From Candidatus Cryptobacteroides fimicaballi (GTDB lineage: Bacteria; Bacteroidota; Bacteroidia; Bacteroidales; UBA932), in assembly GCA_018065485.1 (NCBI GenBank), contig JAGHTF010000020.1:1-57175 (forward strand): a DNA stretch of 57,175 nt, in the 5' to 3' direction. A program made the translations under genes and the position numbers. Positions within the stretch are counted from its first letter, which is position 1; each line of letters starts with the position of its first letter. This document shows, piece after piece, positions 1 through 57,175 of the stretch. The notes under the pieces were generated by a model. The model worked only from the letters and a program-made list of their open reading frames with translations. It was not told where the DNA came from and ran no database searches.

Positions 1-406
1 CTTTCAGGGTCAGGCCAGGGCTCGTTTCTATTATGCTCCCCAGGTCGATCCCGTTTCCTACAACGTCGAAGCCGACGCGGCAAGGAACGCATGGACCCTC
101 AATAACACAGATACAAACTATCCGCGTCTTGGCTCCAACGTTTCCAATGGCGGCGTTACTTCATCGTCTTTCTATTACAGAAATGCGGCTTTCCTTCGTC
201 TCAAGAACGTAGAGATCGGTTACACTCTCCCTCAGAGCCTGTTCGGCCCCAAGGGCATCGTCAAGGGTATCCGCCTCAATATAGGAGGTTACAACCTTTA
301 TACTTTCTCGGAGCTTAAGACAATCGACCCGGAACAGAGCGATACCTCTTATGCAACTTACCCCCAGGTCCGTATCTTCAATTTCGGTGCGAAAATAATG
401 TTCTAA
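1..406 (+). CDS. SusC/RagA-like TonB-dependent outer membrane transporter, C-terminal fragment (5' end outside window)
   Basis: Frame from nt 2 reads FQGQARARFYYAPQVDPVSYNVEADAARNAWTLNN...GYNLYTFSELKTIDPEQSDTSYATYPQVRIFNFGAKIMF*, closely matching the C-terminus of the SusC at 2514-5594. Confidence 0.93.
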   Translation, partial: FQGQARARFYYAPQVDPVSYNVEADAARNAWTLNNTDTNYPRLGSNVSNGGVTSSSFYYRNAAFLRLKNVEIGYTLPQSLFGPKGIVKGIRLNIGGYNLYTFSELKTIDPEQSDTSYATYPQVRIFNFGAKIMF

Positions 407-424
407 ACGATGGAGGAAAAGATC

Positions 425-2503
425 ATGAAAAAAATAATTATTGCGATTTCAATCTTGCTTTCTTTCGCAGCAGTTTCCTGCACACCCGAGGAGTATCTCA
501 CCAAGACTCCTCTGGACAAACTTTCCGAGGATGCTGTTTTCAACAGTGACGTATTGGCAGAAAGCTATGTAAATGCACTCTACTGCGTTGTGAACGATCC
601 TTTTGAAGAGGGGAACATAAGCGCAATCACAGACGAGGGCTTCTTCCGCTATGGCGGTACGTCCACGCGTTATATCCTTTCCGGGACAATGACCCCCGAC
701 AACATTATCATCATCAATGAAGGCGGGCAGGCCCACAACACCCGTACAACCGTTCTCAATATCTGGAACAAGGCTTACAGGTGGATATACAGGATGAACG
801 TTTTCATCAAGAAGATGGAAAGCGAGAATAGCCTTTCGGACGAATATAGGACCAGGCTCCTTGGCGAAGTCTATTTCCTTCGCGCGTGGGCTTACTACAA
901 TCTTATCCAGCGCTACGGAGGCGTGCCCATTATCAAGGATCCCTGTTCTATCGACGACAATTTCGATTTCGAACGCAACGATTTCGAGTCCTGCTACTCA
1001 TTCATTATGTCCGATCTCGTGCAAGCCGAATCAAGGGTTCCCGATAAGAAGAACTGTGTGCTGGGCCGCATAAACAAGGATATTGTCCTAGCCTTGCGCT
1101 GTCGCGTGACAATGCTTGCTGCATCTCCTCTGTTCAACGATCCTGCGTATCCCGACGGCGACCTCACCCACGGAAAATATGATTTCAATGGCAAGTGGCA
1201 GATTGCCTACGATGCTGCCAAGGCCGTTGTGGACCGTGCCGACAAGGACGGAGCTTATTCCCTGGACTCCCGCTACGAGGGATTCTGGGAGGATATCTAC
1301 TCTCCCGAGATTATATGGGGCAAATTCTTTGAAAATACCGCAACGGCCGGTGAAAACAATGCAAAGAAAGCTCAGCAACTCTATGCAACCACATATTTCA
1401 GTGGTTGGACTTCCTGCAATCCCACCCAGGCTTTCCTTAAGGATGTGGAGATGAGAAACGGCAAGAAATTCTTCGAAGAAGGTTCCGGCTATGATCCAGA
1501 GCATCCTTTCGCCAACCGCGATCCCAGATTTTACAAGATAATAGGTTGCCCGTTCAGTTACTATGGCGTAAATGAGAAAGACAAATACACACAGGAACTT
1601 CCCAACGGATTCATTTTCGACTGCAACAATCCGGAATACGCGAACCTCGATGGCATGAAGACAAACGGATTCCCTTCATATCAGCTGCAACTCTATCTGC
1701 TGTACAAGGATAAGGACCGTTCCGATTTCGCCGAAGGGAAGAAATATCCCGACTATGACAAGAAGCCGTCTCATCTCTGGGATGCTACAAACCATACCGG
1801 ATGCGAGCTCAACAAGTGGCACATCCCCTCTGTTCCCATCTCGGCTTCCCTGGTAGGAAACGTGGTATGGCCCTGGTTCCGTCTGGGCGAGTTCTATCTC
1901 AACCTTGCAGAGTGCGCATATATGGTAGGCAATGAAGCGGAATGCCAGACTTACATAAACAAGATCCGTCACCGCGCAGACGTTATGATGCCTGACGTCA
2001 CAGAGACCGGTACAAATCTCTGGGACCGTCTGGTTAACGAACGCCGGGTTGAGCTGTCGTTCGAGATGATACGGTATTTCGACCTTCGCCGTTGGAAAAC
2101 AGCCGAAATCTACGAAAACGTACCTCTTGCCGGATTTACTACCCTTATTCTTGAGAAGGGCTCCAAGAAGGATACGCTGTACCGTGTGGTACGCCTTTAT
2201 GACGAGTCAAAGAATCATACGAACTACTACTGGCCCAATACCGAGGCAAGCAAGACATATACCTATGCGACCGTTTCACCTGCAGGCGATCGTGACGGCA
2301 AGCCTATAGAGTACATTATCAAGGAAAAATGGCTTGGCAAGGAGTATCTTCTCGACTACGGAGACTGTTGTCTGAACATATCTCCCACTCCCAAATATTT
2401 CCCGTTCCGCAGTGGCGTCTATCCTAACTACCTGATGCCCATACCCCGTACGGAAATAACCAAGAGCCATGGAAAGATAAAACAGAATCCCGGATACGAA
2501 TAG
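425..2503 (+). CDS. SusD/RagB-like nutrient-binding outer membrane lipoprotein
   Basis: Signal MKKIIIAISILLSFAAVSC lipobox; SusD hallmarks (LLGEVYFLRAWAYYNLIQRYGGVPII, RLGEFYLNLAECAY, VNERRVELSFEMIRYFDLRRW). ORF extends to 410 but Met at 425 fits the signal peptide better. Confidence 0.96.
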   Translation: MKKIIIAISILLSFAAVSCTPEEYLTKTPLDKLSEDAVFNSDVLAESYVNALYCVVNDPFEEGNISAITDEGFFRYGGTSTRYILSGTMTPDNIIIINEGGQAHNTRTTVLNIWNKAYRWIYRMNVFIKKMESENSLSDEYRTRLLGEVYFLRAWAYYNLIQRYGGVPIIKDPCSIDDNFDFERNDFESCYSFIMSDLVQAESRVPDKKNCVLGRINKDIVLALRCRVTMLAASPLFNDPAYPDGDLTHGKYDFNGKWQIAYDAAKAVVDRADKDGAYSLDSRYEGFWEDIYSPEIIWGKFFENTATAGENNAKKAQQLYATTYFSGWTSCNPTQAFLKDVEMRNGKKFFEEGSGYDPEHPFANRDPRFYKIIGCPFSYYGVNEKDKYTQELPNGFIFDCNNPEYANLDGMKTNGFPSYQLQLYLLYKDKDRSDFAEGKKYPDYDKKPSHLWDATNHTGCELNKWHIPSVPISASLVGNVVWPWFRLGEFYLNLAECAYMVGNEAECQTYINKIRHRADVMMPDVTETGTNLWDRLVNERRVELSFEMIRYFDLRRWKTAEIYENVPLAGFTTLILEKGSKKDTLYRVVRLYDESKNHTNYYWPNTEASKTYTYATVSPAGDRDGKPIEYIIKEKWLGKEYLLDYGDCCLNISPTPKYFPFRSGVYPNYLMPIPRTEITKSHGKIKQNPGYE

Positions 2504-2525
2504 AAAAATAATATTGAATCAGTAT

Positions 2526-5500
2526 ATGAAAAGTTTTTTAAAATGTCTCCTTTGTGCAATGGCTGCTGTTTTTATGACGGTGACCTCTTTTGCACAGGAC
2601 AGGACAGTGACCGGAACGGTTTCCGCCACCAACGGTGAAGCTCTCATTGGAGCCGGCGTCGTAATCAAGGGAACAACCACCGGTACCGTAACCGACCTTG
2701 AAGGCCGGTTCTCCCTGTCGGTTCCCTCAAATGCGGTTTTGCAATTCACCAGTGTGGGTTACAAGACTCTGGATGTTAAAATCGGAAACAAAAGCAAGAT
2801 AGACGTTATTCTGGAAGATGACGCCCAGCTTCTCGAGGAGGCGGTTGCAATTGGCTATGCCAACCAGAGCAAACTTACCCTTACGGGTTCGGTGGCTTCC
2901 ACTTCGGGCCGTGAACTTGTGAAGAACTCTTCGGTCAACCTTTCGCAGGGCCTGGCCGGACGTCTTTCCGGTGTCATCATCAACAACCGTTCGGGTGAGC
3001 CCGGTAGGGACGACGCTACTATGTTCATTCGCGGACGCAGTACCTTCGGAAACAACAGCCCTCTTATCATCATTGACGGTATTGAAGGGCGTGATGAAGA
3101 GTTCTCCCGCCTCACGGGTGAAGAAATCGAGTCTGTGAACGTGCTCAAGGACGCTTCGGCCGCCATTTATGGTGCGCGCTCTGCCAACGGCGTAATTCTG
3201 GTTACCACCAAGAGGGGAAAGTTCAATGAAGCTCCCAATATTACCTTCAATTACGACCTTGGCTTGCAGCAGCCCACCCGCCTTGTAGAAATGGCAGATG
3301 CGGTGCTCTATACCAACGCCTACAACGATGAACTTGCCATAACAGGCGCCGCTCCCAAATACAATCAGACTCAGCTGGACCTTTATGCAAGCGGTTCCGA
3401 CCCAATCCTGTATCCCAATACGAATTACTTCAAAGAGATTATCAAACCCGTTTCCCAGCAGCACAAGTACGGTGTAAGCATCGACGGTGGCGGAGATAAG
3501 GTCGGTTACTTCGTTCAGTTCAACGGACAGTTTCAGGACGGTATCTACGTTAAATCGGCTACCAACTATCAGCAGTACAACATCCGCTCCAACATCGACA
3601 TCAAGGTTACCGACAATTTCAAGCTTGGTGTGAATCTCAATGTGCGTCAGCAGCACAAGAACTACTCGGCTTTCCCTTCAGACGCCTACGGTATCTTTTA
3701 TATAGCAACACGTCTTAAGCCTACAGGCGCCGCCTACTATCCCAACGGCAAAATACGCGGAGGCACCAACCCTGCCGTTATGGTACAGGACATTACAGGT
3801 TACGACCGCAGTATCATCAATACCATCAACGCAACCCTCACGGCCGACATCGACCTCAAGAAGATCACTCCCGGTCTGAAGATTAACGGAAGTTTTGCGT
3901 ATGACGTCAACAACAATTTCAAAAAGAATTTCCAGAAGAACTGGAAATACTGGTCATACGACGAGATTACTGAGCTCTACACAGAACACACTATGTCCTA
4001 CTGGTCATCTCCCACTCTTCACGAGTATCTTACCAGGACCAACAGCTGGACTGCAAACGTAAATCTCAACTACGACAGGGATTTCGACGGTCATCACGTA
4101 ACCGGCCTTCTGGGCTATGAGCAGCACGCTTTCCATCGCGACTACTTTTCTGCCGGTATCAACTCATTCGCATCCGACATTCTCGATGAATTCTTTGCCG
4201 GAAGTGCAGACAAGAGCTGGTACTCGATTAACGGAAATGCCAGGGAAACCGCGCGCCTTTCATTTTTCGGCCGTCTGGGCTATGACTATCAGAGCAAATA
4301 CCTCTTCCAGTTCATTGCCCGTTATGACGGATCCGAGAATTTTGCCAAGGGTCACCGCTGGGGATTCTTCCCCGGTGCTTCCGCCGGCTGGCGTATCAGC
4401 GAGGAGTCCTTCATCAAGGACAACGCTCCCTGGATACAGAACCTCAAACTCCGTCTTTCCTACGGCGAGCAGGGCAATGACCAGATTGACCCGTTCCAGT
4501 ATATGACAACCTACGAATATGCGACCGGTGTTTCATATTGGATGCGCATAGACAACAAGGACATATCTTCAATCGTTCCGGGAACCATCCCTAACGAAAA
4601 CGTGACCTGGGAAGTAGCAAGGACCTGGAACGTGGGCCTCGACGGAAACATTTTCAAAGGAAAATTCTCGTGGGAACTGGAATACTTCAATACCCGCCGT
4701 TCGAACATTCTCTGCACCCGTAACGCCTCCATCCCTTATTATACAGGCCTTACCAGCAATCTTCCCGACGAGAATATAGGTATAGTTTCCAACCGGGGCG
4801 TGGAGATTCAGCTCTCTCACGAAAACCGCGTGGCCAACGGCGACTTCATCTACCGTATCAACGGAAACTTCCTGTACGCGAAGAACCGCGTAGAGTATAT
4901 GGATGAAACCCCTTGGGGCGCAGGCCACGAGTATATGAACCAGACCGGTCACCCTATGGGCGCAGGGCTCTACTATCAGGTCGAGGGCATCAACAAGACC
5001 CAGACCGACCTTGACGGTCATCCCCAGATGTCAGGCGCAACGCTTGGAGACTTCTACTTCAAGGATCTCGACGGAGATGGCAAAATTACCACTTATGACC
5101 GCCTGCGCTGCGATATGACCACCGTTCCTGAAATAGTATTCGGTTTGAGCGGAAACTTCCAGTGGAAGAACCTCGATTTCTCAATTCTGTTCCAGGGACA
5201 GGCCAGGGCCCGTTTCTACTATGCACCCCAGATGGATCCCGTTTCGTATAACGTCGAGGCCAATGCCGCAAGGAATGCGTGGAGCCTCAAGAACACCGGG
5301 GCCGACTATCCCCGACTCGGTTCCAACGTTTCAAACGGCGGTACCACGTCTTCGTCATTCTACTACAGGAACGCCGACTTCGTCCGTCTCAAGAACGTGG
5401 AGCTCGGATACACCTTCCCTCACAAGATGTTCGGAGAAAAAGTTCCTGTAAAGGGAATCAGGGTTTACGTTGGAGGTTACAACCTCTTCACCTTGTCTGA

Positions 5501-5594
5501 ACTGAAGACCATTGATCCCGAGTCCAATGACGGGTCGGCACAGACCTATCCCCAGACCAGGATTTTCAATTTCGGTGCAAAGCTTATGTTCTAA
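2526..5594 (+). CDS. SusC/RagA-like TonB-dependent transporter
   Basis: CarboxypepD_reg-like N-terminus (GTVSATNGEALIGAGVVIKGTTTGTVTDLEGRFSLSVP), plug domain (IIIDGIEGRDEEFSRLTGEEIESVNVLKDASAAIYGARSANGVILVTTKRGK), C-terminal beta-barrel. ATG 2526 preferred to TTG 2514. Confidence 0.97.
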   Translation: MKSFLKCLLCAMAAVFMTVTSFAQDRTVTGTVSATNGEALIGAGVVIKGTTTGTVTDLEGRFSLSVPSNAVLQFTSVGYKTLDVKIGNKSKIDVILEDDAQLLEEAVAIGYANQSKLTLTGSVASTSGRELVKNSSVNLSQGLAGRLSGVIINNRSGEPGRDDATMFIRGRSTFGNNSPLIIIDGIEGRDEEFSRLTGEEIESVNVLKDASAAIYGARSANGVILVTTKRGKFNEAPNITFNYDLGLQQPTRLVEMADAVLYTNAYNDELAITGAAPKYNQTQLDLYASGSDPILYPNTNYFKEIIKPVSQQHKYGVSIDGGGDKVGYFVQFNGQFQDGIYVKSATNYQQYNIRSNIDIKVTDNFKLGVNLNVRQQHKNYSAFPSDAYGIFYIATRLKPTGAAYYPNGKIRGGTNPAVMVQDITGYDRSIINTINATLTADIDLKKITPGLKINGSFAYDVNNNFKKNFQKNWKYWSYDEITELYTEHTMSYWSSPTLHEYLTRTNSWTANVNLNYDRDFDGHHVTGLLGYEQHAFHRDYFSAGINSFASDILDEFFAGSADKSWYSINGNARETARLSFFGRLGYDYQSKYLFQFIARYDGSENFAKGHRWGFFPGASAGWRISEESFIKDNAPWIQNLKLRLSYGEQGNDQIDPFQYMTTYEYATGVSYWMRIDNKDISSIVPGTIPNENVTWEVARTWNVGLDGNIFKGKFSWELEYFNTRRSNILCTRNASIPYYTGLTSNLPDENIGIVSNRGVEIQLSHENRVANGDFIYRINGNFLYAKNRVEYMDETPWGAGHEYMNQTGHPMGAGLYYQVEGINKTQTDLDGHPQMSGATLGDFYFKDLDGDGKITTYDRLRCDMTTVPEIVFGLSGNFQWKNLDFSILFQGQARARFYYAPQMDPVSYNVEANAARNAWSLKNTGADYPRLGSNVSNGGTTSSSFYYRNADFVRLKNVELGYTFPHKMFGEKVPVKGIRVYVGGYNLFTLSELKTIDPESNDGSAQTYPQTRIFNFGAKLMF

Positions 5595-5606
5595 TCATAG
5601 GAGGAG

Positions 5607-7712
5607 ATGAATATGAAGAAATTTTATATAGCAATACTTATCTGCACGGCTCTGCTGAGTTCCTGCAAGAAAGATTTTCTTGACAAGACTCCTCTTGACA
5701 AATTGTCCGAGGAAGCTGTTTTCAACAGTGACGCCCTTGCCGAGAACTATGTCAATTCCCTGTACGTTGTATTGCCCGATCCTTTCCAGGAAGGCAATAT
5801 AAGTGCAATCACAGACGAAGGATTCTTCCGTTACGGAGGAACCTCGACACGTTACATCTTGTCCGGAACAATGACTCCCGACAATATCCTTCCCATCGCT
5901 GAAGGCGGTCAGGCCCACGATACCCGTACCACTACGCTCAACATATGGAATCGTACCTACGAATGGATCTATATGATGAACACCTTTATCAAGAAGGTTG
6001 AGGAAGGGACCAAGATGTCGGCTGATGCATCCAAGAGGCTGCTGGGCGAGGTGTATTTCCTTCGTGCCTGGTCTTATTACAACCTTATCCAGCGTTACGG
6101 CGGCGTGCCTATCATAACAAAAGTTTATACTCTTACCGACGAGTATGACGTTACCCGCGACAAGTTCGACGATTGTGTTGATTTCATTCTCTCGGACCTT
6201 GAAAAGGCCGAGGAGATGGTCCCGACAAAAGACAACTGCCTTCTGGGCCGCATCAACAAGGATATCGTGCTTGCCCTGCGCTGTCGTGTCACGATGCTGG
6301 CCGCGTCGGCATTTTTCAACGACCCTGCCTTCCCCGAGGGAGACATTATTCACGGAGCGTACGATTACAATGGAAAGTGGCAGCGGGCCTACGATGCCGC
6401 CAAGGCAATCGTGAATCGTGCCGACGTTGACGGAGCCTACGCCCTTTCCGAAACCTATGAGGGTATATGGAACAACATCTACTCGAAGGAGGTTATCTGG
6501 GGAAAGTTCTTCGTCTCAAACGCCGATGCCACCACCAATTACGCAAAGAAGGCGCAGCTGCTTTACTCAAATGTGTATTTTAACGGTTGGACATCGCTCA
6601 ATCCTACCCAGGCTTTCATTAAGGATGTGGAAATGCGCAACGGAAAAAAATTCTTTGAGGAAGGCTCCGGCTATGATCCCGAGCATCCTTTTGCCAACCG
6701 TGACCCGCGTCTTTACAAAATCGTCGGTTTCCCGTTCACTTATTATCAGAATACCGAAGCCGGAAAAACCAATGCCGAACTCCCTCACGGCTTCCTGTTC
6801 GGTCCTTCATACAAGGGCGATCCAGAAAAGGGCTATCCTTCATACAAGGAACTCAATGGTGTTGCAAAACAGGGTTATCCCGAAAATCAGCTGCAGATTT
6901 ACCTGCTGTTCGACGGTATGGACCGTTCGGATTTTGCCGAGGGAAAGAAATATCCCGACTATACCAAGAAGGCCGCACATCTCTGGGATGCTTCCAATCA
7001 TACAGGGTGTGAACTCAACAAGTGGTATATCCCAACTTCTCCCATTACCGAATCTGAGGTGGGCTCTCTGCTCTATCCCTGGTTCCGTCTTGGCGAAATG
7101 TACCTCAATCTTGCCGAATGCGCCTATATGCTGGGTGGCAGGGAAGAGGAGTGCCGCGAATACATTAACAAGGTCCGCCGTCGTCCCGACGTGATGATGC
7201 CCGACGTTACCGAGAGCGGTGAAAACCTCTGGGACCGTCTGGTGAACGAACGCCGCGTCGAGCTCTCTTTCGAATTCATACGCTACTTCGATCTTCGCAG
7301 ATGGAAGCTTGCCGAAAAGTACGAGAACGTTCCTCTTGCAGGAATGCTTCCTATGGTGCTTCAGAAAGGAAGCAAGCAGGATACTCTGTTCAGGGTTGTG
7401 CGCCTGTATGACGAAACTAAGAATCATACCAACTATTACTGGCCCAACACCGAAGCCAGCAAGACGTACACCTACGCTACTGTTACTCCGGCCGGAGACA
7501 GGGACGGCAGGCCTATCGAATATATCATAAAGGAAAAATGGCTTGGAAAGGAATATACCCTGGATTACGGAGACTGCCCTCTGAACATTTCTCCTACTCC
7601 AAAATATTTTCCCTTCCGCAGTGGAGTATATCCCAACTACCTTATGCCTATTCCCCGCTCGGAAATAACCAAGAGTCACGGACAGATAGAACAGAATCCA
7701 GGATATGAATAG
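5607..7712 (+). CDS. SusD/RagB-like lipoprotein, close paralog of the 425-2503 protein
   Basis: Lipobox LLSSCKKDFLDKTPLDKLSEEAVFNSD; near-identical blocks to the first SusD, including the C-terminus (KSHGQIEQNPGYE). Confidence 0.96.
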   Translation: MNMKKFYIAILICTALLSSCKKDFLDKTPLDKLSEEAVFNSDALAENYVNSLYVVLPDPFQEGNISAITDEGFFRYGGTSTRYILSGTMTPDNILPIAEGGQAHDTRTTTLNIWNRTYEWIYMMNTFIKKVEEGTKMSADASKRLLGEVYFLRAWSYYNLIQRYGGVPIITKVYTLTDEYDVTRDKFDDCVDFILSDLEKAEEMVPTKDNCLLGRINKDIVLALRCRVTMLAASAFFNDPAFPEGDIIHGAYDYNGKWQRAYDAAKAIVNRADVDGAYALSETYEGIWNNIYSKEVIWGKFFVSNADATTNYAKKAQLLYSNVYFNGWTSLNPTQAFIKDVEMRNGKKFFEEGSGYDPEHPFANRDPRLYKIVGFPFTYYQNTEAGKTNAELPHGFLFGPSYKGDPEKGYPSYKELNGVAKQGYPENQLQIYLLFDGMDRSDFAEGKKYPDYTKKAAHLWDASNHTGCELNKWYIPTSPITESEVGSLLYPWFRLGEMYLNLAECAYMLGGREEECREYINKVRRRPDVMMPDVTESGENLWDRLVNERRVELSFEFIRYFDLRRWKLAEKYENVPLAGMLPMVLQKGSKQDTLFRVVRLYDETKNHTNYYWPNTEASKTYTYATVTPAGDRDGRPIEYIIKEKWLGKEYTLDYGDCPLNISPTPKYFPFRSGVYPNYLMPIPRSEITKSHGQIEQNPGYE

Positions 7713-10700
7713 GATTTTCTCAATACTTGTCTGCTTAGGTGTGGCGCTGAATCTCGGCGCTGCACCCTTGCGCTTTAATTTCAGGTCGGCAGACATCACC
7801 CCTCTTGAGGAGGATCACACTATGCTTGCCGGTTTTGCCGCACGCAACGATCTTCACGACGGTGTGCACACTCCTCTGAAGGCAGGATGTTTTGTCTTTC
7901 TTGACAAGGGAACCGGCAGAAAGGTGTGCGTGGTATCCCTCGATATGATGGAACTTGCTCCAGTCCTTGCCGACGAACTGCGGGACAGCATTCAGGCCCG
8001 TACCGGAATAGGAAAGGACAATATCCTGCTTCACTGCATACATACTCACAGCGCTCCACGCGTTGGAGGACGCTGGATAGACGAGGGTGCTGCAAACAGG
8101 CCCTTCTACCTGAGATTTAAGGAATCTGTGCTCAATCTGGCCGTCTCTACGATAAATGATGAAGGCGGCTTCAGGAAGTTCAAAGTCGAGATAGGCAAAT
8201 GCTCGACTTCCATAAGCGGAAACCGTTGTGAAAAGGAAGGTCCGGTGGACCGTGACGTATATGCAGTGCGCTTCCTTGACAGGAAGGGAAAGCCTATATG
8301 CGCGTTTATCAATCTTGCCTGCCATCCCGTATGTATGGGCCCCCGCAGTTATCTGGCTGGAGCAGACTATTCCGGTGTAGCGCGAGGGATAATTTCGAAG
8401 AAATGGGGATGTGAAGTTTTCCAGTTCAGCGGAGCGCAAGGTAATCTTGATCCGGCCGAAGGTCCCAAGACATTCGAATATGCCGAGCAGTGCGGACGTT
8501 CGCTTTCCGACTCCCTTTCGACTATAGTCTTCACTCCTTTCGAAATGGACGGGACACTTGCCCTTTCGACGAACGTAACAAGGCTTCCGTTCAGGATTCC
8601 CGAGGTTACTGCAGCGGAGATACACAAGCTCGCACAGTCTCTGAAAAAGGAATATGCCACGTCTTTCCCCCGTTTCGCGGATGATGTGGACGGGTGGGAG
8701 AAGCAGATGGTCAATGAACTCGGTCCCGACGCCGTAATCAGGTCTCTGGACGTGAATATGACGGGGCTTAACATAGGCGGACTTGTCTTCGTTTTCAGTC
8801 AGGGAGAGGCGTTCTGCGAATATCAGACGGGTCTTAGAACTGCTTTTCCGGACAAGACGGTGATTTTTGCCGGCTATACCAACGGGCAAAGTGCATATAT
8901 CCCTTCTGAGCGAGCCTTCGAGGTGCGGAAGGGCTATGAATATGAACTCGAACAGGATTTCGTATATGTGAAGAGACCTTATCCTCTTTCCGAACAAATG
9001 CCACAGGCATTTCAGGAGGGTCTGGTAAAAACGGCCGCAATGGTTGCCGGAGCCCCTCGCTACGATATAATTCCCGCTCCGCTCAAACTGACCGCCAGCA
9101 GCGGAGAATTCAGTCTTGGGAAGAGGATGCGCGTTGCCGCCTCTCCCCAGTTCGTTGAGATTGCCGATGACTTCCGTGCCCGTATGGGCGAGGTAGGAGG
9201 TCTTCGCCTTAGAAGTTCGCGCCGCATATTCAGAAGGGGAGTGGAACTTGTCAAGGTAGACGGGCTTGCCCCCGAAGCATATCGCCTCAAGGTTACAAAG
9301 AGAAAGGTGACCGTAGAGGCGTCGGACTATGCCGGAGCATTCTACGCACTCCAGACTTTCTGCCAGATGCTTCCCGCCGAGGTGTATTCCGCATCCCGAG
9401 TCAGTGGTGTGGAGTGGACGGCTCCGTGCTGCGAGATCGAGGATTCCCCCCGGTTCGCATATAGGGGTATGCTCCTGGACTGCGGGCGTTATTTCTACCC
9501 TAAGGAAGAGGTGAAGAAGTTCATAGACCTGATGGCTATGCACAAGATGAATTACCTTCAGTGGCATCTGACCGAAGATCAGGGATGGCGGATAGAGATA
9601 AAGAAATTTCCCCGCCTTACCGAGGTGGGCGCCTACCGCAAGGAAACCTCGGGATACGACAACGTGGGGGATGGAAAGCCTCACGGAGGTTTCTATACCC
9701 AGGACGATGTTAGGGAGATTGTGGAATATGCGCGCCGCCGTGCGGTGACCATCATACCCGAGATAGAACTTCCCGGACATTCCTCTGCGGCCATTGCAGC
9801 CTATCCTGAACTTTCCTGCACACCCGACGAGCCCAAGGAGGTGGTAACTTCGTGGGGTGTCAAGGAAGATGTCTATTGCCCAAGGCCCGAGACCTTTGCG
9901 TTCCTCGAAGACGTGTTCTCCGAACTTTTCGACCTGTTCCCGTCTCCTTACTACCATTTTGGCGGTGACGAATGTCCAAAGACAGCCTGGCGGAACAGCG
10001 AATACTGCAAGAACTTTGCACGTGAGAAAGGACTCGACAGCGTCGATGATATACAGGATTATTTCGTGGCGCATTTCGACAACTTCCTGCGCCGGCACGG
10101 AAAGACCGTTATAGGTTGGGACGAGATACTTGACGGAAAGGCAACCGAATCGACGGTTGTAATGTCCTATCGTGGCCACAAACCGGCTTCCCGGGCTATG
10201 GAGAAAGGGATGAAGACGATTCTCTGTCCTAACCGCTGGTGCTATTTCGACTACCAGCAGCAGGAGATAGAGGACAAACCCTCGAATCAGCATCTTTTCA
10301 TTACGCTGCGCAAAGCCTACAACTGGAGCCTGGAGAGTATGATAGAGCCCGAGACCCTTGCAAAAGGCGGTGACGGCCTTCTGGGTCTGCAGGCCTGCGT
10401 ATGGGGCGAACATATCCCCGACGTTGCAAAACTCCAGCTTCAGACTTACCCGCGAGAGGCTGCAATAGCCGAGACTTCCTGGTCTGCGACAGACAACCGT
10501 GACTGGAACAATTTCAAGACGAGAATGCCCAAGGAACTTAAACGTATGGGATTTGCGGGTGTGGTATTCAGTGATGCCTTCAATAACGTGATAGTGAATA
10601 TGGACCTGGAATCGGACTATCCCAGGAGCGTCGAACTCGAAATAGACAACCTATGCGCGGTTATTCGTTACACGACCGACGGCAGCGAGCCCGGTGCCGG

Positions 10701-10812
10701 ATCGGAGGTTGTACCTTCCAGCATACGCGTCCAGAAGGGCGATACCATTAAGGCACGCGGTTTCCTCTGTGACGGAACTCCTGTCGGAGAAACAATGACT
10801 AGAACTTTCTAA
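7705..10812 (+). CDS. Fusion protein: neutral/alkaline ceramidase-like N-terminal domain + GH20 beta-N-acetylhexosaminidase
   Basis: N-terminal RSADITPLEEDHTMLAGFAARNDLHDGVHTPLKAG, HTHSAPR, NLACHPVCMG, GAQGNLDP (PF04734-like); C-terminal GH20b, RGMLLDCGRYF, WHLTEDQGWRIEIKKFP, HFGGDECPK (GH20 D-E pair). Start overlaps the upstream stop by 8 nt. Confidence 0.88.
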   Translation: MNRIFSILVCLGVALNLGAAPLRFNFRSADITPLEEDHTMLAGFAARNDLHDGVHTPLKAGCFVFLDKGTGRKVCVVSLDMMELAPVLADELRDSIQARTGIGKDNILLHCIHTHSAPRVGGRWIDEGAANRPFYLRFKESVLNLAVSTINDEGGFRKFKVEIGKCSTSISGNRCEKEGPVDRDVYAVRFLDRKGKPICAFINLACHPVCMGPRSYLAGADYSGVARGIISKKWGCEVFQFSGAQGNLDPAEGPKTFEYAEQCGRSLSDSLSTIVFTPFEMDGTLALSTNVTRLPFRIPEVTAAEIHKLAQSLKKEYATSFPRFADDVDGWEKQMVNELGPDAVIRSLDVNMTGLNIGGLVFVFSQGEAFCEYQTGLRTAFPDKTVIFAGYTNGQSAYIPSERAFEVRKGYEYELEQDFVYVKRPYPLSEQMPQAFQEGLVKTAAMVAGAPRYDIIPAPLKLTASSGEFSLGKRMRVAASPQFVEIADDFRARMGEVGGLRLRSSRRIFRRGVELVKVDGLAPEAYRLKVTKRKVTVEASDYAGAFYALQTFCQMLPAEVYSASRVSGVEWTAPCCEIEDSPRFAYRGMLLDCGRYFYPKEEVKKFIDLMAMHKMNYLQWHLTEDQGWRIEIKKFPRLTEVGAYRKETSGYDNVGDGKPHGGFYTQDDVREIVEYARRRAVTIIPEIELPGHSSAAIAAYPELSCTPDEPKEVVTSWGVKEDVYCPRPETFAFLEDVFSELFDLFPSPYYHFGGDECPKTAWRNSEYCKNFAREKGLDSVDDIQDYFVAHFDNFLRRHGKTVIGWDEILDGKATESTVVMSYRGHKPASRAMEKGMKTILCPNRWCYFDYQQQEIEDKPSNQHLFITLRKAYNWSLESMIEPETLAKGGDGLLGLQACVWGEHIPDVAKLQLQTYPREAAIAETSWSATDNRDWNNFKTRMPKELKRMGFAGVVFSDAFNNVIVNMDLESDYPRSVELEIDNLCAVIRYTTDGSEPGAGSEVVPSSIRVQKGDTIKARGFLCDGTPVGETMTRTF

Positions 10813-10813
10813 T

Positions 10814-12667
10814 ATGGCAAAACGTATCATCATATTGCTTTTTTCCGCCTTTGCGGTTCTGTCCTGTACGGTGAATGACGTAGACAGAACAGTTGGCGTA
10901 ATACCTCAGCCTCACCATATCAGTATGCCGGAAAAGGCTGGCAGCTTTGTCCTGGACAGGGACTGTGCCATCTTCCTTGACGAGCCTACCGAGGAAATGT
11001 ATCGGATAGCCGGATTCCTTAACGAAAAGCTCAAAAAGGCGGCCGGATTCACTCTTCCGGTGAAGGAAGTGAATCTGACCCCAAAGGCAAGGGGTATTTA
11101 TTTTATGAATGCCGGCAACCCTTCCGAGGCATACAATCTTCATATTATGCCGGATATGGCAGTGGTGGACTACGGAGACGGGGCAGGCGCCTTCTATGCG
11201 CTTCAGACAATGTTCCAGCTGCTGCCCAATCAGATATTCGCTTCCAGCGTGCAGAAAGGTGTAAAGTGGAATATGACCTGCTGTGACATCGAGGACAGCC
11301 CGCGTTTCAAGTATCGCGGCATGCACCTGGACGTATGCCTGCATTTCTTTGACATAGATTTCCTCAAGCGTTACATAGACCTTATGGCCCTGCACAAGGT
11401 CAACCGTTTCCACTGGCACCTTACCGAAGACCAGGGCTGGAGGCTGGAAATCAAGAAATACCCTCTTCTTACCCAGAAGGGGCAGTGGCGCAAGGAAACC
11501 GTGATCGGCTCCCTCAAATCCGGTATATATGACGGCAAGCCCCATGGTGGCTACTATTCTCAGGAGCAGGTCAGGGAGTTAGTAAAATACGCGGCAGAGC
11601 GCTATGTGACCATTATTCCCGAAATTGAACTTCCCGGGCACGCCCTTGCTGCAATAGCCTGTTACCCCGAGCTTAGTTGCGGCCTTGACAGTACGTATGA
11701 GGTGGCCACGAAATGGGGAGTGTTCAAACAGGTTTATTGTCCCAAGGAAGAGACCTTCAAATTCCTCGAAGACGTGTTCGACGAGGTGTTCGAACTCTTC
11801 CCCTCCAAACTGGTTCACATAGGCGGAGACGAATGCCCCAAGGCAAGCTGGAAGAAATGCCCGCATTGCCAGGCTCTTATAAGGAAACTCGGGTTGAAGG
11901 ACGAATTTGAACTCCAGAGCTGGTTTGTGACAAGAATGGAGAAATACATCAATTCCAAGGGTCGCGAGATCATAGGCTGGGACGAAATCCTCCAGGGCGG
12001 ACTTGCTCCCAATGCCAAAGTTATGAGCTGGTTGGGAGAGGAAGGCGGAATCAAGGCGGCCCAGCAGCATCACGAAGTGGTTATGTCTCCTCATTACCGG
12101 TATTACCTGGATTATTGGCAGGCCGACCCCGACAGTGAGCCCCTTGCTATGGGAGGGCCCACCACGCTCCGCACAATGTACGACTACAACCCTGTCCCCG
12201 AGGTGCTTACCGACGAGGAAGCCCGCTATGTAATTGGCGTGGAAGGTTGCGTATGGACTGAATATATGCCCACTCCTGCAAGAGTGGAATATATGGCCTG
12301 GCCCCGTATGTGCGCCATTGCCGAAAGCGGATGGACAAAGGCCGGCAAGGACTGGGACGGTTTTGCCTCAAGGCTCGAAAACCATCTCGTAAGGTTGGAT
12401 GAACTGGGCGTGGGATACTGCGATGCGTTCTTCAATCCCTATATCGAATTCCATAAAGATACACAATACGACAAAGTGGTTACAATAAGCGTGGATGCTC
12501 CCGGAGCCGAAATACATTATACTCTGGATGGCAGCCTGCCCACTGCAGATTCCCCTCTGTATACCGGGCCTTTTGTTGTAAACAGGCAGCAGAAGGTAAC
12601 TGCCATTGCAGTGCGAAACGGAAGACAAATCGGAAAAACTAAGTATAAAACTTTTTTAATTAACTAA
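10814..12667 (+). CDS. GH20 beta-N-acetylhexosaminidase lipoprotein with C-terminal chitobiase-type beta-sandwich
   Basis: Lipobox FAVLSC; RYRGMHLDVCLHFFDIDFLKRYIDLMALHKVNRFHWHLTEDQGWRLEIKKYP; HIGGDECPKASW; C-terminal YTLDGSLPTADSPLYTGPF. Confidence 0.93.
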   Translation: MAKRIIILLFSAFAVLSCTVNDVDRTVGVIPQPHHISMPEKAGSFVLDRDCAIFLDEPTEEMYRIAGFLNEKLKKAAGFTLPVKEVNLTPKARGIYFMNAGNPSEAYNLHIMPDMAVVDYGDGAGAFYALQTMFQLLPNQIFASSVQKGVKWNMTCCDIEDSPRFKYRGMHLDVCLHFFDIDFLKRYIDLMALHKVNRFHWHLTEDQGWRLEIKKYPLLTQKGQWRKETVIGSLKSGIYDGKPHGGYYSQEQVRELVKYAAERYVTIIPEIELPGHALAAIACYPELSCGLDSTYEVATKWGVFKQVYCPKEETFKFLEDVFDEVFELFPSKLVHIGGDECPKASWKKCPHCQALIRKLGLKDEFELQSWFVTRMEKYINSKGREIIGWDEILQGGLAPNAKVMSWLGEEGGIKAAQQHHEVVMSPHYRYYLDYWQADPDSEPLAMGGPTTLRTMYDYNPVPEVLTDEEARYVIGVEGCVWTEYMPTPARVEYMAWPRMCAIAESGWTKAGKDWDGFASRLENHLVRLDELGVGYCDAFFNPYIEFHKDTQYDKVVTISVDAPGAEIHYTLDGSLPTADSPLYTGPFVVNRQQKVTAIAVRNGRQIGKTKYKTFLIN

Positions 12668-12672
12668 TCATT

Positions 12673-13503
12673 ATGGCATTAAGATTAACTGAACAGCCGT
12701 CATTGTATGACAATCTGGAGAAGAAGAGTGTGGCTGAGCTGTTGCACGACATCAATCAGGAAGACCAGAAAGTGGCTTTGGCCATTCAGAAGGTTCTGCC
12801 CGATATCGAAAAACTTGTCAGTGCAATAGAGGCCCACGTTCGTGAGGGTGGACGTTTGTTCTACCTCGGGTGCGGAACCGGTGGAAAGCTTGCAGTGCTG
12901 GATACGCTGGAAATTCCCAACACCTATGGCGTAAGCCCCGAGATGGTACAGTGCGTTCTGGCAGGTGGAGTCGAGAATCTTGTTCAGGACATCGAGGAAG
13001 CCGAAGACTGGCTCGACGAAGGTTGGGAAACCCTTGAGAAGAAACATCACGTTACCCCTAAGGATATCGTGGTTGGCATCTCGGCCAGCGGCACCACTCC
13101 CTATGTCCTTGCATCTCTCAAGGCTTGCCGGGAACACGGAATCCCTACCGGATCGTTCGTGAACAATCCCGATTCTCCCATTTCACAGTATTCCGACTAT
13201 CCTGTCGAGATTCTCACCGGTCCCGAATTCATTACCGGCAGTACCCGTATGAAGTCCGGCACTTCGCAGAAAATGCTCTGCGATATGATAAGCACTACGC
13301 TAATGTGCAGGTTGGGCCGCGTAGAAGGCAACAGGATGGTGTGTGCGCATCTTATCAACAATAAGGTCGTTGACCGTCTCACCCGAACCCTTATGGACCG
13401 CAACGGCATTGCCGACTACGCCCTCGTTGAGGCTGAAATCAAGGCTTGCGGCGGCCTTAAGGAAGCGGAGGACTCCCTTCGTAGGAAAGGTTTTATCAAA
13501 TAA
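12673..13503 (+). CDS. MurQ-like SIS-domain protein (divergent N-acetylmuramic acid 6-phosphate etherase paralog)
   Basis: LFYLGCGTGGKLAVLDTLEIPNTYG, DIVVGISASGTTPYVLASL, GPEFITGSTRMKSGTSQKM; aligned by eye to the canonical MurQ at 40235, with several motif substitutions. Confidence 0.85.
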   Translation: MALRLTEQPSLYDNLEKKSVAELLHDINQEDQKVALAIQKVLPDIEKLVSAIEAHVREGGRLFYLGCGTGGKLAVLDTLEIPNTYGVSPEMVQCVLAGGVENLVQDIEEAEDWLDEGWETLEKKHHVTPKDIVVGISASGTTPYVLASLKACREHGIPTGSFVNNPDSPISQYSDYPVEILTGPEFITGSTRMKSGTSQKMLCDMISTTLMCRLGRVEGNRMVCAHLINNKVVDRLTRTLMDRNGIADYALVEAEIKACGGLKEAEDSLRRKGFIK

Positions 13504-13540
13504 CATAACCAATAATCAATCTTTTTAAAAAATCATTTTT

Positions 13541-16500
13541 ATGAAAAAGATCTTTAATTATCTCGTTTCTTTCCTTGCAATCTCACTTGCACTGGTAGCT
13601 TGTAAGAAAGAAGAACCCACTCCCGATCCTACTCCGGTAGGTGGCGGATTCAAAATCAATGAGGTGGTTGCTGCAGCGTCAGAAGCCTACTCTACCTGGG
13701 AGGATGCAAGGGAAATCCCTGCTTCTTTCACTGTAGCGGGCAAGACTCTCAGCGCTTCCGATTTCTTCTTCGTTGAGGCTACTGCTCTCGTTGAAATAAG
13801 CGAAGGCAGCCAGGCCGAAATTGCAGTGGTTCCCTACAAGGCTGCAGCATCTCCCGACAAGGACAGCTACGATGCAACCGAAATTGCAGTTACCAACGGT
13901 CCCAAGGATGGCAAAGGCGTAGCCGAGGATATCGTTACCGTTGCCAAGACCTTCCTTGCCGATGCAGCTGCAAAGGGCCAGTGGCAGAACCGTGTTCTGG
14001 TTTACAGAGGTGACGACGCTCTTGCTTTCTGTACCAACCGTGCCATTGTTACCGTTATGCGCGCGCTTGCTGCATATGCCGAGTCTGCAAAGCTTCCCGC
14101 TACAGTCAGCACGGAATACCTTTCCGCTTCCAATACCCTGAAGGCATTTGCCCAGGAGTTCGTGAAGTATCTCGACATCTGGGATGCAACGATAGCCGAC
14201 AAGCTCAGCGCCGACGGCGATCACTGCTCGGCAAACAACAATGCCTGGGAAAGAGTGCATTTCATTCCCATCCCTTACGACACCGACAATGACTACCACA
14301 ATGAGGGCAAGGACCAGTATGACTTCGCAAAATACGGCAACCCTCAGAACATCGAGGTCAATGGTGAAACCTACACTGCCGCAAATTGCTGGGAAATCGC
14401 CATCCGCGGTCTTATGGATATGTGTACTACCGACGGTCAGGCCTTTATGAACACAATGGACCGCAACACTCCCATCAACTATGGCGACGGTCTTTCACTT
14501 ATGTCCGCTCCCATCAGCAAACCTTCCGAGACCTGTATCTGGGGTAAGTATCCATGGTATGAGAAGGAAGGTGACGGCGGTTTCATCAAGTACAATGAAG
14601 CGCCTATTACAGAGATGAACGTTGACCTCCTGCTCAAGGCCTGCTCTTGGCACGTTACCAGGAGTTTCATCAAGAACAACTTCAACGACCCTCTCGGAAT
14701 GATCGGTAACTTCCAGCAGTTCGGAACATCTGCATCAACCCTCAATGTGGAAGGTTACGAAGGACTTATCAGCCCTATGCGTGAGTTCCTCATTATGGCC
14801 CGTATCTACAAGTACCTGCTCGACAACAACATCAACAAGAACGTTTATACTGCCATCAAGGACGTGAAGTTCGACGTTGACCTTTACAACCAGGAGCTGC
14901 CCGTAAACGTGAAGACCAAATCTCTCAAGTTCGAAGCAACTCCCGAAGGACCTCTTACAATCGAACTCACCGCTACCGAGAACTGGACGGCAACCTGTGA
15001 TGCCGAATGGCTGTCTCTCGACAAGACATCAGGCGCCGCCGGTGATGCAAAAGTTACTGTAACCGCTCAGAACAATACCGGCGAGGCCCGTACAGCCACT
15101 ATCACTTTCGCGGCCGGCGATTACACCAAAGACGTAGCTGTAATTCAGACCGAGTATATCGCTCCTATCACTGGTACTCTTAAGGAATTTGCACAGGAAT
15201 TCGTAAAGGCTCTCGATGAATGGAACAGCCACGTAGGACGCGTTGATGCCGACGGAGCACATAATCTCGCTACGGGATGGCAGAACGCTCACTTTGTTCC
15301 CATCGAGCACCCCAATGCAACCGGCAAGGATACCTATGTAGGTGAAGGCTTCGAAGGGAACCAGTATGATGAGACCCTTTTCGACCATACTTTCACAGTC
15401 AATGTCAATGGACAGGTTTATACTTCGGCTCAGGCTTGGGATATTGCTATCCGCGGTTTGATGGATCTTGTAACTGCAGAAGGCTCTGCAGAACTTGAAA
15501 ACTTCACCGACAGCCGTAACCACGCAATGACTTTTGCCGACGGTGCTTCGCTTCTCGAAACTATGCCTACACCGACAGCCGGCTGTGCCTGGGGTAAATA
15601 TCCCTGGTATGAGCAGGACAATCAAATGACAAATAACGGTCAGCCCGTAACCGAGGTAGGCGTTGACTTTATGGTAAAGGCTTGCTCCTGGCATCTTATC
15701 AGAGCATTCATCAAGATTCCCGGAGTGAACGGTTCTCCTCTCGGAATGATAGGCAACTATCAGGAGTTCGGTACGAACCCCGATTCACAGCTCGTTCTGG
15801 ACAACTATGCAGGTTATATCGCTCCTATGCGTGAGTTCCTTATCCTTGCACGTTTCTACAAGTATCTGCTCGACAACAATATCACAGAGAACGTTTACAC
15901 GGCTGTCAAGGATCAGAAGTTCGATTATGACCTTTACAACCAGGGCGCTGTTCCCGTAAAAGAGACCACTATCAAGGATTTTGCAACTGAGTATGTGAAA
16001 CTTCTTGATGTATGGGAAAAGACAACCGGCAAGATAAATACAATTACCGGATTCGATACCGCCAGCTCGAATTATGATCCTGCCAATGACGTTATCGGCC
16101 ACTATATCCCCGAGGATACCAAGATTACCGTAGGCAAGAAGGAGTATAATCTCGCTGACGTATACGAACTCGCCGAGCGCAGTTATCTCCTTGTCCGCGG
16201 ATATGACGGAAACGACGTCAATCCCGACCACGTAGGAGCCGGCAAGATTGACAAGCTCGACAAGAGTGTGAATATGTCCGAGACCGCAATTCCCGCAACT
16301 CACGACTATCAGTGGGCATCTCTGCGTTACAATGAGTCTGCCGGCAATGGCGGCAACTTCCAGAAGAAAGACGGCTCTGCCGTTGCTTCTCTCGCAGTTC
16401 TTGACAACAATGCCAACAGAAGCATCAACTGGCCGCTCAACCCCAGCAAGGGCAATGGTCTGATTTCCAACAACTGCGGTTACAACAGTGACCAGGTTCC

Positions 16501-17410
16501 CGGTTTCAAGGGCTGTTTCAGCGCTGTACGCGCTATGCTTACCTATGCCGAGTTCTTCAAGTATATGCTTGACAACAACCTCGACACAGCCGGAGAACTC
16601 AGTGCCGATACAGAGGTTCCCACCCGTCTTTTCGGTGAGACCAAGCCCGTACCTGCCGCAGCAACTCTCAAAGACTTCGCAGAGGCTTATGTAAGCTGCC
16701 TCGACGTTTGGAAGAGCACAGTTGGTATGGTTGAGGCCGACGGTACACACTGTGTAGGAAAGGGCACTCAGTTCGAGAACGTTCATCTTGTTCCTATCGC
16801 CAATCCCAACAAGGGTTACACTACCGAAGGCAACCAGTACGACGACACTCTCTATCCTGTAAAATGGACTGTAAAGGTGGGTGAAACCGAGTACACTTCT
16901 GCCCAGGCCTGGGAAATCGCCATCCGTGGTCTTATGGAACTCTGTACTACCGAAGGAGAAGCTTTCCTTGCCGGTATGACAGACAGGAATATGGCCTATA
17001 CCCTTGCAAACGGCAAAGCTCTTTCCACTACAGTTCCTGATTATACCGACGTTTGCGAATGGGGTGCTTATCCCTGGTATGAGCAGGATGCCGACAACAA
17101 ACCTGTCACATTCAACGATGCAGAAATAGACAAAGTAGGCATCGACTTCATTCTCAAATGCGGCAGCTGGTTCGTGGTACGCGGCCTTATCACCAATTCG
17201 GGCAACACCCGTCTGGGCAAGATAGGCAACTATCAGGAATTCGGCACGAAATCAAGTACGCTCATTCTCGATGGCTATAAAGGCTTTATCAGCCCTATGA
17301 GAGTTATGTTGCTTACCGCACGTGTTTACAAATACCTGCTCGACAACAACATTACCGAAAACGCCTACGATGCGCTTAAGGACGTGAAGGTTGATTTCGA
17401 CCTCTATTAA
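13541..17410 (+). CDS. Large surface lipoprotein: N-terminal PMBR-like segment, four ~250-aa repeats, one BACON domain
   Basis: Lipobox ISLALVACKKEEPTP; repeat openings TLKAFAQEFVKYLDIW / TLKEFAQEFVKALDEW / TIKDFATEYVKLLDVW / TLKDFAEAYVSCLDVW and closings YKYLLDNNI...YTAIKDVKFDVDLY. Confidence 0.9.
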   Translation: MKKIFNYLVSFLAISLALVACKKEEPTPDPTPVGGGFKINEVVAAASEAYSTWEDAREIPASFTVAGKTLSASDFFFVEATALVEISEGSQAEIAVVPYKAAASPDKDSYDATEIAVTNGPKDGKGVAEDIVTVAKTFLADAAAKGQWQNRVLVYRGDDALAFCTNRAIVTVMRALAAYAESAKLPATVSTEYLSASNTLKAFAQEFVKYLDIWDATIADKLSADGDHCSANNNAWERVHFIPIPYDTDNDYHNEGKDQYDFAKYGNPQNIEVNGETYTAANCWEIAIRGLMDMCTTDGQAFMNTMDRNTPINYGDGLSLMSAPISKPSETCIWGKYPWYEKEGDGGFIKYNEAPITEMNVDLLLKACSWHVTRSFIKNNFNDPLGMIGNFQQFGTSASTLNVEGYEGLISPMREFLIMARIYKYLLDNNINKNVYTAIKDVKFDVDLYNQELPVNVKTKSLKFEATPEGPLTIELTATENWTATCDAEWLSLDKTSGAAGDAKVTVTAQNNTGEARTATITFAAGDYTKDVAVIQTEYIAPITGTLKEFAQEFVKALDEWNSHVGRVDADGAHNLATGWQNAHFVPIEHPNATGKDTYVGEGFEGNQYDETLFDHTFTVNVNGQVYTSAQAWDIAIRGLMDLVTAEGSAELENFTDSRNHAMTFADGASLLETMPTPTAGCAWGKYPWYEQDNQMTNNGQPVTEVGVDFMVKACSWHLIRAFIKIPGVNGSPLGMIGNYQEFGTNPDSQLVLDNYAGYIAPMREFLILARFYKYLLDNNITENVYTAVKDQKFDYDLYNQGAVPVKETTIKDFATEYVKLLDVWEKTTGKINTITGFDTASSNYDPANDVIGHYIPEDTKITVGKKEYNLADVYELAERSYLLVRGYDGNDVNPDHVGAGKIDKLDKSVNMSETAIPATHDYQWASLRYNESAGNGGNFQKKDGSAVASLAVLDNNANRSINWPLNPSKGNGLISNNCGYNSDQVPGFKGCFSAVRAMLTYAEFFKYMLDNNLDTAGELSADTEVPTRLFGETKPVPAAATLKDFAEAYVSCLDVWKSTVGMVEADGTHCVGKGTQFENVHLVPIANPNKGYTTEGNQYDDTLYPVKWTVKVGETEYTSAQAWEIAIRGLMELCTTEGEAFLAGMTDRNMAYTLANGKALSTTVPDYTDVCEWGAYPWYEQDADNKPVTFNDAEIDKVGIDFILKCGSWFVVRGLITNSGNTRLGKIGNYQEFGTKSSTLILDGYKGFISPMRVMLLTARVYKYLLDNNITENAYDALKDVKVDFDLY
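13655..13798 (+). other. Pseudomurein-binding-repeat (PMBR)-like segment
   Basis: INEVVAAASEAYSTWEDAREIPASFTVAGKTLSASDFFFVEATALVEI matches my recollection of the PMBR pattern (A..v..yi..n..lP..v.v.gk..s...Fl.l...a...i); not HMM-verified. Confidence 0.5.
14134..14896 (+). repeat. Protein repeat unit 1 of the 1289-aa lipoprotein
   Basis: TLKAFAQEFVKYLDIW ... WEIAIRGLMDMCTTDGQAF ... CIWGKYPWYE ... YTAIKDVKFDVDLYNQE. Confidence 0.85.
14920..15166 (+). other. BACON domain
   Basis: ENWTATCDAEWLSLDKTSGAAGDAKVTVTAQNNTGEARTATITFAAGDYTKDVAVIQ is a textbook BACON pattern. Confidence 0.85.
15176..15946 (+). repeat. Protein repeat unit 2
   Basis: TLKEFAQEFVKALDEWNSHVG ... WDIAIRGLMDLVTAEG ... CAWGKYPWYEQD ... 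YTAVKDQKFDYDLYNQG. Confidence 0.85.
15965..16660 (+). repeat. Protein repeat unit 3 (most divergent)
   Basis: TIKDFATEYVKLLDVWEKTTG ... TVGKKEYNLADVYELAERSYLLV ... YAEFFKYMLDNNL; lacks the CxWGxYPWYE block. Confidence 0.75.
16663..17407 (+). repeat. Protein repeat unit 4
   Basis: TLKDFAEAYVSCLDVWKSTVG ... WEIAIRGLMELCTTEG ... CEWGAYPWYEQD ... YDALKDVKVDFDLY*. Confidence 0.85.
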
Positions 17411-17421
17411 TATTTTTTAAT

Positions 17422-17456
17422 CCGGCGGGCACTGACCCGCCCGCCGGGTTCCATTT
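17422..17456 (+). terminator. GC-rich hairpin followed by T-rich tract (intra-operon terminator/attenuator or 3'-end stabiliser)
   Basis: CCGGCGGGC (17422-17430) pairs perfectly with GCCCGCCGG (17439-17447), 8-nt loop, followed by ttccatttttt. Confidence 0.75.
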
Positions 17457-17470
17457 TTTATTACAGATTT

Positions 17471-18499
17471 ATGAAAAAGGCATTGTCCGTTATTTCAGCC
17501 GCTTTTGCCGTGATTCTTTTCTTGTCGTGCGGCAAAGCCACTCCGGACCCCAAACCGGAAGAGCCCCAACCTCAGCCTCAGAAGATTGACTGGCGCGAAA
17601 CCTACAACGGCGACCTGCTGTTGGCCCTTTCGGGAGCGTATGCAAAATGGCAGGAAACTAATACTATACCCACAACCATAAAGTGGGACGGTTTCACCGT
17701 ATTCAATGTGGAGTATCTGCGAGCCGGAATTACCCTGTTGCTGAAAATAATAGACAATCCAAATACCTGGGCAGACGAAAACCTTACCTATCCTTCGGCC
17801 GCTTGTTCCATATCTTCACGCAAGGGAGAGCCGTTTCTGCCCAGGGAAATCAAATTCGGCGAGTTTACCTCCGTGCTAAGGAGCGTGTACGCCTCTATGA
17901 CCGGGGGAAAATCGATACCCAATGCAATTGAGGTATCCTCCTACGAAAACAAGATGACAACATCGGCTCTTCTTAAAGCGATATTGGAAGCGGCCGCGTG
18001 TTACGATGCGCACGAATCCCTGCCCGAAACCGTAGATGTCTGGGAATCGTCCTACATCGCTCCCACGGCTCATTGCGAAGTCAATGCCGCCGAGGTTAAA
18101 ACTGCCCGCGACGCCGCATTCGCCAAATACAACGTAACCGACAAATCGACCGTACGCGAGAAGGCGACTGCCATTTTCGAGTATGCCCGTACCGAGTGGA
18201 CCTGGGAAGACTACAACAACACCAAAAAGGGTGCGGTTGGCACAATCAAGGCCAAGAGCGGCAATTGCTGTGACCTTTCTAATGCGATATGCGCTATGGC
18301 ACGCCTCAGCGGCATTCCCGCCCGTTATTTCCACGCCCAGTGCAAATATTCGAGCGGTTACATAGGACACGTCATTTCCCAACTTTTTGTTGACGGAAAA
18401 TGGGAATTCGCCGATGCCTCCAACGACAGCAACTCCTTTGGCACGGTTGTCTTTACCGACTACACCGGACTGCATTATTACGAAGAACTGGAATTTTAA
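17471..18499 (+). CDS. Lipoprotein with PMBR-like segments and C-terminal transglutaminase-fold cysteine protease domain (pseudomurein endoisopeptidase-like)
   Basis: Lipobox VILFLSCGK; LALSGAYAKWQETNTIPTTIKWDGFTVFNVEYLRAGITLLLKI; YNNTKKGAVGTIKAKSGNCCDLSNAICAMARLSGIPARYFHAQCKYSSGYIGHVISQLFVDGKWEFADASNDSNSFG = Cys/His/Asp transglutaminase-like triad. Confidence 0.85.
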   Translation: MKKALSVISAAFAVILFLSCGKATPDPKPEEPQPQPQKIDWRETYNGDLLLALSGAYAKWQETNTIPTTIKWDGFTVFNVEYLRAGITLLLKIIDNPNTWADENLTYPSAACSISSRKGEPFLPREIKFGEFTSVLRSVYASMTGGKSIPNAIEVSSYENKMTTSALLKAILEAAACYDAHESLPETVDVWESSYIAPTAHCEVNAAEVKTARDAAFAKYNVTDKSTVREKATAIFEYARTEWTWEDYNNTKKGAVGTIKAKSGNCCDLSNAICAMARLSGIPARYFHAQCKYSSGYIGHVISQLFVDGKWEFADASNDSNSFGTVVFTDYTGLHYYEELEF

Positions 18500-18512
18500 A
18501 CGCTTGCGGTAG

Positions 18513-20648
18513 ATGAAAATTATCTTTAAAGCATTTGCGGCGGCTGCACTGCTTTCGGCATTGTTCTCCTGCCGTGGAAAAGAAACCCCTAAACCGGATC
18601 CCGTGCCCGATCCCGTATCTATGGACGGTATCATTATCAATGAGATTATGCCCTCAAGAGCAATAGGCAGGGAAGGCTGGATTGAGCTCTACAATACAAC
18701 CGACAAATCTATCCCCCTGCAGGGAATGGTGCTGTTGCTTACCTCCGATTCAGCGGCAGAAGAACCTGTGTGTACCTTGAAGACAGGAACCATAGAGCCT
18801 AAGGGACGCTTCCTCATAAAGACCGGAGAAGTGCAATTCTCTACCCTTATGCTGCGCGCTACGTTCCAGGAACTGTCCATCCTCGATTCCCAGGGCTTCA
18901 CCCTCGACTCTTTCTCGGTAAGAATCGACTGCGGCCCCAATGCCAAGTTGGATGGCGACGAGGACAGTTTCGCCCGAATCCCCGACGCCTCCAAGACCTG
19001 GAAGGTAACCGAAACCTCTACCCCGGGCGAGAAAAACTACAAGGTTACACCCTATGCCATTTCGGGATTGGTAATCAACGAAGTGTGCCCGGCAGAAGGT
19101 TGGGTCGAGATTTACAATGCCGGAAAGAAGGAGATGAAACTGGAATACTCCTACATAAAGGCCAAGGATGGCACCCGTATCTGTTTCCTGCCCGAGGAAA
19201 CGGTTCTTCCCGTAGGAGAGAGACTCGCAATCGACTGTTCGGCAAGTGCCGCACAGATGTCGGAATTTACATACTATACCAATGACCATAAGCAGGTTAC
19301 GACATTCTCCAGCTCCAAATTACCGGCTATAACCGACGGTTCCAGCTGGTCCCGCTTGCCCGACATCACAGGCGATTTCCAACTTACATCGGTACCCACT
19401 AAAGGCCAGCCCAACAAGGCCGTAACCACCGATGAATCGGGTCTCAAGCTCAACGAATTCTCGCTTGCCGGGTGGGGAGAGATAAGCAATTCTTCGCTCT
19501 TCGAAGTGAAGACCCCGGGTATCACCGTTACAATTGACGGTAAAACTGTCTTTGAAAGCGGCAGTACAACCATTCCGTCCGGCGGCCATTTGAGTTTCAG
19601 CGCCAATATCACTGCCTCTTCTAAAGTAGTCCTCAAGGGTTCCGACGGAAAGGAACTCGACAGTTTCACCGCTTCCCTCGTACACGGCAGCCGCGAAGCC
19701 ACCCAGACTACAAGCTGGAGCCGTATCCCCGACAGCAATGGCCCCTGGTACACCGTTATAAACAGCAGCAGGGACGAAAAGAACTGGGGCATAACCGAAG
19801 ACAACAAGGTAGCCATCTGGGTCAACCATTCATCTATGGACTCGTATGAATTCGAAAAGATGGCAAAACTCGGAGTAGGCAATATCGTAATCCACGAGTT
19901 CATCTTCCGCAGCGACTATCACAAGAAAGCCGAGGTAGAGGCTTTCCTCGACAAGGCTCATTCCCTTGGTATGAAAGTACACATCTGGCAGCAGTGCTTC
20001 TGGTGGTCAGGAGACGTCCACTGGCCGGATGGCACTGTGACCGAGGGCGATTGGGTATCGGCCATCATTGACGGAACGCCAGCCAAAGTCAACCAGCCCA
20101 GGTTCGACGAAATCATCAAAAGGTCTTTGAACTATGTCAATTATGATATAGACGGAATTCATTACGATTATGTGCGTTTCGGCGGAACCGCCTACAAGCA
20201 CGGCGATGAAAACCTTACCGGTACAATGGCCATCACAGAGTTCTGCCGTCAGGCTGAGTCTAAGATTCACGCCAAGAATCCGGGAATCATAATGTCGGCG
20301 GCTCTTATGGGCGAAAGCGGCGCACAGAAATATTACGGTCAGGACCCCGAGCAGATGACCCGTTACATAGACATTCTTATGCCTATGGCTTATATTTCTT
20401 CTTACAACTACAGTTCCACAAAGAACGTTTCGGTGGCCAACTGGTTCGCCGACGGAGCGCACAAGAACGGTAAGGAGTGCTGGCACGGTTTCTCTACCTA
20501 CGATGCAAACAGCCAGGGTCTCAGCGCTGACAGACTCGATGCCGACATTGTAAACGTCGTAGACAATTCAAGGGCCGACGGCGTTGCCCTCTTCCGCTAT
20601 GGCATAGGGCAGTATCCCGATATGAACGGTTATTACAGAGCAGAATAA
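18513..20648 (+). CDS. GHL10/DUF187-like glycosidase with N-terminal lamin-tail-like domains
   Basis: Lipobox ALFSCRGK; IIINEIMPSRAIGREGWIELYNTTDKSIPL and GLVINEVCPAEGWVEIYNAGKKEMKL (LTD-like); C-terminal DIDGIHYDYVRFGGTAYKH, ILMPMAYIS. Confidence 0.85.
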   Translation: MKIIFKAFAAAALLSALFSCRGKETPKPDPVPDPVSMDGIIINEIMPSRAIGREGWIELYNTTDKSIPLQGMVLLLTSDSAAEEPVCTLKTGTIEPKGRFLIKTGEVQFSTLMLRATFQELSILDSQGFTLDSFSVRIDCGPNAKLDGDEDSFARIPDASKTWKVTETSTPGEKNYKVTPYAISGLVINEVCPAEGWVEIYNAGKKEMKLEYSYIKAKDGTRICFLPEETVLPVGERLAIDCSASAAQMSEFTYYTNDHKQVTTFSSSKLPAITDGSSWSRLPDITGDFQLTSVPTKGQPNKAVTTDESGLKLNEFSLAGWGEISNSSLFEVKTPGITVTIDGKTVFESGSTTIPSGGHLSFSANITASSKVVLKGSDGKELDSFTASLVHGSREATQTTSWSRIPDSNGPWYTVINSSRDEKNWGITEDNKVAIWVNHSSMDSYEFEKMAKLGVGNIVIHEFIFRSDYHKKAEVEAFLDKAHSLGMKVHIWQQCFWWSGDVHWPDGTVTEGDWVSAIIDGTPAKVNQPRFDEIIKRSLNYVNYDIDGIHYDYVRFGGTAYKHGDENLTGTMAITEFCRQAESKIHAKNPGIIMSAALMGESGAQKYYGQDPEQMTRYIDILMPMAYISSYNYSSTKNVSVANWFADGAHKNGKECWHGFSTYDANSQGLSADRLDADIVNVVDNSRADGVALFRYGIGQYPDMNGYYRAE

Positions 20649-20654
20649 GTCTAT

Positions 20655-22094
20655 ATGAAAAGATATATAATAATAGTTGCGCTTGCGCTTGCCGCTCTTG
20701 TATCCTGCGGCAGGAAGGAAACATCCGGGGAACTTCCTATGTTCTGGACCTGGATGGAAGACAGGGAAGGGTTGGACCTCGATTCCCTGTTCGTACAAAT
20801 GGATGAGGCCGGAATGGACGGACTTATGCTTTTTGTCCCCGACACTGAAAGATATCAGAAGGCCGCCGCACTGGCAAAGGAGCACGGAGTTACCCTCTAC
20901 GCCTGGATATGGATCCTCAATCCCAGAGGAGACCGCAAGCAATTGCTCGAAACCCATCCCGAATGGTTCGACGTAAACCGGGGCGGTAAGTCTCTTGCCG
21001 ACTACAAGGCATACGTTAACTCTTACAAGTTCCTGAGCGCCGCGTTGCCCGAGGTGCGGGAGTATGTAAAGGAAACGGTAAAGAGAGTTTGCGAAATCGA
21101 AGGTATAGACGGTATCTGCCTCGACTATTGCCGCATAGTGGACTGCGTCCTTCCCATCAGCCTGGCCTATAATTATAACCTCCGCCAGGACACCGAGGTT
21201 TATCCCGACTGGGATTTCGGTTATCATCCGGCAGCAATAGAGCGGTTTGTGGCGGAATACGGCTATGACCCCCGCGAACTCGAGGACCCTTCACGCGATC
21301 CCAGGTGGTGCGGGTTCCGTTGCGACTTGGTTGCCGAGGTCGCCAATATTGCAGCCGAGGTTGCCCACAGCTATGGGAAGAAGGTCTGCGCTTCGCCTTT
21401 CGCTACCGTAAAGCTGGCCTCTTTTATGGTGAGCCAGGACTTCTCAAAGTGGAACCTCGACTTTGTATTCCCTATGGAATATTCCGACTTCTACTCAATG
21501 GAACCGGGTTTCGTATATGACGCCACTGTCCAGAACAACCGCGACAAGGGCCCCGGAACCGAGCTTTACGTTGGCCTTGGCGCCGAACTCGGCAGCGGTC
21601 TTCCGGCGCTCATTGAAAATATGGATGCCGCCTTCCGCGGTGGAGCCCAGGGCATTAGCCTTTATACTGTTGCCGGGCTTGAAACCCCGGAAGACAGGGC
21701 CGGATTCAAGGCCTATGCCGACAGCCTCCGCAAAGTTCGCGCTCAGAATGGGGGAGTGATGCCTGCCCTTGAGCCTGTAGGCTATGCCCCTGCATCGGGT
21801 ACCAGCCTCAACCCGTTCGCGCACACTCGCCTTATGGCGGTGGTAGAACGCAATATGCAGCGCCTCATAGCGGGAGACCCCATTCACGTAAAGAGTGTGA
21901 ACGGTATGGTTCCCGACGACCCGGCCAAAGAATATCCGGCACTTGAACTTTCGGAATACACTCAGACTCTGGCCACCGACAGGCTTCTCAAATATCGTGT
22001 TACCGACAAAGCCAGCAACATTTGCTTTGACGTTCTTTTCCCCGTTTACGGTGGATTGATTTCGGGCTGGGACGTACGTGTCGTTGAGCAATAA
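20655..22094 (+). CDS. GHL10/DUF187-like TIM-barrel glycosidase lipoprotein
   Basis: Lipobox ALVSCGRK; YAWIWILNPRGDRKQLLETHPEWFDVNRGGKSL; IEGIDGICLDYCRI; FVFPMEYSDFY. Confidence 0.75.
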   Translation: MKRYIIIVALALAALVSCGRKETSGELPMFWTWMEDREGLDLDSLFVQMDEAGMDGLMLFVPDTERYQKAAALAKEHGVTLYAWIWILNPRGDRKQLLETHPEWFDVNRGGKSLADYKAYVNSYKFLSAALPEVREYVKETVKRVCEIEGIDGICLDYCRIVDCVLPISLAYNYNLRQDTEVYPDWDFGYHPAAIERFVAEYGYDPRELEDPSRDPRWCGFRCDLVAEVANIAAEVAHSYGKKVCASPFATVKLASFMVSQDFSKWNLDFVFPMEYSDFYSMEPGFVYDATVQNNRDKGPGTELYVGLGAELGSGLPALIENMDAAFRGGAQGISLYTVAGLETPEDRAGFKAYADSLRKVRAQNGGVMPALEPVGYAPASGTSLNPFAHTRLMAVVERNMQRLIAGDPIHVKSVNGMVPDDPAKEYPALELSEYTQTLATDRLLKYRVTDKASNICFDVLFPVYGGLISGWDVRVVEQ

Positions 22095-22109
22095 TCAAAT
22101 TATACGAAT

Positions 22110-22988
22110 ATGCGCAAAATATTACTTACAACGGTTCTGCTGCTCTCGGTACTGACCCTGAGTGCAAAGACTCCGAAGAACACCAATGCCATCTGGGCCT
22201 GGTCTTCCCATATGGACAAGATAGACCTTCAGGAACTTAAAGACAAAGGTATAGGAAACATTATCCTGCACGACAAGAGCTTTACAAATCACGGCGAAGA
22301 AGCTACGATGGCCTTCATAAAGGCCGCAAAGAAGAAGGGAATACTGGTTCACGCGTGGGTGCAGGTTTCTTACTGCGGCGGCAAATGGATGAGCCTGGTC
22401 GATGACGAGCACAACTGCTACCGTCAGGACCGCTTCGATGAGGTAATCGACCTTTGCAAGCATTATATGGACCTTGGAGTGGAGGCTATCCATTTCGACT
22501 ACATCCGCTTTGGCGGTACTGCCCACAAGCACAATCCTTCACCTGAGGTTACCGGCACGGGGGCAATCACCGAATTCTGCCGTCAGGCCAACGCCGCCCT
22601 CAAGGGAAATAACCCCAAGGTCATTCTTTCGGCCGCGCTTATGCCCGAACCCGACAGTGAGTACTATTACGGCCAGGATCCGGCGCAGATGGGACAGTAT
22701 CTCGACATTCTCATGCCTATGATTTACCGGCATTCACCCGCTTACGCCAGAGGCGGAGAGGGCTGGGCCCCTATGGTAGCCCGTCATTTTGTAGAGAAGG
22801 GCAAGCCCGCACAGGTATGGGCAGGTACCACTACCTACACCGGTGACGACGACAGCGTCAAACCTATGGATGCACCCTCCATAATGGCCGACTGCGAAAC
22901 CTTCAAAGGCACCGGCGTAACCGGCATCGTTTTCTTCCGCTTCGACCTTGGCGAGATTCCCGATATGAAGAAATTCAAACTGAACTAA
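22110..22988 (+). CDS. GHL10/DUF187-like glycosidase, single catalytic domain
   Basis: GVEAIHFDYIRFGGTAHKHNPSPEVTGTGAITEFCRQANAALKGNNPKVILSAALMPEPDSEYYYGQDPAQMGQYLDILMPMIY, strongly similar to the 18513 protein C-terminus. Confidence 0.85.
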   Translation: MRKILLTTVLLLSVLTLSAKTPKNTNAIWAWSSHMDKIDLQELKDKGIGNIILHDKSFTNHGEEATMAFIKAAKKKGILVHAWVQVSYCGGKWMSLVDDEHNCYRQDRFDEVIDLCKHYMDLGVEAIHFDYIRFGGTAHKHNPSPEVTGTGAITEFCRQANAALKGNNPKVILSAALMPEPDSEYYYGQDPAQMGQYLDILMPMIYRHSPAYARGGEGWAPMVARHFVEKGKPAQVWAGTTTYTGDDDSVKPMDAPSIMADCETFKGTGVTGIVFFRFDLGEIPDMKKFKLN

Positions 22989-22990
22989 AT

Positions 22991-23848
22991 ATGATACTGA
23001 TAGCAGACAGCGGTGCAAGCAAGACCGATTGGGCTTGCGTGTCAAGAATAAATAGTACCTGTATTCGTTTTACGAGTCAAGGTTATAACCCCAATTATAT
23101 TACCGGTCCTCAGATTGTAGAGGATATAAAGGCAAACCTGCCTACAGAGTTGGATCCGGCATCGGTCGATGAGATTTATTTCTATGGTGCCGGTGTAACC
23201 GAACTGCAGTATCCCTTTATGACGGACACGCTGAAGCAGGTGTTCAACAGGGCAGAGAAGGTGTTCATTGCAATGGACACCCTCGCATCCTGCCGTGCCC
23301 TGCTTCAGACGGAGCCCGGTTTTGCAGCTATATTGGGGACAGGGGCAAACTCCTGTCTCTACGACGGCTGCAACGAAGGCTTTAACGTCGATTCCTGCGG
23401 CTTCATACTGGGAGACGAAGGCAGCGGCGCCAACCTGGGAAAGAGGTTGATTACCGACTACATCCGCCGCAATATGCCCGAAAAAGTATATGACTTGGTT
23501 GGGAAGGAACTCGGACACAATAATGACGAGTTGCTCGACATTATCTATACCAAGCCCTTCCCCAACAGGTTCTGCGCCCAATACGCGAAATTCATAAATG
23601 AAAATCTGAACTTCGACCCCTATTTCCCCAATTTGGTAACCGATGCTTTCCAGAAATTCTTCGACCTTATTGTGACACATTATCCCAACTACTGGAAATA
23701 CAGTTTTAACGCAGTAGGCTCTGTGGCTTATCATTTCAAGCCGCTGCTCCAGCCCGTTGTGGAGGCTTATGGAATGACAATGGGCAATATTCTCAAAGCT
23801 CCGATGGAGGGGCTAATCAGGTATCACCTCGAAAATCCCGAAGTATGA
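22991..23848 (+). CDS. BadF/BadG/BcrA/BcrD-type ATPase, N-acetylglucosamine-kinase-like
   Basis: MILIADSGASKTDWACV (phosphate-1), GTGANSCLYDG, GFILGDEGSGANLGKRL; paralog of the 39376 ORF. Confidence 0.9.
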   Translation: MILIADSGASKTDWACVSRINSTCIRFTSQGYNPNYITGPQIVEDIKANLPTELDPASVDEIYFYGAGVTELQYPFMTDTLKQVFNRAEKVFIAMDTLASCRALLQTEPGFAAILGTGANSCLYDGCNEGFNVDSCGFILGDEGSGANLGKRLITDYIRRNMPEKVYDLVGKELGHNNDELLDIIYTKPFPNRFCAQYAKFINENLNFDPYFPNLVTDAFQKFFDLIVTHYPNYWKYSFNAVGSVAYHFKPLLQPVVEAYGMTMGNILKAPMEGLIRYHLENPEV

Positions 23849-25047
23849 GTCAGGCACCTTTAAAGAAAAATTACGCCCTTCCTCTGGCGTTTATAGGAAT
23901 GATGTTCTTTGTTGTAGGATTTGCTACGGGTATCAACGGTTATTTCGTGCCGTTCCTCGAAAAGAATCTCGAACTTAGTTCCGCCCAGTCTTATCTTGTG
24001 ATTGCGGCAACCTTCGCGGCTTTTCTTATATGCAGTTTCCCGGCCGCGTCCATAATAGCCAGGATAGGATACCGCAGAACTATGTCTTTGTCATTCTTCC
24101 TTTTTGCATTTGCATTCGCACTGTTTATCCCTGCGGCAAGGTATGAAAGTTTTGCGCTGTATCTGACTGCCTGTTTTATCAGCGGCACTGCCAATACGGT
24201 GCTGCAGGCGGCAATCAACCCCTATGTGACCATTCTCGGCCCCATAGAAAGTGCTGCCCGCAGAATCAGCATTATGGGTATCTGCAATTCCCTTGCGCTC
24301 AGTCTTCCTTCTGTATTCATTGCTTTTGTGACAGGTAAGAATATAGATGCCGTAGCCCTGGGCGACCTTGATATCTGCTTTTATGTCATAATCTCCATTG
24401 TTGTTATACTTGGTGTAATAACTCGTTTTGCGCCTTTAGAAGAAATCAAGGCCGAGGGCGAAGAGAATGAAGATGACTGCCCGTATGCGGCCGGAAAGAA
24501 ATCAATCTGGCAGTTCCCTCACCTTGTGCTTGGCGCACTTGCGCTTTTCGTGTACGTAGGTGTTGAGAATCTCGCATTGCTGACGGTTCTGGACTATGCC
24601 CAGGATTTGGGTTTGTCCAATCCCGAAAAATATACTTTGTTTCCGGGTCTTGGAATGGCGGTGGGCTATGTAATCGGCATTTTTCTGATTCCCAAGTATA
24701 TGTCCCAGGTAAAGGCTCTGCGAATATGCACCTGGGTGGCTGTAGTGGATTCTCTTCTCATAGTCCTTACACCGGCATCTGTCTCGGTATGGTGCGTTGC
24801 GCTGCTCAGTCTGGCGTGCTCTCTTATGTACCCGGCCATCTGGCCCCTTGCAATTACCGAACTGGGCAAATTCACCAAGAAAGGGTCGTCTCTTCTGGTT
24901 GCTTCAATAGGCGGCGGAGCCCTCATCCCTTTGCTTTTCGGCCTGGTAAAGGATTGGGCGGGAAGCCAGCCGGCATATTGGATATGCATTCCTTTTTACC
25001 TGCTTATTATGTTTTATGCCTATTATGGATATAAAATAAGAAAATAA
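23845..25047 (+). CDS. MFS sugar transporter (FucP/NagP-like)
   Basis: FVVGFATGINGYFVPFLEKNLELSSAQSYLVIAATFAAFLICSFPAASIIARIGYRRTM; multiple TM segments; ATGA overlap with the kinase. Confidence 0.9.
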   Translation: MSQAPLKKNYALPLAFIGMMFFVVGFATGINGYFVPFLEKNLELSSAQSYLVIAATFAAFLICSFPAASIIARIGYRRTMSLSFFLFAFAFALFIPAARYESFALYLTACFISGTANTVLQAAINPYVTILGPIESAARRISIMGICNSLALSLPSVFIAFVTGKNIDAVALGDLDICFYVIISIVVILGVITRFAPLEEIKAEGEENEDDCPYAAGKKSIWQFPHLVLGALALFVYVGVENLALLTVLDYAQDLGLSNPEKYTLFPGLGMAVGYVIGIFLIPKYMSQVKALRICTWVAVVDSLLIVLTPASVSVWCVALLSLACSLMYPAIWPLAITELGKFTKKGSSLLVASIGGGALIPLLFGLVKDWAGSQPAYWICIPFYLLIMFYAYYGYKIRK

Positions 25048-25063
25048 GTCGTATATTGACAAG

Positions 25064-26758
25064 ATGAATATGCGTTACCCTCGCCGTATTATTTGTTTTG
25101 TATTTTGTTATGCGTTTCTCTGCGCTTGCCAAAAACCGGTAGGTGAACCTGAACCCGGGTCTTCGGGGGATGACCCCCGGCCCGACCCTCAGGAAATCGT
25201 TGTTGCGCCCGAAGAAGGCTCCACGGTTTACGGAAGGGTATTCTGCGACGGCAAGGGCCTTCAGGGAGTTGTGGTTACCGACGGATATGAAGTGACCGCT
25301 ACCGACAATGACGGAGTGTATCAGTTGCGTTCGGCGAAAAAGAATTCGATGGTCTGGATTTCAATCCCATCCGGTTACAAACCGCTGAATGCCGGGGTAC
25401 AGTCTCTCTTCTATGCCTATACCTCAAAGGACGCCTCTGCCGTTGAAAGGATAGATTTCGAACTCTTCCGGGACGGTGACCAGACCAATCACAAAATGCT
25501 GTTCTTCGGCGATATCCATCTTGCCGCGCGAACCCGGGACCGTCAGCAGTTCGAGACTTTTACCAGCGAAGTCGAATCTTTCGTACGGATCCACAGTAAC
25601 GAGAAAATCTATGCCATTACCCTTGGAGATATGACCTGGGACGTGTACTGGTACAGCAACAACTATAATTTCCAGAGTTACCTCAGGGATCTAAATGCCA
25701 ATATCAAGTCTGTAACGGTATTTCACACGATGGGAAACCACGACCACGATATGGTGACCTTGGTCGACGGGGCGTCGCAGGGATGGAATGCGGTTGACTG
25801 GGACTGTGCCGAGGCGTACAGGCGGAATCTCGGGCCCAATTACTATTCTTTCAATATAGGCAGGGTTCATTATATTTCGCTCGACAATATCTATTGCAAA
25901 AATACGGCAGGAGGGGCTTCGGCCGACAGGCATTACGAAGATGCCGTAAGCGACGATGCTCTCGCCTGGCTGCGGAAGGATCTGGAGTATGTGGACAAAT
26001 CGGCTCAGATTGTGCTCGCGATGCACGCCCCTTATACGACTCAGGACGGGAATCTGTCGCTCAATAACGGAGGGCTTCTGGTGAATAGTTTAAAGGGTTT
26101 CGGCAAGGTCCTTTTCGTAACGGGACATACTCACAGAATGAGCACGACGCAGCGCCAGGGAGTGATTGAACACAATTCCGGAGCGGTATGCGCCACCTGG
26201 TGGTGGGGTGGATACAATAATCCCACTCTTAACATAGCCCCGGATGGTTCACCTGGGGGATACAGGGTTATGGATTTCAACGGAACCGATTATGTCTCAT
26301 ACTATAAGGCCGTAGGCCGGGATGAGCAGTACCAGTTCCGTACTTACGACCGCAATGCCATCTGCATAGACCCTTCCAAGGTGAAGTATTCCTCCGAATA
26401 CCGTTCCTGCCTCAGTTCTTATGGCAACTACGGTACTCCGAGTTCGGCCAATGAGGTTATCATCAACGTCTGGGACTGGAACCCGGGCTGGAAAATAGAT
26501 GTTACGGAAAACGGCAAAGCTCTGAAGGTCAACCAGTTCAATGGGTATGACCCTATCTTTCATCTCTCATACAACGATTATCGTTACGACAAAACCGGCT
26601 CGCCCGGCTTTACTGCGTACAAGACAAACCACCTGTTCAAGGTGACAGCCTCCAGCGCTTCGTCCTCTCTGGAAATCAGAGTGACCGACGACGAAGGCCG
26701 CGTATATTCCGAGACTATGAAGCGTCCCAAGGCATTCACCATAAACACATATAAATAA
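25064..26758 (+). CDS. Calcineurin-like metallophosphoesterase lipoprotein with N-terminal carboxypeptidase-regulatory-like domain
   Basis: Lipobox AFLCACQKP; FCDGKGLQGVVVTDGYEVTATDNDGVYQL; FFGDIHL, GDMTWD, MGNHDHD, VTGHTHR. Confidence 0.92.
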   Translation: MNMRYPRRIICFVFCYAFLCACQKPVGEPEPGSSGDDPRPDPQEIVVAPEEGSTVYGRVFCDGKGLQGVVVTDGYEVTATDNDGVYQLRSAKKNSMVWISIPSGYKPLNAGVQSLFYAYTSKDASAVERIDFELFRDGDQTNHKMLFFGDIHLAARTRDRQQFETFTSEVESFVRIHSNEKIYAITLGDMTWDVYWYSNNYNFQSYLRDLNANIKSVTVFHTMGNHDHDMVTLVDGASQGWNAVDWDCAEAYRRNLGPNYYSFNIGRVHYISLDNIYCKNTAGGASADRHYEDAVSDDALAWLRKDLEYVDKSAQIVLAMHAPYTTQDGNLSLNNGGLLVNSLKGFGKVLFVTGHTHRMSTTQRQGVIEHNSGAVCATWWWGGYNNPTLNIAPDGSPGGYRVMDFNGTDYVSYYKAVGRDEQYQFRTYDRNAICIDPSKVKYSSEYRSCLSSYGNYGTPSSANEVIINVWDWNPGWKIDVTENGKALKVNQFNGYDPIFHLSYNDYRYDKTGSPGFTAYKTNHLFKVTASSASSSLEIRVTDDEGRVYSETMKRPKAFTINTYK

Positions 26759-26762
26759 AGGA

Positions 26763-27812
26763 ATGAATCTCTTAAAAACCCTGGCCATAGGACTCGCAGG
26801 ACTGCTTGCCTCGTATGACGCTATTGCCTGCACCACTGCCATAGTTTCGGCACAAGCCAGCGAAACCGGCCGCCCGCTTCTGTGGAAGCAGAGGGACACG
26901 GGCAATCCGTTCAATACCGCAGTGTTCATCTGCGCTACGGATTCTTCGTATGCTTACACCGCTATATTCAACATAAGCGATACAGAACGCAAATCGGTGT
27001 ATGCAGGGGAGAATGAGAAAGGATTTGCCATTGTCAACAACGTTTCCTATAATCTGGCATCCGCGGAATATACTACAAGGAACGGAGCGTTTATGCGCCG
27101 TGCGCTGGAGTGCTGCGTGACCGTAGATGACTTTGAGGCAATGCTGCGCTCCCTGAATCCAAGGAACGTCGAGGCTAACTTCGGAGTCATTGACGCATCG
27201 GGCGGAGCCGCATATTTTGAAGCCGCCGACTCATCGGTAACCAGATTCGACGTACCTGAGGGCGGATGGTTGGTGCGAAGCAACTTCTCGGTTTCGGGAA
27301 CTCCGGAGGGGCAGGGATATGCCCGTTATCTTACCGCTCAGACTCTGATGTCGGCTCACAAGGGAAAGTTCTTGCCATTGTTCCTCATTGACTGTCTGGG
27401 AAGGAGTTATTACAACGCTGTTCTTGGCTATGACGCTTCACGACGTTTCCCCAAGGGAATGGTCTTTGACGAAGATTTCATCCCCCGTCCCACAACCGTA
27501 AGTTCTGTCTGTTTCGACGGCAGTGCCTGTATGTGGACGGCCGTTGGATATACTCCCGCATCTTATGCAATGCCGCTGCCTGTGTGCTCTGAACTGCCAT
27601 CCTGCCTTGAGAAGGCGAATGCTCTTGCCCAAAAGCTTAAAGAGCGTATGCACCCGCTGGGCAGAGATGCAGGGGTCAAGTACATAGACTTCGGCGTAGC
27701 CCGCCGGATAATGAATGTCGTGCGCCGGTACGAAAGGGAAGCGTCTGCCCTGCAGGGCGACAACGAAGCGCTGGACCGCCTTTTTGAAAGATTCACAGGA
27801 GAATTCGAATGA
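26763..27812 (+). CDS. C45-type / linear amide C-N hydrolase (Ntn hydrolase)
   Basis: Signal peptide ending DAIA|CTTAIVSAQASETGRPLLWKQRDTGNPFN; GENEKGFAIVNNVSYNL; Cys placed to become the N-terminal nucleophile. Confidence 0.75.
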   Translation: MNLLKTLAIGLAGLLASYDAIACTTAIVSAQASETGRPLLWKQRDTGNPFNTAVFICATDSSYAYTAIFNISDTERKSVYAGENEKGFAIVNNVSYNLASAEYTTRNGAFMRRALECCVTVDDFEAMLRSLNPRNVEANFGVIDASGGAAYFEAADSSVTRFDVPEGGWLVRSNFSVSGTPEGQGYARYLTAQTLMSAHKGKFLPLFLIDCLGRSYYNAVLGYDASRRFPKGMVFDEDFIPRPTTVSSVCFDGSACMWTAVGYTPASYAMPLPVCSELPSCLEKANALAQKLKERMHPLGRDAGVKYIDFGVARRIMNVVRRYEREASALQGDNEALDRLFERFTGEFE

Positions 27813-27816
27813 AATA

Positions 27817-29241
27817 CTAGAACTTCAGAGGCGGCTTGCGGTCACCCATCAGAGGCTCGAAGCGGAAATCCTTGCCGCGACGAGTCTCGAATTCTTTGCA
27901 CACGCGGCGAAGCAGGTCATTGTTCCGATACAGTTCCAAAGCTGCAAGGTAGAATGTCCTGGCTGTGACAAGCAATCCCTTGGTTCCTATTGACATCCCG
28001 GCAGATGCTGTCTGTTGCCAGCAATGCCCGCTTCCCGCGGGAACAAACGCCGCCACCCTGATGCTGCCCGTGGGAACGACCCAGGTGACATTGCCCACGT
28101 CGCTCGAAACCCAGGCTTCGTTCCCTCCGGCGTCAGGTTCGGCAACCGTGGCAACTTGCCGGATCAGAGCAGGAATCTCATCTTCGGTTATGCCGCTGCT
28201 CATCATCATTTTTTCGGCAAAACGTCGCTCTTCGGCATCGTAAGCCACACCCCCTGCCTCGCAAAGTTTCGCGAACATAAGTTCCGACATTGTGTTGTTC
28301 GGCAGTCTCTCGTAGTTGCCGGATACTATTTCATATTCCATTGTAGTTCCGGTGCCCAATGCCGCTCCTTCAGCGGCCTTTATGGCGCGTTCGAATATAT
28401 CTCCCACAATGCTTCTGCGCGGATTGCGTATATAATACTGCACTTCGGCCCTGTCGGGAACTATATTGGGAGCCTTGCCTCCGTCGGTGATTGCGTAGTG
28501 GATTCTGGTGTCGGAAGGAACGTGCTCCCGCATCAGGTTCATCATATAGTCGAATGCTTCCACGGCGTCAAGTGCGCTGCGCCCGTTCTGCGGTCCGCTG
28601 GATGCGTGCGCCGACCTCCCGTGAAAAATGAATCGCACCTGAACGTTGGCCAGTCCGGTGGCGGTATTCACGGTGTTGCGCACATCGGGATGCCAGTCGA
28701 GCATTGCATCGACTCCGTCGAAACAGCCTTCGCGTACCATATACGCCTTGCCACCGCCGCCTTCTTCCGCCGGGCAGCCGAACAGTTTGATCGTACCTTT
28801 ATGACCGGCCGCCAGCCATTTGCTGATGGCAACGGCTCCGGCAACCGAACCGGTTCCCAGAAGATTGTGGCCGCAGCCGTGCCCGGGAGCACCTTCCACA
28901 ACCGGCTGCCGGTATGGCACGGCTGCCTGCGACTGCCCCGGAAGAGCGTCGTATTCGGCAAGGATTCCTATTACCGGGCTGCCATTGCCGAAGCTGGCGA
29001 CAAAGGCGGTAGGGATTCCTGCAATGCCCTTTTCTATACAGAAGCCGTTGGCTTCGAGGTGAGCGGTGAGTTTTTCTACGCTGCGGTATTCCCGGTATCC
29101 CAGTTCGGGTTCTTCCCACAGACTGTGCGAGAGTGCGTCATATACTTCGAACGACGAATCCAGATACTTGAGACCTTCTTTCTGAGCGAAAGCTGCAGCA
29201 GAAATCCAAAGCATCATCAGTGCCATAAAAGTTCTTTTCAT
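27817..29241 (-). CDS. M20-family amidohydrolase (AbgB / p-aminobenzoyl-glutamate hydrolase-like)
   Basis: GILAEYDALPGQSQAAVP, GAPGHGCGHNLLGTGSVAGAVA, CPAEEGGGGKAYMVREG; signal peptide MKRTFMALMMLWISAAAFAQ. Confidence 0.92.
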   Translation of the reverse strand: MKRTFMALMMLWISAAAFAQKEGLKYLDSSFEVYDALSHSLWEEPELGYREYRSVEKLTAHLEANGFCIEKGIAGIPTAFVASFGNGSPVIGILAEYDALPGQSQAAVPYRQPVVEGAPGHGCGHNLLGTGSVAGAVAISKWLAAGHKGTIKLFGCPAEEGGGGKAYMVREGCFDGVDAMLDWHPDVRNTVNTATGLANVQVRFIFHGRSAHASSGPQNGRSALDAVEAFDYMMNLMREHVPSDTRIHYAITDGGKAPNIVPDRAEVQYYIRNPRRSIVGDIFERAIKAAEGAALGTGTTMEYEIVSGNYERLPNNTMSELMFAKLCEAGGVAYDAEERRFAEKMMMSSGITEDEIPALIRQVATVAEPDAGGNEAWVSSDVGNVTWVVPTGSIRVAAFVPAGSGHCWQQTASAGMSIGTKGLLVTARTFYLAALELYRNNDLLRRVCKEFETRRGKDFRFEPLMGDRKPPLKF

Positions 29242-29310
29242 TATTGTCTTCCTATATGCTAGCAAAGATAATAAATCCCAATGAAAATCTTATGTTCCCC
29301 GCAGCTGTTA

Positions 29311-29325
29311 CTGACAAAATGTCAG
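29311..29325. promoter_or_regulatory. Perfect inverted repeat CTGACA-aaa-TGTCAG upstream of dnaK
   Basis: CTGACA 29311-29316, spacer AAA, TGTCAG 29320-29325. Confidence 0.8.
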
Positions 29326-29341
29326 TGGCATAGAGTTGGCA
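29326..29341 (+). promoter_or_regulatory. Sigma-54-like -24/-12 promoter for dnaK
   Basis: TGGCATAGAGTTGGCA: GG (29327-28) and GC (29339-40) spaced as in TGGCAC-N5-TTGC; upstream of ATG 29390. Confidence 0.6.
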
Positions 29342-29389
29342 TTACCAAGGGCGTAAACAAAACGCAAACAATTTAAAAACGTAAATATT

Positions 29390-31303
29390 ATGGGAAAGAT
29401 TATCGGAATCGACCTCGGAACAACAAACTCTTGTGTATCCGTAATGGAAGGCAACCAGCCCACAGTTATCATCAATGACGAAGGCTCACGTACAACTCCT
29501 TCCGTAGTTGCATTCACCGAAGGCGGTGAGCGCAAAGTCGGCAACGCTGCAAAGCGTCAGGCCATCACCAACCCTAAGAATACCATTTTCTCCATCAAGA
29601 GATTTATGGGCGAAACCTACGATCAGGTGAGCAGGGAAGTATCCCGCGTACCTTACAGCGTGGTTAAGGGCAGCAACAATTCACCCCGCGTCGACATCGA
29701 CGGCAGAATGTACACTCCTCAGGAGATATCTGCAATCATCCTTCAGAAGATGAAGAAGATTGCCGAAGATTACCTTCGTCAGGAGGTTACCGAGGCTGTC
29801 ATCACCGTTCCCGCATATTTCTCCGACTCTCAGCGTCAGGCTACCAAGGATGCCGGAAAGATTGCAGGACTCGATGTCAAGAGAATCATCAATGAACCTA
29901 CCGCAGCCGCACTGGCATACGGGCTCGACAAGAAGAACAAGAATATCAAGGTGGCAGTCTATGACCTTGGCGGCGGTACCTTCGATATCTCTATCCTGGA
30001 ACTCGGCGACGGCGTATTCGAGGTTAAGTCAACCAACGGTGACACCCACCTTGGCGGAGATGATTTCGACCAGGCCATAATCGACTGGCTGGCATCCGAA
30101 TTCGCCGGAGACAACTCCGGAATGGACCTCAAGCAGGATCCTATGGCTCTCCAGAGACTTAAGGAGGCTGCCGAAAAGGCCAAGATCGAGCTTTCAAACA
30201 ACTCGTCTACCGAAATCAACCTTCCTTACATCACAGCTATCGGCGGTGTTCCCAAGCATCTGGTAAAGAGCTTGAGCCGCGCCAAGTTCGAATCTCTTTG
30301 CGACGACCTTTTCCGCCGCAGCATCGAGCCTTGCCGCAAAGCTCTCGAAGATGCGAAGCTGTCTGCATCCCAGATTGACGAAGTCCTTCTCGTAGGCGGA
30401 TCGACCCGTATCCCCCGCATCCAGGAACTTGTAAAGGAATTCTTCGGCAAGGAACCTAACAAGAGCGTTAACCCCGACGAGGTTGTAGCAATCGGCGCAG
30501 CCATCCAGGGCGGTGTCCTCGCAGGTGACGTCAAGGATGTGCTTCTGCTCGACGTAACGCCCCTCAGCCTGGGAATCGAGACTTTGGGTGGAGTTATGAC
30601 AAAGCTTATCGAAAGCAACACCACAATCCCCGTACACAAAGACCAGGTATTCTCCACTGCTGTTGACAATCAGCCTTCGGTAGAAATCCGGGTGCTCCAG
30701 GGCGAACGTCCTATGGCAAAGGATAACAAGCAGATTGGCGTGTTCCATCTCGACGGAATCGCTCCCGCTCCCCGCGGAATCCCTCAGATCGAGGTCAGCT
30801 TCGACATCAACGCCAACGGTATTCTGAGCGTAACCGCAAAGGATAAGGCTACCGGAAAGGAGCAGCACATCAAGATTGAGGCTTCAAGCGGTCTTACCGA
30901 CGATGAAATCCAGCGTATGCGCGATGAGGCTAAGGCCAATGAGGCCGCCGATGCCGCAGAGAAGGCTAAGGTCGACAAGGTGAACAACGCCGACGCTATG
31001 GTTTTCCAGACCGAGAAGAATATCAAGGAGTACGGCGATAAGATTCCTGCCGACAAGAAGGAAGCTATCGAGAAGGCTTGCGCCGAGCTTAAGAAGGCTG
31101 TCGAATCCAAGGATATGGACGGCATAGACAAGTACAACGCAGAGCTCGAGCAGGCTTGGCATGCCGCATCCGAAGATATGGCAAAGGCTGCGCAGGGCGC
31201 ACAGCAGGGCGGTCAGGGCTTTGCCGGTCAGCAGGGTAATCCCGGACAGGGAGGTCCTCAGCCCGACTACGGCAATCCCAACGACGCTCCCGACGAGCAG
31301 TAA
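29390..31303 (+). CDS. dnaK: Chaperone protein DnaK (Hsp70)
   Basis: [83 protein letters not shown]-terminus. Confidence 0.99.
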
Positions 31304-31304
31304 G

Positions 31305-32996
31305 CTACGATAGTTTTGTATAGGCGACCTTCCCGACGAGAGTCTTGGGAAGGTCGTTGCGTACCTCGATTTCGTAAGGCATCGCATACTTTGCAATCCT
31401 GCGGCTGCAGTGCTGCATGATGTCCTCGCGCACCTCGGGTGAATCCTTGACGCCCTCGTTCAGTACGACGAATGCCTTGATTTTCTGCATCTTGTAGGGA
31501 TCCGGAACGCCAATTACACAACTCATCCTCACGGCAGGGTGTGCATCGATTATATTCTCCAACTGAGACGGATATACATTGTATCCGCTGGTGACGATCA
31601 TTCTCTTGATTCTCTGGCGGAAGTATATGAATCCCTCTTCATCCATCAAACCAAGGTCGCCCGTATGCAGCCACACGTTGCCGTCGGAGTGAACCCGCAG
31701 CGTGCTGGCGTTTTCTTCCGGGTGGTTGATATAGCCCAGCATTACGGTAGGGCCGCAGATACAGATCTCACCTTCGGTATTGTAGGGCACTTCGTCATTC
31801 GTTCCCACGGCACAAATCTGAAAATAGGTGTCGGGGTAGGGGATACCGATGCTTCCTTCCTTCTCTTTGTCGTAGGGAGTAAGGCAGCTTGCGGTAACGC
31901 ATTCGGTAGTGCCGTAGCCTTCACGGATACGGATTCCGGCATTGTGTTCTGCAAGGAAAGCGTCGAACTTCTTCTTGAGCTCAATGGAAAGGGAATCTCC
32001 GCCGGAGAATACACCCTTGAGGCAGGAAAGATCGACTCCGTCGAGATATGTATTGCGTGCAATAGCCTCGAACAGCGTAGGAACTCCCGCAATGAAATTG
32101 GGCCTGTTGGCCTTGATGAGTTGGGCATAGCTCTTTACGTTGAACCGCGGAACGAGAATGGAGGTTCCTCCGGCAACCATCATAGTATGAATGCAGACTC
32201 CAAGTCCGAACCCGTGGAATACGGGCATTGCGGCGAGCATCTTGGTATGGCGGATTTCCTCGTGACTCATAACTGCCGTCTGCAGGGCCAGAGCGTTGAA
32301 GTTGCGGTCCGAGAGCATAATCCCCTTGGTTGTTCCCGTGGTTCCTCCGGAAAAGAGAACGACCGCTTCGGTGTTGATGTCCTTATCGGTAACCGCGTAG
32401 TTTCCGTCTATGGGCTGTTCGGCATATTTCAGGAAATTCTTCCAGGAAATTGCGATGCCGTCCTTGCGGAGACGGGGGAACTTCCTCTCCGTCATCAGCC
32501 GGAAAGCTACGGCCTTGATGGCCGGCAGCTCGTCGGAAACGCTGGCAATGATAAGTTTGCTCACCGGCCTCTTGGCGGTCACTTCCAGGAATTTTTCGTA
32601 GAACTGATCCAGGGTAACCGCTATGTCGCAGGCGGCTTCATCGGCGTAAAAACAGATTTCGTCTATTGCCGACAGGGGGTGAATCATACAGGGAACTGCT
32701 CCAATGCGGTTAAGGCCGTACAGGCAGTAGATTGCCTGGGGAACATTGGGCATACATACCAGGACTCTTGTTCCGGGGCGTATTCCAAGATTGTATAATG
32801 CCTTTGCAGTCCGGTCAATTTCGGCCGCCAACACTTTGTAGGATATCTTTCTGCCCATAAAGGACAGGGCTGTGAACTCGGGGTCGGCTGCGGCTGTGGC
32901 AAGCACGGTCTCACTCATCGATTTCTCACTGTAATTCAGGTGGAAGGGGAGATCTCCGTAACTGCTTGTCCAGGGTGATTTAGGTTCGGTTGTCAT
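31305..32996 (-). CDS. AMP-dependent synthetase / acyl-CoA ligase
   Basis: VLFSGGTTGTTKGIMLSDRNF, REGYGTTECV, WLHTGDLGLMDEEGFIYFRQRIKRMIVTSGYNVYPSQLE. Confidence 0.95.
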   Translation of the reverse strand: MTTEPKSPWTSSYGDLPFHLNYSEKSMSETVLATAAADPEFTALSFMGRKISYKVLAAEIDRTAKALYNLGIRPGTRVLVCMPNVPQAIYCLYGLNRIGAVPCMIHPLSAIDEICFYADEAACDIAVTLDQFYEKFLEVTAKRPVSKLIIASVSDELPAIKAVAFRLMTERKFPRLRKDGIAISWKNFLKYAEQPIDGNYAVTDKDINTEAVVLFSGGTTGTTKGIMLSDRNFNALALQTAVMSHEEIRHTKMLAAMPVFHGFGLGVCIHTMMVAGGTSILVPRFNVKSYAQLIKANRPNFIAGVPTLFEAIARNTYLDGVDLSCLKGVFSGGDSLSIELKKKFDAFLAEHNAGIRIREGYGTTECVTASCLTPYDKEKEGSIGIPYPDTYFQICAVGTNDEVPYNTEGEICICGPTVMLGYINHPEENASTLRVHSDGNVWLHTGDLGLMDEEGFIYFRQRIKRMIVTSGYNVYPSQLENIIDAHPAVRMSCVIGVPDPYKMQKIKAFVVLNEGVKDSPEVREDIMQHCSRRIAKYAMPYEIEVRNDLPKTLVGKVAYTKLS

Positions 32997-33009
32997 AGTA
33001 TTATAGATA

Positions 33010-33897
33010 TCAGTTCAGCTCAACGGGTTCCTTGACGTCTTTGTCCAGAAGGTCGGGATGCTGAAGCAGATGTTTCAGAATTTTAACGCTCTTTGCGAAA
33101 TAATACCCGTCGGCAATTCGTTCGTCGATGGTAAGGGCTATCTTTATGGTATCTTTAATGTCGGTGGTGCCGTCCTCGTTGATTATGAGGCGCTTTTTCA
33201 TTTCGTTGATGACAACGAAGAACGAGATTGTGCCCCAGTTGAAGATGTGGTGGTAGTCGGCGCTCATCTTAATGCTTCCCAGATTGGAGATGAATACAGT
33301 AGAGTAACAGGGGTCGTCTGACTGAAAGCTCTTGGGATATATTCCCCATTTGTCCATAAGTTTAACAAACCAGAACACCACTTCCAGAAGGAATCCGGGA
33401 ATGAACTTGAAAACGTTCATCGTCGAAGAGGAATGGTCGATTTCCTTCTTTACGCGCACTTTGGTGACGAATTTCTCCAGAAAGTCGTGCATCTGCGCAA
33501 TAGGAGCTCCTCCGTCGGGGTCAAGCACCCATTTGGCGATGGACTCCTCGGAGTGGTCGTCGAAAGCTCTCTTTACAACGAAGGACGACATTATCTCCTT
33601 ACGTTCGTAATATTTCCGTCCGCTGATAAACCAGTTCAGCTTTGGCCGCAGATAGATTGTCTTTGCTATGGCTGCGGTAAAAACCTGGAACCAACTGTAT
33701 TTGTATTCGGGATTCTGCGCATTCTTGCGGTCTACATAGTCTTTGATTGCCGCAATGTCGATAATTTCGGTAAGAACCGCTTCGTTATTGGTTCTGCCCG
33801 GCATAAGGTATGGCATAATCACGTGGAGGGCATCCAGGTTTTTTATCCGCCTTCTGTCCGAACGGCTAGCGCGTTCTTTCCTTTGGATATTTTCCAT
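33010..33897 (-). CDS. Stand-alone 2-oxoacid dehydrogenase E2 / CAT-fold acyltransferase-like protein
   Basis: STVFISNLGSIKMSADYHHIFNWGTISFFVVI...IALTIDERIADGYYFAKSVKILKHLLQHP (E2 active-site motif position DERIADG). Confidence 0.75.
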   Translation of the reverse strand: MENIQRKERASRSDRRRIKNLDALHVIMPYLMPGRTNNEAVLTEIIDIAAIKDYVDRKNAQNPEYKYSWFQVFTAAIAKTIYLRPKLNWFISGRKYYERKEIMSSFVVKRAFDDHSEESIAKWVLDPDGGAPIAQMHDFLEKFVTKVRVKKEIDHSSSTMNVFKFIPGFLLEVVFWFVKLMDKWGIYPKSFQSDDPCYSTVFISNLGSIKMSADYHHIFNWGTISFFVVINEMKKRLIINEDGTTDIKDTIKIALTIDERIADGYYFAKSVKILKHLLQHPDLLDKDVKEPVELN

Positions 33898-33969
33898 TTC
33901 CGGTTAGGTTTTGGTTTAAAAACCTACAAATATACGAAAATTTGAATATCTGCAAAGTCCTCTGCCCGG

Positions 33970-34926
33970 CTATCTTACTCTTACCGGACGTACCGGAAGT
34001 CCTATCATTCTGCCGTATTTTTCTATAGACATTGCAGCTTCTCCCTCGTCAAACCAATCCTCTTCTCCAAAGAAATAGTAGGCCTGGCTGCAGTTGTTCC
34101 CTACAAGAGTTGACGACCAGAAGTAAGCGCTGCCTTCTCCCGAAAGCTTGGACTGCCGGTATCCACCCGCCGGTATCACGATAGTGGCGCCATTCTTTGC
34201 ACGACCGGTAAAGATTGTGGTCTTGCCAATTGTAATGCTCCACTCAAGGGATTTTACGAGCTCGTCCACTTCTTCTTTTGTAGGCATCCTCCAAGTCTCT
34301 CCCCAAAGGACGGCAGCTGCGTCGTCGACGCTCTCCAGCACTGTCTTGTCGTCGACAGATTCTCCCTTGTCAATGCTGGTGCAATATTTTGTGAAGGTAT
34401 CGGGCTCACCTTTGCAATGTGCGTAGTTCGACGTCTCGTATTTCTCTTTCGACGCAGTCTCACCCCAGGCAAAATATTTTCCGTATGCTTCTGCAGTTTC
34501 GGCGCCGATGTTGCAAACGGCCCATTTTACCGACAGCCCAAGGTCTACATATTCGTGAGCTGTTCCGACTTCTACGGTTGCCGTCGCTGTCTTGATGTTC
34601 CCGTGCGTGTCGGTGAATTTCATTGTAATTGTAGATGAACCCTCAAACAACGCCTTTACAATGAAGCCGGAAGCGCTTGTGTCGACGCTTACCGATGCCT
34701 TGTTGTCTGAAATCAGTTCTGCCTTATCCATATTCAGGAATTCCTTGGCTTCAGGGGGTGTTATGACAACATTGTCAGGGCCGAGTTTCATTGTTTCACC
34801 TTCCTTCATACTGAACTTTTCCTGTTTGAAAGCGATGTTTTCCACTTCTTTGAAATTTTCTTTCTGGCAAGAGCAGAATACTGCTGCGATGCCTGCGCAC
34901 AAAGCGATGATTTTTTTACTGTTCAT
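33970..34926 (-). CDS. Lipoprotein with Fibrobacter-succinogenes-major-paralogous-like C-terminal domain
   Basis: Lipobox AAVFCSCQKE; EYVDLGLSVKWAVCNIGAETAEAYGKYFAWGET...WRMPTKEEVDELV...YFWSSTLVGNNCSQAYYFFG. Confidence 0.7.
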   Translation of the reverse strand: MNSKKIIALCAGIAAVFCSCQKENFKEVENIAFKQEKFSMKEGETMKLGPDNVVITPPEAKEFLNMDKAELISDNKASVSVDTSASGFIVKALFEGSSTITMKFTDTHGNIKTATATVEVGTAHEYVDLGLSVKWAVCNIGAETAEAYGKYFAWGETASKEKYETSNYAHCKGEPDTFTKYCTSIDKGESVDDKTVLESVDDAAAVLWGETWRMPTKEEVDELVKSLEWSITIGKTTIFTGRAKNGATIVIPAGGYRQSKLSGEGSAYFWSSTLVGNNCSQAYYFFGEEDWFDEGEAAMSIEKYGRMIGLPVRPVRVR

Positions 34927-34988
34927 TATTCGATGTGTTAAAAATGGCGACAAATTTATAAAAATTTTTTAAAAAGAAGAAAAATAGT

Positions 34989-34996
34989 TAAATTTG
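34989..34996 (+). promoter_or_regulatory. Bacteroidetes -7 box (TAAATTTG)
   Basis: TAnnTTTG consensus upstream of ATG 35015. Confidence 0.6.
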
Positions 34997-35014
34997 CGGC
35001 GTAAAAATAACTGT

Positions 35015-36532
35015 ATGAAAAGGTCATTTCTTGTATTTATAACACTATCTGTCTTATTGTCAATCGCTTCCTGCGGCAAACTTATAGAACTTCCGTCTGC
35101 CCCGAAAATCAGCGTCGAGGGTGTGCAGGTTAATCAGACCTGTAATGTGCTGGAAGTGGAGGGTATAAATGTCAAAGCAGTTGCCGATGGAGGAATATTA
35201 TCCCTTGTAGTGTCGGTTTCTTCTCCGGCTCTGGATGCCGAAGCCCTGTCTGCCATAGGCCTGGCAGAACGGTTCGACCTGGCTGCCCCGGGGAAATATG
35301 AGGCCGGACTGAAAACGTTGGGACTGCCGTGTGGCGGGGATGTCAGGGAATCAAAGTCGGTAAATTTCAGCCTTACCGGTTTTCTTGAATATTTTAAAAA
35401 AGGGAAGAACCGGACCGCCGACCATTGCATAACGCTGGAATTGACGGATTGCCGGGGGCAGAAGTGCTCTTGCAGGATAATACTTCACCGGGATGCCGTA
35501 ATCGGGATATCTGTGGAAAATGCAGATATGTGGAAACGTACTGCGGACATAATTATTGACGGAAGTTTCCCCGAGGAAGCGTCAGTTTTGTACAGAATGA
35601 AGGGGACGGAAGAATGGAAAAAGGCAGCCTGTGCCGATAAGAACAAACGTATCTATAATCCTGAGCCTTTATGGAACGGGTCGAAGAATGAAGCCGGGCT
35701 GACGGTTTATTCAATGGACGGTTATACCGGATTCAAAGCCGGTACCGAATATGAGATTCTTGTTTCGGATGCCGACGGCGGCGAACTCTCGCTTTTGGAA
35801 TACTCTTCTCCTATAGGGGACGAACTGCCGAACAATGATTTCTCGGCGTGGTTCACCAAGAACGGCAAGGATAACGGACTGTCATATCCGAACGCTGCTC
35901 CTACAGTCGCTCCCGGAGGATTCTGGGACAGTGGAAACAATGACGCCAGCAAGAAGCTGTGTATCCCTCTTGAAGGCGGAGGGGCTTGGCTCCGGTCGGG
36001 GCAGACAATGGGAATCCTTACGTCCGGCAATATATTTTCGGGAGATTTTGTTTTCAACGGACTTCAGGGAACAGTATTCTTCGGCAAGCATTTCGAATGG
36101 ACGGCACGTCCGACGGCCTTGGTAATAAGGTACTCGGCCTCGCAGGGAAAAATCGATTGTGAAAAATACACGTCGGGCAAAAAAGGTACCCAAGACAAAG
36201 GAATCATCCAGATATCCGTGGTGGATTGGGAAGGTCAGCACCCGTGCAGCTCCGGAATAATGAGCGCCCCTTCGGGAACGTGGGATCCTTCGATGCAGGA
36301 CAGTACCGAAGAAGGTCCGGTCATAGGCTATGCCGCAAAATTCATCGAGGGCGATACGGACGGATTTGTGGAGGACAGAATTCCTTTCTTCTGGTATGAC
36401 AGGGATGCGGAGTGCCCGCTTTCATCGGATTTCAATATCGTTGTCTCCATTGCCAACAGCTACCTTGGGGAATATCTGACGGGTTGCTCCGGAAACGAAA
36501 TGAAAATCAAGTATATAGGTTTCGAATATTAG
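35015..36532 (+). CDS. Lipoprotein, putative carbohydrate-metabolism-domain (PCMD)-like C-terminus
   Basis: Lipobox LLSIASCGKL; ELPNNDFSAWFTKNG...FWDSGNNDASK...GDFVFNGLQGTVFFGKHFEWTARPTALVIRYSA...FNIVVSIANSYLGEYLTGCSGNEMKIKYIGFEY. Confidence 0.6.
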   Translation: MKRSFLVFITLSVLLSIASCGKLIELPSAPKISVEGVQVNQTCNVLEVEGINVKAVADGGILSLVVSVSSPALDAEALSAIGLAERFDLAAPGKYEAGLKTLGLPCGGDVRESKSVNFSLTGFLEYFKKGKNRTADHCITLELTDCRGQKCSCRIILHRDAVIGISVENADMWKRTADIIIDGSFPEEASVLYRMKGTEEWKKAACADKNKRIYNPEPLWNGSKNEAGLTVYSMDGYTGFKAGTEYEILVSDADGGELSLLEYSSPIGDELPNNDFSAWFTKNGKDNGLSYPNAAPTVAPGGFWDSGNNDASKKLCIPLEGGGAWLRSGQTMGILTSGNIFSGDFVFNGLQGTVFFGKHFEWTARPTALVIRYSASQGKIDCEKYTSGKKGTQDKGIIQISVVDWEGQHPCSSGIMSAPSGTWDPSMQDSTEEGPVIGYAAKFIEGDTDGFVEDRIPFFWYDRDAECPLSSDFNIVVSIANSYLGEYLTGCSGNEMKIKYIGFEY

Positions 36533-37440
36533 GATTTCCTGTATTCCAGCGGAGTCATTCCCGTGGCATCCTTGAAATACTTGTTGAATTGGGCCTGGGT
36601 GTTGAAATTCATTGTGCGGCACAATTCTCCGATTGTCTGTCTCCCACTCTTTATCAGAGACTTGGCATCGAGAATAACATAGTCCCGTATCCAATCTGTG
36701 GGGCGTTTTCCGCTTTCGGCCATTATGACTTTCGCCAGATATTTCGGTGACAGGCCGGTTTTCTGTGCGTACCACGCCACGTCGCGGTGTTCTCTGTGCC
36801 GTCTTTCCACCTGATTGAGGAACTCTTTCAGAATCATTTCCCGTTGCGATACTTTCTCCTTTTTCCTGAGAGAGACTTCGGCATCAACGGCTGCAATGGA
36901 GCTGAGAACCATTATGTGCGCCTTGACGAGGACTTCGGGGGTTGCGTCCCCAAATTTTTCGAGTGTCTTCCGTAAAAGCAGGTAGGATTCCACCGCCATC
37001 ACTACCGTATCTTCCTGGAGGTCCAGCTGTACCGTAGAAGAGAAGTTTTTTGCAGAGAACAGGCCTCCGTAAAAAGAAAAATCGGGCGCAAGGTCCTTAT
37101 TCTGTACCGCAAGCACGGCAAATTCGCTTTCCGGTTCCAGGATAACGTTGTCGGCAATCGTGCCGGGGACCAGTACGAGGGCGGATCCGGCTTTTACGGT
37201 ATGTATCCTCAGGTTGCACTCAACCTCTATGCCTCCGCGTATGCACAGGACAATTACCGTGAAATCTATGCGTTTTGGCATATCGGCCCCGATGAAGGCG
37301 TTCACTTCGTCGTTCATGGTCTCCCCCAGGGGACGGCCGATGTTGTCGTACAGAATGATGTCATTCTTATAAAGAATACGGGTGTCTGTCCCGGGCATCA
37401 TCCCGAAAGCGATATTGTGAATATTCCCGAGCCCTCTCAT
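36529..37440 (-). CDS. AraC-family transcriptional regulator
   Basis: HRDVAWYAQKTGLSPKYLAKVIMAESGKRPTDWIRDYVILDAKSLIKSGRQTIGELCRTMNFNTQAQFNKYFKDATGMTPLEYRKS. Confidence 0.93.
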   Translation of the reverse strand: MRGLGNIHNIAFGMMPGTDTRILYKNDIILYDNIGRPLGETMNDEVNAFIGADMPKRIDFTVIVLCIRGGIEVECNLRIHTVKAGSALVLVPGTIADNVILEPESEFAVLAVQNKDLAPDFSFYGGLFSAKNFSSTVQLDLQEDTVVMAVESYLLLRKTLEKFGDATPEVLVKAHIMVLSSIAAVDAEVSLRKKEKVSQREMILKEFLNQVERRHREHRDVAWYAQKTGLSPKYLAKVIMAESGKRPTDWIRDYVILDAKSLIKSGRQTIGELCRTMNFNTQAQFNKYFKDATGMTPLEYRKS

Positions 37441-37443
37441 CGC

Positions 37444-38271
37444 TTATTTCGGAAGCAGATTGTGGAAATTCTCGTTGCGGTAGCCCGAGCAGCGGTCGAT
37501 GAGCAGGCACATAAGGCCGGAATACGGGCTGATGAGCTCTTTTATCTCCTCCTGATTCGCATCGTCTCCGAAATATCCCATAACAAAGAATCTCCAGAAT
37601 TCCCGGGCCAGCGAAGGTTCCATATGAAAAGTCTCGCGTATGAAATCGTCGGGCGAATAGCAGCAGCTCAGCATTACCTGACCGAGGTCGAAATAGGGAT
37701 GTCCGCAGGCGAAGTCGCCCAGGTCGATGAAATATTCTCCGTCGGGGGTGATGATTCCGTTGCTGTACTGCAGGTCCCCGTGAATGGCGGTTGTGGCGTC
37801 GGGTGCATCCAGAATAAACTGCCTGGTGCGCTTCCTTTCCCCGTCGCTGAAGAAGGGACTGGCCTCCAGCTCTCTCAAGTCTCTTTCCTTGATGCTCTCG
37901 AATTCCTTGCCGCTCACGTCGGTAGAGTGCAGTTTCAGGCACATAGCGGCAAAACGTCGGGCCAGTTCTTCGACTCTCTCCGGTTCGTTGGCGACGGCCC
38001 TCGAAAAGGAAACCTTGTCCCTGAGCCTCTGGAAACGGATTCCGTAGCGGCCCTGCCCGTCGGTTATGAAATCCCCGGGCTTGGGGACAGAAATTCCCAG
38101 CCCGTAAACTTTGTGCGACAGTTCCTGCTCGCTTATCACGCTGCTAATGTCGGCAGACGGATTATAGAGTTTGATCATTACGTCAGGGTCGGTTTTATGA
38201 AAGTAGCTTGCTCCATTGAAACCTTCCCCGGAACGCTCGTAATCGTTCAGGTTTATAAGAATAGCATCCAT
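37444..38271 (-). CDS. Aminoglycoside-phosphotransferase-fold kinase
   Basis: AIHGDLQYSNGIITPDGEYFIDLGDFACGHPYFDLG (Brenner-like HGD..N and DFG-like motifs). Confidence 0.8.
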   Translation of the reverse strand: MDAILINLNDYERSGEGFNGASYFHKTDPDVMIKLYNPSADISSVISEQELSHKVYGLGISVPKPGDFITDGQGRYGIRFQRLRDKVSFSRAVANEPERVEELARRFAAMCLKLHSTDVSGKEFESIKERDLRELEASPFFSDGERKRTRQFILDAPDATTAIHGDLQYSNGIITPDGEYFIDLGDFACGHPYFDLGQVMLSCCYSPDDFIRETFHMEPSLAREFWRFFVMGYFGDDANQEEIKELISPYSGLMCLLIDRCSGYRNENFHNLLPK

Positions 38272-38274
38272 ATT

Positions 38275-39228
38275 CTAAAGCATTTTTTTCTTCTTGAAGA
38301 CAATCCAGGCCCCGAGTACAATCAATACCATAAGGCCCGTGATTCCAATCCAGGCCCAGGATTCGCCTTGGAAAGGAAGGTTTATGTTCATTCCGTAGAA
38401 GCTCGCAATAAGGGTCGCAGGCATAAGAAGCACGCTGATGAAGGTGAAAATCTTCATAATGCGGTTCTGGTCCAGGTTGATGATACCCACAACCGTATCC
38501 TGCAGGTACTCGAGCCTCTCGAATGCGAAATTGGTATGGTTGATAAGCGAGGCGATATCCTGGAGAATGATTCCAAGGTCGTCCTTTAGGTTCGTGTCTT
38601 TGGGGAACAGCTTGCTCTTGAGAATATTGGAAATAAGTCTCTGCTTGTCCACCACGTTTTCGCGAACGAACATCGCATTTTCCTGCAACTGGTTTATGTC
38701 CAGAAGGAATTCTTCGTTGATATCCTCCTGCTGGTTGATTCGCCTGCTGAACTGGCTTACGTCCTTGGAGATAAGCTCTACGATGTCGGCATCCAGATCC
38801 ACACGCTTGTCCATAATCTCCACAAATACGTGCCATCCGTCCGGAAACAGTTCGGGCCTGGCCTGCAGCTTGTTCTGCAGAGTGTCGAAAGACCGGAGGG
38901 GAATCTCCCTCAGGGTCGTAATCAGCCCGCCTGCGAGAATGAATGAAACGGGATCCATAAGCATCTCGTCGTCGGCGGGAGAGAGAAAGTTCGTGTTGGC
39001 GAAGATGATGTCGCCCTCTTCGCTGAATCGGGATGAACTCTCGATTTCCTCGGCCTCGGCCTTTGTCTGGATGGTGGTTCCCAAATACGTCTCGATGGCC
39101 CTCTTCTCATCTCCTGTCGGATCCAGGAGATCTATCCAGAGGACATTTTCTTTGCTGATAGTAGCAAACTCCGTTTTGGACTGGGTGAAACTGATTTCTT
39201 TCCCGAGTCTGTAGAAAACTTTAATCAT
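38275..39228 (-). CDS. corA: CorA-family divalent cation transporter
   Basis: C-terminal FTFISVLLMPATLIASFYGMNINLPFQGESWAWIGITGLMVLIVLGAWIVFKKKKML (GMN motif and two TMs). Confidence 0.94.
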   Translation of the reverse strand: MIKVFYRLGKEISFTQSKTEFATISKENVLWIDLLDPTGDEKRAIETYLGTTIQTKAEAEEIESSSRFSEEGDIIFANTNFLSPADDEMLMDPVSFILAGGLITTLREIPLRSFDTLQNKLQARPELFPDGWHVFVEIMDKRVDLDADIVELISKDVSQFSRRINQQEDINEEFLLDINQLQENAMFVRENVVDKQRLISNILKSKLFPKDTNLKDDLGIILQDIASLINHTNFAFERLEYLQDTVVGIINLDQNRIMKIFTFISVLLMPATLIASFYGMNINLPFQGESWAWIGITGLMVLIVLGAWIVFKKKKML

Positions 39229-39375
39229 TTGGCCTTCCTGCTTGTTCCCGGCGTTTGTCGGAAGGGGTTTAACTTACGGGTTAGCCGACATCACGGAGAA
39301 GCCGGCGCGCAAAGATAATAAAAATGTTCAAAAAGTAGTATATTTGCAAGTTCAATCACAAATTAAACTGAAATT

Positions 39376-40248
39376 ATGATAATAATAGTAGAAAGTGGTG
39401 CTACAAAAACCGATTGGTGCGCCGTTGCAGCCGACGGAAGCGTGATTCCCGTCAGGACTGCCGGAATGAATATAGCCACAATGCCCATCGAGGCGATAAA
39501 GGCAATAATCAATGAAGCTGCGCCCCAGCTCAATCCCAACGGAGAGAAAGTTACCGAGTTGCATTACTATGCAGCAGGTCTGATCATTCCGGAGGGCGAG
39601 AAGATTCCTCCCGTAGCAAAGAACCTGGACGCTTCGCTCAAGGAGTATTTCCCCGATGCCGAGATGGAATATGCATCCGACCTTCTGGATGCCGCACGCG
39701 CCGTGTGCGGTCACAAGCCCGGAATCGCTGCAATTATGGGTACCGGTTCCAACAGCTGCCTGTACGACGGAAAGAACATTGTTAAGAACGTCCGCTCCGC
39801 CGGATTCATCCTTGGCGACGAAGGCGGAGGAGCCTGCCTCGGAAAGATGTTTATGGCCGATTTCCTGAAAGGCCTGGTTCCCGAGCCTGTAAGCAGCGAG
39901 TTCGCCCGTGACTTCCAGGTAGATTATTTTACCGTAGTGCAGAAGGTTTACAAGAGCGACGCTCCTTCCAAATACCTTGGTGAATTCGCCCCCTGGATTA
40001 TGGCCCGTTACGACAGCTGCGACTATGTCCGCGAGCTCGTGGACCGCAACTTCCGCAACTTCATCGAGCGCGCACTCAGCCAGTACGATATCAGGAAATA
40101 TCCCGTGGGCGTAGTAGGCGGTTTCGGTTACGCTCATCAGGAGAAACTCCGCAAGGTCGCCGCTGAGTACGGCATACGCTTCTCCGAAATCATAGCAACA
40201 CCAATCGAAGGTCTGATAAAATACCATACAAGCAATGAGAACGACTGA
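39376..40248 (+). CDS. BadF/BcrA-type N-acetylglucosamine kinase-like protein
   Basis: MIIIVESGATKTDWCAV; GIAAIMGTGSNSCLYDGKNIVKNVRSAGFILGDEGGGACLGKMF; overlaps murQ. Confidence 0.92.
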   Translation: MIIIVESGATKTDWCAVAADGSVIPVRTAGMNIATMPIEAIKAIINEAAPQLNPNGEKVTELHYYAAGLIIPEGEKIPPVAKNLDASLKEYFPDAEMEYASDLLDAARAVCGHKPGIAAIMGTGSNSCLYDGKNIVKNVRSAGFILGDEGGGACLGKMFMADFLKGLVPEPVSSEFARDFQVDYFTVVQKVYKSDAPSKYLGEFAPWIMARYDSCDYVRELVDRNFRNFIERALSQYDIRKYPVGVVGGFGYAHQEKLRKVAAEYGIRFSEIIATPIEGLIKYHTSNEND

Positions 40249-41044
40249 ACAAGCTTCGCTTTATAACGATCTCGAGAAGATGACCACGATGCAGATTCTC
40301 GAGGGTATCAACCAGGAAGATGCAAAGGTGCCCCAGGCTATCGCCGGAGTCCTTCCTGCAATTGAAAAACTCGTGGAAGGAATTGTAGAGAGAGTCCCGA
40401 AGGGCGGTAGGGTGTTCTACCTCGGAGCCGGCACCAGCGGGCGTCTGGGAATTGTAGATGCGTCTGAGATTCCTCCCACCTACGGAGTTCCCGACCTTTT
40501 CATAGGTCTGATGGCCGGTGGCGACAAGGCTATCCGTACTGCTGCCGAAGGCGCAGAGGACAATAAGGAAGGCGGATGGGCCGATATGCAGCCCTACAAC
40601 CCGGGAGAGTACGATACCGTGATAGGCATTGCGGCTTCCGGCACTACCCCTTATGTAATAGGTGCGCTCGAAACCGCACGCGCAAAGGGGCTGCTCACCG
40701 GATGCATCACCTGCAATCTGGGATCTCCCGTTGCGGCTGCCTGTGAATGTCCGGTTGAGGTTGTGTGCGGCCCCGAATTCGTTACCGGAAGTACCAGGAT
40801 GAAATCCGGCACCGCGCAGAAACTTGTGCTCAATATGATTTCCACCGCCGTGATGATCCGTCTGGGTCACGTGCACGGCAACAAGATGGTGGATATGCAG
40901 CTTACAAACATAAAGCTTGTCGACCGCGGTACCCGTATGATTATGGAAGAGGCCGGAATTACCGACTACCAGCTGGCTCACGACCTGCTTCTGAAATACG
41001 GTCAGGTTCGCGCTGCCGTAGACGCATACAAGAGTGGAAAGTAA
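40235..41044 (+). CDS. murQ: N-acetylmuramic acid 6-phosphate etherase
   Basis: RVFYLGAGTSGRLGIVDASEIPPTYG, AAEGAEDNKEGG, GIAASGTTPYVIGAL, GPEFVTGSTRMKSGTAQKLVLNMISTAVMIRLGHVHGNKMVDMQ. Confidence 0.97.
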   Translation: MRTTEQASLYNDLEKMTTMQILEGINQEDAKVPQAIAGVLPAIEKLVEGIVERVPKGGRVFYLGAGTSGRLGIVDASEIPPTYGVPDLFIGLMAGGDKAIRTAAEGAEDNKEGGWADMQPYNPGEYDTVIGIAASGTTPYVIGALETARAKGLLTGCITCNLGSPVAAACECPVEVVCGPEFVTGSTRMKSGTAQKLVLNMISTAVMIRLGHVHGNKMVDMQLTNIKLVDRGTRMIMEEAGITDYQLAHDLLLKYGQVRAAVDAYKSGK

Positions 41045-41660
41045 GTATCCTTCAACGGTACTGCAGGACGCAGTCGAATCCATAAGCTCGCTGCCGGGCA
41101 TAGGCCCGCGCAGCGCGCTTCGTCTTGCGCTGCATCTGTTGCGTCAGCCGTCCGAAAATATCCGCCACTTTGCTTCGGCAATCGAGCGTCTTGCAACCGA
41201 TGTAAGGTATTGTAAGGAGTGCTCTATGATTTGTGACGGGGATGTCTGCCATATTTGTGCAGACAGCAAGAGGGATCGCTCTATTATCTGCGTGGTGGAA
41301 AATGTGCGCGACGTTATGAGCATCGAAGCTACCGGAGAATATCGCGGAGTTTACCACGTTCTCGGGGGAATCATCTCCCCGATAGACGGCATTGCCCCGT
41401 CTGACCTGAATATCTCCGGCCTTCTTTCCCGTCTGTCCCATCCTACGGAGGAACGGCCCTGCCCTTCGGAGATAATCCTTGCTCTTTCGGGCGATGTCGA
41501 AGGCGAAACCACTGCCTTTTATCTCTACCGGCAGCTGGAACCCTTCGGGGTAAAAGTCAGCACCCTTGCTCGCGGCCTCGGGTTCGGCGACAACCTGGAA
41601 TATGCCGATTCGCTTACCCTCGGCCGGTCGATAGCCGCCCGTCAACCCTTCTGTCCGTAA
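41034..41660 (+). CDS. recR: Recombination protein RecR
   Basis: LPGIGPRSALRLALHLL, zinc finger CKECSMICDGDVCHICAD, Toprim ICVVENVRDVMSIEATGEYRGVYHVLGG. Confidence 0.97.
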   Translation: MESKYPSTVLQDAVESISSLPGIGPRSALRLALHLLRQPSENIRHFASAIERLATDVRYCKECSMICDGDVCHICADSKRDRSIICVVENVRDVMSIEATGEYRGVYHVLGGIISPIDGIAPSDLNISGLLSRLSHPTEERPCPSEIILALSGDVEGETTAFYLYRQLEPFGVKVSTLARGLGFGDNLEYADSLTLGRSIAARQPFCP

Positions 41661-41663
41661 GGT

Positions 41664-42230
41664 ATGCTTATCGTCCGTTCCTTACTCCTGGCCGCATCCC
41701 TTTGCGCCGACTGCTTTGCGGTTTCCCTTTGCTCCAGCCTGACACTTAAGAATGTGCGCGGCAGGGACATCGCCGGAGTGGCGCTTTCGTTCGCCGTAAT
41801 CCAGACCGCCCTGCTGGCCTTGGGATGGGGGTTCGGATACCTTTTCGTAGGACTTCTGGCCGGCATTTCAAAATTCATAGGTGCGGCCCTTCTTATTTAC
41901 GTGGCTGCCGGAATGTTGCGCGACGGCATCTCCAACAGGTCGGAAAGCCGCGATCTCAACGGGTTGCGCAACGTAGTCATCGGCGGACTTGCCACCAGTA
42001 TCGACGCCCTCGCCGTAGGGTGCTCCCAGTCTCTTTCGGGAGCTGCGTTCCCACAGATTCTGCCTCTGCTCATAAGCGTCTTCGCAATCACCCTTCTTTC
42101 TGTAGTCCTTGGAATCCGTCTTGGAAGCAGGGTGGGAATCCGTTTCGGACGCCCGGCTGTCATCGCAGGGGGAACTGTCCTTCTGGCCATTGCTGCCGTC
42201 ATCCTCCTTCAGGGTCTGGAACTCTTGTAA
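41664..42230 (+). CDS. mntP: MntP-like manganese efflux pump
   Basis: LLAASLCADCFAVSLCSSL...GLATSIDALAVGCSQSLSG; 6-TM profile. Confidence 0.88.
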   Translation: MLIVRSLLLAASLCADCFAVSLCSSLTLKNVRGRDIAGVALSFAVIQTALLALGWGFGYLFVGLLAGISKFIGAALLIYVAAGMLRDGISNRSESRDLNGLRNVVIGGLATSIDALAVGCSQSLSGAAFPQILPLLISVFAITLLSVVLGIRLGSRVGIRFGRPAVIAGGTVLLAIAAVILLQGLELL

Positions 42231-42247
42231 AATCCGAATTAATATCT

Positions 42248-42255
42248 TAAATTTG
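42248..42255 (+). promoter_or_regulatory. Bacteroidetes -7 box (TAAATTTG) for rpsA
   Basis: TAAATTTG with TTG about 20 nt upstream. Confidence 0.65.
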
Positions 42256-42266
42256 CGGGCTTTTGT

Positions 42267-42297
42267 ACAACGCGTGCGCATTATGCGCCTGGGTTGT
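42267..42297 (+). promoter_or_regulatory. Hairpin at the predicted 5' end of the rpsA leader
   Basis: ACAAC (42267-71) / GTTGT (42293-97) flanking GCGCA-TTA-TGCGC (42276-88). Confidence 0.5.
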
Positions 42298-42345
42298 CGG
42301 GCTTACACGAATGTTTAACTTTTAAAAAATCAAGTTTTACCAATT

Positions 42346-44130
42346 ATGGCAGAACAGGCAGAAGCAAAGAAGATTCTCAATGCATCCGTAGCTCCCGAGG
42401 AATTTGACTGGGAAGCGTTCGAGGGTGGAGAACTTTCAAATGCAGAAAAAGAAGAAATTAACGCGGCTTACGACAAAACCCTTTCAAAGGTTATCGAAAA
42501 CGAAGTCGTAGAAGGTGAAGTTACAGCTATCAACAAGAGAGAAGTTGTTGTAACCATCGGCGGAAAGAGCGAAGGTGTTATTATGGCACCCGAATTCCGT
42601 TACAATCCGGACCTCAAGGTTGGCGACAAGGTAGAGGTGTTCGTAGAGTCTGCAGAGGACAAGAAGGGACAGCTCATCCTTTCCCACAAGAAGGCACGCG
42701 CCCTCAAGTCTTGGGACAGAGTCAACGAGGCTTACGAGAAGGACGAGATTGTAAAGGGATTTGTAAAGACCCGCACAAAGGGCGGTATGATTGTGGACGT
42801 ATTCGGAATCGAGGCATTCCTTCCCGGTTCACAGATCGACATCAAGCCCATCCGTGATTACGACCAGTTCGTAGGACAGAATATAGACTTCAAGATCGTT
42901 AAGATCAATCCCGACTTCCGCAATGTAGTCGTATCTCACAAGGCATTGCTCGAGGCAGAGCAGGAGCTCAAGAGAAGTGAACTCATTGGTAAGCTGGAGA
43001 AGGGTCAGGTACTCGAGGGCGTTGTGAAGAACATCACCAACTACGGAGTATTCATCGACCTCGGCGGTGTGGACGGTCTTATTCATATCACCGACCTCTC
43101 CTGGGGCCGTGTCAACCATCCTGAGGAAGTCGTTGCCCTCGACCAGAAGATCAAGGTTGTGGTTCTCGATTTCAATGAGCAGCAGAAGAAGATCGCTCTC
43201 GGTCTCAAGCAGCTTACACCTCATCCTTGGGAAAGTCTCGACGCCAACCTCAAGGCAGGCGACAAGGTTAAGGGTAAAGTTATCCTCATTGCCGACTACG
43301 GTGCATTCATCGAGGTTGAGCCCGGCGTAGAAGGTCTCGTTCACGTTAGCGAAATGTCCTGGAGCCCTCGTCTTCACAGCGCACAGGAATTCCTTAAGGT
43401 AGGTGACGAGGTTGAGGCCCAGATTCTTACTATCGACCGTGAAGCCCGCAAGATGTCTCTCGGACTCAAGCAGCTCACAGCAAATCCCTGGGAAGGCATC
43501 CGCGAAAAATATCCCGTTGGAAGCAAGCACAATGCAACAGTACGCAACGTCACCAACTTCGGTGTATTTGCAGAACTTGAAGACGGTGTCGAGGGTCTCG
43601 TTCACATCAGCGATCTGAGCTGGATCAAGATCAAGCATCCTTCAGAGGTTGTTGCATCCGGCGATACAATCGAGGTTCAGATTCTCGACTTCGACGAGGC
43701 AAACCACAAACTCAGCCTTGGCCACAAGCAGCTCGTTCCCAATCCTTGGGATGAGATCGAGGCTAAGTTCACCGTAGGTTCAACCGTAGAGGGAACAGTA
43801 GCTTCCATTACCGACAAGGGTGCAAACATCACTCTCGATTCCGATGCCGAAGGCTTCGCTTTTACCCGCGACCTTCTTAAGGAAGACGGAAAGCAGGCTA
43901 TCGCCGGCGAGACTCTCCAGTTCAAGGTTGTTGAACTGCGCCGCAGCACACACCGTATCCTCGTAAGCCACCTCAAGACTTACGCAGAGGCTAAGGAGAA
44001 AGCTGCCGCTACAGAGGCTGAGGTAACCAAGAAGGCTGTCAAGAAAGTAAACGCAAACGTTGAAAAGACAACCCTCGGAGATATCGACGCACTCGCTGCC
44101 CTCAAGGACAAACTTGAGAAAGGAGAATAA
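42346..44130 (+). CDS. rpsA: 30S ribosomal protein S1
   Basis: Tandem S1 domains: GVFIDLGGVDGLIHITDLSWGRVNHPEEV, GAFIEVEPGVEGLVHVSEMSW, GVFAELEDGVEGLVHISDLSW. Confidence 0.97.
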   Translation: MAEQAEAKKILNASVAPEEFDWEAFEGGELSNAEKEEINAAYDKTLSKVIENEVVEGEVTAINKREVVVTIGGKSEGVIMAPEFRYNPDLKVGDKVEVFVESAEDKKGQLILSHKKARALKSWDRVNEAYEKDEIVKGFVKTRTKGGMIVDVFGIEAFLPGSQIDIKPIRDYDQFVGQNIDFKIVKINPDFRNVVVSHKALLEAEQELKRSELIGKLEKGQVLEGVVKNITNYGVFIDLGGVDGLIHITDLSWGRVNHPEEVVALDQKIKVVVLDFNEQQKKIALGLKQLTPHPWESLDANLKAGDKVKGKVILIADYGAFIEVEPGVEGLVHVSEMSWSPRLHSAQEFLKVGDEVEAQILTIDREARKMSLGLKQLTANPWEGIREKYPVGSKHNATVRNVTNFGVFAELEDGVEGLVHISDLSWIKIKHPSEVVASGDTIEVQILDFDEANHKLSLGHKQLVPNPWDEIEAKFTVGSTVEGTVASITDKGANITLDSDAEGFAFTRDLLKEDGKQAIAGETLQFKVVELRRSTHRILVSHLKTYAEAKEKAAATEAEVTKKAVKKVNANVEKTTLGDIDALAALKDKLEKGE

Positions 44131-44933
44131 TGAATTTTACTTTGACCACTCTCGGCACCGCTTCGGCGATGCCGAGGGTTGATAGAAATCAAAGCGCCCA
44201 GGTGCTGCAGGTACACGGGCGCTTGTTTTTAATAGACTGCGGAGAAAATACGCAGCGTCGCATTCGGGAGGAAGGCCTTTCTTTTGCGAAAATCGAAGCC
44301 GTGTTCATTTCCCATCTGCACGGGGATCACGTCTTCGGCCTTTTGGGCCTAATCTCTACAATGGGTCTTTACGGCAGGGTGGAGCCCTTGAGAATTTTCG
44401 GACCTGCCGCACTGGAGGCAATGCTGGTGTTCTTTAAGAAGTACTTCGGCGACGGCCTTCCCTTTCAGCTGGAATTCACGGAGGTAAAGGCATCCTCTCC
44501 AGTTACCGTTTATGAGAACCGGTATGTTAGGGTGAGCGCTTTCCCCTTAAATCATAAAATAGAAACCTACGGATACCGCTTCGACGCGGTTCCCACGCCA
44601 AAGAATCCCGAAGGAGCGCATCAGCCCTCTTATGCTTATGTTTCCGATACGGCTCCGTTCGAGGAACTGCCTTCCTTTGTGCAGGGAGTCGACGTGCTGT
44701 ATCACGAATCCACTTATACTGCCGAATTTGAGCAGCAGGCTCTCAAGAGATTCCACTCGACCTCGAAGCACGCTGCGCAGTGTGCGCTGGACGCTGGAGC
44801 CGGCGCTCTTATCCTGGGCCATTATTCGGCCCGATGCCGCGACCTGCAGGCCTTTGAGAACGAAGCCCGCACAATATTCCCCAATGTCTTCGCCGCCACC
44901 GACGGTGATGTTTTCGAAATCCCTAAGAAATAA
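44130..44933 (+). CDS. rnz: Ribonuclease Z
   Basis: FISHLHGDHVFGLLGLISTM, YVSDTAPF, LILGHYSARC. Confidence 0.96.
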   Translation: MNFTLTTLGTASAMPRVDRNQSAQVLQVHGRLFLIDCGENTQRRIREEGLSFAKIEAVFISHLHGDHVFGLLGLISTMGLYGRVEPLRIFGPAALEAMLVFFKKYFGDGLPFQLEFTEVKASSPVTVYENRYVRVSAFPLNHKIETYGYRFDAVPTPKNPEGAHQPSYAYVSDTAPFEELPSFVQGVDVLYHESTYTAEFEQQALKRFHSTSKHAAQCALDAGAGALILGHYSARCRDLQAFENEARTIFPNVFAATDGDVFEIPKK

Positions 44934-44938
44934 AAGGT

Positions 44939-45907
44939 ATGCTTACAATTCTGTGGGCGGTACTCGCCCTGCTCCCGCTTCCGTTGGATGAAAACCCGTA
45001 CAGAGATTATATAGAGAAATATGCTCCCGTTGCAGTTTCGGAAATGCATCGCAGCGGGGTTCCCGCCAGCATTACGCTTTCGCAGGGCCTCCTGGAATCC
45101 CGTGCCGGACAGTCCCGTCTGGCTGTCGAGGGAAATAATCACTTTGGCATAAAGTGTCATCGCGGATGGAAAGGGCGTACCATTCGGGAAGACGATGACG
45201 CCCGCCGGGAGTGTTTCCGCGCTTACGATACGGCCCTGGAGTCGTTCCGCGACCATTCCGACCATCTGCGCTATAACGACAGGTACAAGTCGCTGTTCAA
45301 TAACCGTCGGGGCGACTATAAGGCCTGGGCCTACGGACTCAAGGCTGCCGGCTATGCTACCGACCCGGCCTATCCCAAAAAACTCATCGACCTCATCGAG
45401 CGTTTCGACCTTTCCCGTTACGACAAGATTTCCGGAGAACTCGAACCGGTTCCGGATGCTCCTTTGGCTATGGAAGAGGCTGTGAGGGTTGAGGAGGTTG
45501 ACTTGCGTGCCGATGGGTCAAAGGTAGGAAAGAGTGGTCATACCGAGACCGTTGGGGTGAACTTCGGCCGGCTTTTCCGAAAGAATGGGGTAGAGTGCGT
45601 GTTTTCTCTGGAGGGTGAAACCTACAGGAGCATTGCAGCCGAGTATGGTTTGTCTCTTCGCAAGCTGCTCCAAATCAACGAACTTAAAACTTCCGAGGAC
45701 TTGCTTCCGGGAACCATCGTCTATATATCTCCAAAGAAAAACCAGACCGCCAGGGGGCTGGACAAGTATATCGTGGGAGAGGAACCCGAATCCCTGAGGG
45801 CGATAAGCCAGAGGTTCGGAGTCAAGCTTTCGTCCATTGTGAAGATGAACGGTTTCGATAAAGACTACAGCCCCGCCCCGGGGGATGAAATTCTGCTGCG
45901 CCGATGA
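44939..45907 (+). CDS. GH73-type glucosaminidase with C-terminal LysM-like domains
   Basis: ITLSQGLLESRAGQSRLAVEGNNHFGIKCH..., ALESFRDHSDHLRYNDRYKSLF; LysM-like ETYRSIAAEYGLSLRKLLQINEL and ESLRAISQRFGVKLSSIVKMNGF. Confidence 0.92.
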   Translation: MLTILWAVLALLPLPLDENPYRDYIEKYAPVAVSEMHRSGVPASITLSQGLLESRAGQSRLAVEGNNHFGIKCHRGWKGRTIREDDDARRECFRAYDTALESFRDHSDHLRYNDRYKSLFNNRRGDYKAWAYGLKAAGYATDPAYPKKLIDLIERFDLSRYDKISGELEPVPDAPLAMEEAVRVEEVDLRADGSKVGKSGHTETVGVNFGRLFRKNGVECVFSLEGETYRSIAAEYGLSLRKLLQINELKTSEDLLPGTIVYISPKKNQTARGLDKYIVGEEPESLRAISQRFGVKLSSIVKMNGFDKDYSPAPGDEILLRR

Positions 45908-46929
45908 AATTGAGGAGACTTATTACGATTGCTTCGGCTGTCGTCCTGATGGCGGGCCTCTACGTGGGTTGGACTTACCTGCGGGATAACCGTATGGGTA
46001 ATTTTACCGTCCCCGCCGGCTTTTACGTTTATCCGGGGATGAATTCTGCCGATGTGTTCAATACCCTCGATACTCTTACGCATATCAAGCACCCGAAAGC
46101 CCTCAAGGCCGTGATGTCCAAGAAGTTGGTCGACCGGTACATTAAGCCGGGCTATTATCGTATTACCGAGCAGACGCCCTCTGTGCAGCTGGCGAGGATG
46201 CTCAACAATGGCTGGCAGTCTCCGGTTAAACTGGTGATCGGGGGGACGCTCCGCAACCGGGATGAAATTGCCGCTAAAATAGCCTCTCAACTGCTCATAA
46301 GCCCTGAGGAAATCCGCGCAGCGTTCGACGATGAGCAGTTGTTGGCCTCTTACGGCTTTACTCCGGAAAATGTGTTCGCGCTCATTATGCCCGACACGTA
46401 CAGCTGTTACTGGACGGCGTCCGTAAAGGATATCCTCGATATGCAGAAGAAGGCCTACGATGCCTTCTGGAACGGGGAACGCAGGAGCAGGGCCGATGAA
46501 CTCGGATTCACCCCTCTTGAGGTGAGTATTCTGGCGTCTATTGTGAAAGGGGAGACCAACTATGAGCCTGAGATGCCCAAGGTTGCAGGGGTCTATGAAA
46601 ATCGTCTGCGCAGGGGTATGCTGTTGCAGGCCGACCCTACCGTTGCCTTTTGTTTCGACTATAAGATTAACCGGATTCTGCTCAAGCACCTGAAGGTGGA
46701 TTCTCCTTACAATACTTACCGGCACGCCGGACTTCCGCCGGCTCCGATCTATGTGCCTACCAGGGCTTGTCTGGATGCCGTCCTTTATCCTGACCTCGGT
46801 TCCCCCAGGCCGAATCTTTTCTTTTGTGCAAATCCCGATTTCAGCGGCACTCACGTGTTCGCCGCCACTCTCTCGGAGCATAACCGTAACGCCCGGGCTT
46901 TCCATAAGGCCCTCACTGCCCGCCGCTGA
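45904..46929 (+). CDS. mltG: Endolytic murein transglycosylase MltG
   Basis: LASIVKGETNYEPEMPKVAGVYENRLRRGMLLQADPTVAF, YNTYRHAGLPPAPI. Confidence 0.96.
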   Translation: MKLRRLITIASAVVLMAGLYVGWTYLRDNRMGNFTVPAGFYVYPGMNSADVFNTLDTLTHIKHPKALKAVMSKKLVDRYIKPGYYRITEQTPSVQLARMLNNGWQSPVKLVIGGTLRNRDEIAAKIASQLLISPEEIRAAFDDEQLLASYGFTPENVFALIMPDTYSCYWTASVKDILDMQKKAYDAFWNGERRSRADELGFTPLEVSILASIVKGETNYEPEMPKVAGVYENRLRRGMLLQADPTVAFCFDYKINRILLKHLKVDSPYNTYRHAGLPPAPIYVPTRACLDAVLYPDLGSPRPNLFFCANPDFSGTHVFAATLSEHNRNARAFHKALTARR

Positions 46930-47069
46930 CTACATCATTGCCGGCATTATTGCCGTCAGGGAGAGTATTTCTTTGCTGTTTGCCAGACGATGTTTGCGCC
47001 GGGCGAGGAATTGATTTGCGGGAGCAAATTGTAGTTGACGAGCCGGTGCAGGGCATCGGCTGGCAAAGG

Positions 47070-49157
47070 CTAGATCCTTTTGACCCGGTGAATCTCCTTG
47101 AGGTTATTGAGCTGGGATATGACTTTGTCGAGTTCCATATTGGATGGCACCAGAATGCGGACAGAAATCTCCGAAGTCCCATTCCGGCCATTCTCCTTGA
47201 CATTGATGTTCCTCACCGAAGCCTTGAACCCGCCGATAACCTGCAGCACCGAAGCCAGAACGGGAGTATCGGCATCGGCCGTAATGACCAGAGTACACTG
47301 GAAATCAGTGGTGGCCGCGCTCTCCTGCCATTTGACCTTCTGGATACGGTAAGGGTAGCGCTCGATGAGCCTGGCGGCATTGGGGCAGGACATCCGGTGA
47401 ATCTTGATACCCTCGGTACGGGTCACGAACCCGAAGACCTCGTCTCCGAACACCGGATTGCAGCAATGAGCCATACGATACTGCATCCCCTTAACGTCCT
47501 TAGCGTTGAGCACCAGAATATTGTCGGAATTTGACGCACTCTTGCCCGAAGACCACTGGCGCTCCTTAGGCTCCTCGACCACTGGTGCCTTTCTCTCCTC
47601 ACGGGCCAGAATCCAGCTCTTGATGTCGTTTACGTCCAGGTTCCCGGAAGCAATATCTGCAAAGAAGGTAATGTTGGAGCTGTATTTGAGCCCCTTCATA
47701 TACTCGTGCAGCTCGTCGTCTCCGAAACTCAGTTTCCAGTTCTTCAGACGGCGGGTCAGCAGTTCCCTTCCGTCGGCGGCAGCCTTCCTTTCATCGGCAT
47801 CCAGTTCCTGACGGATTTTGCTCTTGGCCTTGGGGCTCACCACCCATCCCAGCCAGTCTTTGCCCGGACGTTGGTTCTTGGAGGTAATGATCTCCACCAC
47901 ATCGCCGGTCTTGAGTTTCTCTTTTATCTGCACGGCTTTACCGTTGACCTTGCCCCCGATACACTTGCAGCCGAGGCCGGAGTGTATGTTGAAGGCGAAA
48001 TCCAGAATCGAAGCCCCGGCCCTGAGGGTACGGAGTTCGCCGCTGGGAGTATAGACGAAAATCTCATCCGACGGAGGAACCGGCAGGTCTTCGGCCTTGG
48101 TGTCGTAAGGATGCTCCAGATTGTAGCGTACCGACTCCAGCCAGCGCTTGGTGCTTTCTTCGGCCTGAACCCCCTTATAGGCCCAGTGCGAAGCCACCCC
48201 GTTCTCGGCCATATCGTCCATCCGCTTTGTGCGTATCTGCACCTCCAGCGCATTTCCTTCGCGATTGTGAACCGTAATGTGCAGACTCTCGTATCCGTTG
48301 GCCTTGGGCTGCGAAATCCAGTCTCTCAGACGGTTGGTGTCCGGTTCATATTCTTCGGTCACATAGGAGTACACCTTCCAGCACAGGTCCTTTTCTACCG
48401 ACGGATCGTTTTCGCAGTCGATGATGAATCGGATGGCGAACACGTCAAATACCCCGTCGAAGTCAACGCCCTGCTTCTCCATCTTCTTATATATGGAATA
48501 AGCGCTTTTGGTGCGGACCTTGAGCTTGTACTTGATTCCGGCGTCGGAGAGTTTGAGCTTGAGAGGTTCGATGAACTCGGCGGTGAGCTTCTCCCGGTCC
48601 TTTTCGGTAGCCTTCAGCCGGTTGGTGATGGAACGGTATTTCTCGGCCTGGGCAAAGCGCAGGTAGGTGTCTTCCATCTCGTGCTTTATATTATACAATC
48701 CCAGCTGATGAGCCAGGGGGATGTAAAGCATAAGCGTTTCAAGAAGTTTCTGCTCGCGGCTGGACTTCGGGAAAATGTCCAGATGCCGCATAACCTCCAG
48801 CCGGTCGGCAATCTTGATTACCGTAACCCGGGGGTCCTTGGAGTAGGACACTATGAGCTTCTTGTAGACTTCGGCCTCCAGTCTGGTGTCCTTGGGACGG
48901 ATGCCGGAGATCTTGTTGAGCCCGTCGGCAATAGTGACAACGTCCTGTGGGAAACTGCCAAAATCGGGCAGCCTTCCCATAATGGATGCCTCGTGCAGGT
49001 ATACAGCGGCAACGCAACTCTCGGGAAGCGCAATCTCGTCCGAAACAATGGCGGCTACGTTGTCCACGTGCTCCATAAAGGGAACTCCGTTATAACGGGT
49101 GATTCCCTCAAGCGCCTCAGATGCTGTTTTTCTGGCTTTTTCTACAAGTTCACTCAT
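47070..49157 (-). CDS. RelA/SpoT-family (p)ppGpp synthetase (degenerate HD hydrolase site)
   Basis: [58 protein letters not shown] and ACT domains; Met at 49157. Confidence 0.95.
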
Positions 49158-49197
49158 AAACACAAATATAGCAAAAACTTTCTGTAACTTTGTCTCC

Positions 49198-51342
<2,145 letters not shown>

Positions 51343-52302
51343 TTATTCCCACTCTATCGTTGCAGGGGGCTTGGGACAGATGTCGTAAACTACGCGTCCC
51401 ACGCCGTCGACCTGAGCCACGATGTCCCTGCAAACCTGCTGCAGGAAATCGAAGGGGAGGTCAATCACTTCGGCCGTAACGGCATCTACGGAATTCACGG
51501 CCCTGAGGGCTATCACATTGTCGAATGTGCGGGCACCGTCCTTGACACCGGTACTGCGGCAAGGCAGGAGGATCGCTGCGGCCTGCCAGATTTTATCGTA
51601 GAGACCTTTCTCCCTGAGGGCGTTGATGAAAATGGCATCGGCTTCCTGCAGAATGTGGATGCGCTCCGGAGTACATTCTCCAAGACATCTTACTCCCAGG
51701 CCGGGGCCGGGGAAGGGATGACGTCCCAGGAAGTGTGCATCGAGCCCGAGTTCCTTCCCGACCTCGCGGACTTCGTATTTGTACAGATATTTGAGCGGCT
51801 CTACAAGCCCGAAGTGCAGGTCTTCCGGGAGACCTCCCACATTGTGGTGGCTCTTGATTACGCCCTTGTCGGAATGCGATTCGGCGATGTCCGGCCATAT
51901 CGTGCCCTGAGCCAGCCAGCGTGCATCTTTGATGCTGCGGGCCTGCTCGGCGAATACGTCGATGAATGTTTTGCCGATGGCCTTGCGCTTGAGTTCGGGA
52001 TCGTCAACTCCCTTGAGGGCGGCAAAGAACCTGTCGGCCGCGCGCACCCCGATTACGTTCAGGCCCAGGCCTTTGTAATGCTCCAGAACGTCTTCGAATT
52101 CGTTCTTGCGGAGCAGACCGTGATCTACGAATACGCAAACCAGATGCTCGCCGATGGCTTTGTTGATCAGCACTGCCGTAACGGTGGAATCAACTCCGCC
52201 GGACAGACCCAGGATGACGGTGTCACCCCCGACCTGTGCTTTAATTTCCTGTACCGAATCCTTTACGAACTGTGCGGGATTCAATTTCTCTCCGTTATAC
52301 AT
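51343..52302 (-). CDS. guaA: GMP synthase, ATP-pyrophosphatase domain only (lacks the glutamine amidotransferase domain)
   Basis: [18 protein letters not shown] (PP-loop), [52 protein letters not shown]; Met at 52302, no GATase domain. Confidence 0.93.
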
Positions 52303-52303
52303 A

Positions 52304-53386
52304 TCATTTATTGTAATTAGGTGCTTTTTTCGCAATTGTAACGTCGTGCGGGTGATTCTCGACAACCCCGTTGGAAGTGATGCGCACGAATCCTGCGCTG
52401 TGCAGCTCTCCGATGTCGTGCGCTCCGCAATATCCCATACCGGAACGGATTCCGCCCAGCATCTGGAAGATGACATCTTCAACCTTGCCCTTATAGGCTA
52501 CGCGGGCTACGACGCCTTCGGGAACCAGCTTTTTGCAGTTGTCCTGGAAGTAGCGGTCGGCCGAACCGGCGTTCATAGCGTCGATGCTGCCCATTCCGCG
52601 GTAGGTCTTGTACTGCTGGCCGTCGATGCTGATTACCTCGCCCGGAGCTTCCAGGGTGCCGGCGAACATTGAACCGCACATAACGCTGTCGGCTCCGGCG
52701 GCGAGCGCCTTCACCATATCCCCGGAGTAGCGCAGGCCACCGTCGGCGATTATGGGTACGCCGGTGCCGCTCGCCGCCCGGTAAACGTCATATATTGCGC
52801 TCAGCTGGGGAACGCCCACTCCGGCAACCACACGCGTGGTGCATATGCTGCCGGGGCCTATGCCCACCTTGAGGCCATCGGCTCCGTTGTCTATCAGATA
52901 CCTGGCGGCATCGCCGGTAGCAATGTTGCCTACCACTACGTCCAGCGTGGGGAAGGCCTCCTTAACCTGCTTCAGCAGCGTGCCTACATTGCGGCTGTGA
53001 CCGTGGGCGCAGTCCAGTACAATGGCATCCACTCCGCTCTCTACAAGCGCCCCGACCCTTTCCATAGCACTGGCGTTGATGCCTATTCCTGCGGCGGCCT
53101 TAAGCCCCTTGGCCTTTACGGTTTTTACGTTGGCGGCCTGGGCATCGATACTCATATTCTTGTGTATCACTCCGATTCCTCCCTGAGCTGCAACGGCCTC
53201 TGCCATCGGGGCCTCGGTTACCGTATCCATTGCGGCCGAAACAATGGGAATATCGAGGGAAACGTTACGGGAAAACCGGGTGCGGGTGTCGACGTCACGC
53301 GGGATAACCTCTGAGTAAGAGGGTATCAGAAGCACGTCGTCGAAAGTCAGCCCTTCAAATGCAATTCTGTCTTCGATAAATGACAT
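52304..53386 (-). CDS. guaB: Inosine-5'-monophosphate dehydrogenase (short form, apparently lacking CBS pair)
   Basis: [75 protein letters not shown]; 360 aa. Confidence 0.93.
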
Positions 53387-53446
53387 AGCCTATCTTTATT
53401 TCTTGAGAAACAAAAATAATACAATTATCTGATTCTTCAATCGATA

Positions 53447-55090
53447 TTATTTGTACAGGAACCGCTTGATGCTCATTTTCGGGGTCTTCTCAAAAGGCTT
53501 GAGCATTATTTCAACCTTGGCCAGCCGGCTGTATGACGGGAAAATCCGGTTCGAGTTTATACGGATATTCTCCGGGATGTCGGAAACCGTCTCCTCGTCC
53601 AGCGAATCCTTCCTGATGGCATCCTTGTCCAGGTAAACCAGCGCTACAAGTTTGCTGTTGCGGTCTACAACCACAGATTCGGCAACGTACGGCTGGCTGT
53701 TTATTACTGCTTCCAACTCCTCGGGATAGATGTTCTGCCCGTTCGCGCTGAGAATCATAGTCTTGGACCTGCCCTTTATGAAAATGTTGCCTTCCCGGTC
53801 GCTGATTCCCAGGTCTCCCGTACGGAACCATCCGTCTTCGGTGAAAGCGTTCGAACTGGCTTCCGGATTCTTGAAATATCCGCTGCAGATATTCACTCCC
53901 CGGGCCTGGATTTCTCCGGCAATGTGGTGAGGGTCTTCAGAGTCGATGCGGATTTCACAGCAGGATACCGGTCTTCCGCAAGACCCCGGCTTATAGGTCC
54001 GCCAGTCGCTGTAGGCCAGCAGGGGAGAGGCTTCGGTCATTCCGTAACCCACGCAGTAGGGCAGCCGGCCCCGTTTGAAAAGCCTGTCGGCCTCGGGGTT
54101 AAGCGCCGCACCTCCCATAATTATATGCTCCACCCTTCCTCCGAAGGTCTCCATAATCCGGCGTCCGATTTTCCGGCAGATGGCATCCCCGATGAACGGT
54201 ATCCACAGTACCAGATTCACAGGGAACTTGCTGATCAGCGGCTTGATGTTGGACTTGTAGATTTTCTCCATCACCAGCGGAACGGTAGCTATCATCTTGG
54301 GCCTTACTTCCTTGAGGGCCTTGATCAGCAGGGTAGGGGACGGGGTTTTGCCCAGATAGTAGATCGTGCTTCCCATACAGGCGGGGAAGATGAACTCGAT
54401 CATCAGCCCGTAGATATGTCCCATCGGAAGCATTGAAACTATGCTGTCCTCACTGGTCAGATGAACTCCTGAGATTGAAAATTCTATCATCGCGTCGATG
54501 CTCTCATAGCGGATCATAACGCCTTTGGGAGCACTGGTGGTGCCGGAGGTGTAGTTTATTATTGCAAGTTCTCCGCCCTGAGGCCGGAAGAATTTGACGT
54601 TTTCGCGCTCGAATCCTACCGGATAGCGGCTGTTGAACTCGTCCGTGATTGTCTCGTAAGCTTCGCTGATAGCTTTGTCGGCGCTGTACAGCAGGGTGAA
54701 TTCATTCACGGAGACAACCGCCCTGATTCCCGGCAGGGCATCCTTGTCCATCTTGGCCCAGATGTCGGTGTCGGTGAACAGTATAACGCTGTCCGAGTGG
54801 TTTGTCAGATGCTGGATGCTCTCTACGGTGAAGTCCGACAGCAGGGGTACAACCACAGCCCCGTAGGAATTGATGGACAGGAAACTTACAGCCCAACGGG
54901 CAGTGTTTTTCCCGCACAGGCAGATGTGGTCACCGGGCTTGATTCCGGCCTTTTCGAAGAAAATATGGAATTTTGCAATGCTTACCGCAACGCTTCCGTG
55001 GGTGAACGTCTCACCGGAATAGTTGCACAGGAAGGTGGAGTCCCAGTTGTTGCGGAGCGATTCTTCTAGAATCTTGAGATAAGACTTCAT
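53447..55090 (-). CDS. AMP-dependent synthetase / long-chain acyl-CoA ligase
   Basis: INYTSGTTSAPKGVMIRYE, GYGMTEASPLLAYSD, WFRTGDLGISDREGNIFIKGRSKTMILSANGQNIYPEELE. Confidence 0.95.
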   Translation of the reverse strand: MKSYLKILEESLRNNWDSTFLCNYSGETFTHGSVAVSIAKFHIFFEKAGIKPGDHICLCGKNTARWAVSFLSINSYGAVVVPLLSDFTVESIQHLTNHSDSVILFTDTDIWAKMDKDALPGIRAVVSVNEFTLLYSADKAISEAYETITDEFNSRYPVGFERENVKFFRPQGGELAIINYTSGTTSAPKGVMIRYESIDAMIEFSISGVHLTSEDSIVSMLPMGHIYGLMIEFIFPACMGSTIYYLGKTPSPTLLIKALKEVRPKMIATVPLVMEKIYKSNIKPLISKFPVNLVLWIPFIGDAICRKIGRRIMETFGGRVEHIIMGGAALNPEADRLFKRGRLPYCVGYGMTEASPLLAYSDWRTYKPGSCGRPVSCCEIRIDSEDPHHIAGEIQARGVNICSGYFKNPEASSNAFTEDGWFRTGDLGISDREGNIFIKGRSKTMILSANGQNIYPEELEAVINSQPYVAESVVVDRNSKLVALVYLDKDAIRKDSLDEETVSDIPENIRINSNRIFPSYSRLAKVEIMLKPFEKTPKMSIKRFLYK

Positions 55091-55254
55091 TCAGGTTCTG
55101 GTTTTAGGTTCGGGAGGCTTCCGGATTTTCTGTCCGTCGACCCCGATCGACGAACAAAAATAGCCATCGGGCCCAAGGCGCACAACATAAATTTTAGGTT
55201 TGTGGCGAAAAATGCCGATATTTGGGGTGAAAATTTAAAATTTGGGGTGAAATT

Positions 55255-56082
55255 ATGCGTAAACCAATCGTTGCTTTGATTTATGATTTCGACGGGACTC
55301 TTTCTCCCGGGAATATGCAGGAGTTCGGTTTTATTCAGGCCATTGGAAAGACTCCTGCGGAGTTCTGGCACCTGAGCGACGGCATAGCCGTAAAGTACGA
55401 CGCTTCCAACGTGCTCGCCTATATGAAACTGATGTTCGATGAAGCGCACAGAAACGGAATCCATCTGCGTCGCGAAGATTTCAAGAAGTTCGGAAGCGAC
55501 ATAGAACTGTTCGACGGAGTGAGGGAGTGGTTTTCGCTGGTGAACGACTATGGCCGCAGGCACGGCGTCAGGGTCGAGCACTACATCAACTCTAGCGGCC
55601 TTAAGGAAATTATCGAAGGCAGCAGCATAGCCCACGAATTCAAGCACGTCTTTGCCGGCACCTTCATCTATAATGAGGAAGGGGAGGCCGTATGGCCCGG
55701 GACTGCGGTGGACTACACGGCCAAGACGCAGTTCCTGTTCAAGATAAGCAAGGGTATTTTCAGCGCCCAGGACAACAAGCAGGTGAACTCCAGCGTCAGC
55801 GACGACAAAAAGCGCATTCCCTTCTCCCATATGATTTATTTCGGAGACGGAGATACCGACGTCCCCTGTATGAAGATCGTTGGGATGTTCGGCGGGCACC
55901 CGATTGCCGTTTACAATTCCGAAAACGAAAAGAAGAAGGCCACCGCGCTTAAGCTGAAGCGTCAGGGCAGGGTTGCCTTCGCGGCCCCGGCCGTTTATAC
56001 CGCCGATTCAAGGGCGTTCAGGATTGTCTGCGCCATCATCGACAAAATCAAGGCCGACGCCACCCTGAAAAGCTTGAAGTAA
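55255..56082 (+). CDS. HAD-superfamily phosphatase (phosphoserine-phosphatase-like)
   Basis: ALIYDFDGTLSPGNM, EHYINSSGLKEII, IYFGDGDTDVPCMKIV. Confidence 0.9.
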   Translation: MRKPIVALIYDFDGTLSPGNMQEFGFIQAIGKTPAEFWHLSDGIAVKYDASNVLAYMKLMFDEAHRNGIHLRREDFKKFGSDIELFDGVREWFSLVNDYGRRHGVRVEHYINSSGLKEIIEGSSIAHEFKHVFAGTFIYNEEGEAVWPGTAVDYTAKTQFLFKISKGIFSAQDNKQVNSSVSDDKKRIPFSHMIYFGDGDTDVPCMKIVGMFGGHPIAVYNSENEKKKATALKLKRQGRVAFAAPAVYTADSRAFRIVCAIIDKIKADATLKSLK

Positions 56083-56119
56083 GCCCCCTTTGGGAGCGGG
56101 TATGCAATTCTCCTGACCC

Positions 56120-56707
56120 TTATTTCAGGAGATTGAGAAACTCGTTGCGGGTGCGGGCCGAGTTAAGGAATGCTCCGCTGAAGGCCGATGTGGTGGTAAC
56201 GGAATTGGATTTTTCTACGCCGCGCAGTTGCATGCAGGTGTGGTTTGCTTCAATGACAACGGCAACTCCCAGAGGGTGCAGCGCCTCCTCAATGCAATCC
56301 CGGATCTGAACGGTGAGTCTTTCCTGAACCTGAAGCCTCCGGGCATAAGTCTCGACAATCCTGGCAATCTTGCTCAGACCGGTAATCTTCCCGTTCGGGA
56401 TGTATGCCACGTGACACTTCCCGATGAACGGAAGCATATGATGCTCGCACATCGAGTAAAGCTCAATGTCCTTTACAATCACCATCTGCCGGTATTTTTC
56501 GTCGAAAGTGGCATCCAGGATAATCTGCTTGCCATTCTCCCAATAACCTTTTGTAAGGAACTGCAAAGACCTGGCCACCCTTTCGGGAGTCTTTACAAGA
56601 CCCTCCCTCTCGCGATTCTCTCCAATCAGTCGTAGAATCTCCTTAACGTGGAGCGCAATCTGCTCCGTTGTCTCGGCGTCGTATTGGTCTATTCGTCGGT
56701 ATGCCAT
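56120..56707 (-). CDS. folE: GTP cyclohydrolase I
   Basis: [71 protein letters not shown]. Confidence 0.98.
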
Positions 56708-56740
56708 ATTCTTAAACTGTGTTTCGGCCGGTTAGGTCTG

Positions 56741-56786
56741 GTTAGGTTAGGTTAGGTTAGGTTAGGTTAGGTTAGGTTAGGTTAGG
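56741..56786. repeat. (GTTAG)9 pentanucleotide microsatellite
   Basis: Nine consecutive GTTAG units at 56741-56785 plus one G, preceded by an imperfect GTTAGGTCTG at 56731-56740. Confidence 0.97.
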
Positions 56787-56794
56787 CAAAAATA
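56787..56794 (-). promoter_or_regulatory. Putative -7 box (TATTTTTG on minus strand) for folE
   Basis: Plus-strand CAAAAATA abutting the microsatellite; matches TAnnTTTG. Confidence 0.45.
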
Positions 56795-56826
56795 GTCAAA
56801 AATTTTTGCAGTTGTTTTCTTTTTCT

Positions 56827-56834
56827 TATATTCG
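56827..56834 (+). promoter_or_regulatory. Putative -7 box (TATATTCG) for the small DUF2795-like ORF
   Basis: TTTG at 56805-56808, 18-nt spacer, TATATTCG, ATG 28 nt downstream. Confidence 0.45.
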
Positions 56835-56861
56835 CGGCTCGAAACCATAGACGAAACAACT

Positions 56862-57083
56862 ATGTATTGGACACTGGAATTGGCAGGAAGCCTGGACGAT
56901 GCTCCGTGGCCTGCAACAAAAGACGAACTTATAGACTATGCAAATCGCTCGGGTGCCCCGGAAGAAGTCATTGAAAACCTTCAGGAACTCGAAGACGACG
57001 GCGAGATCTACGAAACCATCGAAGACATCTGGCCCGACTACCCCACAAAAGACGACTTTTTCTTCAACGAGGAAGAGTATTGA
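56862..57083 (+). CDS. Small acidic DUF2795-like protein
   Basis: MYWTLELAGSLDDAPWPATKDELIDYANRSGAPEEVIENLQELEDDGEIYETIEDIWPDYPTKDDFFFNEEEY; conserved LDDAPWPATKDELIDYA-type start. Confidence 0.75.
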   Translation: MYWTLELAGSLDDAPWPATKDELIDYANRSGAPEEVIENLQELEDDGEIYETIEDIWPDYPTKDDFFFNEEEY

Positions 57084-57118
57084 CACTTAAAACGCTATTA
57101 TTCAATAGTTTAATATTT

Positions 57119-57149
57119 AACTACCTGCTATCCGGCAGGTAGTTTTTGT
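57119..57149 (+). terminator. Rho-independent-type terminator
   Basis: AACTACCTGC (57119-57128) pairs with GCAGGTAGTT (57135-57144), 6-nt loop, followed by TTTGTTTTG. Confidence 0.85.
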
Positions 57150-57175
57150 TTTGTGATATCTATCACATAGGTGTG

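Follow-up and report, generated by a model that had tools for sequence, protein, structure and literature searches.

Among described systems, those closest to the locus reported here include the pseudomurein-binding repeats (PMBR; PF09373) of PeiW, PeiP and PeiR. PMBR domains that have been tested bind pseudomurein. Deletion of the PMBR abolishes binding of PeiW, and MTH719 needed at least three repeats (PMC2989375). PeiR is functional although its two PMBRs are very divergent and also lie below the Pfam threshold (PMC6189367); binding of a PMBR to murein was not found in the literature we searched. The nearest C71 endoisopeptidase is the "pseudomurein-binding repeat protein" of Methanobacterium virus Drs3 (AXN53416), which combines a transglutaminase part with three PMBRs detected by Pfam, and which itself scores 20.7 against the Pfam C71 model PF12386, whose cut-off is 22 bit. 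The PULs of Bacteroidota, for their part, encode SusE/SusF-type, BACON-bearing surface glycan-binding proteins (SGBPs), and Tannerella forsythia uses MurNAc by means of MurT, MurK and MurQ (PMC5790795, PMC10465942). The open-licence literature searched yielded no pseudomurein-type binding module or Pei-type peptidase in a Bacteroidota PUL; an earlier description elsewhere is possible.

Here, we analyze a 57,175-nucleotide stretch (the window) of the genome of Candidatus Cryptobacteroides fimicaballi (GCA_018065485.1, JAGHTF010000020.1:1-57175; genome of 1.33 Mb, 77% complete), in which features of these systems occur side by side. A repeat lipoprotein resembles the PMBR of Pei enzymes in the profile and the apparent fold of its N-terminal domain, in its tandem helix-hairpin-helix layout and in its link to a C71-like peptidase. 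In contrast to PMBR, it falls below the Pfam model, has units of 180-250 aa with large insertions, and is a Bacteroidales lipoprotein without a catalytic domain. The neighboring gene is a nearly full-length homologue of the Drs3 enzyme, including a PMBR-like part and the C-H-D residues, but its product is a putative lipoprotein in a PUL that matches Transglut_core instead of Pfam C71. A lipoprotein-like start, a multidomain build, a BACON domain, and SusC/SusD and GHs alongside are all reminiscent of SusE/SusF-type SGBPs, except that the modules appear to be PMBR-derived rather than Ig- or CBM-type and that a wall polymer is the probable cargo. Homologues of a kinase and of MurQ recall MurNAc use in T. 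forsythia, the difference being that the locus here also encodes SusC/SusD, GH20, the repeat lipoprotein and a Pei-like peptidase. From sequence comparisons and structural models, we favor, with moderate confidence, the reading that this protein is a surface wall-polymer-binding lipoprotein of a peptidoglycan-foraging locus (PUL), with bacterial murein as the likeliest polymer.

Architecture of the repeat lipoprotein

The repeat gene is an intact ORF whose 1289-aa product comprises, in order, a signal peptide, a PMBR-like N-terminal domain, one repeat unit, a BACON domain and three further units (Table 1). Its start, MKKIFNYLVSFLAISLALVAC with C21, was read by eye as lipoprotein-like, and the protein is presumed to be exported to the surface. 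Of the surface lipoprotein originally predicted, the repeats and the BACON domain embedded between the first two units are borne out by the ORF, the self-alignment and the Pfam match. Calling the protein "giant" was an overstatement, since it has 1289 aa here and up to 1733 aa in relatives.

Table 1. Coordinates of the locus features in the window
Feature	Position	Strand	Evidence
SusD (410-2503), SusC (2514-5594), SusD (5607-7712)	410..7712	+	Pfam/NCBIfam matches
Neutral-ceramidase-like domain fused to GH20	7705..10812	+	Domain search
GH20 beta-hexosaminidase	10814..12667	+	Pfam E 7.5e-122
MurQ-like N-acetylmuramic acid 6-phosphate etherase	12673..13503	+	NCBIfam NF003915 E 1.2e-86, above cut-off
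Repeat lipoprotein gene	13541..17410	+	Intact ORF and translation, 1289 aa; self-alignment
Putative lipoprotein-type signal peptide, ...ALVAC (C21), then KKEE	13541..13603	+	Read directly from sequence
PMBR-like N-terminal domain, aa 24-198	13610..14134	+	hhalign, AF2, Foldseek
Repeat unit 1 (U1), aa 199-449	14135..14887	+	Self-alignment; AF2 pLDDT 94.1, pTM 0.93
BACON domain, aa 481-536, separating U1 from U2	14981..15148	+	Pfam PF13004 E 2.5e-12
Repeat unit 2 (U2), aa 546-799	15176..15937	+	Self-alignment
Repeat unit 3 (U3), degenerate, aa 810-1033	15968..16639	+	Self-alignment
Repeat unit 4 (U4), aa 1042-1289	16664..17407	+	Self-alignment
Pei-like lipoprotein peptidase	17471..18499	+	Pfam E 3.4e-15; tblastn Drs3; hhalign
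Three glycosidase-like genes: LTD+DUF4015 (18513), sub-threshold GHL10-like (20655), DUF4015 (22110)	18513..22988	+	
MurK/NagK-like amino-sugar kinase	22991..23848	+	PDB 1zbs E 2.5e-58; 8ow9 E 9.7e-51
GlcNAc-type MFS transporter (NagP-like)	23845..25047	+	NCBIfam NF046060 E 6.8e-82, below equivalog cut-off

The repeats are not all alike. U1, U2 and U4 are 47-53% identical in pairwise comparisons (BLASTP E 1e-81 to 1e-88), whereas U3, which has 224 aa, shares only 23-26% identity with the other units (E 1e-5 to 1e-12) and lacks the CxWGxYPWYE anchor and most of the GNYQEFGT anchor. Of the four units of ~250 aa with common anchors that had been proposed, there are therefore three strong ones and one that has diverged, rather than four equals. 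The units have no match in Pfam or NCBIfam, both of which recognize only the BACON domain, and 49 diverse units scanned singly revealed no recurring family. As suspected originally, they constitute a repeat family that is described in neither database.

The N-terminal domain consists of a helix-hairpin-helix motif occurring twice, followed by a final "LP" strand. Profile comparison by hhalign aligned it with the PMBR region of Drs3 (E 5.7e-7, prob 92) and with the N-terminal part of the neighboring peptidase family (E 8e-21). Its AF2 model has a pLDDT of 93.3, and a Foldseek search with this model against 350,542 PDB chains returned PeiP, PeiR and PeiR-C90A as the top three hits, the best match to Pei structures having an E value of 5e-3 and a probability of 0.96. 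The domain is below the gathering cut-off of Pfam PMBR, against which only 2 of 30 members scored at all (best E 0.14), and a search of 100 genomes of the family with this model gave nothing over the cut-off, just sub-threshold noise that was likewise present in control genomes. A low Pfam score is no bar to PMBR function, since PeiR is functional despite its sub-threshold PMBRs. The profile match to Drs3 and the fold match to PeiP/PeiR, which uphold the idea of a PMBR-like N-terminal segment, indicate that this is probably a divergent PMBR domain.

Relationship of the repeat units to PMBR

Unit profiles align with the PMBR-like portion of the peptidase family at E values of 3e-12 to 4e-13, as compared with 0.09 for its catalytic portion. 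Reversed and match-column-shuffled profiles reached 0.026 at best (100 shuffles); a column-shuffled control at E 1.8e-19 was discarded as an end-gap artefact of 16 columns. Direct profile comparison with Drs3, the sole true PMBR protein compared, was negative (prob 0.8), and no unit reaches the cut-off of PF09373. The link between units and PMBR consequently runs solely via the peptidase and N-terminal domain families.

Modeling of one unit followed by a Foldseek search, the check proposed with the original prediction, produced a confident model of U1 (Table 1), in which helix, hairpin and helix occur twice, with insertions, but matched no known structure. There was no match at E<=0.001 in either the PDB or the viral models of BFVD, where PeiP ranked second at a nonsignificant E of 3.9, a suggestive hit to which we give no weight. 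The proposal that the units are an expanded PMBR-like fold hence stands as far as the profiles of the peptidase are concerned and finds no counterpart in the fold search. Through the chain passing by the peptidase family, the units are best described as putative remote, enlarged relatives of PMBR.

A Pei-like peptidase within a predicted catabolic locus

As anticipated, the gene lies immediately before one for a Pei-like protease, a peptidase of transglutaminase fold composed of a PMBR-like N-terminal part (~aa 46-190) and a Transglut_core domain (aa 218-315). The residues C266/C267, H300 and D315, corresponding to a C-H-D triad, are invariant in 23/23 relatives. The peptidase is 35% identical to the Drs3 protein (tblastn E 2e-21), with which hhalign aligns it over nearly its full length, PMBR and catalytic parts included (E 1.2e-39), and among 50,697 phage records the only matches are Drs3 and one other methanogen virus. 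Further relatives of the catalytic domain are found on IMG/VR contigs. The vir080 protein was rejected: it has a transglutaminase core in which no PMBR is visible. Pfam detects PMBR in 12 of the 23 peptidase relatives (best E 1.7e-6), the copy in the window having no match, and PF12386 is absent among the matches of these 23 members. In a tree of the catalytic domain, the Bacteroidales copies cluster and the virus copies cluster, with long branches that do not fix the direction of any transfer. These similarities identify the protein as a putative Pei-like wall-peptidase homologue with a PMBR-like N-terminal domain.

The surrounding genes follow a recurrent order: SusC/SusD, (ceramidase-like) GH20, GH20, MurQ, repeat lipoprotein, Pei-like peptidase, DUF4015, kinase and MFS transporter. 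Counting loci with enough flank, and scoring the peptidase by its catalytic domain alone, the peptidase is at most 6 kb downstream of the repeat gene in 36 of 39 loci (at most 400 nt in 32), the kinase is downstream in 34/37, and MurQ lies within 4 kb upstream in 36/41. The MurQ-like protein aligns with MurQ from the PDB across almost its whole length (E 5.6e-54), and 8ow9, one of the structures matched by the kinase, was deposited as a "Putative novel MurNAc kinase." These homologies predict that the locus serves the catabolism of MurNAc/GlcNAc material. Fusions of a unit to a DUF4015 glycosidase-like domain, 40-57% identical to the 22110 gene of the window, occur in six relatives; binding modules are commonly arranged in this way, which supports a binding role for the units.

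Predicted function and ligand

The kinship of the units to the wall-binding repeats of methanogen viruses, together with the adjoining wall-sugar enzymes, suggests that the repeat protein probably holds cell-wall material during digestion by the cell. By analogy with PeiW and MTH719, a surface lipoprotein with a PMBR-type N-terminal domain and several units should be a multivalent wall-polymer binder. The gene is part of a SusC/SusD locus with GHs, as expected for an SGBP. Of the two roles originally put forward, this context fits a predicted wall- or glycan-binding SGBP, while that of a scaffold is unsupported.

We envisage a scheme, whose order of steps is conjectural, in which the lipoprotein would sit on the surface of the outer membrane and bind a peptidoglycan-type wall polymer, each unit acting as an enlarged two-motif relative of PMBR. 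A molecule might then make about eleven weak contacts of the PMBR type (3 + 4 x 2), which would confer avidity for a repetitive polymer, with the BACON domain as a likely spacer. The polymer being held, the Pei-like cysteine peptidase, with its PMBR-like and catalytic domains, would cut wall peptides, and the DUF4015/GHL10-like and GH20 enzymes would trim the glycan. The cleaved products would enter through SusC/SusD, and conversion of the amino sugars to GlcNAc-6-phosphate would fall to the MFS transporter together with MurQ and the MurK/NagK-like kinase.

The ligand is predicted from the neighboring genes. Pseudomurein lacks the lactyl ether on which MurQ acts in MurNAc-6-phosphate, and the presence of MurQ in 36/41 loci, together with the MurK/NagK-like kinase, favors murein sugars over specifically methanogen pseudomurein; moreover, no enzyme for talosaminuronic acid was recognized. 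The Pei/PMBR ancestry of peptidase and binder nevertheless keeps pseudomurein as a candidate ligand. Bacteroidales would in that case attack the walls of methanogens, or scavenge them, using a Pei-type enzyme together with binders derived from PMBR, both sharing ancestry with the lytic proteins of methanogen viruses, which would be in line with the viral relatives of the peptidase (two methanogen viruses in the phage records, plus the IMG/VR contigs), with the apparent PMBR fold of the N-terminal domain, and with the sampling of most carriers from rumen or omasum, where pseudomurein-walled Methanobrevibacter dominates (PMC13289728). On this evidence, we consider feeding on pseudomurein unlikely, although a murein ligand would imply that specificity has changed, as the PMBRs tested bind pseudomurein.

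Two further readings appear less probable still. PMBR-like modules might have been recruited to another GlcNAc polymer, whether chitin, mucin or a host glycan. General GlcNAc catabolism would indeed suit the GH20 enzymes as well as a transporter resembling NagP and a kinase resembling NagK; we nonetheless hold this reading to be improbable because chitin and mucin require neither MurQ nor a wall-peptidase homologue with an intact C-H-D triad. It is just as doubtful that the protein serves cell-cell or particle adhesion instead of capturing nutrients as an SGBP. In favor of an adhesin, unit-bearing proteins are also encoded away from the locus, in some cases with different N termini or with Big_2 and other C-terminal modules, but copies with the N-terminal domain are almost always inside the catabolic locus, and certain units are joined to domains that resemble enzymes.

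If murein is indeed what the locus handles, as we favor, it would represent a defined peptidoglycan-foraging system for rumen Bacteroidales and provide a new wall-binding domain family. Were it pseudomurein, the walls of methanogens would be consumed by bacteria of the rumen; this would be relevant to methane formation and would offer mesophilic lytic enzymes. With either ligand, the question of which polymer is bound by PMBR-type folds outside archaea becomes testable.

Distribution and evolution of the units

Searches of phage, plasmid and IMG/VR sequences with a single unit gave no match, and one unit searched against 296 genomes from the same order hit only the genome of the window, so that a profile was needed. 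The repeat is carried by 7 of 250 genomes of the same family, and scanning 85,488 species genomes identified 65 loci, nearly all in Bacteroidales MAGs from rumen, omasum and other animal gut. The carriers also include the Alistipes genome An66, which we take to be that of a cultured chicken isolate.

Proteins with the N-terminal domain have one to five units, mostly three or four, and nearly all of them contain an insert of ~95-102 aa between the first two units, which is a BACON domain where tested. U1 of the window is 66% identical to the first unit of locus L052. More generally, the closest relative of a first unit is the first unit of another species in 45/49 cases, and that of a second unit is a second unit elsewhere in 38/48, while later units mix. 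This pattern of relatedness indicates that the first two unit positions are old and that the distal units turn over.

Modular architectures and accessory genes in the loci

The Pei-like peptidase encoded on a virus contig (L113) carries, in place of a PMBR, an N terminus that resembles a peptidoglycan-binding domain of the PG_binding_1 type, which suggests that binding modules are swapped on the Pei-like catalytic domain. The repeat proteins vary as well. Some relatives display additional modules of about 220-475 aa, C-terminal to the last unit, and in six proteins one or two repeat units are joined to a C-terminal DUF4015 domain. These fusions are well suited to biochemistry.

Features outside the window lie in virus contig L113 or in loci with relatives (other L handles)
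Location	Strand	Feature
L113:2701-3462		Pei-like peptidase
L034:6932-12130		C-terminal glycine-rich GLUG-like repeats
L072:1728-6035		As above
L046:7703-12082		Other C-terminal stretch
L081:8453-12046		As above
L026:9624-11888		Unit-DUF4015 fusion
L041:15916-18168		As above
L063:17740-19974		As above
L072:10669-12921		As above
L088:668-3043		As above
L069:3250-6195		As above
Window 7705-10812		Neutral-ceramidase-like and GH20 domains, single fused gene
Window 7735-10413	-	Antisense ORF (892 aa) opposite ceramidase-GH20 gene
Window 26763-27812		C45/AAT (acyl-transferase/amidase) family gene, inside repeat-lipoprotein locus

The compact locus of Alistipes sp. An66 (L075) consists of SusC/SusD, MurQ, repeat lipoprotein, Pei-like, DUF4015, kinase, and MFS genes. 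This organism, a cultured isolate, is the most practical one for tests.

The position of the C45/AAT gene is matched by relatives in other loci; possible targets of its product are wall peptides or acyl groups. The amino-sugar locus also includes a ceramidase-like amidase domain. In relatives, the ceramidase-like and GH20 moieties are either fused in one gene product (about 1000 aa) or encoded separately, by a pair of genes for proteins of about 446 and 600 aa. The antisense ORF is probably a shadow ORF.

Follow-up and report, generated by a model that had tools for sequence, protein, structure and literature searches.

A Bacteroidales lipoprotein related to a methanogen-virus pseudomurein-binding repeat protein and its conserved polysaccharide-utilization locus

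A gene in the 57,175-nucleotide stretch of Candidatus Cryptobacteroides fimicaballi DNA analysed here (the window) encodes a protein, P0001, in which three repeats resembling pseudomurein-binding repeats (PMBRs) precede a transglutaminase-fold domain with a Cys-His-Asp triad. P0001 belongs with the PMBR-transglutaminase proteins of the type found in Methanobacterium virus Drs3, has a predicted fold like that of the Pei enzymes and is encoded in a locus conserved across Bacteroidales. That it is a wall-peptide isopeptidase, working within a locus for methanogen pseudomurein, is a reading to which we give about as much belief as doubt.

The architecture of P0001 suggests that some rumen bacteria feed on methanogen walls. 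If this is true, these bacteria attack or scavenge methanogens, which would mean that bacteria and archaea interact directly where most livestock methane is made, and the genomes of these bacteria would offer a supply of wall-cutting enzymes suited to body temperature; in one study Pei activity was not seen at 37 C (PMC2989375). Even with bacterial murein as the target, it would follow that bacteria, too, make use of the wall-enzyme architecture of methanogen viruses, and that they have a clade of MurQ proteins whose active site has changed. In the literature searched we found no bacterial locus to which breakdown of pseudomurein is ascribed, nor any glycosidase for this polymer.

Architecture, kinship and predicted fold of P0001

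The open reading frame runs exactly from 17471 to 18499 on the forward strand, starts with ATG and is intact, giving a protein of 342 aa. Its lipobox, FLSC, ends in Cys20 (codon 17528-17530, +), a residue at least 90% conserved among relatives, in agreement with the sequence-only reading of a lipobox-bearing protein; P0001 is probably lipidated there and probably lies at the cell surface. The Pfam profile PF01841 (Transglut_core) matches residues 218-315 (18122-18415, +) with an E-value of 3.4e-15 and 56.7 bits against a cut-off of 23. Within this transglutaminase-like domain Cys266 (18266-18268), His300 (18368-18370) and Asp315 (18413-18415), all on the forward strand, form a putative catalytic triad that is invariant across 38 aligned family members, which upholds the transglutaminase-fold Cys, His and Asp claimed from the sequence alone. 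No NCBIfam profile matched P0001, and PHROGs gave one weak match.

The AF2 model of P0001 (35 sequences, pLDDT 88.0, pTM 0.80) contains three helix-strand units, at residues 45-95 (17603-17755, +), 126-157 (17846-17941, +) and 163-191 (17957-18043, +), which are colinear with the repeats of Drs3. The two PMBR-shaped segments described earlier are real and correspond to repeats 1 and 3, a further unit lying between them. All three are placed by AF2 secondary structure, repeats 1 and 3 also by alignment to the Drs3 repeats, and repeat 2 is the one that the PMBR profile PF09373 calls in relatives. On P0001 alone this Pfam profile gives no score at any E-value up to 10, but it is called in 19 of the 38 bacterial family members at E <= 0.01 (best E 1.7e-6); the relative L029 reaches 24.3 bits, where the cut-off is 24.9. 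The Drs3 repeats score 14.3 bits against the bacterial family profile in hmmsearch (shuffles at most 8.7), and profile-profile alignment of bacterial and Drs3 repeats with hhalign gives 46.3 (120 shuffles, at most 21.7).

Among 50,697 phage records searched with tblastn, the best match of P0001 is the 'pseudomurein-binding repeat protein' of Drs3 (E 2e-21, 100 bits). Four records match in all, every one of them a methanogen virus (Drs3 and vir080, the latter at 5e-4, each twice), so that the hits are not confined to generic bacterial transglutaminases, the outcome that the sequence-only reading had named as telling against it. A search of 72,556 plasmids found at best generic transglutaminases, none of them above 51 bits. 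A sample of 247 genomes of the order yields, besides the window itself, nothing better than a partial match at 4e-7, and in 346 genomes of the phylum the next-best Bacteroidota transglutaminase found with the family profile reaches 53 bits on the protease domain alone. Measured against a profile of the family's protease half, the Drs3 transglutaminase domain scores 130.7 bits (2000 shuffles, at most 10.0), while the PeiP domain scores against the family profile within the shuffle range and the transglutaminase domain of 3isr, from Cytophaga hutchinsonii, has an E-value of 6.7e-11. At the sequence level, then, the match of the bacterial family to Drs3 is far above chance, and the nearest relative found outside that family is the PMBR protein of a Methanobacterium virus.

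The family and Drs3 are colinear through the repeats, a linker with a conserved Cys and a Y-x-E-L-P-F-like end. The Drs3 protein, ORF35 (AXN53416.1), like P0001 has three repeats followed by a GNCCD-type transglutaminase domain and remains colinear to the last residues, with 38% identity to P0001 over 149 aa and up to 46% to its relatives over the domain; unlike P0001, it is viral, has no lipobox and has well-scoring PMBRs (PF09373 E 2.7e-17). We know of no published activity test of ORF35. In a tree whose rows include no cellular archaeal homologues, the bacterial family forms one clade (93/98) and Drs3 is the nearest outside row; a clade joining Drs3 to the family is neither supported nor rejected by the AU test on these rows (p 0.4). 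Scans of viral contigs and of genome contigs with the single P0001 sequence returned nothing, as did alignment-based and Drs3-based scans of the viral contigs; a DNA-pattern scan for PMBR returned 12 contigs and one for the YYNT motif none.

Likeness to Pei enzymes, also proposed earlier, reappears in the predicted structure. Foldseek places PeiP first for the P0001 model in two libraries, BFVD (E 1.1e-9, 324 columns) and the PDB, where the entry is 8z4f (E 6.1e-10, 322 columns). Behind it in the PDB come 3isr (3.8e-8, over 161 columns, half those of PeiP) and the catalytic domain of PeiW (8jx4, 1e-4). TM-scores against PeiP are low (0.29-0.35) and the rmsd is large, meaning that the parts of P0001 match those of PeiP and their relative placement differs. 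PeiP and PeiW (peptidase C71) share with P0001 an order of N-terminal wall-binding repeats, four of them in PeiP (PMC2989375), and a C-terminal Cys-His-Asp transglutaminase fold, whereas they have no significant sequence similarity to it and no lipid anchor. The proposed similarity to C71 did not hold at the level of the profile: PF12386 does not match P0001 at E-values up to 10, and Drs3 too remains below its cut-off (20.7 bits against 22). P0001 is therefore not filed as a peptidase C71 and seems to represent a branch sister to PeiW/PeiP; its design, wall-binding repeats joined to a Cys-His-Asp protease of transglutaminase fold, suggests that it works as they do.

The surrounding locus and its conservation

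The genes from 410 to 27812 all read in the forward direction. The first of them encode a SusD-family lipoprotein (410-2503, PF07980), a SusC-like TonB-dependent transporter (2514-5594, PF13715 and PF07715) and a second SusD-family lipoprotein (5607-7712, PF07980). Two GH20 hexosaminidases follow (7705-10812 and 10814-12667, PF00728), the former with an N-terminal stretch that matches neutral/alkaline ceramidase (PF04734), then a MurQ paralogue with altered motifs near the catalytic Glu (12673-13503) and a large BACON-domain lipoprotein, probably at the surface (13541-17410). Downstream of P0001 lie a lipoprotein in which two lamin-tail domain matches (PF00932) are joined to a DUF4015 putative glycosidase (PF13200; 18513-20648), an unusual combination, a GHL10-like putative glycosidase (20655-22094; PF02638 at 22 bits, below the cut-off of 27.9) and a further DUF4015 putative glycosidase (22110-22988, PF13200). 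These are followed by an amino-sugar kinase-like protein (22991-23848; a weak match to NCBIfam NagK_SO3507, E 8.8e-7), an MFS sugar transporter of NagP/GluP type (23845-25047; TIGR01272 above cut-off), a calcineurin-like phosphoesterase (25064-26758, PF16370 and PF16371) and a C45/AAT Ntn-hydrolase (26763-27812; PF03417, kept in the locus by synteny). An M20 peptidase homologue comes next on the opposite strand (27817-29265, -). With a SusC/SusD pair and glycan-degrading enzymes in one operon, this is a polysaccharide-utilization locus, which confirms the setting claimed for P0001.

An alignment-based genome scan recovered 43 related loci, all in Bacteroidales and with titles that are mostly those of rumen/ruminant or other gut MAGs. 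Across them the order GH20, MurQ, DUF4015, BACON lipoprotein, P0001 homologue, kinase, MFS transporter and C45 is largely kept; an M20 peptidase is present in 21 of the 43 and a sodium/glutamate symporter in 23, both downstream, and the calcineurin-like phosphoesterase was not recovered from the syntenic loci. One relative comes from Candidatus Cryptobacteroides intestinipullorum, and close homologues occur in 13 of 300 genomes of the window's family, its own included. The DUF4015 gene found nothing among phages (tblastn). In some loci (L074, L076, L077 and L088) a further BACON-repeat lipoprotein is encoded downstream along with an additional DUF4015 gene, which suggests duplicated binding and cutting modules.

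The BACON lipoprotein has 1289 aa and no protease domain. Its N-terminus (about 13646-14170, +) aligns with that of P0001 (hhalign probability 99, E 3.6e-18), and the module scores 41.3 against the Drs3 repeats (shuffles 23.8); Pfam does not call PMBR in it. Judged by profile-profile and fold comparison, it is the same three-repeat PMBR-like module as in P0001. The best three PDB matches of the modelled module are PeiP (5e-4), PeiR-C90A (0.2) and PeiR (0.24), of which only that to PeiP is significant; it is nonetheless telling that Pei enzymes take all three leading places among 350,542 PDB chains. Over most of its remaining length the protein contains a long unit repeated several times, DFAxEFVKxLDxWExTVG ... 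EYTSAQAWEIAIRGL, which has no Pfam name.

Proposed role and competing readings

From its lipobox, its domains and its neighbours, we infer that P0001 is an outer-surface lipoprotein held on a cell-wall polymer by its three PMBR-like repeats, where its Pei-like Cys-His-Asp domain would hydrolyse peptide or isopeptide bonds of the wall's peptide part. The larger BACON lipoprotein would be a second carrier of the same wall-binding module. The glycan would be cut by the GH20 and DUF4015/GHL10 enzymes and fragments imported by SusC/SusD; the peptide may be handled by the M20 peptidase, the C45 hydrolase and, in many loci, the glutamate symporter, and the sugars by the kinase, the MFS transporter and the modified MurQ. 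Methanogen pseudomurein is the likeliest candidate for the wall polymer, which would make methanogen walls a food of the cell. PeiP and PeiW cut pseudomurein at its Ala-epsilon-Lys bonds, using a triad of the kind seen in P0001 (PMC2989375, PMC4592898). In its fullest form this proposal makes the locus of these rumen Bacteroidales the first one dedicated to eating archaeal walls, with two PMBR-type lipoproteins that bind pseudomurein, a Pei-like lipoprotein that cuts its peptide, DUF4015/GHL10 enzymes (candidates for the missing pseudomurein glycosidases) that cut its beta-1,3 glycan together with GH20, and a modified MurQ that processes a pseudomurein-derived sugar; we advance it tentatively and lean somewhat against so complete a version.

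Pseudomurein is the likeliest target, ahead of bacterial murein, which is the main rival since the locus holds a MurQ homologue. Under the murein alternative the same enzyme and locus would act on bacterial walls, with the repeats binding GlcNAc-containing wall fragments, the protease cutting peptide cross-bridges, and GH20 and MurQ feeding GlcNAc and MurNAc into metabolism; we consider this doubtful while giving it real weight. GlcNAc is common to murein and pseudomurein, the latter having no muramic acid, and pseudomurein may contain GalNAc (PMC4592898), so that GH20 fits both polymers. The MurQ of the locus scores above the PRK05441 cut-off (290 bits against 168) and has a kinase-like protein and a NagP-like transporter alongside, as in bacterial MurNAc salvage, where MurQ, a MurNAc/GlcNAc kinase and a transporter go together. 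A PUL-type MurQ is present in all 13 family genomes with a P0001 homologue, and a MurQ homologue in every sampled genome with the gene speaks against a polymer that contains no muramic acid. Nor does the core depend on P0001: the PUL-type MurQ clade occurs in 22 of the 300 family genomes, nine of them without a P0001 homologue, and in four of these nine genomes the core is seen to be GH20, MurQ and kinase, in most cases accompanied by an MFS transporter and by SusC/D-like genes. A core that occurs with and without the P0001 gene was not made for pseudomurein alone, which, like the failure of PF12386 and PF09373 to match P0001 and the low TM-scores to PeiP, counts against the pseudomurein reading. 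One of the loci without the gene has a GH18-GHL10 fusion protein adjoining the GH20-MurQ core (L148:14589-17024).

The same MurQ also provides evidence against murein. The window holds two MurQ homologues, 48% identical, at 12673-13503 in the locus and at 40235-41044, the latter a canonical copy beside a BadF-type kinase (the pair spanning 39376-41044). Compared with MurQ sequences in the PDB and with this canonical copy, the locus MurQ has, across loci, GTGG[KR]L for GTSGRL, DxxExPNT for DASExPPT, EEAED or EEMED for EGAED and CDM for LNM, changes that surround the first catalytic Glu and also lie elsewhere, and it remains below the cut-off of the equivalog TIGR00274 (248.5 bits against 302). 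Together these suggest, at the level of motifs and profiles, that its specificity has changed. Furthermore, of the locus proteins scanned none matches a standard murein amidase, endopeptidase, NlpC/P60, M23, lysozyme/muramidase or GH73 family, and the closest relatives of the protease outside the bacterial family are in methanogen viruses. The binding modules leave the matter between the two walls, as at least three PMB motifs are required for binding the pseudomurein of methanogen cells and two suffice for lysozyme-treated bacterial spheroplasts, which PMB domains thus also bind (PMC3124540); the three repeats of P0001 alone do not settle which polymer is bound. A point for murein is that DUF4015 occurs in fusion with YkyA, a domain present in a partner of a spore-wall deacetylase (PMC12700454).

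It is unlikely, though worth weighing beside a pseudomurein hydrolase, that P0001 binds or cross-links a wall polymer and does not hydrolyse it, for example in attachment to methanogens for hydrogen transfer. Adhesin-like Group III proteins of methanogens (M. smithii, M. stadtmanae) have adjoining PMBR and transglutaminase domains and are surface-exposed as P0001 would be (PMC11532034), a likeness at the level of domain descriptions, and they differ in being archaeal and in having archaeal big domains. A methanogen transglutaminase orthogroup has been proposed to form pseudomurein cross-links and not to hydrolyse them (PMC11915815), and the binding module is present in two of the lipoproteins encoded in the locus. 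Against this stand the triad, invariant in 38 homologues, and the company of the gene, which in nearly all loci lies among genes for degradation and uptake. Least probable is that P0001 is an unspecialized bacterial protease of transglutaminase-like type whose substrate is host or dietary protein, and that its likeness to Pei reflects a shared fold only. PF01841 is indeed the sole Pfam match of P0001, and 3isr from Cytophaga follows close behind PeiP in the PDB; however, the match of that protein to the family is limited to the protease domain, with no wall-binding repeats aligned, whereas homology to Drs3 spans repeats and protease domain. Other Bacteroidota transglutaminases in the genomes sampled match far less well, and the BACON neighbour, which shares only the repeat module with P0001, still matches Pei structures.
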